This document shows positions 1 to 64,000 of a stretch of 64,000 bases of DNA, in pieces (position 1 is the stretch's first letter; every line of letters begins with the position of its first letter). Below the pieces are notes generated by a model, which had not been told where the DNA came from, made no database searches, and saw only the letters and a list, made by a program, of their open reading frames with translations. Both the position numbers and the translations under genes were made by a program. Origin of the DNA: Mercurialis annua (lineage: Eukaryota; Streptophyta; Magnoliopsida; Malpighiales; Euphorbiaceae); the NCBI RefSeq assembly GCF_937616625.2, contig NC_065572.1:68322653-68386652 (forward strand), in the 5' to 3' direction.

Positions 1-2382
1 CATTTCAAGAAGAAGGAAAGGTATATTTGAAAAACAAAATTAGATAAAGACTATAACTATCATAAGATCTCAATACAATCGTTCATTATCCTCATATTTT
101 TGCTCTAATAATAATTGTTCAATTTTAATAAAGTTTAATCTATAGATTAATCTTTTTATATTATTTTTATTTAAAATTTACTATTTATAATATTTATTTT
201 AAAGACTTAAATTAACTATAGTATTTAAAATAAATTTATAAAATTTATATTATAAATTATATTTTTAGAAATTATAAGAAAATGTTAAAGTGAAAAAATA
301 TACATACCTATGACCTATCACTGAAATAAAATAAAAAAATCAATCTCATGATTTCTTTTTGAAAATAAAAGGTTGGTGTGGTTTGGTAGGACATAGCCCT
401 GCTTTGAAGAGACTGAGCCTTATCCAAAAGTATTTGGGCTTGAACAAACTAGCCCATTCAATTTCAGCATTTTTTCTTCTTGAGGAAGATATCTTATGAA
501 TTGGTATTTACTCATTTTCATGGAAATGGTATAAACCATTTTATTTAATTCACATTTCCTCAACAAAATATTAGTACTCTACGATATTTAGATGAATGTT
601 TCTTTTTTTTCTTTTTCAAAATTAAATTAGATTGTCTACATTAATTAATAACATTATATTTCAAGATCGGATATGAAAATCGGATTGGTTAAATTTCCAC
701 AGGAAAAAAGACTAGACAATGAAAGAATGAAAATGCATAATGAAATATGCTAAAGTAGACAAATGTGATTTGCAATTTAATTTGTCAGTTCTATTAAAGC
801 TACAAGATAATTTAATTAATTTGTTTTTAATATAAATCCATCGGTTTGTAATTGAACTGATATTTTATTCACTCGTACTTAATCACATAGGTTAAATTGC
901 AATTGAGTGTGAATTTACGTGTGGCGTATGATATATGATAATTTTAATGATTCCCTTATCACCTTTTACTAAATTTTCTCTTTATTAATGAAAGATAAAA
1001 AAATCACCTTGATAGTTAAAAAATTTAAGAAAAACTACAAAACTATCTAAACTATCACCTATCCTTTAAAAATAAGAATTTAAAAGATAACTTTTTGTTT
1101 AAGTTTTCTTCTTTTTGATTTACCAACAAAAACTACATCATAAAAACATGTTATCATATTTTTTCATACATCTGATTCTAATTGACAAAGATTATGTACA
1201 TTATTTAAAATTATGCGTTAAATATAATATATTTTTATTTTTATATTCTCTTGTCATATTAAATACTTTTTATTTTACTAAATAAAATTATTTGAAATTT
1301 TTGATAAAAGAGGATAAAATCAAGTCAGCACATAAAATAAATAAATATTATAAATTAACATGAGACATTCAAAAAAATACTAATTAAAAGGGAACTCCTC
1401 TAATACTTCAAAAAATTACTAATTTAAAGCTATTTTTTTTAGATTTTGAATAATTTTTATTTGAATATAAATATTTAAAAATCTTATTAAATTTTAGACT
1501 TATTTGTATAAATAACACACTAACAAAAGGTATAAAAGAAAAATCATTTAAATTATTTAGAAAGAGCAAATAAGTTTTTAAATTTATTTACTTTCGACTT
1601 GAGCCTTTAATATGTTTAGTTGGTGCAAATAAACCATTATATGTGAAAAAATAATTATTAAAATAACTAAAAACGTGAAAGGGTAAGTGTTAAAATAATT
1701 AAACTAAAAGAGCTACAATGTTCTTCCAAAAAAAATTGATTTTTTTTTTGTGATGTTTTAAAAAAATTTAGGGCTTAAGTAGCAAGTCCTTGAAAGATTT
1801 CTTTTCAAAAAATGAATAACACTTTTACACTCTTCTTCAAAATTTTGAATTTATTTTACATCTATAGCCTAATTTAAATTTATATAAGAAATTAAAGAAT
1901 ATATCTAATGTCAATACTAGACCTATTTTATGAGTCTGGATATTCGCCCGGCTCGCCCAAGTTCGTCCTCTTAGGACAAGATTAAAATACAAATTTAAAA
2001 TCCGCAATGGATGGAATCAAACTTCTATTTTTACCAATTTTACATATACGTTCGAAAAAGTTCAGTCCGAACTCACAAAAATAGAGTATAAAGACCGAAC
2101 TTGAGTAGTAATAATAAAGTCCGGCCCATAGACTTATTTAAAAATGAAAAACCTGGTAGGCCAGCCCGAGCCCGACCAAATCCAGCCCATAAACAAGTAT
2201 AGTCAATATCCACCCTAATATCCACAAATTAGTTTAAAATTTAATAAAAAAATTCTCTTCTATTTATTTGTCATTTTCTTTAGTTAAAAAGAATTCATTT
2301 TTATGTTGTTGATACACACTATGCTGTTAAAAAATAAATAAATGTACTTTAATATGAATTAAGAAAGTAATTATTAATAGAG
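1..2382. other. AT-rich intergenic DNA, no gene seen
   Basis: No open frame with recognisable protein content was found on either strand. The stretch is strongly AT-rich. About 1915-2215 is a GC-richer patch of the degenerate kind found between plant genes (repeated CCCGGCTCG, GCCCGAGCCCG and CCAGCCCATA motifs). A relative of this patch, with the motifs on the other strand, lies at about 20330-20660, so it is probably a dispersed repeat. Confidence 0.6.
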
Positions 2383-3370
2383 ATTATTTATGAAATATCC
2401 TATTTTTGAAATTTATTTACACTATTTTTGTCCACTTTTTTTAGTTTTCGTCGCTATCTATTTTACTAATTTATTTATAGAGTACTCACTATATATAGAA
2501 GTCTTATATTATTTTAGATTAAATTTTTATAGCAATTTTGTTCTCTCTCTTCTCTCTCAAAATTATCTCCTTTTTTTCTTTTCGTTTGATTTTCAGTTTG
2601 TCTCTTCCGATTGTTTTTCCGTTCGCGCTTCCATTCATCTACTTCCGATAGATAGCTCGTCGTTTCCGGTCGTTTTTTCATTCGTCTCTTCCGTTCACTA
2701 GTCTGTTCGTCTCTTCCGTTCGCGCTATGAATTTTTCTACATCGTTTTTAGATTTGTGTAGTTTTTTAGATTTTTTTATGATGATTTAAATATTTTGTAA
2801 ATAAATTATTGGAGATCTATGATTTTTTTGTTTGTAAAAATATTCTATTATTCATAGAATTATTTTATTTTTCTCTTATTTATAAATTTGTTTATTGCTA
2901 CTGATTTCGTAAAAAACAAATTGATTTATGGTATATTTGTAGTGATTTTATAATATATTTACGCTATAGTATATTTTTGGTGTATTGATAGTGTATTTCT
3001 GGATATTTATGTTTTTTGGAGCATTTCTACCATTTTTTAGTATATCTATGGTGCATTTGCCGTGTTTATATTTGCACTGTTTTTATACATACACCATAAA
3101 AACACTACAAAAACACTAAAAAAATCTCATAAATGATATATACACTATTATTACATTATAAAAATACCATAAATACACTATATATACACCATAAAAACAT
3201 CATAAGTATGCTAAAAACGCATAGATACACTATAATATACTATAGTTACACTAAAAACACGATAAAAAATTAAAAAATATACCAGAAAAAAATCTATTAA
3301 AAAAGAGAATAAATTATTAAAAAGTGAAAAAAAGTATTTGTGAAATTAAAAAAAAAGTATTTTTCGTAAA
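2383..3370. mobile_element. Degenerate MULE-like non-autonomous element
   Basis: The left edge (TTATTTATGAAATATCC at about 2384) and the reverse complement of the right edge (TTATTTACGAAAAATAC, about 3356-3372) are similar over some 55 bases, suggesting imperfect terminal inverted repeats. Inside, 2930-3070 holds variants of a TAGTGTATTT-like word and 3085-3260 holds the opposite-strand word ACACCATAAAA many times. The interior is therefore a large imperfect inverted array. The 103-codon open frame inside it is T-rich low-complexity sequence and is not called as a gene. A Mutator-like origin is inferred from the TIR style only. Confidence 0.4.
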
Positions 3371-3424
3371 TAAAAAAAGATAAAAAAAGAAAAGTTAAAA
3401 ATTGGCCGGTAAAATTATAAAGAA

Positions 3425-3772
3425 CAAAGGTTCAACGCGCCCCCTAAACTTGTGATACGGGGTCATTTAACCCAATTGATACTTTTTTGAGCAACTAACC
3501 CCAAAACTCTCCATTTTTGGGTCAAATAACCCAATAATTGTATTTTTAAAACGCGTAAAATACAAATCTTAGGTGAGGAATGTAAAAAAGTAATTAGATA
3601 CTTTCCTAATTGTTATGATATAATTATCCTAAATTTATTTTTTGAAATAAAAATATAAATTATTGGTTATTTGGCTAAAAAATGAAGAGTTTTGGGGTTA
3701 GTTGCTCAAAAAAGTATAAATTGGATTAAATGACTCTATGTCACAAGTTCAGGAGGTGCATTGACCTTTTGT
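3425..3772. mobile_element. MITE with ~85-bp terminal inverted repeats
   Basis: The left end reads AACAAAGGTTCAACGCGCCC. The reverse complement of the right end reads AACAAAAGGTCAATGCACCT. The match continues for about 85 bases, including GAGCAACTAACCCCAAAACT on both sides. The flanks ATTATAAAG and GTTATAAAT may be a decayed 9-bp target duplication. It has no coding capacity. The long TIRs and probable 9-bp duplication suggest a Mutator-like MITE. Confidence 0.7.
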
Positions 3773-3964
3773 TCAAGTTATAAATAAGTTAGCGAATAGT
3801 GTATTATAAGAAATTGACATTTATTAATATTGTTATTTTATTTTATTTTTATTAATTATGGTCCTACAAATCAAGTTTAAAGTTAAGGTCAATTTTCTTT
3901 TTTAAAAAAAAAGGATACAAAAAATGAAAGTGAAAATATTAAGGAAAATTTAGTAATCCTTTAA

Positions 3965-4526
3965 TCTATACTATATATAAAAGCACGGATGGGGGGGGGG
4001 GGGACAGGCAAATTTACTGAATAACTCTTTTCAGTTTACTACTAAATAAAGATTTTATAGTCATTAACTAATTAGTTATTTAATTAATCACTATTGTAAT
4101 TAAAGTCCTAATTAGAATAGGTAGCTAAATTATCTCTAATTTAATTTTTAATATGTAAAAAATAACTAAATTGTCTCCAAATTAGTAGGAATAAATATCT
4201 TTTAGTTTGATTGAACTATAAAATTAAAATACTGTATTTGATCAATATATCATTATTTAAATTTTTATTTTATTATTTTTAAAAATATTATTAATAAAAT
4301 TAAGTTAATTATTTAATTATGGTTATTATAAAACCAAAATAAGAATAAATTCAGTATGAAAAAAAATTTAATAACCGAATATATTATATTTACTTTTACA
4401 ATTTTTTTAACTTATTATTTAATATTAATTATAAATAAAAATTGATATAATTATAATAAATTTACTAATATGTTCATTGACGAGTTACGTTACGAGCCAC
4501 GTGCATAGCACGTAATGCGAAACTAG
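3965..4526 (+). mobile_element. Non-autonomous Helitron, copy 1
   Basis: It begins TCTATACTATATATAAAAGC and ends with a short hairpin (CCACGTGCATAGCACGTAAT) followed by GCGAAACTAG. It lies exactly between an A and a T with no target duplication. A 5' TC, 3' CTAG, subterminal hairpin and A/T insertion site are Helitron hallmarks. A second copy with the same ends is at 57190-58157. A run of about 15 G starts some 25 bases in. No Rep/helicase coding is present. Confidence 0.85.
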
Positions 4527-4919
4527 TCTATTAAGAAATTAGGATCCTAGTTGAAGCGGTGCTCTAAATTTAGTGAGAGTTCCTTCAGATATAATTAACC
4601 AAATAATTTTATCAAAAACACAAGAGTTGTATTCCAGCGCCTATTCCTCGATCTACGTGCTTTTTGTCGGTATCTATCCCTGTATATTTCTGACTCTACC
4701 TTTTCCTTCTACCCACCATAATTAATCATTTTTAATGATAAAACTCGAATTATTTTAGAAAAATAAAAAGAATATTAAATGGTGAAAATAAAAACTAATG
4801 CAAATACTACATTGTGTTCCTAAAAATTAATTCTATGGAGCTAAATAAAATTACTAATGTACTAAATGCAAAGTATAAATTAAGAAAACTAACTAATTAA
4901 TTAATTAATTTTTTTATTA

Positions 4920-6497
4920 CTAAACGGCAGCGTTGAGAGGAGTATTTGTACTAGTAGTAGTAGTACGGAGGGACCGTACAGCAGGGTGTGACTGAGAAGA
5001 AATCCAAGCCAACCATCTTGATACAACACCCGCCTGTCGTTCTCGATGCTGACGGCTGTTCACGCTATCACTCTCTGAAAACCTGTTCAACCCCGTGATT
5101 TCCGACACGCTTCTCGAATTTATTACACTTCTGCCATCACCACCTTCTTCACTGCAACTCCTATTATTATTGTCAACTTGCTGCTGCTGCTCTCTCCCCC
5201 GTCTAGATCCCAATGCTGTCCCTGATAATCTACGGCTGTCACTAATTATCATTTCTGACCGTAGATACAGAAGATCTGACGGCTGTACGTCGCTCCATCT
5301 TTGATGACTATGGAACCCACCACAACTACCACTCCCATTTCCTGAGACAATTATTCTGTGCTCAAATCTTGTCTTGTCCACACCTGCGCCCGCATTCCCT
5401 GTCGCTGATGCTCTCTTAGATCCGCTGCGATCATCATCAGCATGATGATCGTCGCCGTTGGTTGTGGTCAAGAGGAGAAGACCGTCTTTTCGTTGATTAT
5501 TTGACTGAAATCTATCGAAGCATCCAACGGCCACCGATGCCGACTCATGACTACTCCTACTGATACTACTAATACTGTTACTATTCTTCTTTTTCAAACC
5601 GTTATTATAACTATCTAACGACCTTCTAGCAAACGACGACGTTGAGGTCGATGACACTGTCGTTTGAGGAACACGTTCGGACACAACACACGGTCGTTGA
5701 ACTACAATCTGCTTCAGATCAAACCCATTGGTTGCCTTCTCTCCGGCAGAAGAATGTCTGCCGGAGATTCTCCGTGCTCTGTTACTTTTAACCGTTTCTT
5801 TAAGATCCTGTCGCGGTTGTTCATTCTGCTGTGGTGGCGATAAGATATTCCGGGCGATAATATTCTCCTGATCGATCAGGAGAATGTCTTCCGGGTCGAC
5901 TCGGTAGCGACAGAGCGGACATGTTGAGTGCGCGTCAAGCCAAGTATCGACACACTCGACATGAAATGCATGTTTACATTTCGGTAATAATCTGAGAACT
6001 TCTTGCGGATCAAATTTGGTTAAACAGACAGCGCATTCGAGCCCGTGTTTTTGTCCACGAAGTGAGCTAAATCTGAAGATGGGCAACGACTCAATCACTG
6101 CTCTATCAATACCGGAGTTCTTCCTTCCTTCTGGGGCGGTGGCGGCTCCGCCGCCAGGTCTAGCAGCGTCGCCATTATGGTAAAAATTAGACCGCTTACA
6201 ATGTTTAGCATAGAGGAGGAGAAGTAAGGTGATGGAAAACATGGTGGTTAAAACGCCGAATATTACAGCAATGCTGGGTTTGAAGGGGGTTGATGAGTTA
6301 TTATTCGGCGGCGGAGGCGGAAATGGAGCTGTGGAATCGGAATAAGAGGAGGAGGAGGAGGTGGTGTTGGGGATAATCATTTGAGAATGAGAAGCATCTG
6401 GCGGAGGAGTTATTCTTGAATCAACGTCGGCAAATAGCGGCTGAAATAGAGAGAATGAGAAGAAGAAAAATATAAAGAGAGCGTTTTTGTTTTTCAT
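4920..6497 (-). CDS. ATL: ATL-family RING-H2 E3 ubiquitin ligase (ATL12/ATL42-like)
   Basis: A single intronless frame of 525 residues, as is usual for the family. Order: a hydrophobic signal peptide (about 1-24), a Ser/Pro-rich lumenal or extracellular stretch, one membrane segment (about 74-97), the GLD-type motif starting SGIDRAVIESLPIF (about 128-141), then a complete RING-H2 domain. Its zinc ligands are Cys155, Cys158, Cys174, His176, His179, Cys182, Cys193 and Cys196, with Trp186 four residues after Cys182 as in ATLs. The domain is followed by YRVDPEDILL, typical of the ATL12/ATL42 group. The rest is a low-complexity Ser/Arg-rich tail of about 320 residues. From family knowledge it is a membrane E3 that recruits E2 enzymes, often in defence or carbon/nitrogen signalling; the substrate is unknown. 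Which ATL member it is orthologous to is uncertain. Confidence 0.93.
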   Translation of the reverse strand: MKNKNALFIFFFFSFSLFQPLFADVDSRITPPPDASHSQMIIPNTTSSSSSYSDSTAPFPPPPPNNNSSTPFKPSIAVIFGVLTTMFSITLLLLLYAKHCKRSNFYHNGDAARPGGGAATAPEGRKNSGIDRAVIESLPIFRFSSLRGQKHGLECAVCLTKFDPQEVLRLLPKCKHAFHVECVDTWLDAHSTCPLCRYRVDPEDILLIDQENIIARNILSPPQQNEQPRQDLKETVKSNRARRISGRHSSAGEKATNGFDLKQIVVQRPCVVSERVPQTTVSSTSTSSFARRSLDSYNNGLKKKNSNSISSISRSSHESASVAVGCFDRFQSNNQRKDGLLLLTTTNGDDHHADDDRSGSKRASATGNAGAGVDKTRFEHRIIVSGNGSGSCGGFHSHQRWSDVQPSDLLYLRSEMIISDSRRLSGTALGSRRGREQQQQVDNNNRSCSEEGGDGRSVINSRSVSEITGLNRFSESDSVNSRQHRERQAGVVSRWLAWISSQSHPAVRSLRTTTTSTNTPLNAAV

Positions 6498-8100
6498 GGT
6501 GTGTGTGAAGAAGTGTGAAGCTAAACACCAAGAAAAAAAAAGATGGATTCTTTAATGGAAGTGGAGAGAAAAGAAAAACACAAAAAGAAGAGCCAGACAA
6601 AATTTAAAAGTTTAAAAGTGAAAAAGTCTCTCAATAACTGAATTTCATTTTTTTAACCAACTAGAATAAAATTTTGAGTTAAAAAAACTTGGATTTGATT
6701 TGATGGTGAGAGAAGAAGAAGAGGAGAGGAGTTGATATGAGCCTCAGAAAAGGCGAATCAACGGTAAGTATGAAAGACAAGGACCAAACACGTGACGCAT
6801 GTTTTAACACAACACAAACTATTTAATATTTATCTATCTAATTCTATCAAGAAGCAAAATAATAGTAATAAAAGCTGAGATTGATTTGGTTTGGTTTGGT
6901 CCCTCACCAGATTTTGTCAAATGCCGGCCTCGTGTCTTCTGCCTTTTCTTAACTAATTCTATTTCTTTAATTATCCTCTAATTAATCTCTCTCCGACCAC
7001 TTATTCTTCATCCACCATTTATGCAGGCTCTTGTCTTCATTTATCTACTAACTACAAATCAACATTATGATTATAAACCAAAATTCTTGATTATAAAACA
7101 ATTATAAAGAGAAGCAAGTGCAATTCAATTGGTGTCATATCAATTTCATAACCTTTTCATATCCTAACAGAATCCCACATATTCTTTCTTTTCAAAAGAT
7201 ACAAACTTTTCTTCTGAAAAAAAAAGAGATGTACAAACCCTCAAATAAGAGAGAAATACTTACTTGAACATAATTCGATAAGTAGGATTGTGAACCATAC
7301 ATGACAATAATAAATGTGATAACCGATTAACGAATGTTACATTAACTCTAGTTAATGCAATATTTATTGACTTATCTCATGTGTCACATGATAAGTGGAT
7401 AGTTCACAATCTTACATGACGAATTAGGTTCACATAAGAATTAACAGTGCCTAGGTTTTGAAATTGAAATTTCTCAAACCAATATTTCAGGTTAAAGATT
7501 TTATTTTTTTCTCATCAGACAAATCAGACTAAATTTTTCGGGGAAGGGATAAATTAAAAACAGAGGCAATTGGGTGTATTGATTGAGCTCATTCATATAT
7601 ATATCTTGTATGGAAGAAAGCTACGTGTCATGAAAAAGTTCAGTTGGGGTGGCGTATGAAGTTTTGTGGCTTAAGGCAAGTTTGATGGCTACTGATGAGA
7701 GAATTTACTTTATTATGGATAAGAAGCAAAACTATAAAACAAGGATTTAACTATGTATTGTTGCATATCAAATGAAGCAAACAAAATATGTAACTTCCAC
7801 TTCTTATGCACAGACAAACAAAATACAACTTATATATTAGGCAAATGTTGAGATTATAGATGCCTACTTCACACCAAAAATGATCTCTGATTAATTTTTA
7901 TTAAATAAAAATTAAGGAGACTGGAACGATTTAGCTGCGTATTTGACTAAAATCAAGAAACATGTGATACTTTCATTTAAATGCTTCATGATTTGTACAT
8001 AATTTAATAGACATTTTAGAGAAGAAATGCCATCAACCATCCAACAGTAACCTGTATTGTTGGTAGATTGCATACGCTCCAGCTCCGAAAATTTAGTAAC
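6498..8100. other. Upstream region of the ATL gene and 3' flank of RPA12
   Basis: No coding sequence was recognised. 6540-6760 is purine-rich (GA-rich on the + strand), as in many plant 5' leaders and promoters. A small MITE lies at 7261-7440. The rest is AT-rich without clear structure. The ATL promoter must lie here because the gene reads leftward from 6497. Confidence 0.5.
7261..7440. mobile_element. Short MITE (~180 bp)
   Basis: The left end CTTGAACATAATTCGATAAG and the reverse complement of the right end (CTTATGTGAACCTAATTCGT) match imperfectly. The match continues through GATTGTGAAC on both arms for some 45 bases. There is no coding capacity and no clean target duplication. It lies about 760 bp upstream of the ATL start codon. 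Confidence 0.6.
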
Positions 8101-9220
8101 TCAGTTCTCGCTAAACGTATGTAAGCATTTAGGACAGTGATAGAACGTAGTCTGCCCCTCATCTGCCGACCTCATCTGTAGATAGGAGATAAAAGGATAC
8201 ATTAGACTAGAGCAAATTATAAAGTTTTGTGACAGTAGCGAACCATGGAAATGAGAATGAAGCGGAAGAATACTTGTCTGGTAGAAAATTTAAGATTTGT
8301 GTTGCTGCACTTCTCACATTTTTTATTTATCTGTTGACACAATTTAGGATTCGAGGAATTAGCCAATGATTCTCATTCTCATCAGAAGAGTATGCCTCTT
8401 AACTCTATAATACACATTGCGCGAGTTGATTACCTCCATGTCCTTCACCTCTATCTTTCCCTCAAAACTTGATATGCCTAGATCCCTTCTCATATCCTGA
8501 CAATAGCATGACAACTTGAGCATATAGCAATTATAAACCCAGAAAGGCGCTACTAAACAGGGCAATTAAACGGACACTTTCATGCAAAACTGCCGCAAAC
8601 ATATAATCTAAATATGATTTGTTATATGGAATCTCTTATTAACATCTAAATAGGCTTTATGTAAGCAACTCTAAGATAATGGATCAGCAAGGATATATAT
8701 TCTTCAAAGTTGTGATCTTAGAACTAGAATAACAGACGGATAAAACCAATAATTTAAGTACAACATACTATACTAGAACATGATGTTCAATCAATTAGCA
8801 TAATGTTCATAGCAAAAAAAAAACTCATGCCGAATAGAATTCACTTAATCTGGTAGATGCAATACATGGCACAACTGCTTTGGACCCAACTACTCATGAA
8901 GAAATATAAAATACTAACAACTAAATAAGTTCTACAATCTTACCTCAGCAGTAACTTTATAACATATTTCTCTTCCAGATAACTCTGAAACAGTACCAAA
9001 ATATGTAAGGATTCCATAAAACACTCAACAAATGGAGCAGAATTTGGGTAATTCAAACAACAAACAGAGAAATAAACTGTCAACTAACGCTACCTGCCGC
9101 GTTTTTCTTGAATTTACAGCGAGGACATTGAGCATAATCAGTTAAAGTAAAAGATAGTGTGGTTCCACATAATTGACAGAACATAAATCCAGCAGCATCA
9201 CCTCGACGAGAAACCGCCAT
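8101..9220 (-). CDS. RPA12: DNA-directed RNA polymerase I subunit RPA12-like
   Basis: Five coding exons were joined by eye: 9094-9220, 8944-8984, 8434-8496, 8274-8330 and 8101-8175. All introns are GT-AG and the phases fit, giving 120 residues, the usual length of this subunit. The N-terminal zinc ribbon has CQLC (15-18) and CPRC (32-35). The C-terminal TFIIS-like ribbon has CEKC (82-85) and CPKC (110-113). The hairpin [11 protein letters not shown] (98-108) carries the acidic Asp-Glu pair that in TFIIS, RPB9 and RPA12 relatives supports transcript cleavage. The protein ends HTFSEN. Role from family knowledge: nucleolar Pol I subunit for rRNA synthesis, backtrack cleavage and termination. A 5'-UTR intron is plausible (donor at 9423, acceptor at 9232). 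All zinc ligands are present. Confidence 0.92.
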
Positions 9221-11163
9221 GCGTAAATAACCTAATTGAATATGCAAATAACAAAGAATGTATGAATTAAATTAAATCATAGCTGAACTGCACAAATCAT
9301 ATCAATTCTCGCCTAAATGTCATAGTATTAATACACGGTTATCAAATAAATAAATAAATAAATAACAATTTCAGTGTCATTTGAAGTTAAAGATAAACAT
9401 TGAAATAAAGTGTAGAGAATTACAGAGTTGAAGAGAAATGCAGAGCTGAACACTGCTGATAGAGAAGTTGAGGCAGAGAGCAGCAGGTATTGTCAAACGT
9501 TTGGCTTTAACAAGGGTTTAAAACTTTATTTACATTAAGGCTTAAGTGGTAATTTGTCCCTTAAACTTGTAAGCCATGTCAATTAACACATTATTTAACT
9601 TTATGGTTAATGTAGTCATAATTTTTTTTTTAAATCTTATTAATTGCTATAGAATTCTACTTATTAATTAATTATGTTGCAAATTTAAAACATTGACATA
9701 TCAGAAGAGGAAAAGGAGAAAATTCAAATATAAAGTAAAAGTTTAAATGACTTATTTATCCAAAAAAAAAATTAAATGACTTTTCAAAAAATCAGATGGA
9801 AGAAGTATAACTAGTTTTTTGTTAGCAAAATGAACAATCATATAAACAATCCTTGAGCTCAGGTTTTTTCTTTTTAAAGTGAACTGAAAATGAGAAAATA
9901 GAGGGGGATAGCAAGTTTTATTGAATTTTATTACATAAGCTCTACCTAATTATCTTAAGAGTTTTTTTTAGTATGATTACAGTTGCATTGAGATAGAATT
10001 TTTTAAACCATACCATCAGTTTCGATAGCAAAACAATAAAATTATGCCTACTGAAATTCAAATTTAATACAGCACAAACCACTTGGAGGGAGTAATGTCA
10101 CATTTGGTTCATCAAACCAAATCTTAACTGAAAATTGACCAGTTTTTGTAAAAATTTCATTGGATGAATTAAATTAAGTAAAATTATACTCCCTCAGTTC
10201 ATTTTTAGTTGGCACTTTAGGCAAATATTTTTATCTGTCAATAGTTGTAACTTTAGAATTTTTATGTAACTTTTACAATAGTTCCAAATTTGACCTTTTT
10301 ATTAAATCACTTCATTAAATAGTAGTTTAATTTAAAAACTTAGTCATCCAATAGTGGATTAATATTTCTATTTTCAATAGTGGAATTTATAAATAGAGTT
10401 ATACTAGTTTTTATATTTGTAATTTAAGACAAAAGAAGCACTTTCATAATCTTAGTAATGTATCCTAAATCGACAACTAAAAATGACGGAAATTGGACCA
10501 AACTGAAATATTTTGATTTTAACCATGACCACCAGTAGATTACTGATTGAGTAGTAAGCATAAGATCCATCAGGCTACTTTTGTTTCTAAACATTATTCA
10601 AATGTTCTCAACAGTTTGGTTGTGCTTAATATATTTAAAAAATATAGTACATGTTTTTATATGTAATGTTCGATAAATTAATGACCAATAACAGAAGAGT
10701 AGTGAATGGAAAGCAGGAGTGGTAGATGGGAGAACCCATAAATCTATTTAATTCTTTGTAGTGTTGCATACACAAGATGATACGGAATAGAAAAAGATTG
10801 CTACAGCCTACATGCACTGCCCAAAAACAATATCATCATCAAATGTTCCACAGCAGGTCAATGTACTGTGACCAAATTAAACCTCCTCAACATACATTTT
10901 TCCTTCAAACAACACCAAATTCAAATATGGAAACAAATTAACTAACTCTCAATCTATCTTATCTTTTTGGCCTTTGCACCATCTCTAATATGCTCCAAGC
11001 CCTGCTCAATTCACATCATAATATCAGCTGACAGTGATCACATATACTGTTTGAAACTGAAAAAATGACCGACAGAAACGAGGATACCTCAAAGTGTAAG
11101 GGATCCAGCCACAATATCATCCATGAGCCTGCTACGAAAATACACCTCCTTAAATTTCACCCC
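9221..11163. other. RPA12 leader and 3' flank of MOS1 copy 1
   Basis: The RPA12 5' leader extends to roughly 9490. From about 9830 to 11163 the DNA is the 3' flank of the first MOS1 gene. It is recognisably similar to about 20810-21584 beside the second MOS1 gene (for example TTTTTCTTTTTAAAGTGAAC against TTTTTCTTTTCGAAGTGAAC). The tandem duplication therefore included more than 1 kb of downstream sequence. A Stowaway-like MITE sits at about 10189-10498. Confidence 0.6.
10189..10498. mobile_element. Stowaway-like (Tc1/mariner) MITE
   Basis: The left end CTCCCTCAGTTCATTTTTAG follows a TA. The reverse complement of the right end contains TTTCCGTCATTTTTAGTTG. The CTCCCTC-type terminus, TA context and size of about 310 bp fit Stowaway. 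The right terminus is decayed. It is absent from the duplicated flank near 20.9 kb, so it may postdate the MOS1 duplication. Confidence 0.5.
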
Positions 11164-14100
11164 CTACTCATAACCGGCATCTACTTGAACACTGCCAGTT
11201 TGCCGTCCATAAAAGTTGCTCCCACCACGCCTTGCATGTCCCCTTTCTCTATACCTTCCACTTGAATTATGAAAACCCTCTTTTGAAGATTCAAAGTTAT
11301 TCATTTTGTTATTGTTTTGCAGCCCAACCGGCTGGTATTCATAGTGAGAGTTCTGCCTTTGTTTTTCCCTGATTGCTGGTACATTATGTTGCTGCTTAGC
11401 ATCTTTTCCAGATCCACTCCAATCCCCACGAGCATCATGCTCTCTACCAAACCGACTATTCGGATTCCCACCTTTACGAAACCCTGGGGACATGGATTGT
11501 TCTGGTTGAACATCCATATTTGAATGAGATGTATATTCAATGGGGCTACTGGGACGTCCTCTGGGTCCACCCATTCTTTTCTCTCTCCTAAGCTCTTGAT
11601 GTCCAACAGATGGAGCTTCTTCCATATTGCTCTTTTTGGATAGAGACTGGTCATGATGAGAGTGAGGCCTAGAAAGCTCCTTGTCCGGTTGAGGTAGCAA
11701 CCCCCTACCCTGAGAGGACTCCTTTTTATTAGTCCTACTGCCTTCAGAGCCAACATTCATACTGTTACTAGGCCGGCTTCCTCGTTGATTAGTGGCTGAA
11801 AATGATTGAGATTTAGGCTGCCAATGAGATGTTGATCGTTCGCCAGCAGCATGATTTTCTTTTGAAGCTAATAATGCGTCCATTTGGTGCATTTCAGAAG
11901 CTGTAGATTCAACAAACACCTTTTCAGTGTCCTGCCCACCAGTTGGCTTCTCTTCAGGATTATGATTGTATACTGAGGTTTTGTGACCTCTATGTGGATG
12001 CCGCTTTCCCCTCGCCGTCACACTCTCATCTTTTAAAGAAGGAACATTAACAGCTGTATCAGGAATTTCGGGCATGCTCCAGCCATCAGAAGCATCCCAT
12101 TCATAGCTTGGCTGCGCTTTCATGGAAGATGCATCAAACTTCTGGTGGTGAATGTCCTCAACTACATTTCGAGAACTCCTATGGTTTGCAGTTGACTCGG
12201 CCACACTCCGTTGGCGCCATGATCCATGCACTTTTTCAGGTCTATTCTGCCTGACATCCCCAGTCTTGGATTCTGCAAACGGCACCATCTTCCTTATTAC
12301 TGTACCAGAAGTTTGGGAGCTTTCAGCACCTTTAGAACCCGGCCTTTCAACAACCTCATCTGAAGCAGTCGGATTGCCTATAGAAACAACTGCCTGCTGA
12401 GACAGTTCCTTGGGTACAGGCTTTGGAATGTTTCTCTCCATTTCCGCCCTCTTATTTCTTGGATGACTCTGCACCTGCTGATCACTCTTTGATGACAAAA
12501 CCACAGCCTCAACTACAGTACTCTGATTGGCATCATCCAAAACCTCAGTTTTATTTTGTGAACGCACAGGAGCCCAGACAACAGCATCCCCACCGTGAAT
12601 TTTTTCAGCTGGTTTATTACCTTGTGGGTTTTTCATTGTCCTGCGAGGATGATTAGATTTCCACTGGCTATTAGTTCTAACGGGAATTTCTTCATTTGTC
12701 AATGATGAGCACGAGTCTGAGGACTGATTTGCATCCTTTGAGTCGGTTTGGTGCCAAGCTGAGTTAACATCCAGAATTGTTTCAGAAGACCTTGGTTTAA
12801 GACTTTCAACCGGAGCATCTAACACAGTAGTCTCTTTTGACAAAATTGATGAAGATGTTGCAGATAATGCCTCCTCCACTTTGTGCTTGTTCTTACCACT
12901 TCTGTTCTTCCTTCGATGAGGTGCTGAAGACTCTGCCATTACACCCTGGTTAACAGGCCTGTTTGACTCACAGTTTGGTATGGACTCGCAGGAAACACCC
13001 TTAGAAGATATAGCAGCATCAGTTGCAATATCAGAATGAACTTTTGATGCCTCAGTTGCAGAGGAAGACGATGACTTCTCATTTAGATTCTTCTCCAAGG
13101 TATTAAGCTTTTGTCTATAGCTTGTACGCTCCTGCTTAGAAGCACTACTGTCATGGACCCGCAGAGTACTACTGCCATGAACAGCATCAGGATTATTAGA
13201 ATCCTGCTGCGAAGACATCAATTGCTCATGGACCACAACAGAATCTTTGTGTGCAGTCTTTGGTGTCTCCACAGGTATATTGCTTGCACATTTCTCAACT
13301 TCATCCACAATTGTCTCAATGATAGGAGCAACAATCCTTGGGCTGGATTCCAGGGCTAAAGTTGATGCCTTAGGTTTTCCAGTAACCGCAGTTGGTGGAG
13401 CAGCAGTTGCGGATTCCTCGTGCCTAATCTGTGAGGTTTTATTTTGCTTGGAACCTAAAGATGGACTTGCGGTTCCAGCCTTGCTTGCAGCAATTGGTTG
13501 GACAAGATTTAAAGGTTCATCTTTCTTATTCTGAATAGTGCTAGTCGAAACGTTTTCCAACTTCTGAGTTGTACCTTCCCCCATTTGTGTTCGCCTGTTC
13601 AATTCCTCCAATTTAGCTAGAGCCTTGGCTCTTTGCTCTCTTGTCCGTTCTTCTTCTTCCTTCTCTCTCTCTTTAAGTCGCTTGGCTAGCTCTCTCACCT
13701 TGACACGCTGATTAAAGCAGCAGAATCATCAGAAAAATACAGACATACAATAACACAAATCGTAAAAAAGAATAATAACCTGGCTGTCGCTTGGGTCAGA
13801 CACAGGTTGAACAGACTCTACATCATCCTTTCCAGAAGTCTGTAACATAGAATTCTGGCTGATCTCTGCAGACATATGGCGTTGTCCATGAGAAACAGAA
13901 GATGTTTCGCCATGTACAGTTAATGCTACATTTTTGGGGTCTACGACTTGAGGCTTTTTCCTCCAGCCATCACCCTCTAGTGTATTAAATCTTGCTTTAC
14001 CACGAAGATCAGCTCTACCATGCGTGCCATGAGTTGGTCGCCTGTGATTATGCACATTAGTTTTTACTCAACAGTAGAATAACAAGTACAAGTACAATGA

Positions 14101-17100
14101 AGCATCCAAAGTATAAACCCACCTGGAAATAGCTGTTCCACTGACTACTGCAGAATCAAGACTCTTATCCCCAGCAGAGAAGTGGCCTTCATGGACAGAA
14201 GAGTTGATAACTCTAATGTCACAAGGCTTCTCATGAGATATAGAGTCAATACCAGCTTCATTTGTTGAACGACTGCCCATTGCATTACCAACTTGAAATT
14301 TGTTCTTAGGATCATCTGTGCTGGAAAAAGATCCAGGATATTGGCGGCCATCTGAAGCACGAGCTTTAGCATTTAAGCCTTCTATTTTCTGAATCAGACT
14401 AGAATCTTTTGGAGCTGCCAAAACTTCTATAGAAATAGAATCTGCATGTTCAAACTTTTTACCTGAACTGTCACCATATACACTCACGATCTGTACATTT
14501 TCAGGAGGCTTCACTTTCATAGGGGCAGCTTGATTGTCTACAGCCTCTGGTGAAGCTCCTTCACCGGCCACCATTCTTCTTGTATCTATCTCAATATCCT
14601 TCTTGTTGTCAGCTCTCCATCCATTTTCTCGTGATAGATTTCTTGGATGTTCGCCCTTCAAAGGATAAGGAGCATTAGTATCCCAGTTCGGCTCTTCATC
14701 TTTTCCCTCCCAATTATCATGATGTTTCAGAAGAACTTTGTGTGGTCCTCGAGTGTCTTGAGAATGAGCACCTTCCACTTGTTCAGATGCTATTGGCTTA
14801 CCGCTAGGACCGAATCCACTGGTTCTTCCATGGGAGTTACCAGGATCAGGACTAGGATATCTGTTGTAGGCTGTAGGGCCCATTGCCATACCCATATATG
14901 GAGCATCTCTTTCATTAGAATTGCAGTATCCCACAGGAGGGCCATAATATCCATCGTAAGGTACTGTGGGATAAAATCCAGGTCTAAGTGGCATTCCTGG
15001 ACGAATATAAGCATCATGCATATAAGGCCTGTACATATCTCCATTTTTTGGGTGGGAGCCTCTAGGGCCAGCCCCAGGTGGAGGAACAGGCTGTTGATTG
15101 GCCAGAGCAGGAGGGGGCATCTGCGGACGATAATACGTAAAAGGCTCCATGGGAAAGCCTCCGGGCGCAGCCAGGGGCCCAAATGGTGGACCTCCAGGAG
15201 GACCTCCTGGAGGTCCCCTATACCAAACACCGCCTGGATGATTATTTACAAGCGGACCATGCCAACCATCATGATGCTGAGGGGGAATATTAGGATTAGG
15301 GTATGTACGGGGATCAGCATGCCACTTCTCCACATTGGATCTGGCACCATCTTCTCCGTACAAAGAATTCTCTTGTCTCCAGGAACCTGCAGCTCCAATC
15401 TTTGCATTCACATTTACGGAAACGTCACCTTAATAACCAAAAAACCATATCAATAATTTAGTCACCACATCATGGATGCACAGTCATCACAGAAACTACA
15501 GTGCACACAAACCTTCAGAATCCCTGTTCCCTCCTCTCCCTGAAGCCACTCCAGCAGATGAACCTGGACGACCAGGAGAACCATAATCTGCAATAAGTTG
15601 TAAACAGATTGGAGAAAAGGAGAGGCATGAGTAGCATGTTAATTGGGTATTCTTAACAGATTCAGGCCTTTAGCACTAAACACTTATAGAACCAACATAA
15701 ATGACTCTCATTATAAATTAACCTCCACCAAATAAGCACCGTTGACACAAAGATTGCTATCAGAAATTAATGAAAGCTTCCAAAAGGCGAACAACTATAA
15801 AATAGACGTAACTATAAACACCTGAGAAAAAAATATATAGCATTCAGAGAACAACTCTAACTTTCGTAATGGGATTATGACAATCAATAAAAACTCTAGA
15901 ATCCGTAAATCAATTGAGGTAAGAGTAAAATGGCAAGTTATGTCGATGATGGGACAAGTACAGACTAACAGCTATGTCAAAGAGCTTTCCAATAATCTCC
16001 CAATAAAAGAGAAGAAAAAAACTCAATATCAAAGCAGTTTTAGAGAAAGTTGCGCACAATACCTTGAGAGTCTACGTTCTTTCCAGAATTGTCCTTTTCA
16101 GAACCAAGTGTTGGAAAATCTCCAGAAGTCAGAGAAAAACCGTCATTCTTAGAGGAAGACATTCCCTGCACGTAATAAAAGGCAAAGCTAAAAGGAGCAG
16201 TAAAAGAAGAAACAGAACATCCCCAAAACAACCAGTGATAGTTATATAAACAGTCTAAGAAGACCAGCTCATAATGATGGTGGTGTGGGAGAGTTGACTG
16301 AAAGAGGTTTTGTGATTGAAAATGAGAAATCTATCACAAATGCATAAGGAGAAAAAGAAGAAGTAAATAGTTGGATATTCTAATGCACTTCACAACTAAT
16401 GCATCTACTCTTTGCAGAGATAAAATCAGAAAATGTGTGCTTATTATGATGTCATAATGAATACCTATTATTGACTATCTCCCGCTTTCCTTCCGGTTTC
16501 TCCCATTCATAATGTATCCATCGAGGTTTCTAAATCAGTGGAGAGTGAATACTATAAATTCCATTCACACGCTTAACATAGTACCAAAAAAGCAAACAAA
16601 TCATTCTTCATATTGGCATTCAACAGTTTCTGGGACAATATACCAGTATTAGATTTAAATTCTTTTTGAATGCTATTCCAGGTATTCCTAACCAATCAAA
16701 TCAAACATTTTAATAATCAGCATCTTGCACCTCCAGGCATGTAACTAAATTGGGTTCTTCAATTTTTTCACAAGCTACTACAGGACTAAAAATCCCTCTT
16801 ACACAAAAAACTTATGTCATTATACCACAGGCTCTATCCATCACACATCAGCTAGCAAACCCTCAATTACAAGTATGTAAGGAAAACCTCATTTCAAAAC
16901 TAGATCAAAACTGTGATGTAACTTACCATCCGTTCTGTTGTTCCACTTCCTCCCCATGCCCCTGAGGTATCAGATAGAGATTCAGCAAAGCGGGATAATT
17001 GTGAGCTTCCAGGTCTTGTTTCTGCACTCCGAGGACGGGATGCTGTGTGTGAGGTCTGATTTGATGGTAATGCTCCTGAAGATGATGACGGTCTAGAATT

Positions 17101-18099
17101 TGGACCCCAGGCATTAGAAATAGGGTCATGGCCTCTATCACTACCAGCAGTCGACGGTCGAGTTCCAGTTCCACCAGATGAAGGGCGGCCACTAAGATGG
17201 GTTGGCGAACCATTGCCCCCATCAGTATTAGGAGAACCCCATGCATTTGGTGAAGAAGCAGACGATCTACTGCCCCAACTATGAGTACCCCTATTGTGCA
17301 GAAAGCACGTAGAAAATACAAATCGCTAATTTAACAGCAAGGAAGGCATTTTACGATAATGAAAATACTGATAATAGAACAGTTTAGAGTAAAAAAAAAA
17401 CCAAAGTGACATTAGAAAAACCTTGACCAGTAAATAAGCAACTCACTTGGGAACAATTTCAACATTTGGATCCAGACCGTGATTTTCTAACCTTGACACA
17501 ACAGCAAGAAAACATTAGGATTGCATGCGGTGGATAAACAAAATGAAACTCAGAAAATTAAAATACCTTTGGCTGGGTAAGTTTATAGGTTTTGGAACAG
17601 AAACTTTCCCCAACACTGTCATACCACCTCTTCTGGCAGGAGCCCATCTGCAATCAAATTAGTATTAGATACCAAAACCTCTATCTACAATTACACAAAC
17701 ATCTCATTTTTTTTATCTTCCTTAAATTTAAATAGAACAACATTTCAAAGTTGTTTTATAGTCCTAATTAACAAAATCCAGGATCTCAGCAACCAACTTT
17801 CCCAGGTTTCCCAAAGCTTTAAATAGATTTTAATAGTGAGTTTGATAAATTTGCAATCATAATAAGTAGAAAAATAAAAAAGAGAACACCAACTCTAAAT
17901 TACCATCCCCCAACACAGCCCATGTCCCCAACCCTTATTACAGACACACACATACATGCAACTGGAAATGCTTCAGGTTCACTTTGCAATGCACATTTTA
18001 CCTAAACAAACACTACAACTGAAGATAGTACAAAAGAACAACAAAATTAAACACAGAAATTTTATACCTTTTGTCTCCAGTTAACATACTTGATGTCAT
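11164..18099 (-). CDS. MOS1: MODIFIER OF SNC1 1 (MOS1)-like BAT2-N protein, complete copy
   Basis: Nine coding exons: 18068-18099, 17567-17647, 17447-17491, 16927-17290, 16063-16165, 15513-15587, 14123-15428, 13780-14041 and 11164-13707. All introns are GT-AG and the lengths sum to 1604 codons including stop. The protein starts MTSSMLTGDKRWAPARRGGM. Exons 2-4 encode the conserved BAT2-N region (GKVSVPKPINLPSQRLEN). Exon 5 carries the KNDGFSLTSGDFPTLGSEKD block. Exon 7 is Pro/Gly-rich. Exon 9 starts with a charged coiled-coil-like helix (RELAKRLKEREKEEEER) and continues as a long disordered Ser/Arg/Gly-rich tail. In Arabidopsis MOS1 is a nuclear protein that modulates expression of the NLR gene SNC1 and also affects the cell cycle and flowering; the same role here is inference. 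The start-codon exon has a 5' UTR part to 18144, and a non-coding first exon lies at about 19490-19640. This copy looks fully functional. Confidence 0.93.
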
Positions 18100-19760
18100 G
18101 ATTCACTTTTGATAGCAGGGTCATTCAAAAGAATTTGACAGAACCTGGAAAGATGAGGACACATTAATAATTCATCAACAAGGAAAAGAACAATAAGAAG
18201 CATGTGCAAAATGGTAACATCTGATGCAGCAGTGTTCCTTCTAATATTTCAACAATTAACAGTAGCGTATATGAACAGTTAAATTGATACAATCTAACAC
18301 AAAAATCACACAGATGAGACTCAGAAGAGGCAGGCTGGAAGCAAAGACATAATCACACATTCCCATTATAAGAACGGAAAACACAGTCCAAAAGCCATAG
18401 CTTATTTTGCAGCATTGGGGAGATAGAATAAGAAAACGAATTACTATTGGTATTGACGAACGAGTAACGAGTTATAGCAAAAAAACTAATTTGGGTGTGC
18501 ATGTACTCTCTGTGAGTGTCTCTACTGGTGTGTTGCATGCACATATCCGGTCCATACAATGTCAAACAAATGAATGGAAAATAAAAAAATACACTACCTA
18601 AGATTTCAGGCATAAAAGGGCACGTTTATTCACCAAAAATACTATACTTAAAGAGAGCAAATAAAATTCAATCTGGTAACTTAATTAAATCATAAAGGAA
18701 AATTAATAGCTTGAATTTGTAGCATTTTTACAGCCACAATCAGTTGCTATCTGAATTGAGGAAAGTACTGGCAATAAATCACCTAAGATACCAAGTCCCA
18801 ATTTAAAACTCTAATATGCGATTATGTCATATTAGTTCAAAAAACTCAGGGACTACATAATGCTTTATATAAAGGCTTTTTGTTTGGTTTTGCTAAGCAT
18901 CTATATTATTCTGTTTAAAACAGCAGTTCAAACTCATTACCAAACAGGTAACAAATAACCACTTGAACTTCTTGATTATCACTTATCACTGGTAGCAATA
19001 CTCTATAACACTACCCCTGTAAACAAATTATACAGGTACATAAACAAAATTCAGTCAAAGCTCGGTTTCCAAAAAAACCCTGTCCTAACACCTCTCTATC
19101 TGCTCAATCCAACTGACGAAAGAACTACCCGTATAAACCAAGTACTCAATCCAGTCAGTGCACTCGCCTTTCCCTGCCAAAATAGGCTCAACCCGGGTAA
19201 AGGCAGCTCATATGATTACATTTCATCAAATCAAACTTCGTAGCTATTATCTTCTCTTTATATAATAATTTTCTAAGCATCTCAACATCCTAATCAAATA
19301 GCAAAAATAACATGAAACACAACAAAACAGGACAGTTCCTATCCAACCCAATAAATAAACCGAAAAGGAAATAAAATCATGTCCTGTTCCCAAATAGATC
19401 AAAAATTTGTAAATAAAATATTTAAGTCCAAGAAAACAGGATACAAATATGCAATCGCGTGAGCAGATACAATAAAAAAGCTTGCTTACTGCAATTTCTT
19501 CCTTTTTTTTTGTAATTCCGAAACCCTAATGAGACAGAGAAGCAGTTATTTTGGTATTAAAAAGGAATTAGAAAAAGAAACTTGGAGGGGTTTAAAGAGA
19601 TGGCGTGCGAAAGAAGGAGAGATCCGTGGAGCGATTAAAAGTGAAAAATAATATGTAATGGGTTCTTGAGATCGATAGCTATGAACAAATAAAAATAGGG
19701 AGAAATAAAGAGGGAAGGAGATAGACGAATCCAGTTTTTTTTGTGCACCCTAATATTTTT
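18100..19760 (-). promoter_or_regulatory. 5' UTR, leader intron and promoter-proximal region of MOS1 copy 1
   Basis: The start exon begins after an acceptor at 18145-18146 (TTTCCAG on the minus strand). A long leader intron of about 1.35 kb follows upstream. A likely non-coding first exon ends near 19490 before GTAAGC. The region is matched over most of its length by 35990-37900 in front of the second copy, where a MITE interrupts it. Conservation continues to about 19870, so both genes probably began with the same promoter. Confidence 0.65.
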
Positions 19761-21584
19761 TTAATTATGACTAATATTTGTTATACTCCCTTAACTTACT
19801 TTACTCTCCCACGTCATCCTTTCACTTTATTTTTTAATAGCTATTATCCCCAATTTTTTTTTAAACTTCTTTTAGAGGAATCCCCATTTTTATTATGTAA
19901 CAAAAAAATCTACGTACTTCACTCTATTGCAATTAAAAATTGACAAATTAACTAAAATTAAATTATTTTATAGCTTTAATAGAAATGTTAAATTAAATGA
20001 ATAACTAAAATTAAGTTAATCAAAACCTTATAAATATATATAAAAAATTGAATTAATTCGTGAATTCGGTTGAGCTGATGAAAGTTAAAAAAAATTAATA
20101 TATAAAACTAAAAATTATTTGGCTAAATCAATTGAATTAATTAAAACATTGAGCTGTAATTAAAATAATTTTTTATTAATTAAATCGATTGAATTAATTA
20201 AAATAATTAATCAAATTTAATTTAAATAGATCGGTTAATTTTGTGCAAAGTAATGCTCTTACTTCAACTGATCACCGGTCAACAATCATTCAAATTTTTA
20301 TGTTAATTTATTTTTTTGAAATCAAACTTATATTGGTCCAAATTATACATGTTCATGAGCCGGGTTCGAGAAGTCTTGGATTGGGCTTGCGAGCATAATA
20401 AAATTTTATGTGAGCCCGAATCTGATCCGAACTTTATATTTTCTATCCAAACCCGACTCTTATGCGGGTCGAACCACATTTTTACGGGCTTACATGAGAA
20501 ATATAAAATTACGCAAGTCCGGACATGCCATAAAATAGCAGATTTTTTTTCGAATTTAAACCGGGCTTGATAAATAAAATTAGTGTCAAAGCTCAGCCTT
20601 AGAGGGGCGGGCTTAAAGAATGGACTGGGTACTCAAATTCATGAACAAATCTAGTTGAACTCATTGAAATAATAGAAGAGAGTGAATATTTAAATGAAAT
20701 TTATTAAATAAAATAATGTTTAAGTGGAAGTGAATTTTATTTTAAAAAGAGGGATGGAGGAAGTATTATTATAACTATTTTTCACAATAAAATTAAAAAT
20801 TCACATTAACAATTTTTGAACTCATGTTTTTTCTTTTCGAAGTGAACTGAAAAATGAGGAAATATTTTATTATATAAGCTCTGCCTAATTATCTTAGGAG
20901 TTCTTTTTATAGTATAATTACTGTTGCCTTGAGATTGAACTCTAAAAGTTTTAACCACAGCATCAATCTCTTTGAAATTTAGTGAAAGGAGCATCATAGT
21001 TTGATCTTAGGCTCCTTTTATTTGTAAACTTTATTCAATTAGGGAATGATTTCAACAACTTCTTTGTATTTAATGTATTCAATAAATTAATTACTAAATT
21101 TCCTAAAAATATTTTCTTCAATAACTTCCAAACCAGGAGTGGTAGATGGGAGAACCTATAAGCTCCTCTCAATCTATTTAATTCTCTCTAGTGTTCAATA
21201 CATACTATGACAAGGAATGCAGTGCCCAAAAACAATATCACCATCAAATGTTCCACAGCAAATCAATATACTGTGGCTAAATTAAACCTCACGTACATTT
21301 TTCCTTGAAACCACACCAAAATCAAGTATGGAAACAAATTAATTAACTCCCAATCTATCTTCTTGGCCTTTAGACCATCTCTAATACGCTTCAAGCCCTG
21401 CTCAATTCACATGATATTATCAGCTGATAGTGATCACATATACCATTGAAATTGAAAAAATAACGGACAGAAACGAGGATACCTCAAAGTAGTGTAAGGG
21501 ATCGAGCCACGATATCATCATCAATGAGCCTACTTTCTGAATCAATACTACAAAAAGAATATCCATGTCTTCAAATTTCATCCC
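19761..21584. other. Spacer between the two MOS1 genes
   Basis: 19761-19870 is still part of the duplicated promoter side (compare 37884-38015). 20000-20240 is AT-rich. 20330-20660 is a GC-richer dispersed repeat patch (CCGGGTTCGAG, GCGGGCTTAAAG). From about 20810 it is the 3' flank of the second MOS1 gene, similar to 9830-11163. No gene was recognised. Confidence 0.55.
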
Positions 21585-24500
21585 CTACTCATAACCAGCA
21601 TCTACTTGAACACCACGCCCATAAAAGTTGCTCCCACCTCGCCTTGCCTGGCCCTTTACTCTATACCTTCCACTTGAATTATGAAAACCCTCTTTTGGAG
21701 ATTCAAAGTTATTCAATTTGCTATTGTTTTGCGGCCAAACCCCTTTTCTCTGCCTTTGTCTATCCCTGGTTGCTGGTAAAGTATGTTGCTGCTTAGTGTC
21801 TTTTACAGATCCACTCCATTCCCCACGAGCATCATGCTCTCTACCAAATCGGCTATTCAAATTCCCACTTTTAGGAAACCCCGGGGACATGGAGTGCTCA
21901 GGTTGAACATCCACATTAGAATGAGATGTATATTCAATGGGACGTCCTCTGGGTCCACCCATTCTTTTCTCTCTCCCAGGCTCTTGATGTCCAACAGCTC
22001 GAGCTCCTTCCAAATTGTTCTTTTCGCGATGTGAGTGAGGCCCAAAAACATCCTTCTCTGGTTGAGGAAGCAACCCCCTACCCTGAGAAGAGGGAGACTC
22101 CTTTTTATTAGTCCTACCACCTTCAGAGCCACCTCCTACATTCACACTGTTACTAGGCCGGCTTCCTCGTTGATTAGTGGCTTGATATTTAGGCTGCCAA
22201 TGAGACGTTGATTGTTCCCCAGCAGCGTGATTTTCTTTTGAAGCTAATAATGGGTCAATTTCAGAAGCTGTGGATTCAACATACACCTTTTCGTTGTCCT
22301 GCCCACCACTCCTCATATCTTCAGGATTATTAGGATTGTAAAATACTGGGGTTTTGTGACCTCTATGTGGATGCCGCTTTCCCCTGGCAGTCGCACTCTC
22401 ATCTTTTAAACAAGGAACAATATTAACAGCTGTATCAGGAATTTCAGGCATGTTCCAGCCATCGGAAGCATCCCATTCAAAACTTGGTTGCACTGTCATG
22501 GAAGATAAATCGAACTTCTCAGCTACGTTTCGACAACTCCTATGATTTGCAGTTGACTCGGCCACAGTCCATTGCCGCCATGATCCATGCACTTTTTCAG
22601 GCCTATTCTGCCTGCCATCCCCAGTCCTGGATTCTGCAAATGGTACCGTCTTCCTTATTACTGTACCAGAAGTTTGGGAGCTCTCGGCACCTTTACAACT
22701 CGGCCTTTCAACAACCTCATCTGAAGTAGTCGGAACAATTGCTAGCTGAGACAGTTCCTTGGCTACAGGCTTTGGGAAGTACCTCTCCATTTCCGCCCTT
22801 TTATTTCTTGGATGACTCTGCACCTGCTGATCACTCTTTGAAGGAATAACCACAGCCTCAACTACAGTACTCTGATTGGCATCATCGCAAACCTCAGTTT
22901 TATTTTGTGATCGGACAGGAGCCCAGACAAGAGCATCCCCGCCGTGATTTTTTTCAGCTGGTTTATTACCTTGTGGGTTTTTAATTGTCCTGCGAGGATG
23001 ATTAGATTTCCACTGGCTATTTGTTGTTCTAACGAGAGTTTCTTCATTTGTCAATGATGAGCATGAGTCTGAGGACTGATTTGCATCCTTTGAGTCGGCT
23101 TGGGACCGAGCTGAGCTAAGATCCAAAATTGTTTCAGACGACCTTGGCTCAACCGGAGCGTCTAAAATAGTTGTCCCTTTTAATAATATTGAAGAAGAAG
23201 ATGCAAATAATGCCTCCTCTACTTCAGTGAATGACCCAAATAATAAACTAAAGCGTACAGGCTTTTGACTATAGCCTGTAGACTTCTGCATAGAAGCACT
23301 ACTGTCAGGGACCCGCAGAGTACTACTGCCAGGACCAGCATCAGAATTATTACCATCCTGCTGCAAAGAGATCAATTGCTCATGGACCACAACAGAATCT
23401 TTTCGTGCGGTCTTTGGTGCCTCCACAGGCGGGTCGCTACTTGTACTTGTAGATTTCTCAACTTTATCCACGATTGTTTCAGTGCTAGGAGCAACCATCC
23501 TTGGGCTGGATTTCAAGGCTGAAGTTGGTGTCCTTGATTTTCCAGCAACCACAGTTGGTGGATCAGCAGTTGTGGATTCCTCGTGTGAGGTTTTAATTTG
23601 CTCGGAACCTAAAGATGGACTTGGGGTTCCAGACTTGCTTGCAGGAATTGGTTGGAGAAGATTCAGAGGTTCGTCTTTTCTGTTCTGAATAGTGCTGGTA
23701 GAAACATCTTCCAACTTCTTCTGAGTTGTACCTTCCCCCGTTTGTGTTCGCCTGTTCAATTCCTCCAATTTAGCTAGAGCCTTGGCTCTCTGCTCTCTTG
23801 TCCGTTCTTCTTCTTCCTTCTCTCTCTCTTTGAGTCGCTTGGCTAGCTCTCTCAGCTTGACACGCTGATTAAAGCAGCAGAATCATCAGAAAAATACAGA
23901 CGTACAATAACACATCGTAGAAAAACAACGAAGATTAACCTGGCTGTCGCTTGGGTCAGACACCGGTTGGACAGACTCTATATCATCCTTCCCTGACATG
24001 GAATTCTGGCTGATCTCTGCAGAAATATTGCGTTGCCCATGAGGAACAGAAGATGTTTCACTATATACAGTCGATGCTACATTTTTGGGGTCTACAACTT
24101 GAGGCTTTTTCCTCCAGCCATCACCCTCTAGTGAATTAAATCTTGCTTCACCACGAAAATCAGCTCTACCATGCGTGGGTCGCCTGTGATATTCAGATTA
24201 GTTTTTATTCAATAGTAGAGTAACAATTACGAGTACAATGAAGCACCCAAAGTACAAACCCACCTGGAAATAGCTGTTCCACTGACTACTGCTGTGGAAT
24301 CGAGACCCTTATCTCCAGCAGAGAAGTGGCCTTCATGGGGTACATTGTTGATAACTCTGCTGTCACAAGAAGATATAGAGTCGATACCCGCTTCATTTGT
24401 GGAACGATTGCCCATTGCATAACCAACTAGAATTTTATTCTTAGGCTCCTCTGTACTGGAAACACGTTCAGGATATTGACGGCCATCTAAAGCATGCACT

Positions 24501-27500
24501 TGAGCATTTAAGCCCTCAATTTTCTGAATCAGACTAGAATCTTTTGGAGCTGCCAAAACTTCCATAGAAATAGTATCTGCATGTTCAAACTTTTTACCTG
24601 AACTGTCAACATATACTCCACTCAAGTTTGATACATGCTCAGGAGACTTCACTTTCATAGGGACAGCTTGATTGTCTACATCCTCAGGTGAAGCTCCTTC
24701 ACCAGCCATCATTCTTTTTGTATCTATCTCAATATCATTCTTGTTGTCAGCTCTCCATCCATTATCTCGTGACAGATTTCTTGGATGCTCACCCTTCACA
24801 GTATAAGGAGCATTAGTTTTTATGCAATCTTCCCAGTTCAGCTCTTCATCTTTTCCCTCCCAACTATCATGAAGTTTTGGAAGTACTTTGTTCAGTCCTT
24901 GAGAGTCTTGAGCTTCCACTTGTTCTGATGCGATTGGTTTACCAATAGGACCAAATCCACTGGTTCTTCCATGGAAGTTACCAGGATCAGGACCAGGATA
25001 TCTGTTATAGGCTATATGGCCCATTCCCATTCCCATAAATGGAGCATCTCTTTCATTAGAATTGCAGTATCCAACGAGAGGGCCAAAATATCCGTCGTAA
25101 GGAACTGTGGGATAAAATCCAGGTCTAAGTGGCATTCCTGGGCGAATATAAGCATCAATATCTCCATTTTTTGGGTGGGAGCCTCTAGGACCAGCCCCAG
25201 GTGAGGGAACAGGCTGTGGATTGGAAAGAGCAGGAGGGGGCATCTGCGGATGATAATAAGTAAAAGGTTCCATGGGAAAGCCTAATGGATGATTATTTAC
25301 AAGCGGACCATGCCAACCATCATGATGCTGATGGGGAATATTAGTATTAGGGAATGTAAGGGGATCAGCATGCCACTTCTCCACAGTGGATCTGGCTCCA
25401 TCTTCTCTGTACAAAGAATTTTCTTTTCTCCAGGAACCTGCAGCTCCAATCTTTGCATTCACATTTATGGAAACATCACCTTCATAACCAAAAAACCATA
25501 TAACTTATTTAGTCAACACTTTACAAAATGGATGCACAGTCATCATAGAAACTAGCATCCGTCATCAGGAAACCAAAATAAAGTGCACACAAACCTTCAG
25601 ATACCCTATTCCCTCCTCTTCTTGAAGCCACTCCAGCAGATGAACCTGGACGACCAGGAGACCCATAATCTGCAATAAGTTGTAAGCAAATTGGAGAAAA
25701 AGAGAGGCATGAATAGCATGTTATCATTGGGTATTCTCAACAGAATCAGGCTATTAGCACTAAAAACTAATAGAACCAACATAAATGACTCTCATTCTGA
25801 ATGGACCCTCCATCAAATAAGCATTGTTGACATAAAGATTGCTATCAGAAACTAATGAAAGCTTCCAATGGTGAAAAACTATAAAATAAATGTAACCATT
25901 CCCGAAAAAAAAAATTATAACATCCAGAGAACCCATACTTTTGTAATGATGGTATTATGCCAATCAATAAAAAACATACATGCATATATCAAAATAACTA
26001 GGTGAGCTATGCAATATTGAGGTAAGAGTATACTGGTTAGTTATTAAGATGACATGACAAGTACAGACTAATAGCTATTTCAAAGCGCTTTCAAATAATC
26101 TACCAGAAAAAAAGCGATAAAAAAGCTCAATATCAAAGCAGTTTTAAGGAAAGTTAGGCACACTACCTTGAGAGTCTACGTTCTTTCCAGAATTGTCTTT
26201 TTCAGAACCAAATAATGGAAAATCTCCAGAAGTCAGAGAAAACCCGTCATTCTTCGAGGAAGACATTCCCTGCATGTAATAAAAGGCCAAGCTAAAAGGA
26301 GCAGTACAAAAAGAAACAGAACAGTCCCAAAACGTCCAGTAAGAACAATATAAACAGTCCAAAAAGACCAGCTCATACTGAGTGTGTCCGGGAGAACTGA
26401 CAAAAGGAGCTGGCAAATGCCATTTAGATTTTAAATCAGTAGAGTGAATGCTATCAATTCCATTTACACACTTAACAGAGTACCAAAAATGCAAATACAC
26501 CATTCGTCATATTTGCATTCAACAATTTCTTGGTCAATATACCAGTATTAAATTTAAATTCTTTTTGAATGCTATTCCAGGTACCTGACCAATCAAATCA
26601 ACCATTTTAATAATCAGCATCTAGCACCTCCAGGCATTTAACTAAATTGGGTTCTTCAATTTTTTGACAAGCTACTACTGGGTTACAAATCTCTCCACAT
26701 AAAAAACTTATGTCATTATGACACAGTCTCTGCCAATCACCAGTCAGCTAGAAAACCCTCGATTACAAATATTGAGGAAAACTTCACTTCAAAACTAGAT
26801 CATACCGTGATGTAGCTTACCATCTTTTCTGTTGTTCCGGATCCTCCACATGCCCCCGAGGTATCAGACAGAGATTCAGCAAAGCGGGATAATTGTGAGC
26901 TTCCAGGTCTTGTTTCTGCACTCCGAGGACGGGATGTTGTGTGTGAGGTCTGATTTGATGACAATGCTCCAGAAGATGATGATGGTCTAGAATTCGAACC
27001 CCAAGCATTAGAAATTGGGTCATGGCCACTATCACTACCAGCAGTCGTCGGTCGAGTGCCAGTTGCACCAGATGCAGGGAGGCCACTAAGATGGCTTGGC
27101 GAACCATTGCCCCCATCAGTATTAGGAGAACCCCATGAATTTGGCGAGGAAGCAGACGTTCTACGGACCCAATTGTGAGTACCCCTATTGTGCACAAAGT
27201 ACATAGAAAACAATACAAATCGCTAATTTAACAGCATGAAAGGCATTTTACCGATAATGAAATTAATTATAATAGAACAGTTTCGTGTAAAAAATAAAAA
27301 CCAAAGTGACATTAGAAAAACCTTGACTGGTATATAAGCCACTCACTTGGGAACAATTTCAACAGTTGGGTCCAAACCGTGCTTCTCTAACCTTGATACA
27401 ACAACAAGAAAGCATTAGGAGCACATGCGGTGGACCAACAAAATGAGACAATTCAGAAAAATAATATACCTTTGACTGGGTAAGTTTATAGGTTTTGGAA

Positions 27501-30500
27501 CAGCAACTTTCCCCAACACTGTCATGCCACCTCTTCTCGCAGGAGCCCATCTGCAATCAAAGAAGTATTAGATACCAAAACCTCTATCTTTAATTACACT
27601 GAGATCTCATTATTTTATCTTTCTTAGATTTAAATATAAAAACATTTCAAAGTAGTTTTATAGTCATAATTAATAAAGGCCAGGATCTCAGCAACCAACT
27701 TCCCCAGGTCTCCCAAAACTTTATATAGATTTTAATAGTGAATCGAATAGATTTCCAATCATCATGAATTAGAAAAATAAAAACGAGACAACAAACAATA
27801 AACTACAACCCTTTGCTATAATCATCCTTTCCGGAAGGCCGTGACATGGAATTCTGGCTGATCTCTAGAGAAATATGACGTTGCCCATGAGAAACAGAAG
27901 ATGTTTCACTATGTACAGTTGATGCTACATTTTTGGGATCTACAGCTTGAGGCTTTTTCCTCCAGCCATCACCCTCTAGTGTATTAAATCTAGCTTCACC
28001 ACGAAGATCAGCTTTACTATGCGTGGGTCGCCTGTGATAATTCACATTAGTCTTTACTCAATAGCAGAGTAGTAATTACGAGTACAATGAAGTATCCAAA
28101 GTACAAACCCACCTGGAAATAGCTGTTCCACTGACTACTGCTGTAGAATCGAGACTCTTATCCACAGCAGAGAGGTGGCCTTCATGGAGTACATTGTTGA
28201 TAACTCTGTTGTCACGAGAAGATATATAATCTATACCAGCTTCAATTGTGGAACGACTGCCCATTGCATTACCAACTAGAATTTTATTTTTAGGTTCCTC
28301 TGTGCTGGAAACACGTCCAGGATATTGAAGGCCATCTGAAGAATGAGCTTTAGCATTAAAGCCTTCTATTTTCTGAATCAGACTAAAATCTTTTGGAGCT
28401 GCCAAAACTTCAGTAGAGATAGAATCTGCATGTTCAAACTTTTTACCTGAACTGTCACCATATACTACACTCACGTTTGATACATGCTCAGGAGGCTTCA
28501 CTTCCATAGGGACAGCTTGATTGTCTACAGCCTCAGGTGAAGCTCCTTCACCAGCCACCCTTCTTCTTGTATCTATCTCAGTATCATTCTTGTTGTCAGC
28601 TCTGCATCCATTTTCTCGTGATAGATTTCTTGGATGCTCCCCCTTCAGAGGATAAGGAGCAGTACTTTTTATGCAATCTTCCCAGTTCAGCTCTTCATCA
28701 TTTCCCTCCCAACTATCATACTCTTTAGGAAGAACTTTGTATGGTCCTCGAGAATCTTGAGGTTCCAGTTGTTCTGATGCAATTGGCTCACCAATAGAAC
28801 CAAATCCACTGGTTTTTCCATTGGAGTTACCAGAATCAGGACCAGGAAATCTGTTATAAGCTGTAGGGCCCATTGCCATTCCCATAAATGGAGCATCTCT
28901 TTCATTAGGATTGCAGTATCCCACGAGAGGGCCATAGTATCCATCGTAAGGAACTGTGGGATAAAATCCAGGTCTAAGTGGCATTCCTGGGCGAATATAA
29001 GCATCAATATCTCCATTTTTTGGGTGGGAGCCTCTAGGACCAGCCGCAGGTGGGGGAACAGGCTGTGGATTGGCAAGTGCAGGAGGGGGCATCTGCGGAC
29101 GATAATACGGAAAAGGTTCCATAGGAAAGCCAGCTGGATGATTATTTACAAGTGGACCATGCCAACCATCATGATGCTGAGGGGTAATATTACGATTAGG
29201 GTATGTACGGGGATCACCATGCCACTTCTCCACAGTGGATCTGGCTCCATCTTCTCCGTACAAAGAATTCTCTTTTCTCCACGAACCTGCAGCTCCAATC
29301 TTTGCATTCACGTATATAGAAACATCACCTTCATAACCAAAAAACCATATTACTAATTTAGTCACAACTTTGCATCGTGGATGAACAGTCACCGCAGAAA
29401 CAAACATCCGTCATCAAAAAACCATAATCAAGTGCACACAAACCTTCAGAATCCCTGTTACCTCCTCTTCCTGAAGCCAATCCAGCAGATGAACCTGGAC
29501 GACCAGGACAGCTATAATCTGCAATAAGTTGTAAATAAATTGGAGAAAAAGAGAGGCATTAGTAGCACGTTATAATTGGGTATTCTTAACAGAGTCAGGC
29601 TTTTAGCACTAAACACTAATAGAACCAACATAAATGACCTCCATCAAATAAGCATTGTTGACATAAATATTGTTATCAGAAACTAATGAAAGCTTCCAAT
29701 AGCGAACTATAAAATAAATGTAACAATTAACACCAGAGAAAAAAAATCTACAACATCCAGAGAACAACCCTTACTTTTGTAATGATTGTATCATGCCAGT
29801 CAATAAAAAATATACATGCATAAATCAAAATAACTAGGTGAACTATGCAATATTGAGGTAAGAGTAATATGGTAAGTTACGCAGATAACGTGACAAGTAC
29901 AGACTAATGGCTATTTCAAAGTACTTCCCAATAATTTCCCAGAAAACAAGGAGATGAAAAGGCTTAATAGAAAAGCAATTTTAAGGAAAGTTGGGAACAA
30001 TACCTTGAGAGTCTACGTTCTTTCCAGAATTATCTTTTTCAGAGTCAAATGTTGGAAAATCTCCAGAAGTCGGAGAAAACCCGTCATTCTTAGAGGAAGA
30101 CATTCTCTGCATGTAATAAAGGCAAAGCTCTAATAGGGGCAGTAAAAAAAGAAACAGAAAATTCCAAAATCAACCAGTAAGAACTATTTAAACAGTCTAG
30201 AAAGACCAGCTCATACAGATTGTGGTGCATGAGAGTTGACAGAAGGAGCTGGCAAATACCATTTATGTTTTTGTGATTGAAAAAGAGAAATCTATCAGTT
30301 TGAAAACATCAATGCAATTCAAAAAAGGGCTTAAAAGGTAAAAAAAACATGAGGAAAAAGAAGAACCAAATAGCTGATATTCTAATGCAGTTGACAACTA
30401 ATGCATCTACGCTTTGCAGAGATAAAAATCTGAAAATGTGGGCTTATGGTGATATCATATTGAATACCTATTCTTTACTACCTCCTGCTTTCCTTCCCAG

Positions 30501-33500
30501 TTTCTCCCATTCATAATGTATCCATCAAGGATTCTAAATCAGTGGAGAGTGAATGCTATAAATTCAATTTACATGCTTAACAGAGTACCAAAATGCAAAT
30601 ACATCATTCATCATATTTGCATTCAACAATTTCTTGGTCAATATACCAGTATTAAATTTAAATTCTTTTTGAATGCTTTTCCAGGTATTCTTGACCAATC
30701 AAATCAACCATTTTAATAATCAGCATCTAGCACCTCCAGGCATTTGACTAAATTGGGTTCTTCAATTTTTTGACAAGCTACTGCTGGGCTACAAATCCCT
30801 CCCGCACAAAAAACTTATGTCATTATACCACAGGCTCTGCCAATCACCAGTTAGCTAGCAAACTCTCGATTACAAATATTTAAGGAAAACTTCATTTCAA
30901 AACTAAATAAAAACCATGATGTAGCTTACCATCTTTTCTGTTGTTTCGTTTCCTCCCCATGCCCCAGCGGTGTCCGATAGTGATTCAGCAAAGCAGGATA
31001 ATTGTGAGCATCCAGGTCTTGTTTCTGCACTCCGAGGACGGGATGTTGTGTTTGAGGTCTGATTCGATGACAATGCACCAGAAGATGATGATGGTCTAGA
31101 ATTCGAACCCCAAGCATTAGAAATAGGATCATGAACTCTATCACTACCAGCAGTTGCCGGTCGGTTGCCAGTTCCACCAGATGAAGGGCGGCCACTAAGA
31201 TGGGTTGGCGAACTATTGTCCCCTTCAGTATTAGAAGAACCCCACGCATTTGGTGAGGAAGCAGGCGATCTACTGCCCCAACTGTGAGTAACCCTGTTGT
31301 GCACAAAGCACGTACAGAACAATACAAATCGCTAATTTAACAGCATGAAAGGCATTTTACTGATAATGAAAATAGTCATAATAGACCAGTTTCTTGTAAA
31401 ACATAGAATAAAGTGACATTAAAAAAACCTTGACTAGTAAATAAGCCACTCACTTGGGAACAATTTCAACTTTTGGGTCCAGACAGAGATTTTCTAACCT
31501 TGACACAACAGCAAGAAAGCATTAGGACAGCATGCGGTGGATCAACAAAATGGAACAAACTCAGAAAATGAAAATACCTTTGACTGGGTAAGTTTATAGG
31601 TTTTGGAACAGCAACTTTCCCCAATACTGTCATACCACCTCTTCTTGCAGGAGCCCATCTGCAATAGAAATAGTATTAGATACCAAAACCTTTATCCATA
31701 AATTACGCTGAGATCTCATTTTTTAATCTTCCTTAGATTTAAATATAAAATAATTTCAAAGTAGTTATTTAGTCATAATTTAAAAAGCCCAGGATCTCAG
31801 CAACAACTAATCCAGGTCTCCTAAATCTTTAAATAGATTTTAATAGTGAATTGAATAAATTTGCAATCATCATAAAGTAGAAAAATAAAAAAGAGACAAC
31901 CAACTCTAAACTACCACCCTTTGCAATAATCATCCTTTCCTGAAGGCCGTGACATGGAATTCTGGATGATCTCCCCAGATATATGGCGTTGCCCATGAGA
32001 AATAGAAATAGATGTTTCACCATGTCCAGTTGCTGCTACATTTTTGGGGTCTACAACTTGAGGCTTGTTCCTCCAGCCATGACCCTCTAGTGTATTAAAT
32101 CTTGCTTCACTACGAAGATCAGCTCTACCATGCGTGGGTCGCCTGTGATTATGCACATTAGTTTTTACTCCATAGTAGAGTAACAATTACGAGTACAATG
32201 AAGCATCCAAAATACAAACCCACCTGGAAATAGCTGTTCCACTGACTACTGCTGTAGAATCGAGACTCTTATCCCCAACAGAGAAGCGGCCTTCATGGGG
32301 TACAGTGTTGATAACTCTGCTATCCCGAGCAGATATAGAGTCAATACCGGCTTCATTTGTTGAACGACTGCCCATTGCATAACCAACTTGAATTTTATTC
32401 TCAGGCTCCTCTGTGCTGGAAACACATCCAGGATATTGACGGCCATCTGAATCATGAGCTTTAGCATTAAAGCCTTCTATTTTCTTAATCAGACTAGAAT
32501 CTTTAGGAGCTGCCATAACTTCCATATAAATAGAATCTGCATGTTCAAACTTTTTACCTAAACTGTCACCATATACTACACTCACGTTTGATACAGGCTC
32601 AGGAGACTTCACTTTCATAGGGACAGCCTTACTGTCTGCAGCCTCAGGTGAAGCTCCTTCATCAGCCACCGTTCTTCTTCTATCTATCTCAATATCCTTC
32701 TTGTTCTCAGCTCTCCATCCATTTTCTCGTGATAGATTTCTTTGATTCTCCCTCTTAGGGACATTAGTTTTTATGCAATCTTCCCAATTCAGTTCTTCAT
32801 CTTTTCCCTCCCAACTATCATGCTGTTTCGAAAGAACTTTGTATGGTCCGCGAGAGTCTTGAGCTTCCATTTGTTCTGATGTGACTGGCTTACCACTAGG
32901 ACCAAATCCACTGGTTCTTCCATGGGAGTTACCAGGATGAGGACCAGGATCTCTGTTATAGGCTGTAGGTCCCATTGGCATTCCCTTAAATGGAGCATCT
33001 CTTTCATTAGACTTGCAGTATCCCCCTAGAGGGCCATAATATCCGTCATAAGGAACTGTGGAATTAAATGCAGGTCTAAGTGGCATTCCTGGACGAATAT
33101 AGGCATCAATATCTCCATTTTTTGTTTGGGAGCCTCTACGACCAGCCTCAGGTGGAGGAACAGGCTGTGGATTGGCAAGAGCAGGAGGGGGGATCTGCGG
33201 ACGATAATACGTATTAGGTTCCATGCGAAAGCCTCTTGGATGATTATTTACAAGCGGACCATGCAAACAATCATGATGCTTAGGGGGAATATTAGGATCA
33301 GCATGCCACTTCTCCACATTGGATCTGGCACCATTGTCTCCATACAAAGAATTCTCTTTTCTCCAGGAGCCTGCAGCTCCAATCTTTGCATTCACATTTA
33401 TGGAAACATCACCTTAATTACCAAAAAACAATATTACTAATCCAGTCACAACTTTGCATCATGGATGCACAGTCATCACATAAACTAGCATCCATCATCA

Positions 33501-35970
33501 TAAATACAAAATAAAGTGCACACAAACCTTCAGAATCCCTGTTCCCTCCTCTTCCTGAAGCCACTCCAGCAGATGAACCTGGACGACCAGATGATTCATA
33601 ATATGCAATAAGTTTTAAACATATTGGAGAAAAAGAGAGGCATGAGAAGCATGTTATAATTGGGTATTCTTAACAGATTCAGGCTTTTAGCACTAACAAC
33701 TAATAGAACCGACATAAATGACTCTCATTATGAATGGACCTCCATCAAATAAGCATTGTTGACATAAAGATTGCTATCAGAAACTAATAAAAGCTTCCAA
33801 TGGCAAACAACTATAAAATAAACGTAACTTAACACCCGAGAAAAAAAATCTATAACTTCTAGAGAACAACCCTTGCTTTTGTAATGATGGTATCATTCCA
33901 ATCAATAAAAAAATATACATGCATAAATCAAACTGGCTGAGCTATGCCATATTGAGGTAAGAGTAATATGGTAAGTTCTGAAGATGATGTGACAAGTACA
34001 GAGTAATAGCTATTTCAAAGTGCTTCCCAATAATCTCCCAGAAAACAAGGAGATGAAAAATGCTCAACATCAAAGCTGTTTTAAGGAAGTTCGGCACAAT
34101 ACCTTGAGAGTCTACGTTCTTTCCAGAATTGCCTTTTTCAGAACCAAATAATGGAAAATCTCCAGAAGTCAGAGAAAACCCGTCATTCTTAGAGGAAGAC
34201 ATTCCCTGCATGTAATAAAAGGCCAAGATAAAAGCGGCAGTACAAAAAGAAACAGGACATTCCCAAAACAACCAGTAAGAACTATATAAACAGTCTAAAA
34301 AGACCAGCTCATAATGAGTGTGGTGTAGGAGAACTATATAAACAGTCTAAAAAGACGAGTTGGCAAATACCATTTAGATTTTTGTGATTGTAAAAGAAAC
34401 ATCTATCAGTTTGAAAACATTAATGCAATTCAAAAAAAAGGGTTTGAAAGGTAAAAAACATGAGGAAAAAGAAGCAAATAGTTGGATATTGTGATGCACT
34501 TGACAAGTAATGCATCTACTCTTTGCAGAGATAAAAATCGGAAAATGTGTGCTTATGATGCCATAATAAACGATTTTAATAATCAGCATCTAGCACCTCC
34601 AGGCATTTAACTAAATTGGCTTCTTCTTTTTTCACGAGCTACTACTTTACAACAAATCCCTTCCACATAGAAAACTTATGTCATTATACCACAGGCTCTG
34701 CCAATCACCAGTCAGCTAGCAAACCCTCGATTACAAATATTAAGAAAAACTTCATTTCAAAACTAGATCAAAACCGTGAAGTAGCTTACCATCTTTTCGG
34801 TTGTTCCGGACCTTCCCCATGCCCCTGAGGTATCAGACAGAGATTCAGAAAAGCGGGATAAATGTGAGCTTCCACGTCTAGTTTCTGCACTCCACGGACG
34901 GGATGCTGTTTGCGAGGTCTGATTTGATGACAATGCTCCGGAAGATGATGACAGTCTAGAATTCAAACCCCAAGCATTAGAAATAGGGTCATGGCCTCTA
35001 TCACTACCACCGGTCGTCGGTCGAGTGCCAGTTCTACCAGATGAAGGGAGGCCACTAAGATGGCTTGGCAAACCATTGCCCCCTTCAGTAATAGGAGAAC
35101 CCCATGCATTTGGTGAGGAAGCAGACGATCTACGGACCCAACTGTGAGTACCCCTGTTGTGCACAAAGCACGTACAGAATAAATCGCTAATTAAACACCA
35201 TGAAAGGCATTTTACTGATAATGAAATTAGTGATAATAGAACAGTTCTGTGTAAAAAAAAAGTGACATTAGAAAAACCTTGACTAGTAAATAAGCCACTC
35301 ACTTGGGAACAATTTCAACCTTTGGGTCCAGACCGTGATTTTCTAACCTTGACACAACAGCAAGAAAGCATTAGGACAGCATGCGGTGGATCAACAAATA
35401 AACAAACCCAGATAATGAAAATACCTTTGACTGGGTAAGTTTATAGGTTTTGGAACAGCAACTTTCCCCAACACTGTCATACCACCTCTTCTTGCAGGAG
35501 CCCATCTGCAATTAAAATAGTATTAGATACCAAAACCTCTATACATTAATTACACTGAGATCTCATTTTTTTAATCTTCCTTAGATTTAAATATAAAAAC
35601 ATTTCACAGTAGTTATATATTCATAATTAACAAAGGCCCAAGATGTCAGCCACCAACTTTGAACTTTCCCAGGTCTCCCAAAACATTAAATAGATTAAAA
35701 TAGTGAAGTGAATAAATTTGCAATCTTCATAAAGTAGAAAAATAAAAAAGAGACGACCAACTCTAAACTACCACCCTCCAACACAACCCATGTCCCCACC
35801 TCTTATTACAGACACAGATACACATACATACATTACATGCAACTGGAAATGCTTCAGGTTCACTTTGCAATGCACATTTTACAACTGAAGATAGTACACA
35901 AGGACAACAAAATTTAACACACAAAAACTCCATACCTTTTGTCTCCAGTTAACATACTTGATGTCATCAT
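21585..35970 (-). CDS. MOS1-like gene, copy 2, with exons 2-7 triplicated
   Basis: The start exon is 35936-35970 (two tandem ATGs). Block 1 exons 2-7: 35425-35505, 35303-35347, 34790-35153, 34103-34205, 33528-33602, 32224-33412. Block 2: 31578-31658, 31454-31498, 30930-31293, 30004-30106, 29444-29518, 28113-29328. Block 3: 27470-27550, 27347-27391, 26821-27184, 26167-26269, 25595-25669, 24264-25479. Then exon 8 (23940-24183) and exon 9 (21585-23864). All are open. Exons 1 and 7 both end in phase 2 with AG and exon 2 starts with A, so exon 7 can join the next exon 2 as Arg-Trp-Ala-Pro. This gives 8184 nt, 2728 codons including stop, with three BAT2-N regions. Oddities: block 1 exon 6 has lost its acceptor AG. 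Truncated exon 8 copies remain at both junctions and stop if included. Exon 9 is 88 codons shorter than in copy 1. The joined model is inference; truncated products or separate transcripts are alternatives. Confidence 0.6.
23982..27812 (-). repeat. MOS1 internal repeat, block 3 (3'-most)
   Basis: A 3.8-kb unit running from mid exon 8 back through exon 2 and part of intron 1. It is the only block whose exon 8 is complete and leads on into exon 9. Relative to block 2 it lacks about 260 bp in the intron near 26400. Shared deletions in exon 7 (the Gly/Pro-rich GPPGGPPGG segment of copy 1 is missing in all three blocks) show that the blocks derive from one another after the split from copy 1. Confidence 0.9.
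27813..31920 (-). repeat. MOS1 internal repeat, block 2 (middle)
   Basis: A 4.1-kb unit carrying exons 2-7 plus a truncated exon 8 (to 28031). The truncated exon keeps its acceptor but lost its donor half; reading through gives Lys-Gly-Leu-stop at 27803-27805. The left edge is the intron-1/exon-8 junction with the filler TTGCTATA. Exon 3 has substitutions at the otherwise conserved His-Gly (Leu-Cys here), and exon 6 reads DYSCPGRPG. These hint at relaxed constraint. Confidence 0.9.
31921..35777 (-). repeat. MOS1 internal repeat, block 1 (5'-most)
   Basis: A 3.9-kb unit next to the genuine exon 1. Its exon 6 acceptor reads TTGCAT|ATTAT instead of TTGCAG|ATTAT. A TCCAG 24 bases further in (exon start 33578) would restore splicing in frame with loss of eight codons; skipping the 75-nt exon is also frame-neutral. 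The truncated exon 8 (to 32142) ends Lys-Gly-Trp-stop at 31911-31913. The filler is TTGCAATA at 31921-31928. Confidence 0.9.
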
Positions 35971-38015
35971 TCAAAAGAATTTGATAGAACCTGGAAAGAT
36001 GGGGAAACACTAATAATTCATCAATGAGGAAAAAAACAGTAAGAAGCATGTGTAAGATGGTAACATGTGATCAGCAGTTTTCCTTCTAAAATTTCAACAT
36101 TGAACAGTAGCAGATATGGACATTTAAAATTGAAAAAATTTAACACCAAAATCACACAGATGAGACTTGAAAGTGGCAGCAAAGACCTGTTTACACATTC
36201 CCAATTATACAACAGAAAACATAGTCAAAAAGCATTAGCTTATTTTGCAGCGCTAGGGAGATAGAATATAAAAAGCTGAATTCCTATTGATCTTGAAGAA
36301 CAAGTAACGAGTTATAGCAAAAAGCTTATTTGGTTCGCATGTACTCTCGATGAGTGTCTCTACTGGTGTGTTGCATGCACATATCCAGTCCATACAATGT
36401 CAAACAAACTAATGGAAAAAATAAAACATACTACCTAAGAATTCAGGTATAAAAAGGCATATATCAATGTATTCACCAAAAATACTCTACTTAAAGAGAG
36501 AAACTAAAATCCAGTCTGGTAACCTAATTTAATGGCTAAATTAAATTCATCTTGAGGCCCTTGTAAATTATAATTTCATCTTTTTGATTATCCGGTCCTT
36601 CTCCCAAGTTTTGTTTTCAGTAAGTCTCTGTACTTCACAAATTTTATTTAATAGATCATTTTTTGGACAAAATCACCACGTGTGTGTTCAGTTGACGTTA
36701 CCATTAACACGTGGAAAAATAATTAAGTGAATTTGAGTTAAGAGGTTAATTTTTTTGAATTCAATAGGTCCACGTACTTTCAAATTTTTAATGGTCCGAT
36801 CCTTGTTGTACTTTTAAATTTTTTTGTTATCTAGTCCCTTTTCAAGTTCGTCCTCACCGGCGTTTCACAGGGAGTATAGTGCACGCTCCTTTACATCCGA
36901 AAAAGGACTTGAAAATTCAAAATAAATTAAGTGTAGGACTAGATAAAGACATAACATTGGAAAAGAACAAGATAAACAAAAAGATAAAAGTACAGAACCT
37001 CGAGATGGGTGTTAATTTAATCACAAAGGAAAATCCATAGCTTGAATTTGTAGCATTTTGACAGCGACGATCAGTTGCTATATGAATTGGGGAAAATACT
37101 AGCAATAAAACACCTAAGATCCCAAGTCCCAATTTAAAACTCTAAAATGCAATTATATCATATTAGTTCAAAAAACTCCATGACTACATAATGCTTTATC
37201 TAAAAACCTTATGTTTGGTTTTGCTAAGCATCTAAAGCAGTTCAAACTCGTCGCCAAACAGGTAACAAATAACCACTTAGTTATCACTTATCACTGATAC
37301 CAATACTCAATTCAGCCAAAGCTCGGCTTCTAAAAAACCCTTTTCCAAACACTCTCTCTGCTCAATTCAATTCACAAGCACTTAATCTAGTCAGTGCATT
37401 CGCCTTTCCCCGACCAAACGAGGCTCAAAACGGGTAAAGGCAGCTCAATTATGATTACATTTCATCAAATCAAACTCGGAAGTTATTACATTCTCTTTAG
37501 TAATTAATTTCTAATCATCTCAACATCCTATCAAACTTGCTCACTAATTAGACAGCAGCAGCCGCAATTAGAACTAATCAAATAACAAAAATGCCAAAAA
37601 AACACAACAAAACAGAAATAAAATCAATAATATACAATAAAGCTAAATTAAACATAATGACTTGACTTGCCTGCAAATTTTCTTTTCTTTTTTTGGTAAT
37701 TCCGAAACCCTAGCGAGAGGGAGATATGGTTTCTGGATACCAAAAAAGAATTAAAAAAAGAAAAGAAAATTGAAAAAGATCGCATGAGAAAGAGATCCGT
37801 GAAGAGGTAATCGGAGCGATTAAAAATGATGAACTGAGCTGAGATCGCTCTCAAATTAGAGAGAAATGAAGAGGGAAGGAGATAGACGAATCCAGTTTTT
37901 TTTGTGCACCCTAAATATTTTTTTGCACCCTCATATTATGACTAATATTTGTGATGCTCCCTTAACTTACTTCACTCTCCTATATCATCCTTTAACTTTT
38001 ATTTGTTAATAAATA
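35971..38015 (-). promoter_or_regulatory. Leader and promoter-proximal region of MOS1 copy 2
   Basis: Collinear with 18100-19870 of copy 1. The start exon begins at 35990 after an acceptor. A non-coding first exon of about 37671-37860 ends TTGCAG|GCAAGT on the minus strand, a good match to the rare GC-AG donor class, where copy 1 has GTAAGC. The leader intron carries a MITE at 36534-37012. Similarity to copy 1 fades near 38015, the outer edge of the duplication. Confidence 0.6.
36534..37012. mobile_element. MITE in the leader intron of MOS1 copy 2
   Basis: A 479-bp insertion flanked by the 9-bp repeat TAATTTAAT (36525-36533 and 37013-37021). The reverse complement of the right end contains CATCTCGAGGTTCTGTACTT, which pairs imperfectly with CATCTTGAGGCCCTTGTAAA at the left end. 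The same position in MOS1 copy 1 (about 18680-18691) is uninterrupted, so copy 1 is a paralogous empty site. The 9-bp duplication suggests a Mutator-like origin. Confidence 0.8.
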
Positions 38016-38485
38016 TATCCTATTTTGATTTTATAAAACAAAAATCTACGTGGTGATTATGTTTTAGTTTTCATCAAATAATATTTCTGTGGTGAATCTT
38101 TAGATAGCTTGAAAAAATGTATATAATTTATACGTATTACTGAAGAAGGTAATAAGACGTCATATCAGCAACACATTATCATCATGATGATTGTCATAAA
38201 ACTGTAATAACAATTGCTTATTTGTTATTATTTTAAATAATATACATGTTAATTTAGTTTGATATTTTAAACTGTTTCTTTTATGCAATTTCAAATATAA
38301 AAAAATTTATTTAACAAAACTTTGAGTAAACTAGACAATTTATCATCCATACGATAATTATAGTTTATTATTTGTGAATAATTATAAGTTCGGTATCCAA
38401 ATAAAGGATAGTGGAATAGGGTTAATATTCTATTTTTGATTCGGTACACTAAATTTTTTAAATTGAAATTGTAACGTTAGATAAT

Positions 38486-38524
<39 letters not shown>

Positions 38525-39464
38525 GTAGTGAAAATCATATGTAACTATTTATGCTTATTGTCCGAAGTGGGAAGCAAAAACATTATGATAAGAACCTTCC
38601 TCTGTAATGTTATCATGATTGCATGGCTTGATAATACGCCATATCAATTATAGAAGAGTAATAAAATTAATAATAGTATAAAAGAAAGATTAAATTCTTT
38701 TGAATCAGAATCTCGTTTTTATTTGAATTGCAATTCCTCATGCTACCAAATCTGTTTTTAGCAGTGAGTTCTTAGAGGTGAACCTGAGACATTTGTTTGA
38801 ATGGAATCCTCATACCTTTCTGAACTAGAAATCATTCGCTTATTATGAAACTTATTAGTTTAAGAAGAGAATTTTTTACTTGCGTTTTTATTCAAAATGT
38901 TAATCAAAACATAAATAAAGAATTAATTAATTATTAAAACGTCAAGGTTTAGTTCTTGAGATTTTAACTATATTTTGAAGTACTAGACTATGAAATTTCA
39001 GTTACACTATGAAAATTGAGTTTACAAATTTAATTTCCATTGACATTTCCCAGGAAATTAAACATAAAGTACAATGTTGTTGAAGTTTTTCCAGAAAACA
39101 AATGAATGTTGCAATGTCTTGTGGGGTGAATTGAGTCAAATACAATTTAACAATGAGAGGAAATGATTCCATTTTTTTCTCAAGTAAGGGGAAAAAAAAC
39201 GATTCGGGGCTACTCAACCAAACAAGACCTTCAAGTTTGTGAATTTTTCAATTCACCCCATCAAATAATGTTAAATTTGATGTGGTGAACTGAAAGAGGA
39301 AGCTTAGTTTGATTTTTGCAAACAGCTATACTGAACATACATGGCCATATATATACATACAGACAGGAAACTTTATTAACTGCAAATTTACCTTCACCAG
39401 ACCTGTAAATACACACTACAGCAATCAAAGAACTAAACTGGGAAACTGGTGATTCAACTATACT
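38016..39464. other. Spacer with an ATT microsatellite
   Basis: An (ATT)n tract of about 13 units runs from 38485 to 38524. From about 38990 the sequence is the 3' flank of the SOUL gene and is similar to 44345-44640, so it belongs to the SOUL duplication unit. No gene was seen. Confidence 0.6.
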
Positions 39465-41582
39465 TCAGTAAGTTGCTATTTTGCTATTTTCACAACCATC
39501 TACACCATTTGCACCAACATCAGCCCAAACTTCATTGACGCGCCCAATAAAACGGAACGGAGCATCATACTGAGCAATGGAGTAGCCATATTTACTTTCT
39601 GCAGCACTCGTGTTTCCCCACGAAGACCTGCTCAAGCTGACCGCAAGCTCTTTAGCTTGTTTGATAATGTTATCATCCTTTGCAAATCCTGAGAATGTCC
39701 TCACAGCAACACAATGACTGCCCCACGTATAAGGTTTCAGGTGCAATACGGGGAGAGGGATGGGCGGATCGGCTTGGAATTTCACCGGTAAATAGAATGA
39801 AACATAGTAGGACGACGACTTAAAGGGACCGGCTCCTGGGACTATGCTAGTCACAACAGGCGCAGTCATTGGAATCCTCGTCCAATTTAGATTGGCACCT
39901 TGAATGAACTGGAACAATCTGAGAGGACAACGAAGAGCAAACTTGAATTTCTGAACGAAAAATCGGATTGTGAATAAAAGGAAATTGAACCTACTGAGAT
40001 TGTAAATCCCTCTATTGACATAAGCATTAATCAACATGCTATTGCAGCTACAGAAGTAGAAATTTCCGGAAAATAGTATATAGTTTTTGCTTGAATCATT
40101 TTTTTGTAAGAAAAACCTAAGCAAGTTCTACTTCTCTACTTAGATGGATGTAAAAGACAACAATATATCTAGTCTGATCAACAGATGGATGTGCAAAAAC
40201 AGAATTGAACCGACAAATTTGGTTTTGTTTGGTCAGACATTATAAAAAAAAAAGTATTATTCTGTTAAGTTAAAATGTTTCAGTACAAACTGAACCGAAA
40301 ATTAACTGAATCAATTTTTTGGTTTAGTTTGGTTACATCGAGTTGGTTTAGAGAAAAATCACAATTTCGGTTGAATTCCAAATGAATGCACACCCTAATG
40401 ACAAAGACAGCACAGACTGGTCACTAACCAAATTCAATAAGCTTAAGAGCCTGTTTGGATCAATTCTAGTATAGAATTCACTTCAATTCATTTCATTTCT
40501 AAATGAATTCTACATGAAAATCATTTGAAAAATGAATTTTTATATTTGATTTTCCGAATTTTAAATATGAAATAATATTCAATTAAGTGAAATAAATTGA
40601 ATATTGCATTTCGAGTATAAATATAAATTTAAATTATGAAAATTCATTTGAACCAAAAACATATCTTGTAGAAATTCAATTGAATTCCATAAAAATTGTG
40701 AAATTCATTTGAACCAAACAGACTCGTTTAAGTCTTGGATAGAAACAAAATTAAGACCTTATTAGACACAGAACAGACAAGAACATTTACATGAGAAAGT
40801 ATGGATATATATGATAGTAATTACTAATTAAGCAGGATTATCATGAACCACTACAATGCCAAAGTGCAAAATTTCTATTAAACATTCAAAAGCATTAAAA
40901 TTCACACTTTCGTCTGTTTGAAAATCAAAAGATACATTCTTTTATTTTATTTCATCAACAATTTAGCCATTATGTCCATTTGATGTTAGTCAATCAAGTC
41001 AAAAAAATTAAATTAAAAAACAAAAAAATTAAAGAAAAATGATATGGTCCTCACTTTTATTTGTGTCAATGATGTTTGAAAACTAATTTACCCACTACTA
41101 CAAAAAGACGGAATGACTAAATTGTTGACGGAAACAAGATAGACCAACATCACTGTGAATTATGACATATATATGGAGGCTTCAGAGTCATTTGCTCAAA
41201 AATCATTTAGGAACCTCATAATCCCAAGCACAAATAATAAATAACTCATCATCATTCATGATAAAAGACTCTAAGAAAACCCATAATCAAAAACATTAGC
41301 GAGCTCATATCGACAAGGATCGCAAATAAGTTTACTAAATTAATTGTCTTACCTGTGAAAGCCGTCCAAGGTAGCTTTTTCAAATGAAATTTCAGAAACA
41401 GGGCCAGTCATCCATGTGGATTCATGGTATAATCTCACTTCAAAATCCGATTCTTTGTGTATTACCTCGTACTGGGGTTTCTCAATCGCTTTGATTTGCA
41501 GCAGCAAATTTAGCAAACTCATCACAGTAATCAACAACCTACCTTTCTCCATTTTTAATTCCTCTGCGTCCTTCTCTTGCAA
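39465..41582 (-). CDS. SOUL haem-binding family protein
   Basis: Two exons, 41353-41582 and 39465-39918, with a 1434-nt GT-AG intron in phase 2; 228 codons from the first ATG, or 217 residues from the second ATG at 41550-41552. The second start gives a clean secretory signal (MEKGRLLITVMSLLNLLLQI), so it is preferred. The SOUL core follows: EKPQYEVIHKESDFEVRLY, then NLNWTRIPMTAPVV (the RIxMTxPV motif of the family), then VRTFSGFAKDD and FRFIGRVNEVW near the C-terminus. SOUL/HBP proteins bind tetrapyrroles; those with a signal peptide are probably secretory or vacuolar. The physiological role is not known from sequence. A broken paralogue lies at 45175-45850. A MITE starts only 23 bp upstream of the first ATG. 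Confidence 0.9.
40176..40406. repeat. GAACCGAA-rich dispersed repeat in the SOUL intron
   Basis: Lies in the SOUL intron. It is rich in AACCGA and CGGTT words (GTACAAACTGAACCGAAAA). Similar patches lie at about 44735-45090, 55850-56120, 58400-58690 and 62860-62965. All begin near GTGCAAAAACC or GTGCATA-like words. It is an unclassified plant interspersed family with no coding. Confidence 0.5.
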
Positions 41583-41605
41583 GAATCAATCTTTTGTTTT
41601 TATAA

Positions 41606-42325
41606 GGCTTAATTCCTTAAAAAACCCCCACCTTGCACTTTTTCTTCGTTTATACCCTGACCTTGTAAAAACACCGTTTGTACCCAATTTTGGGTTTTTA
41701 TGTTTCATCTCTACCCAAAAGCATTAAATTGTACTTTTTTCATTTGGAAAAGAGGTTAAAACATACTTTTTTCTATTTTAAAATATACAAATAAATCCTT
41801 AAACTTAAAAAATAATCAAATACATCCAAATAATTAATTAATTTTTTTAATTTGATAAATAATAAAAAATTAAAAAAAATTATTATTATTTTTAATTTTT
41901 TTTGTCGGAAATATTTTTAAAAAAGTTGAAAAAATTAAAAAAAATTCGAAATATTTTTAAAAAAAACTGAAAAAAAAATTATTATTATTTTTAATTTTTT
42001 TTGTCGGAAATATTTTTAAAAAAGTTGAAAAAATTAAAAAAAATTCGAAATATTTTTTAAAAAAACTAAAAAAAATTATTATTATTTTTAATTTTTTGAA
42101 AAAGATGGTATTTTTGTACTATTAATAACATTAATATCTAATTCGTATATAAGTTAAAAATGAAGGATTGTTTTAAACTTTTTTTCAAATGAAAAGAGTA
42201 CAATTTAATGCTTTTGGGTAGAGATGAAACATAAAAACTCAAAATTGGGTACAAATGGTGTTTTTACAAGGTCAGGGTATAAACGAAAAAAAATGCAAGG
42301 TGAGGGTTTTTTAAGAAATTAAGCC
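41606..42325. mobile_element. Mutator-type MITE abutting the SOUL gene
   Basis: 720 bp with long TIRs of about 150 bases (GGCTTAATTCCTTAAAAAAC at the left, matched by the reverse complement of the right end). It is flanked by a perfect 9-bp target duplication TTTTTATAA (41597-41605 and 42326-42334). The SOUL pseudogene keeps the single TTTTTATAA at 45927-45935 with the same neighbours, a paralogous empty site. The centre (about 41880-42090) is a tandem near-duplicate of about 115 bp containing TTTGTCGGAAATATTT. A relative is at 46110-47039. Confidence 0.9.
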
Positions 42326-42446
42326 TTTTTATAATTAAAATTTCCTTCTCGATTTCACAGTCTCGCCTTAGTATAATAACAACTTAATTGTCAGTATAAA
42401 TAGAGACATTTTGTGCATTAGTGGGAAATAATTACACAAAAAGTTA

Positions 42447-43665
42447 GAGCATTTCCGATCAAATGCTATTTTTATATTAAATCTAGCATAAAAATATAAT
42501 AAAATGCTATATTTAATATTTTATTATTTTTTAATATAAAAAATTATTTATGATAATTATTCCTTAATTTTATTAACTATTTTTATTTGATAAATTTTTA
42601 ATCATATATTTCAAATGAAAATTAATGCAATATTGTTTATATATAAAATTGAGCTTTAAAAAAATTAAGAGAATCGAAAACTTTATAAAAATAAATTATG
42701 TATAATTTAAATTATATTAGTATATGTTCTACCATTAAAAAAATCAAGCCATCGAAATTGTAAAATTATAAAAAAGCACAAAATTCAGAATAAAGCTAAA
42801 TAAAAAAAATATTAAAATAATAAATATCAAAAAACCATGGTAAAATTATAATTAATAAGTATTAGAGCATCCATAATGCAATGCTATAATTTAACATTGA
42901 GATATAAAATTCAACTTCATTGCAATGCTATACTACATGCTAAATTTAGCATATGCTATATTGCATATTAAATTTAGACTCATTATAGCATATGCTAAAG
43001 TTGAACAACCAATCAAAATTCATTTTTAAGTATGATTCTATTATTATTTTCTTTGCGTTGTTTTTTTTAATTTTAAATTTTATGCTCTCTTTTTTATTTT
43101 TACGATATCGATTGATTAAATTTTTTAATTATAGACCTCATGCCAACATATTAAAATATTTTATTTTTAATTTATTGATTCACATAATAATTTTATTTAA
43201 AATAATTCATTATTATATCAAATAAAAAATAATTATTATTTGTTCCATATTGCCAAGCCGAAGAGCATCACTTCTGTATGTGGTCGTAGTATATTGTAAA
43301 GAATTATAAAGCATATGATTAAATTTTTATAATATAATAAAAATAATAATAAATAATTACCATATTAAGCAATTATAGCATTTATTTTAAATTTTTTAAT
43401 TGGAGTTAAAATTAAAAAATTATGCTAAATTTAGCATTTTGTCATTTTTTTATGCTAAATTTAGCATAAAAAGTAGCACTATATTGCGGATGCTCTTACT
43501 ATTTGATGTTATAGTTTAGCATATGTTATGGCCAGTGTTAGATTTAGCACACGAGTATATGTTAATTTTAACACAAATTATATCACTGCATCGGAATTGC
43601 ATTTTAAGATTTAAGACTAAATTATGACATTAACACTTTAATTTAGCATTGCATTGGAGATGCTC
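42447..43665. mobile_element. Outer MITE of a nested pair (GAGCAT termini)
   Basis: The left end is GAGCATTTCCGATCAAATGC. The right end reverse complement is GAGCATCTCCAATGCAATGC. TTA flanks both termini. The element is split by a second insertion of the same terminal type at 42864-43495. GAGCATC(T/C)-type termini are common in plant hAT/PIF-like MITEs; the superfamily is not settled here. Confidence 0.6.
42864..43495. mobile_element. Inner MITE of the nested pair
   Basis: The left end GAGCATCCATAATGCAATGC pairs with the right end reverse complement GAGCATCCGCAATATAGTGC. The interior repeats ATGCTAAATTTAGCAT palindromes near both ends. No transposase coding; the short open frame at 42992-43225 is AT-rich noise. 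Confidence 0.65.
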
Positions 43666-45174
43666 TTAATATGCAGAAAATAGATATGCAATTTACTTAG
43701 TTACTTACTAACTTATGAAAAAACTGTATCTTATTTTTAATTAAGAAAAATTAAAAGATGGTATTATCTTTAATAACTAAATTAGATAAATTAAATCTAT
43801 GAATATAATTATATTTTATACTAATTTAACTAGAAAATTAAACTCACCTAAACTTTTTTAGATTTTTAGTTTTTCTTTTTATCAAAAATAACAATATATA
43901 AACGATGGGAAATAATGATCATTTTGTGTAGATAATAAGTTATTCTTCAGAAAAAGAAACATATATGAATTGAGCGGCTACTATATGAGCCATTCAAGTA
44001 TACATTCGTTTAATAAAATAAAAAGAACACAATGTGAGCAATTTTGTAGTTAACAAACGAAATTGGAGGGAAAAAAATTCAAGCAAAGAGACGGACGATA
44101 AAGCGAGAATGTCGTCGTCACCGTTACCATCAACATGACTTCCGTCGCCAACGTTGTCGTCTCCGGTTGACATCCCGAATAATGGTTTATCAATGAAGAA
44201 TAGCGGTTTTTTGCAGAAAAGAAATAACCGTCGAAACCAAATCAGGTAAATTTCTTCGTGATCGGAGATCGGAAAAGCAAAAATAGGTAAATTTCAGAAA
44301 GATGGTAACAACTGATTTTCATTTTTAAAGTACTACCGTTTTGAGATTCCAGTTACACTATGAAAATTGAATTTACAAATTTAAATTTCAATGATATTTT
44401 CCAGGAGATAAACATGCAGTGCAATGTTGTGGAAGTTTTACCAGAAAACAAATCAATGTTGCAATGTCAATTGAGGGGTAAATTGAGTAAAATACAAATT
44501 AACATTGAGGATAAATGATTCAGTTTTTTCTTAAGAAAAAAAAAAGGAGGATTGAGTGCTACTCAACCAAACAAACAAGACCTTCAAGTTTGTGAATCTT
44601 TCAATTCAACCCATTAACTTTCAAGCTTTTGATTTTCCATAACATGGTAGTGTCAATATAGCTCGGTTTAACCCACCCTAAGCCAAATTATGCCACACTA
44701 TCCTTGTGCAAAGAGATTATTACAACAGTTGCCCAACTAGGATGTGCAAAACCGTACCAAAATCAATTACTGAACCAACAATTTAGGTCTGATTCGATTT
44801 GAAATTAGAATAAATTTTCATTTTGTATGATGGTAAACAAATTTCAATTCAATTTTGGTTTAAATCAAACTGAAATGAGAAATCAACCGATTCCGACCAG
44901 TTCAAATCGATTTGAAATAATTAAAAGTTCTTATAAAATCGATTCGTTTTGATTTAAAAGAATCCGTTTAGTTCAGATTCAACTGAATACATAGAATTTG
45001 CATACAACGAAAGAGAGAAACGACAAACCAACTGAATTACTCGGTTTCGTATCCCAAACTGAACCAAACCGAAAACCAAATTTTGTTTATCATATCAAAA
45101 CAAATACTACAGCAATCAAAGTATCAAACTACTAAACTGTCAAACTGGTGATTCAACTATACTTCAGGAAGTTG

Positions 45175-45850
45175 CTATATGCTATTTTTACAACCATCCT
45201 CAGGAAACGCATCAATATCAGCCCAAACTTCATGTACACGTCCAATAGAGCGGAACGGAGGATCATACTGAGCAATGGCGTAGCCCCATCTACCTATTGA
45301 AGCACTTATGTTGCCCCACGACGACCTGCTCAAGCTGACGGAAAGCTTATCAGCTTCTTCAAAAATGTTATCATCCTTAGCAAATCCTGAGAATGTCCTC
45401 ACAGCAAGGCAAAGACTGCCCCGCATATAAGGTTTCAGGTTCAATTCGGGGAGGGGGATGGGCGGATGGGCTCAGAATTTCTCTGGCAAATAGAGTGAAA
45501 CATAGTAACCCCAACCATTAAAGAGACCGTCCTGTGGGAATATGATAGTCACAACAGGAGCAGTCATCGGAATCCTCGTCCTGTTTAGATTTGCACCTTC
45601 AATGAATTGGAACAATCTCTACTATATACTAATTTTATAAAAAAAAATCTAGGTCTCATAAGTCATATCCAAGCACATTTATGATAAGAGATTTAAGAAA
45701 AACCAAAGAATCATAAATAAATTGTTACCCGTGAGAGCCCTTCAAGGTAGCATTTTGGAAGGAATTAATTTCAGAAAAAGGACCGGTCATCCAGGTATAA
45801 TCTCACTTCAAAATCTGACCCTTTGTGCATTACCTCGTACTGGGGTTTCT
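45175..45850 (-). pseudogene. SOUL haem-binding pseudogene
   Basis: A degraded tandem copy of the SOUL gene at 39465-41582. Exon 2 similarity runs from about 45617 to 45175 and still encodes NRTRIPMTAPVV and VRTFSGFAKDDN. It has an in-frame TGA (45472-45474) where the intact gene reads Gln. The exon 1 remnant (about 45730-45850) keeps EKPQYEV but has lost about 11 nt after the Arg-Leu-Tyr codons, causing a frameshift. The codon bridging the intron is also changed, most of the signal peptide region is gone, and the intron is reduced to about 110 bp. These multiple lesions make it non-functional. Confidence 0.88.
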
Positions 45851-46109
45851 CACAACAAATTTACCAAACTCATCACTATCATTAACATTAACAACCTACC
45901 TTTCTATGTTACACGAATCACTCTTGTTTTTATAATTACAATTTCCTTCTCGAATTTACAGTTTCACCCCCGGTATAATAAGCACATTTTGTGGTAATTT
46001 AATCCAAGAATATGAAGAAGTTTAGTTCAATACGCACACTAATATCATCCAAAAAATGTGGTACATGCAATCGTCTACTTCTACAAGATTATTATGTGTT
46101 TAATCCAAT

Positions 46110-47039
46110 GGCCTAATTACTTAAAAAAACTTCACCTTGTACTTGTAACATTTTTTTTATATCCCGATCTAGAAAAAAATCATTTGTACCCTTTTTTTGA
46201 TTTTTTGTTTTCAACTGTACCCCAAAATTTAATTTTTTGACAATTTAATTAATTAAAAGATGCGAATATTAAAACCAATTAAATAGAAGGGTTATATTAT
46301 ACTTTTTTCTTTTGGTAAAAATACAAATAAATCCTTAAACTTTAAAACTATTCAAATTAATCCTAAAAATGAATCGTTTTAAAATTTTTTATTTAAAAAA
46401 CTTCCGACCCGCCATTGCACTCCTTCGAATTACGAATCCGCTACCAAAACCCGATAAACATTTTTTACGAAAATTAAATAATTTTTTTAATTTTTTAATT
46501 TTTTTTCGGAAGAGCCCCTCATCCACGTGGAGGAGGAGCAGCAGGCTTCTCCTCCATGAAGGAGGAAGAACAGATCTGCTCCTCCTCCACGTGGAGGAGG
46601 AGCAGGAGGAGCAGATCTGCTCCTCCTCCAGAGCAACGGGCTCCTCCTCCATGAAGGAGGAGCAGGTCACTCCGTCCGGAGAAGGAGCAGCGGGCTCCTC
46701 TTTCGGAGAGTCGGAATTTTTTTATTTAAAATTATTTATTTTTACGGTTTTATATTTAATAAATTATTGATAATCAATATAAATTAAATAGTAATTAAAA
46801 GTTTAATATATGAAGAAGGAGGTATTTTTGTACCATTAATAATATTAAAGTCTAATTAGAATATAAGTTAAAAAATGAAGGACATTTTAAATTTTGTTCT
46901 AAATAAAAAAAGTTCAATTTAATGCTTTAGGGTATAGTTGAAAATAAAAAATCAAAAAAAGAATACAAATGAATTTTTTCCTAGGTTGGAGTATAAACGA
47001 AAAAATATTACAAGGTGGGAGTTTTTAAGTAATTAAGCC
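46110..47039. mobile_element. MITE related to 41606-42325, with a GC-rich palindromic core
   Basis: The termini GGCCTAATTACTTAAAAAAA and the reverse complement of the right end (GGCTTAATTACTTAAAAACT) match each other and the 41606 element. The TIRs are about 150 bp. The flanks TAATCCAAT and TTAAACAAT are at best a decayed target duplication. Unlike its relative it carries an unusual GC-rich insert at about 46508-46720 (separate entry). Confidence 0.75.
46508..46720. repeat. GC-rich cluster of nested palindromes
   Basis: About 210 bp of GC-rich sequence inside an AT-rich MITE. It is built from GGAGGAGCAG/CTGCTCCTCC units in alternating orientation. A perfect 30-bp palindrome is centred on CACGTG near 46591, and AGATCT palindromes lie at its flanks. 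Another CACGTG-centred and two CCATGAAGG-centred hairpins follow the same pattern. Open frames on both strands are by-products of the repeat (Ser/Leu/Arg on one, Glu/Ser on the other). Confidence 0.8.
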
Positions 47040-47140
47040 TTAAACAATTGATTTCTTATACATTTTTGGTTGTAAGAAAAAAAATCATAATCAGTTTATT
47101 GTCACTATATCACTCCAAACGGAAACTATCTTAATTTATC

Positions 47141-47427
47141 AGGTTAATTACAAATTAAATCACGAACTTTACCTAATTTGCAATTATAACACGAAATTTG
47201 AAATTTGGCAATGTCAGTAAACAACTTTCATTTTTTGACAAATTGATACACCGACCAATCATGCAACGACACATGATGGTATATTACAATGTCCGCGTCA
47301 GTGTTTTTTTAGATCAGAGTATTGATTTGCCAAAATTGCAAAGTTCGTTGATGACATTGGAAGTTTGAAAGTTTATGTTGTAATTGCAAATTAAGCCAAA
47401 GTTGGTAAATTTGTTTGCTATTAACCC
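47141..47427. mobile_element. MITE with ~100-bp TIRs and 9-bp target duplication
   Basis: 287 bp. The left end AGGTTAATTACAAATTAAAT pairs with the right end reverse complement GGGTTAATAGCAAACAAATT. Both arms share CTAATTTGCAATTA-like sequence further in. It is flanked by perfect TAATTTATC (47132-47140 and 47428-47436). A decayed relative may lie at about 59846-60088. Confidence 0.85.
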
Positions 47428-47817
47428 TAATTTATCCTGCACGTAAACTTGCCAAATTTTGCATTTCAATTCCGAAACTGATTTTATAACACCAAAACTA
47501 TATATTTATACCATACTCTTATACAAAATAGCAGCATTTCTTTAAAGTTTTCCATTTTGAGTAATATATATTGTTTCTACAAGTACGTAGTAATATCATA
47601 CAATTTCACACTTCTGCTAGAAGCTAGACAGTGTGGAACTATTTTTACTCCAATGCCTACTCCAGAATAGATAAGTGTTCTGCCAAAAGAAAAATGTTGA
47701 GCAGCTACTGCTCAAAGCTGCACTTGATTTTTTAGTTACATTTGCTGTATTTACCATATAATGAGAACCGTGACACTATTTTATAACACTATTATGCAAG
47801 TCACATCGATGATTTAA

Positions 47818-50470
47818 CTAAAGATCAGCGCGCTCTTATTCTCTAAAGATTGGCGGTACAGTCTCTTCCGTAAAATATTCCTTCCTGACAGCATCCGCGG
47901 AGCAAAATCTCACCTTCAGAAACAAAAATAGTTGAAATGAAGTATAAGAATATGCAGTAGACAAGAAGGAACAATGGCGACAGAATCAAAACACTGTAAA
48001 ATTATTAATTTTAAATAAGTTTCATATCAAAGTTCTACCCGTCATTCTAATGGGCAAGGTGATAAATCGAAATGGAAATAGAAAAGATAACAGACAGCAC
48101 TAAATGTTGATAAATGGACTGACTGGCATTATGAGATTGTTTACATGTATCGTTATTCGTTATATACAATATTAGAAGATCAACTTATAAGGCAGAATAC
48201 CGTCACCCATTTTTACTAAGAAACTGAAAGAAACCTCAGAAACGGAAGAAAGGGAGGAAGAAACAGATGTAGAAATAGAAACATTGCAAAAGCTCATGGG
48301 GGCGTATTTGTATTTGGCGGAGTAGGCGAACGCACTTGTGAAGGGCCGAATGCTTTGTACCGGCTAAGTAGAAAGACATAATATAAAAGGTGATCAACCA
48401 TGAGAACTGTGTTGGCTGTAATGACTTAATGGGAGAGGCTAGCTATTTATCATAATAACGTAATAATAAATTTAGAGAGACATAAAAATGCAATATCAGC
48501 GAATCGTACCATAGATGCATATGATTTTAACAACGGCTTGGCTAACTGCCAAATTGGCTTAAATATGAAGGGAGCATCCACAAAGAGGACTTCGCCCAGC
48601 CGCTTCGGATAGTAGTAATAAAATACATCAAACTGCCAAAAAGAGGGAGAGATAGAAATCAACCTAAACTTTCCTTGATAGAACTGCCAGGAAAATATAC
48701 TGCACACCAATGTTTAGTTAAGTTAATGGAATAAGAAAAATCAAGTTAGTATAGTTTAGGTAACATTAAATGAAAAGAAATCAAGTAGCCTTGATTGATT
48801 GAAAAGTCTGTAAACCATCAAGTCACCATAAATTTGTTTCAACTGTAGAATAAGCAACGGTCCAATGGCCACAGCACCAAGAAAAAGTTCATTTGCATTC
48901 CACAAGTATATAAAAATTCAGCAGTGGATTTTTGGAATTTACCATTAGGGTCAAGAGGTTGGGATCAAGTATATGAAAAATCGGCAGTGGATTTTTGGAA
49001 CTTACCACAAAGGTCAAGAAGTTGAGATCAGCATTTTCAGTACCAAAACCCCTGAGATCAAATACTCCAAGTATTTCTGTTTGTCCAGCTGGGAGCTTTG
49101 CCAATGCCTTCTCTACTAGAAAGACACAAAGCCGCTCGTTCTCAACACGATCATGCATCTGAAATCATTTTTTTTAATGTTATCATAAGAACACGTACCA
49201 GCAAAAAATAAATAATGACAGCTTAGAGAGAAGAATTTACACAAGAAAAGGGGTTGCAATATTATAGTATTCATCAGACACCAATTCTGCAGTCCTCAAA
49301 GAATGTGTTTAGGAGCAGGACTCCCGAATTGTAAGAGTATGTAAACAAATGAATATAAGCCAGTTGCTTCATACAAGAAAATGGAAGTATATTTTACCAA
49401 AATTCATCTAACTTTATAGCACCTTAATCCTGATATTCGAGCTTTACCAGTGAACTCCAGCTGGTTTTGAATAGAGACCTACTTGAGTTCAGCTGAACTA
49501 ATTGTCAGATATTCCTTATTAAATTCACAAACCTGTATCTCGTTCATTGAAGTCAATATTCTGTATTATGGTTTCAAATGCTTACGCATCGAATTCAGCT
49601 ATGTTCATCTGAATTTAGCACCACAAGTAAGCAGAGTAAATTTTGTTTTTATGACCAAAGAACATGATAATTGACTACGTTGTGCATTTATGTTAATCAA
49701 ATGTCAGTTCCTTATGCAGCCAAGGTTTTTGTAAATTGAGAGCAATTCACCTGCAGAACTTACATCAGGAACATGCTTGGATGCCACCACAACAAGAACA
49801 GGCCTTCCACGAACATCAAGAGATTCATGCACAAAAGATTTTCCCGTATCTGCTACACTTTTCACCAACTCTTCAGTCAATTCCGACACTCTAAATTCAC
49901 GACGCCATTTCTAATAAACATATAACCAAAATCCAAACATAATCCAATAAGTTAACAAAAAAAATCCCTAATTACTCCTGAAAACAAGAATAAGCTGGTA
50001 AAAAAATTACAATGGCTTTAGCCAATTTTGCAGAAGCTTCTTCAACAGAAAACTTCCTGTCCTTTAAAAACCAAAGAATCATTTCTTCATCATCTCTTCC
50101 ATTTTTGCCTACTGGAAGACTGTAGTGCTCTTTTTCAAGCTTATCCTTCACTTCTAGCACTAACTGATACATAAAAAACAGCAAATTAAACAATCTTCCA
50201 CTGTAATTTGAAAAATCTCACTTGCATTATAAGAATTCAAACCCTAATTCCATGCTAGAATATAAAATTCGAATATCTGATTTTTCTTTGGGTTTCTTAG
50301 CCGAAATTAAAAACCGAGTTAAAACAGTGTATGTGAATTACCTTTTGAGAATGATTAGAGTCTAAACTATAGTTGTGAATTGAGAATTTGCAGTTTCGCG
50401 ATGGAGATTTTGCCCCGCTGATTGGGGTAATTAATGGACGGCCTAGACTGTGGCAAGAGCGTAACGCCAT
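47818..50470 (-). CDS. CRAL-TRIO (SEC14-like) protein, C-terminus frameshifted
   Basis: Six exons: 50342-50470, 50011-50163, 49764-49910, 49006-49158, 48510-48632 and 47818-47913. All junctions are phase 0 with GT-AG introns; 266 residues as read. The N-terminus ([20 protein letters not shown]) is Ser/basic-rich and acid-poor, like a plastid transit peptide. Residues about 44-95 form the CRAL-TRIO-N helical part ([16 protein letters not shown]). The lipid-binding fold follows, with [38 protein letters not shown] and the final helix. Members carry phosphoinositides or other hydrophobic ligands; this ligand is unknown. In exon 6 the frame runs [11 protein letters not shown] and then [10 protein letters not shown]. 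Shifting by one base gives a natural family-like tail ending [13 protein letters not shown], so one G appears to be missing near 47881. A 63-bp tandem duplication at the exon 4 donor creates a second in-frame donor. Confidence 0.85.
48901..49031. repeat. 63-bp tandem duplication over a splice donor
   Basis: Two imperfect copies, period 63 bp, each containing GCAGTGGATTTTTGGAA followed by a donor (TTACC on the + strand). The proximal copy holds the exon 4 donor ATTTGTG|GTAAGT-type site; the distal copy holds ATG|GTAAAT. Because 63 is divisible by three and no stop intervenes, the distal donor would add 21 codons in frame. Confidence 0.8.
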
Positions 50471-50962
50471 TTGCTCAATGAGTCCTCGAGTTTCTCTCTT
50501 TTTTTTCTTTTTTTGAATTTGAAGTGGAGAATGGGAGAAGGTAGTGTTCACGGCCAACTGTTTGTTTCCCGGGAAAATGTACGGCAAGAGAAAACAGTTT
50601 TAACGGTGGGTAGAGAGCAGTAGAGGTAATGTGTCGTCGTTTTATTGTCAGGCCTCGAGTCGGGCTAACTTGCTGGATTGGGTTTATGGCCTGCATTGGA
50701 TTTCAACTGGGTTCGAGTTCTTTTTTTTTTTTTTTTGAAATACGGTTCTAGCTTTATTGAGTTACCAAAGAATTGTTGGACTGAATTTCTAATTCTTTAC
50801 TCAATCTACTAATTAAATTAATAACTAAAAAAATTGAACTCACGACCCTAGCACGTCTGTTAAATTAGTGTATTGTTAAAATTATTCAAACTAGTAAATT
50901 ACATATTTTGGTTGATCAAATATAAAATACCGAAAACGCGTGGGAATCATTTCCAAGCCGAT

Positions 50963-50963
<1 letters not shown>
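50471..50963. other. 5' flank of the CRAL-TRIO gene
   Basis: Upstream of the start codon at 50468-50470 the sequence is moderately GC-rich to about 50700, consistent with 5' UTR and core promoter. After that it becomes AT-rich with a T-run at 50720-50738. No further gene was seen. Confidence 0.45.

Positions 50964-51027
<64 letters not shown>
50964..51027. repeat. (TA)n microsatellite, ~32 units
   Basis: An uninterrupted alternation of T and A over about 64 bases. A likely site of length polymorphism and of cruciform extrusion. Confidence 0.97.
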
Positions 51028-51030
<3 letters not shown>

Positions 51031-54000
51031 GAGATTTTTTTGTTTTTTATATTCATAAATAAGGATTATACAAAATAAATACAAATGTTTAAGAAAAAAA
51101 TCGTATGATAGTATGATTTACTAGTGATTTGTACTCTAAACTAAAACATAACATTTTGCATTAGAATTATACATCTTGATGTGATGCTCAATGCACATAA
51201 GTAAAATTTGCCGAGATTGAAAAGACATGAACGTATCAATTACTATCACATGATTATTTTAGATGAGATTTGAAGTTTAAGTCTTGCCTTAATTGAACAA
51301 TTTATAATTAGGCGTCCGATCACTCATTGCGGATTAAAAGAAATCAAAAATACTTTCAAAAGTGAGCAAGAGGATCAAATTCTTATTCTTGATAGCTTCA
51401 TATCATTCTGAAATTCTGTTTCTGCTCCTTTCTATACTATCTCTTCCCATACCTTCACCGAATTAATGGACTGTCATGCACAGTATTATGAATTTATTTT
51501 TCTGCAAATCGGGTTTATGAATTCAAAAAACATTGACCATGCCATCAATGGAAACATCTTGTCAAGCAGGAGAGCAACTCATATGCATTAACTCTTTATA
51601 TATACTAGTACTAGCATACACAATTTCTTATATAAACCAATCTATTTTGTACATAAATGAAAACACAAAAACGTAGAAACGCAAAAACTTTATACCCGAA
51701 AAAAATAAAGTTGCAGAGGTTTAGAACCGTTTTCTAAGAAGATCTTGATATATTTCCGTGCAACATAGAAACCAATTATATCCATTATACATTTTGAAGT
51801 GAGAAGTGGTATCCCATTGCCAATTTGTATTTCTATATTGATATATATTTACAAATTTTGATCCAAATACAAAAAACAGTTGAGAATATTGTCAATGGTG
51901 AACAAGCTAACAGTGCAGTCCAGCAGAGTATGTTGCAATACATGCTTTTTGAGCTGCAGAAATCCAACATTGCAAGAACAAATAAAAGTGTACAAATAAA
52001 TAATACAAATGATAATTTACAATATCTACTTTATGGATTGGGTTGTATGCATAATAATACAAATAAATAGCCATATGATGATCCATGTAACAATGTTATG
52101 TCCACCATATCTGGAGCTTCAAATGTCTTCTAGTGTAGCTTTTAGAAAGCTAAAAATTCATAAATTCAGCTTTTGTTCCATAAAGAAAAATAAAAGTGAA
52201 ATGTAGTTTATTATAACATCACATGGTATCCATATTCAAAACAGATGGTAATGATGATGACCTATCTCAATCTGCAACCAATAACATATTAAAAAATATG
52301 AATAAAAGAATATATTAATTTTTTTTATAATTTTATAAAAATTTAACGATAAAATTATTTCAAATTTCAAATTTATCAGGTAAATAATTTTTTTACCATA
52401 CCATACGCTCTGTTTAGATCCAACCATATGTATAGTCACTAGCAAAGATTGTGGTGATCTTGATTGATCAATTAAGTTGCCCAATAGGAGAAGCAATCTT
52501 TTAATTGGTACAATTTTAATATCTTTGTGCTACCAAATTGATCTTATTGTCTTGCATGTGCCTTCTGATTGTACCATTAATATTGTTTTTTAGTATATGA
52601 TCAGAAAGTTGCTCCCATGTGTTATTTGTGTTCATAAGGTCTAAATTCCAAAATAATCGTGCCCTATTCCGTTCTTCAATTTTGTTAATTACGTAGGCAA
52701 AATGAAATATAAATTCAAAATCATGATAAAGTTGATAAATATAGTATTAATACAAAATTATGCTAGTTCGATCAATTAATTTTTCATTTTATGTCCATTA
52801 CATTCAAGTTGCAAACTAAAAAAATAAAAGTCATTAATAAAAATAAAATACAATTTAATATCATTAGTTATTTTTATAATATACATTAGTTCATATTTTG
52901 GATTAAAGAAGTTATAAATTGGATAGATTATTTGTTAATTTTGGTATGGTTTTGTATGATATTTTCTCCAATTATGAGCTAATTTGTCATAAAATCAGTT
53001 AAAATATTAGAATATATTTTATTTTTATTAGGACTAATGGCAAAATAAATCTAAATTTTTGCGAGTTCTTGTTATTTTATTCAATTTTTTTTATTTTTTT
53101 ATAATAATATCCCGATTTTATTATTTCGTTGCAATTCCAGCCAATTTTTTTCAAATCAATTTAATTGTTCCACTTTTTAAGTGGACTACTAAATACCGCC
53201 ACTAGATTATTAGATTATAGATATCGCCCCTTTTTTTTTACCTAAATATCCTTTTACCTTTTCCTAATTCTAAAACGTACATTAAAATCCTCTTAACTCA
53301 CATTCAAACACGAAAAACGGATAACAAAAATATCGGATAAAAATGTCGAAATCTAATCGGAGAATAGGACGAGATAGCACGATATGTTTTTAGTTTAATG
53401 TAAAAAAATCGAAAAATACTTTTTTTTTCAAAAAAATATTATGGAATGTTTTCAGATTACATCTCATCATAGAAGAAGTCATTTTTTACATTTTCTGTAA
53501 ACATCTTCCCAAGGAGGAAACATTTCCATGAAAAGTCTCTTCCTCTGGGAAAACGTTTACCGAGAAAGTCCAGTTATTTTTTTTAGTTTTTAATTAAAAG
53601 GGCAAGTAGGTAAAAAAGAGAGTGGTACCTAGTAATCTAGAGGCAGTATTTAGTAAAATCTCTTTTTAATTGAATTTATGAATTAATTTTATTATTAGCA
53701 AAATTTATTTTTCAAAATTTCAAAATTTAACATCTAATATTAGAAAAAATAACAAGTTGATGATCTGTTCAACTTTTTTCTTCCAGTTAGTAACTAATTG
53801 TTTGTTTTATTTATTTTGAATTTAATTTTTTCTTTCAGCTAAATTATAAGGAATTTGAAATTGAATTTTGACATAGTTTTTAATTTTTCTTATTATTAGA
53901 AATTATATTTTGCAATTTTAAAAAATAATTTTTACTAGTTAAAGAGAGAGTATAGAAATTTAAATGAAAATTGAGACAATTAAACTATTTGGAAATAAGT

Positions 54001-54080
54001 TAGATGATATTACAAAAAATTATGGAATTATTATATCAAACTATCATACTTTGTTGCTTGGTTATGAACTTATAATTAAT
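51028..54080. other. AT-rich intergenic DNA, no gene seen
   Basis: Short frames such as the one at 51825-52070 (81 codons, Gln/Asn/Ile-rich) show no family motif, no exon partners and AT-biased composition. 53020-53700 resembles spacer around decayed MITEs but clear termini could not be fixed. Confidence 0.5.
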
Positions 54081-54305
54081 TAGAGATTTTTTTACGCAAA
54101 TTCAGTCTATCACGTTATTCGTGAATTATTCTATCACATTATGACATGTCATTAAAATAGTGGCACTATCGTAATTTTATTTACTACTTATTTACACTTT
54201 TAAATAGTAATATTACGATAGTGCTATTATTTTAATGACGTGTCATAATATGATATATTTAGTCCACAGATGACGTGGTGGACCGAGTCTACCTAATAAT
54301 TTTTC
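54081..54305. mobile_element. MITE with ~95-bp TIRs
   Basis: Arms share TATGACATGTCATTAAAATA (left) and TATGACACGTCATTAAAATA (right, reverse complement), followed by GCACTATCGTAAT on both sides. The outer 40 bases are more diverged. It is flanked by TATAATTAAT (54071-54080) and TATAATTGAT (54306-54315), a 9-of-10 target duplication. Confidence 0.8.
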
Positions 54306-54759
54306 TATAATTGATATATCTATCAGTTCTGGATAATGTATTATATGAATTCTATTCACATTGGTTAGCTACGTAAGTTTGTTTAGATAGTCATCCGCAA
54401 CCCTAATCACTAGCCAATTATGTATTCATTATTGCCTTCTTGTTCTATCTATATGATAATAAAACCTATTTTAATAAATGTGACTACAAATTATTATTTG
54501 TGCTACTGCTAGCTTCTACTCCATTATACTCACATCTTAATGCATAATTAAAGCCACTGGAATTCTTTAAAATTGTTGGTTTTGTCATCTAAATGTATCT
54601 TTAACTTTGAACCTTTGAACGTTATTATTCTTTCTCCTTTCGAAAAGCATGGCAATGGCAGCCTTTTATTACTAAAACCCATAACTAATTAACAATCCAA
54701 TTTCATAGAATCTAACACTAATTTGAAAATTAAAAGATTTGGGTGTGCATGCATTCCAC

Positions 54760-55368
54760 CGTTTTAAAAATTGGACTGGTGGCCGAACCGGTAATAGCCA
54801 CTACCAGCATAACTACATAAGGATTAACTAATTTAACCGTTGAAAAAAAAACAATATATATTTTAATCATCTACAATGTAAAAAAAATATTCAAATTTAT
54901 TTATGCATTATATAGCAAGACTCTGTTAGAACAATAAAAAATACAATTCTATTTTATATATGAATTTTTTCATCAATTATATAGATAATTATTTATATCT
55001 TCTTCAACTATAGACTAATTTATCGCAAAAATAATTTAAAAGATTAAGAAATGTATTATTTTTATTGATTACATCCCTCATCTTTATTATTTTCTGCTTG
55101 AATGTAACTGCTAGGATTTATAACAATGAGGGACCAAATTGTTAGTTACTTTTTAGGGGTATTTTTGTTATTTAGTTAGTCATAGATATATGAATTAATT
55201 TTGTCAATATGTATTATAATCAAAATTATAAAAATTATGCTGCTTTTTACGGTTCACCGCTTCGTACATGTTTTTTTGTTCATATTCAAGTCGGTTGAAC
55301 AATATTTTCAATTGTGGTTCATAGTCGAATTGGTTGAACCGACCGGTCCGGTTCTTAGAATACTGTGT
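54760..55368. mobile_element. CCGGTCGGTT-type MITE
   Basis: The left end GTTTTAAAAATTGGACTGGT and the right end reverse complement GTATTCTAAGAACCGGACCG share the pattern of a known kind of plant hAT-like MITE with CCGGTCGGTTCAACC-like termini. A partial relative lies at about 56140-56434 (right side GGTGACCGAGCGG). It is decayed and has no transposase coding. Confidence 0.5.
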
Positions 55369-57189
55369 GTGTACTGTATGCATTCTACAATTCAAGGATT
55401 TGAATTGAAAATGTTGAGCATAGCTTTGTAAAGAGTGGGGTTGGAATCTATTCTCTATGGACTTAACTTTAAAGGAAAGGAGGAAGCATGCTCCCACTCA
55501 CATACCTTAATAATCTCAATAGCCAGTTGTGTTTGGGTGAGAGTGACTATAATAAAAAATGAGTGGACCATTTATATATTCTTCATAAAATTTTCTTTTA
55601 ATAGTTTGCAGAAGGTGGGTGAGTGGGTATTTCTGAAAAGAAGAGAGCCAAAAATTTAATTTAAAGAAAAGCATTGTACCCCAGGCACCTCAAAAACTCA
55701 ACCTAACTTAAGGCCCCATACCTTACTCTATTCTCTTCAATATTGTCAAGCACAATCACACCAACCTTTAATTCTACATAAATCAACCAATTTTATTTCA
55801 CTTTTTATCTTTGGATGCATCATCACTACAGTTAGGGGCAGAAATGTCCAAAAAAATAGAACCGAATTGATAATTTTGATTCGGTCCGGTTCAATTTTGA
55901 ATATAAACAAACTTTAATGAAATTTTAGTGCAAACCGAACTAAAATATTTATAATAAAATCAAATTAACTGACTCGCTTGGTTCGTTTTTTTTAATTTTC
56001 CGATAATTTAATTTAATTCGGTTTAAAAAAATACAGTCGTTAGTTCAATTTTTTTTTAAATCAGTTCGGTTTAGTAAAATAAATTCAATTCGTTTTAGTT
56101 AAATTTGAACTCAATGCACATCCCTTTACTATGATATTATTAATCAAGACTAAAACGACTGGTTGAACAAGAAACAAGCCATTTGTCCGATCCAACTTAT
56201 TCTAAAATTGGAAATTTGGTTAGATCTAGCCTATAAACTCAAAGTAATTCAGTGGTTGAATTAGAAATTGACCCGATTAAACCGATGGTGAACCGGAGAT
56301 TAAACATCCGGTTAAATCTGTTATATTTATAATATTTAATTAGTTGAATCGATTATTGAACATGTTGAATCGAAAATTAGAGGCCTCATCCGCTCGGTCA
56401 CCAATTCAGCTTTCAAAATACTGTTTTTAAATAATAATAATTTATCAATATAGTCTATGTCATTTCTTGATTTTATCTAATCTTTGCTTACTAGGCACCA
56501 CTGGATAGTTTTAGATTAAACCCAGATTTTTATTTTCAAACCAGAAATTTTAGTTCACTGTCAAATAAGTTACTCATGTCCCTTAAAGTCCTACACCTAA
56601 TTGACTATGACATCACATGCTGTAAATGGTGAGATCATTTGGCATAAAATTTAAAAGATCAGACTGGGGCTGGTGATTAAAGGGGATAGGACCCAAATGC
56701 ATTAAAAGTTTTGGTTGAGCACTTAAATTGAATTTCAGTCTTTGGGAAATGAAAACATTGGCCTTAGAGATAGAGCTGTTGTTGATGGCTAAGGACACAA
56801 TTTGACACAGAAATTTGGTGAAGGGACCTGCAGGTATATAGTATAAATTTGGTAACTGTGGTACTATAAGTACCTTAATATGGTTTTTCCATTTTAATTA
56901 AAGTGATTAAATTGTTTTTTTCTTCATTTTAAGTATTATCATATTCTTATAAATACATCACTAGTATATTACTTACCCTTCTTACAAGTCATTTCTCTCG
57001 TCAATTACTTAAGTAGCAAAAAAAAAAACGAAAAATGAAAACAATTACTTAAGTAGCAAGAAAACAAAAATGAAAAATCAAAATAATATGAAACGGACAT
57101 TAGAAAATGAGATTTTAAAAGAGCAAAGGACTTAGGTGGAAAAAATATGAAAATATTAAAAACATAAAAAATATTTATATATATTTATA
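55369..57189. other. Intergenic DNA with dispersed repeat patches
   Basis: 55850-56120 is a GAACCGAA-rich dispersed repeat patch. 56140-56434 is a partial CCGGT-type MITE relative. 56820-57180 is AT-rich with A-runs. No gene was recognised. Confidence 0.5.
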
Positions 57190-58157
57190 TCTATACTATA
57201 TATAAAAGCACGGATTGGGGGGGGTTAGGCAAATTTACTGAATAATCCTTTTCAGTTTACTACTAAATAAAGGTTTTATAGTCATTAACTAATTAGTTAT
57301 TTAATTAATCACTATTGTAATTAAAGTCCTAATTAAATTAGGTAGCTAAATTATCTCCAATTTAGTTTTTAGTATGTAAAAAATAACTAAATTGTCTCCA
57401 AATTAATAAGAATACCTATCTTTTAATTTGATTAAACTATAAAATTAAAATAATATATTTGGTCAATATATTATTATTTAAATAATTAATTTTTAGTAAT
57501 AATATCTTTAAAAATAATAAGATAGAAATTTAAATAATAAATATATAATTTAACTGGATAGCTAGGTAACAAATTTCCTAAATAACAATATCCAGTGGAG
57601 CTTCTTGCCGAGACAGGGCAATCAGTTGGCTGACTGCTTAGCTGCTGGAAGAAATTCCTGGGGAAGTGATGAATGTGTGGATTGGTTAGTTTTGCTGTGT
57701 TTGTTTTGTTTCATCAAAAGAAAAATAAAAATAATAGAATTCAGTAAATAAAAAACAATTATAGGTATTTCATAATTTATTGATTTTAATAACATATAAA
57801 TGTGCCTTATAGTATAGATATTGTGTTGGATTTTAATTGGCTGCCAAGTCTTTTAGCGTGAAACCGAACAAGTAATTGATTTCTATTTCATTGTAATTCA
57901 AGTCTTATAAGGCACACTATTTCATAGTAATTGATTTCTATTTTATTTAAAATATGTTTATTATTATTCTTTACCAGCTTATTTTTAAATATTATTGATG
58001 TCAATCAATTTTAAAAATTAATAAATTAAAATATATAATATTCAATTAAAATAAATTGTTTATAAAATAAATTATCATAATTATATTAAATTTATTTAAT
58101 ATATAAATTAACGAGTCATACTACGAGCCACGTGCGTAGCACGTAATGCGAAACTAG
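57190..58157 (+). mobile_element. Non-autonomous Helitron, copy 2, with a captured fragment
   Basis: Same 5' end (TCTATACTATATATAAAAGC) and 3' end (hairpin with CCACGTGCGTAGCACGTAAT, then GCGAAACTAG) as 3965-4526, again inserted between A and T. It is 968 bp against 562 bp because extra sequence sits in the middle. Part of that (about 57590-57720) encodes an RNase H-like piece. The first 350 bp are very similar between the two copies. A G-run of 8 occupies the position of the 15-G run in copy 1. Confidence 0.88.
57590..57719 (+). pseudogene. RNase H-like C-terminal fragment captured in a Helitron
   Basis: One frame reads WSFLPRQGNQLADCLAAGRN and then WGSDECVDWL. The PRQGNQLADCLA-type segment matches the C-terminal helix region of the RNase H domain found in plant LINE-type reverse transcriptases and their domesticated relatives. 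It has no start, no catalytic core and no flanking frame, so it is a fragment. Confidence 0.6.
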
Positions 58158-60665
58158 TATATTAAAAATTATAAAATATTAGAAATATTAAATTTTATTT
58201 ATACATGTATTACAGTTAATAAAATAAATCAATTATAACTAGTTAATTTTTTATTTTTTATTTATCAAGACGGTATGAAACATTTAGAATGAGTTTCAGA
58301 GGGTTTTTGATTTCCATAACATTTCGAAAATAAAAAACAAAATTTTCTCAAAGTTTTCGTGTTTCATAGTCAATAGCAAATGTGTACAATGGACTAAGGG
58401 TGCATATTCCGTTCAAACCAAATTTAACTATTTTCTAAAAAATAAACATAATCGATCTAAAAAAATTATATACATTAGATTCAATCAAGCCGAATTAGTA
58501 AGTTTGATATTATAGTTCAGTTTATACTGAAAATAAGTTAATTTTTTTTTTATTTTTAAAACTTGACTAAATCGAAAATTTATTTATTTTATTTTATTTT
58601 AAAATGAATTAAATGTGTTTGTTATTGAATTTAGTTCAATTTTTACACACTTTAACACTGGACCACTACCAAATTGGCTGTATGATCAATTATCGTTGAG
58701 TCCACACCTAATAAACAAATAATGAAATGAGAACATGAGATTTTTAACAGAAAATGCAAGAACCACATGGTCTGTTATCAGTCAACCAGAAAATCATGAT
58801 TAAGAACTTAATTAATACCAATAAACTGAAGCTAATTTAATTTTGAACAGTAAATTGAAGCAAAGTACACTCGACCCTCTGATAATTGATACACATGGTG
58901 GATCAAAAATTTATTAATTATTAGAATTATTAATTTATTGAATTTATATAAAAAAAATTATAAAAGATATTTTAAAGCATCTACATTAATAGACCTAATA
59001 TTAATATTATATTATAAAAAAACTAACTAAATACACTTTACAATCACTCAAAAGAATAAAAAAATTATAATTTGATGGTATTTTAACTTCCACTTTATGA
59101 ATTAAGGTTAGTATTACCTCAAATAAATCATCAATCGTTATATATTTCTTTAAAAAAATCTCTCTAATAATTAATATTCATGTAGAATATATTTTAAATT
59201 TTATTAATTATAAAATAATAGAATTATTAATTATCCGACGTGAAACGAAGTTGGTTCTCTCAATTTTCTATTAATTATTAGAATTATTAAGTTATAGAAT
59301 ATTAACTATTAGAGGGTCGACTGTAAGTCAAAAGGAATTTTGCACTCACCAGAAAAGCATACAATTGACGATCATGAGATGAGATTTGTATAACAGCATC
59401 ATTAGATTTGGACCTACCAAATTGCCAAATGTGGTCTACAAAATTTCCCACTTCTTCATAGTGGTAACACCATAATTAGTTACCACTTGCTAGTACAAAG
59501 AATTTGAACAGAATAGAAAATACCAAAAGGGTAAATGAAATAACAGAAATTAAGACCATAGTTTGGTTCATTGCCTTAATAAAACTGGAAATTCTTGATA
59601 AACTCTTATGAAATTAAGGGTTATTTGTAAAAATAACAAATTCCAACTTTTTATATTTTTAACGATTTAAACATGACTTTTAGAAATTACTAAAAAAAAG
59701 ATCTAACTTTTCATATTTCATAGCAAATTTGACGGGTTTGCAATGTTGAATGGCATCAAATTACTACGAAGAGTGGAAAGTTATACTACTTTTTTGCAAT
59801 TTTTAATCGTTATTTTTTTCTTCAAAAAGACCATAATATAAAAGAATAAAATACAAATTAAGTCAAGTATTTTAGCACGTGTTGCAATTACAACATAAAT
59901 TTTAAATTTTGGCATATTAACAAGAATTATCATATTTCTACAATTCAGAACACCTAACAATTTTCAAGAAATAATTACCGATGATATGGATGCTAAACAA
60001 TTTATATCTAACATTATCAAAATTTTAAATATACTATAATTGCAAAAGACGCTAAAATTTATGATTAACTTAATAATTAACCCATAATTAGAAGAATAAA
60101 AGATTGATATTTGGTTCCCTTTATTTCCTCAAAAACAAAACCAGAGAATAAATGACATATGACTCATATGACAGAATGTAAATTCATTTCAATAATCAAC
60201 TCAAGCTCTGAAACCAATCAAAGGTTAAATAATAAATTTCCTTATTTTGACCATAACTTGAAAATTTACAATGTCTCAAGACTTGAAAAAGTACAACTCT
60301 GCCCATCAGGCTCTATTTTAAAATGCTCATGCCTGTCTGAAGCTTCTTTAGTGTCAGAACACAAAACCAAGACAATAGAATCTGAAAAACATAGAGAGAG
60401 AAAGCTAGTTAGAGAGAGAAAGTTAAGAGTTTATTTATAATTTGGAAAAAAACATTGAGCTAGTAAACAAAATTAGTTGTTGGTATTTTATTTTTCTTTT
60501 CTTCCTATGTTTTGTATGGATATGAAGAAGAAGTTAGATTCATTTCCATGGACAAAACTTAAGAATGAACCATTTTGTATGCTACATAGAACAAGACAAC
60601 ACTAATATATACAAAAACAAGAAACAACTCAGAAACAACAACAGTTCTATTATTATTCCACACAA
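58158..60665. other. Intergenic region upstream of the neprosin gene
   Basis: 58400-58690 is a GAACCGAA-like dispersed patch, 58868-59323 is a pogo-like MITE, and 59846-60088 shows decayed inverted ends similar to 47141-47427. 60150-60440 is less AT-rich and holds a 93-codon frame plus opposite-strand exon-like sequence, but neither matches a family that could be recognised. 60590-60665 is the likely neprosin 5' UTR. Confidence 0.5.
58868..59323. mobile_element. pogo-like (Tc1/mariner) MITE
   Basis: 456 bp. The left terminus CACTCGACCCTCTGATAATT pairs with the right terminus reverse complement CAGTCGACCCTCTAATAGTT. It is flanked by TA on both sides (58866-58867 and 59324-59325). CAGTCGACCCTC-type ends with a TA target are characteristic of pogo-like elements. 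Confidence 0.85.
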
Positions 60666-63423
60666 ATGGCTGCTTATAACTCTCATTGTCATAATCTCAC
60701 TCACTCAATGATTCCTTTTTTTGTTGTTTTCCTTCTTGTTTTTGCTTCTCCTGTCCTTACACATGATCAACTGATCAACTCCGATTCCGGCCACCGCTTT
60801 CCGGCTAATCAGACGTTCCGGCCGGATAAAGAAATTTTGAAGCTCAAAAGAATCAATGCTTATCTTAAGAAGATCAACAAGCCTGCTGTCAAGACAATTC
60901 AGGTACTTCTGTCTTAATTGTTTATATGTTTTTATTTATATGTAGTTATAGCTCAAATAGTATAAGCGGTCTGGCAGCAATCTGCTGGGCCGTGAGGTCA
61001 ATTCTTCAAAAAAAATTAACTTGAGTTGTTGTTGCAGAGCCCTGATGGTGATATAATAGACTGTGTTTTATCTCATCATCAACCGGCATTTGATCATCCA
61101 AAGCTTAAGGGATTAAAACCATTGGTAATTATTATTTTCTGTTTGTTTCTATGGAAAATATTTTCCTAGAATGTTTATTTTCATTTGTAGCTGCCATTTG
61201 AATGCTAAATTTGGATGATTTTATAGGATCCACCAGAGAGGCCAAAAGGTAACGAGACTACAGAGACAGCAGCAACAGAGAGCTATCAGCTATGGAGAGA
61301 TTCAGGTCAATTATGCCCGGAAGGAACTGTGCCGATAAGAAGAACAGTTGCAAAAGATATTTTAAGAGCAAATTCTGTTAAAAGATTCGGCAGAAAATTA
61401 AGAAGACATGTAAGAAGAGATTCCTCAGGCACTGGTCATGAGGTTAGCAATGAAAAAATTATTCGATCCTTTTAAAAAAAATTATTCAGTACTCATCGAT
61501 TTCGCACATTTTAGAGCCGGGTGAGACGGCCACCCCACCTCGCGCCATCCTTGTTTGAGCTTTTGGGTATTGATATGAAGTCTTTAATTATGTTGCAGCA
61601 TGCAGTTGTATTTGTTAATGGAGATCAATATTACGGAGCAAAGGCGAACGTAAACGTTTGGGCGCCACGCGTCGCCGATCAATACGAGTTCAGCTTGTCA
61701 CAAATTTGGGTCATCTCTGGTTCATTTGGCAATGATCTAAATACCATTGAAGCTGGTTGGCAGGTAGGTTTATACATGTTCAAAATGATTTGTTTTTTAT
61801 TCATGGAACTAGATTTTTTACTGTGCATAGAATGTTATTTATTTATCTCTTAACAGGTTAGTCCTGAGCTATATGGAGACAACTATCCAAGATTCTTCAC
61901 TTATTGGACAGTAAGTCTGATATTATATAGTTCATTAAATTTTAATGATTACTTAATTAAGTAAAGATTAATTAAGACATTGGTATTTAATTGCAGACTG
62001 ATGCATACCAAGCAACCGGATGCTACAATTTATTATGTTCTGGGTTTGTTCAGACCAACAATAAGATTGCAATTGGAGCTGCAATTTCTCCAAGATCCTC
62101 CTACAATGGCAGACAATTTGATATTGGCCTAATGGTTTGGAAGGTAAATTTTTTCTTTTATAATTTTGGATTGTTTTTCCTGTTCATCAAAAGCTTTTAA
62201 TAATTCATGATTTTGACTAAAACACATATTTTCTTGTTTTTTTTTGTCTAATAATCATTTTAAAATCAAATATTCTCTTTATTTTTCTTGTCAAAGGGGT
62301 TTCTTGATGCTGTCAACTTATTCAAAATGTTTTCTTTATTAAAGATAGGTTCTTTATTTGATTGACTCCAACTGGCTTTTGGGTCCTAACACACATTTTC
62401 TTGTTTTCTCTTCTCTTATTTATTTGTACTTTTCTAAGATAATTGATTTTCATGGTACCTATATTATTGCTTTATTGCAATTTGATGACCAACTTTGATT
62501 CGTCTAGAATTTAGTTTTTAAATTTTAATTTCATTTCAAAGGTAGATTTTTCAGCAAAAAATGTATATGCGCTAGTCAGTTTTTGGTATTTCCTGCCAGA
62601 AAACACATACACGTAAATTTCCTTAAAAACTTCCCGCTAAAATACGCTTATACACACGTGACAAACTTTTAGACAAGAATAAGTTAAAATTGATTGCCAT
62701 GTGGCAAAATAAGCCAAAATCAGTTAGTCATGTATGCAATTCAAGTTAAAACAAATCAAAATTTAATCACTAAATTACAAAACGGTGATACTTTGAGTAC
62801 TCCCAAAAGTTAATTACCCTATCTTTCTACATACATTGATACCTAAAGCCATCACTAGGGGTGTGCAAAACCCGAATTAATTGAACCAACAAATTCAGTT
62901 CGATTTATTTTGATAGAAAACAAATTTCAACTCACTTTTCGTACAAACAGATTAAATAACCGAGCCGAATGCACACACATAAGTAACTTCTTTGCCCTAC
63001 TACTACTACTAGTACTAAAATAACAAGGTAGTACATTCTATTTAGGATCCAAAGCATGGAAACTGGTGGCTGGAATTCGGGTCAGGACTATTAGTAGGAT
63101 ACTGGCCAGCATTTTTGTTCAGTCATTTAAGAAGCCATGCAAGCATGGTTCAATTTGGAGGAGAAATTGTGAATTCAAGATCCTCAGGCTACCACACATC
63201 TACTCAAATGGGCAGTGGCCATTTTGCAACAGAAGGATTTGGAAAAGCTTCTTATTTTAGAAATTTACAAGTTGTTGATTGGGACAATAATTTATTGCCA
63301 TTATCAAATCTTCATCTCTTGGCTGATCATTCAAATTGCTATGATATAAGGCAAGGCAGGAATAATGTTTGGGGAACTTATTTTTACTATGGAGGTCCTG
63401 GTAGAAATGTAAATTGTCCATGA
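60666..63423 (+). CDS. Neprosin-family secreted protein
   Basis: Seven exons: 60666-60902, 61038-61124, 61227-61442, 61599-61763, 61857-61910, 61997-62143 and 63046-63423. All are phase 0 with GT-AG introns; 427 residues. A signal peptide is followed by a neprosin activation-peptide region (DKEILKLKRINAYLKKINKP, then DGDIIDCV and QPAFDHPKLKG). The C-terminal neprosin domain includes GAKANVNVWAPRV, SLSQIWVISG, GWQVSPELYGDN, RFFTYWTTDAYQATGCYN, WWLEFGS and VGYWP. This order and length match plant DUF4409-DUF239 proteins. Neprosin of Nepenthes is a prolyl endopeptidase using two glutamates; Glu in GWQVSPELYGD and Glu in NWWLEFGS sit where those residues are expected. A secreted or apoplastic protease role is inferred; the substrate is unknown. 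The last intron is longer (902 nt) and contains a GAACCGAA-like repeat patch. Confidence 0.93.
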
Positions 63424-64000
63424 AGATATATATATAAATTGGCATAGCATATAGAGTAAGATTAATTCTTTGCGCAATTTTTTTTTGTTTTTGACTACTA
63501 TAGGGCTTAGCATGATTTGGGTATTTTGATTTTTTTATATATATATGACATGCCCAGTCTTTTTTTTTTGTTTTTTTCCCACATAAGATGTCAATTTTTT
63601 CCATTTTTGGGATTATGTAAATTTGGGAAACACAGGTTTGTTAATAACACTGGATTGTGTGTGAGTTTGTCCATGTTTGTGCTTCATGAACTTGTGAATT
63701 GAGATCAATTAATTCATAGTTATAATTTTAATTAAGTATGGATACTATTTTTATTTTGGTTCAATCAACTCTTAAATTGTACAAAATGAACTCGTTCATT
63801 GACCGCAATAACTTAAATTGGAATAAATTGACCAATTTAGAGTATTGCCTTAAATTAACTAAAATGGTCAAGTGTGAGTTAATTGACACCGACTTATAAA
63901 TTAAGGGACCACATTAACTCTTTGTTCGTTTCTCTTCCGTGCAGCCGCTAGAGAAGAGAGATCTAAATGACAAAAACACCCTTAATAACTAGTTAGTAGT
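63424..64000. other. 3' UTR of the neprosin gene and a truncated repeat
   Basis: 63424-63720 is T-rich and likely 3' UTR with downstream flank. 63740-63930 contains words such as AAATTAACTAAAATGGTCAA and GTTAATTGACACCGACTTAT, of the kind seen in long-TIR plant MITEs. The window ends before a second arm could be seen. Confidence 0.4.

What the first reader, a model, noticed from the sequence alone, without database searches (positions are those of the whole stretch)
21585..35970. A MOS1 gene with exons 2-7 triplicated and still in frame: possible three-module giant protein
Eighteen repeated exons are all open. Five of the six exon types keep identical lengths across blocks; exon 7 is 1216, 1216 and 1189 nt, a 27-nt in-frame difference. 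The block is symmetric (phase 2 to phase 2), and exon 7 ends with the same AG as exon 1, so exon 7 to next exon 2 splicing rebuilds an Arg codon. The joined model is 2728 codons with three BAT2-N modules, against one in copy 1. I know of no MOS1 protein of this architecture.
Basis: partly seen in the sequence, partly recalled or inferred. Interest (0 to 1): 0.88.

Follow-up and report, generated by a model that had tools for sequence, protein, structure and literature searches.

The report
MOS1 gene copy with tripled module

Summary
The triplication is real. The window is Mercurialis annua. It holds an ordinary MOS1 (copy 1, identical to NCBI's 1603-aa protein) and a tandem paralogue (copy 2) with three modules whose introns differ by about 12%, so not an assembly expansion. 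The repeat unit runs from intron 1 into exon 8, so modules A and B also carry a truncated exon 8; and exon 6 of module A has lost its acceptor (CAG to CAT). NCBI already predicts the giant protein (LOC126671227 isoform X2, 2868 aa). Frame is strictly kept (0 stops where intron rates predict 12.9; no frameshifting exon indel), while missense change is only partly restrained, also at sites conserved in other plants. This fits one mRNA carrying all three modules, with relaxed constraint in copy 2. Of 20 relatives of 1839 aa or more found, only spinach is also multi-module. I saw no RNA reads.

The parts
35936..35970 (-). Exon 1 coding part of copy 2 (MMTSSMLTGDK + AG)
   Evidence: Model identical to P0121
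32224..35505 (-). Module A, exons 2-7: 35425-35505, 35303-35347, 34790-35153, 34103-34205, 33528-33578 (inner acceptor; homologous boundary 33602 has lost its AG), 32224-33412
31918..32142 (-). Truncated exon 8 of module A (exon 8'), 225 nt, ends at GG|GTGGTA just past the duplication junction
   Evidence: Included in P0121; junction sequence
31921..31928 (-). 8-nt filler at the A/B junction between exon-8 sequence and intron-1 sequence
28113..31658 (-). Module B, exons 2-7: 31578-31658, 31454-31498, 30930-31293, 30004-30106, 29444-29518, 28113-29328
27810..28031 (-). Truncated exon 8 of module B (exon 8'), 222 nt, ends at GG|GTTGTA
   Evidence: Included in P0121
27813..27820 (-). 8-nt filler at the B/C junction, same layout as at A/B
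24264..27550 (-). Module C, exons 2-7: 27470-27550, 27347-27391, 26821-27184, 26167-26269, 25595-25669, 24264-25479
23940..24183 (-). Complete exon 8 (after module C), 244 nt
21585..23864 (-). Exon 9, the single C-terminal exon of copy 2, with the stop
11164..18099 (-). Copy 1: ordinary one-module MOS1, nine coding exons, 1603 aa
   Evidence: Identical to NCBI P0001

Best explanation
Copy 2 is a tandem paralogue of MOS1 in which one illegitimate duplication (intron 1 to inside exon 8) was followed by one more copy of the same unit, giving three head-to-tail BAT2_N modules. It is expressed as one mRNA with all three modules (shown: a public gene model identical to the window, and a preserved frame; inferred: that RNA reads back it). 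The duplication junction supplied a new 5' splice site in the right phase, so the truncated exon 8 became a usable exon and each repeat stayed phase 2 to phase 2. Because all three modules lie upstream of the single C-terminal exon, a stop or frameshift in any of them would destroy the whole protein and is removed, while missense change in a redundant module is only partly removed. Copy 1 keeps the ancestral constraint; copy 2 is a fast-evolving giant (inferred: a multivalent N terminus for MOS1-type partners, or drift toward a new role).
For: P0121 in NCBI, reproduced letter for letter from 23 exons with GT-AG introns. Three BAT2_N stretches. 0 stops in the blocks against 12.9 expected from intron rates, or 7.1 if nonsense were accepted as readily as missense (P about 0.0009); none of 900 neutral simulations of the whole coding sequence had zero stops. 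Exon indels between blocks: 2, 2 and 0, all multiples of three, while 13 of 17, 20 of 21 and 13 of 17 intron indels are not. Missense 95 against 174 expected, silent 46 against 54. Exon 2 identical in protein in A, B and C. Both A/B and B/C junctions have the same layout. A+B+C form one group, 99% ultrafast bootstrap.
Against: No RNA reads were seen; the NCBI model comes from the same species' assembly and is a prediction, and only 1 of its 4 cluster members was visible. Exon 6 of A lost its acceptor, as in decay. The donor of exon 8' in B is the weakest of 30 by U1 pairing. Blocks depart from 9 of 60, 8 of 59 and 5 of 59 columns at least 99% conserved in 121 orthologues, copy 1 from 0 of 59, so old residue-level constraint is partly lost. 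Taken one at a time at rate 0.045, a neutral block shows no stop in 11, 8 and 12 of 300 runs, so the frame argument rests on the three blocks together.
Confidence: 0.72

Rival explanations
1. One reading: exon 7 of A and B is spliced straight to exon 2 of the next block, skipping truncated exon 8, and the 2727-2728-codon protein is the main product.
For: All joins are in frame and the exon 7 donor is the strongest of the gene; the exon-8' donors are weak or average.
Against: The one NCBI isoform seen includes both exons 8'. The exon 8' acceptors are intact and exons 8' are open in A and B.
Confidence: 0.1
2. Modules are alternatives: exon 1 is spliced to exon 2 of A, B or C, and most proteins carry one or two modules.
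For: Every block is symmetric (phase 2 to phase 2), so any choice stays in frame. The NCBI cluster holds 4 sequences.
Against: Modules that can be skipped should tolerate nonsense about as well as missense; 0 stops against 7.1 expected on that basis. The isoform seen has all three.
Confidence: 0.1
3. Copy 2 is a decaying duplicate, an early pseudogene, whose open frame is luck or a leftover.
For: omega about 0.6 between blocks, loss of the exon 6 acceptor in A, changes at columns conserved in other plants, exon 9 also faster than in copy 1 (63 changes derived in copy 2, 37 in copy 1, 44 unclear).
Against: Stops and frameshifts absent where neutral drift predicts several; bootstrap intervals of omega lie below 1; exon 2 unchanged in protein.
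Confidence: 0.12
4. Assembly artefact: extra blocks made by misassembly of a repeat.
For: Tandem repeats are a known source of misassembly (general knowledge).
Against: Blocks differ by about 12% in introns and carry private indels; HiFi at 58-fold, QV 52.8 (PMC11157195).
Confidence: 0.02

Closest known systems
Plant MOS1 (MODIFIER OF SNC1 1), e.g. copy 1 here (P0001) and Ricinus P0002
   Same: Same exon plan, same N-terminal BAT2_N region and C-terminal exon; copy 2 lies in tandem with copy 1
   Different: One module and about 1600 aa, against three modules and 2868 aa; copy 1 has fewer missense changes
Spinach SOVF_203920 isoform B (P0126, 2706 aa)
   Same: The only other hit with more than one NLPS core motif, 4 of them; three BAT2_N stretches
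   Different: Different layout: the core motif lies once at the start and three times close together (positions 29, 389, 431, 473); KIEGLN motif twice; no SGDFP match. Also only a prediction, not examined at DNA level
Animal PRRC2 (BAT2) proteins
   Same: The BAT2 N-terminal family name, PF07001 (relation recalled, not tested here); PRRC2 promotes leaky scanning in translation (PMC10123092, start of abstract and one passage seen)
   Different: Not compared with copy 2 by any search

Membership tests
Plant MOS1 family | BAT2_N domain (PF07001) near the N terminus | tested here: met
   P0121 54.9 bits, three stretches, cut-off 25
Plant MOS1 family | Homology over the whole protein, including the C-terminal exon | tested here: met
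   Exon 9 aligns to copy 1 over 747 codons, dN 0.10
Plant MOS1 family | A single N-terminal module, about 1600 aa in angiosperms | tested here: not met
   Three modules; of 153 proteins held, only P0121 and P0126 have more than one NLPS motif. This is the usual layout, not a formal criterion of the family
Plant MOS1 family | Residues conserved across orthologues are kept | tested here: inconclusive
   At columns at least 99% conserved in 121 orthologues: copy 1 departs at 0 of 59, blocks at 9 of 60, 8 of 59, 5 of 59. With 16 orthologues and fully invariant columns: copy 1 at 7 of 132 and module C at 15 of 132
Plant MOS1 family | Acts on SNC1-type gene expression with TCP partners and binds MAD2 | not testable with these tools
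   Reported for Arabidopsis MOS1 (PMC7584024, passages)

The most novel reading that the evidence does not exclude
Copy 2 makes a trivalent MOS1 protein with a role of its own: selection guards the reading frame of all three modules and the BAT2_N core exon of each while letting much of the rest diverge, and a splice site created by the duplication junction turned a broken exon into the linker between modules.
Probability: 0.3. Interest if true: 0.7.

Novelty: new variant of a known kind. Interest (0 to 1): 0.47.

Why it matters
It is a clean natural case of intragenic segment triplication in a conserved plant regulator, with the one-module gene still beside it. It shows how a repeat with an edge inside an exon can stay in frame by gaining a splice site at its own junction, and how selection can keep a frame open while residues drift. 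A three-module and a one-module version in one genome would let one test what module number does in a MOS1/BAT2 protein.

Tried and rejected
An assembly artefact was rejected on 12% intron divergence with private indels. Separate genes for each block were rejected: by the exon map B and C have no exon 1 and A and B no exon 9. The self-BLAST for repeats inside P0126, P0121 and P0001 printed no off-diagonal row, even for P0121 where repeats are certain, so it is not used. The exon-9 conservation classes rest on only 5 orthologues and are replaced (16 orthologues); the Ricinus polarity count is kept. In one search the match column and the bar are shifted by one base; only its pairing energies and junction strings are used. 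Rfam and tRNA scans of the window found nothing. Paper searches showed in their listings no description of this gene; LOC126671227 gave 0 papers; the library holds only open-licence PMC papers. Rows dropped: 68 of 613 codons without a majority codon, and 11 multi-hit codons of A, B and C (no stop among them, since one search counts none in the blocks). Lists were capped: the best 120 of 441 and of 287; one search listed all 20, but only the 2593 candidates sharing most words were scored. The neutral rates were set by me (0.03, 0.045, 0.06 per site).

Full report
What is there. The window is nuclear DNA of Mercurialis annua: the one-module gene at 18099-11164 (minus strand) translates to exactly the NCBI protein 'MODIFIER OF SNC1 1 [Mercurialis annua]', 1603 aa (P0001). 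The window's assembly has 451 Mb in 55 contigs. P0001 and P0121 are listed on a contig of 76,280,018 bases; the genome paper gives that as its longest scaffold and lists LG3, not the X, at 76.28 Mb (PMC11157195, parts 1 and 2 of 4 read). Next to copy 1, 3.5 kb away, lies a second copy, 35970-21585, whose exons 2-7 occur three times.

Check of the observation. Exons 2-6 have one length each in all three blocks and exon 7 is 1189, 1216 and 1216 nt in blocks A, B and C (gene order). Two things were missed. First, the repeated unit runs from a point in intron 1 to a point inside exon 8. Blocks A and B therefore end in a truncated exon 8 with an intact acceptor, followed by an 8-nt filler and intron-1 sequence. 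The A/B and B/C junctions have the same layout, so one illegitimate event made the first junction and the unit was copied once more (inference). Second, exon 6 of block A has lost its acceptor: TTGCAT where copy 1, B and C have TTGCAG.

The predicted protein. A search with the joined model found P0121, 'uncharacterized protein LOC126671227 isoform X2 [Mercurialis annua]', 2868 aa, standing for a cluster of 4 sequences. I reproduced it letter for letter from 23 exons with GT-AG introns. These donors lie in intron-1 sequence just past the filler, so the junction made an exon end that did not exist before, in phase 2, giving ...GKDDYCKG-WAPARR... and ...GKDDYSKG-WAPARR.... In a simple U1 pairing calculation the new donor of A (-6.3 kcal/mol) is equalled or beaten only by the eight donors of exons 4 and 7 and one exon 5 donor, and that of B (-3.9) is the weakest of 30. 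If the new donors are not used, a stop follows at once (KGW-stop in A, KGL-stop in B). From memory, NCBI names several isoforms only with transcript evidence; I could not see that evidence.

Age and relationship. Modules A, B and C form one group (99% ultrafast bootstrap), with copy 1 beside them and the eight other species' proteins used outside; the order among A, B and C is unresolved. Introns differ by 11.8-12.1% between blocks and 14.4-14.8% from copy 1; dS is 0.14-0.16 and 0.16-0.20. The gene duplication thus came first and the triplication soon after. No rate was calibrated here; with a recalled 7e-9 per site per year it would be roughly ten million years.

Selection on the frame. Across the three blocks 0 stops were seen where intron substitution rates predict 12.9, or 7.1 if nonsense were accepted as readily as missense (P about 0.0009). 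None of 900 neutral simulations of the whole coding sequence, 300 at each of three rates, had zero stops; single blocks alone had none in 11, 8 and 12 of 300 runs. Exon indels between blocks number 2 (A-B), 2 (A-C) and 0 (B-C), all multiples of three; of intron indels 13 of 17, 20 of 21 and 13 of 17 are not.

Selection on residues. Missense changes private to one block: 95 observed against 174 expected; silent 46 against 54. Omega between blocks is 0.58-0.62, bootstrap intervals 0.44-0.89. Copy 1 has relatively fewer missense changes (19 to 25 silent, against 95 to 46; Fisher P 0.005). At columns at least 99% conserved among 121 orthologues, copy 1 departs at 0 of 59 and the blocks at 9 of 60, 8 of 59 and 5 of 59. 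Block-private changes hit such columns about as often as variable ones: 6, 6 and 2 of 59 against 20, 16 and 17 of 268. With a smaller set of 16 orthologues and fully invariant columns, copy 1 departs at 7 of 132 and module C at 15 of 132, and in exon 9 at 7 and 11 of 67, so the contrast is weaker there. Exon 2, the BAT2_N core, shows no amino-acid difference among A, B and C over 28 codons. By Ricinus, 65, 66 and 56 differences from copy 1 are derived in A, B and C against 23, 23 and 19 in copy 1 (30, 24 and 29 unclear); for exon 9 it is 63 against 37, 44 unclear. Against my reading: relaxed constraint of this kind, and the lost acceptor, are also what an early pseudogene shows.

How it most likely works. 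A guarded frame with residues less guarded is expected if all three modules sit in one mRNA upstream of a C-terminal exon that matters: a stop anywhere kills everything, a missense change in one of three similar modules does little. That favours inclusion of all modules over modules that can be skipped (inference). The product would be a MOS1-type protein with three N-terminal BAT2_N modules and one C-terminal part. Arabidopsis MOS1 acts on SNC1 expression with TCP factors and binds MAD2 (PMC7584024, passages); rice MOS1 affects heading and grain size (PMC9655188, start of abstract and passages). Whether the giant competes with, assists or replaces copy 1 is unknown; a multivalent N terminus is the simplest guess.

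Comparison. A third search was arranged so that only proteins of about 1839-5850 aa were admitted. Of its 20 hits, 2 carry more than one NLPS core motif: P0121 (3) and spinach P0126 (4); of the 153 proteins then held, the same 2; 2 of the 20 (P0147, P0152) show none by this pattern. P0136 (Thlaspi) carries other Pfam domains and looks like a fusion. So the architecture is rare among what was found and arose at least twice if both predictions are right.

Verdict. Real, already predicted by NCBI without a name, corrected here in its splicing, a new variant of a known kind. Transcript proof and function remain open.

Noticed in passing
window 23224-23261 against 12881-13107: In exon 9 of copy 2, about 226 nt of copy 1 are replaced by about 37 unrelated nt, a net in-frame loss of 189 nt (63 codons) with a new stretch KPVRFSLLFGSFTE; the frame stays open.
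   Followed up: partly
P0126 (spinach, 2706 aa): A second multi-module MOS1-like prediction, with the core motif four times (29, 389, 431, 473), in an unrelated family of plants.
   Followed up: partly
window 4923-6551, minus strand: Long open frame with a RING-H2-like cysteine/histidine pattern, probably an ATL-type E3 ligase (label from memory, no family search run).
   Followed up: no
window 39468-40127 and 45178-45471, minus strand: Two similar frames that look like tandem SOUL heme-binding protein genes (label from memory); the DNA of the two stretches is about 83% alike.
   Followed up: no
window 3945-4275 and 57169-57495: A stretch of about 330 nt, 89.5% identical, at both ends of the window; possibly a dispersed repeat.
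   Followed up: no
window 63046-63420, plus strand: Open frame that looks like the end of a neprosin-type protein (label from memory).
   Followed up: no
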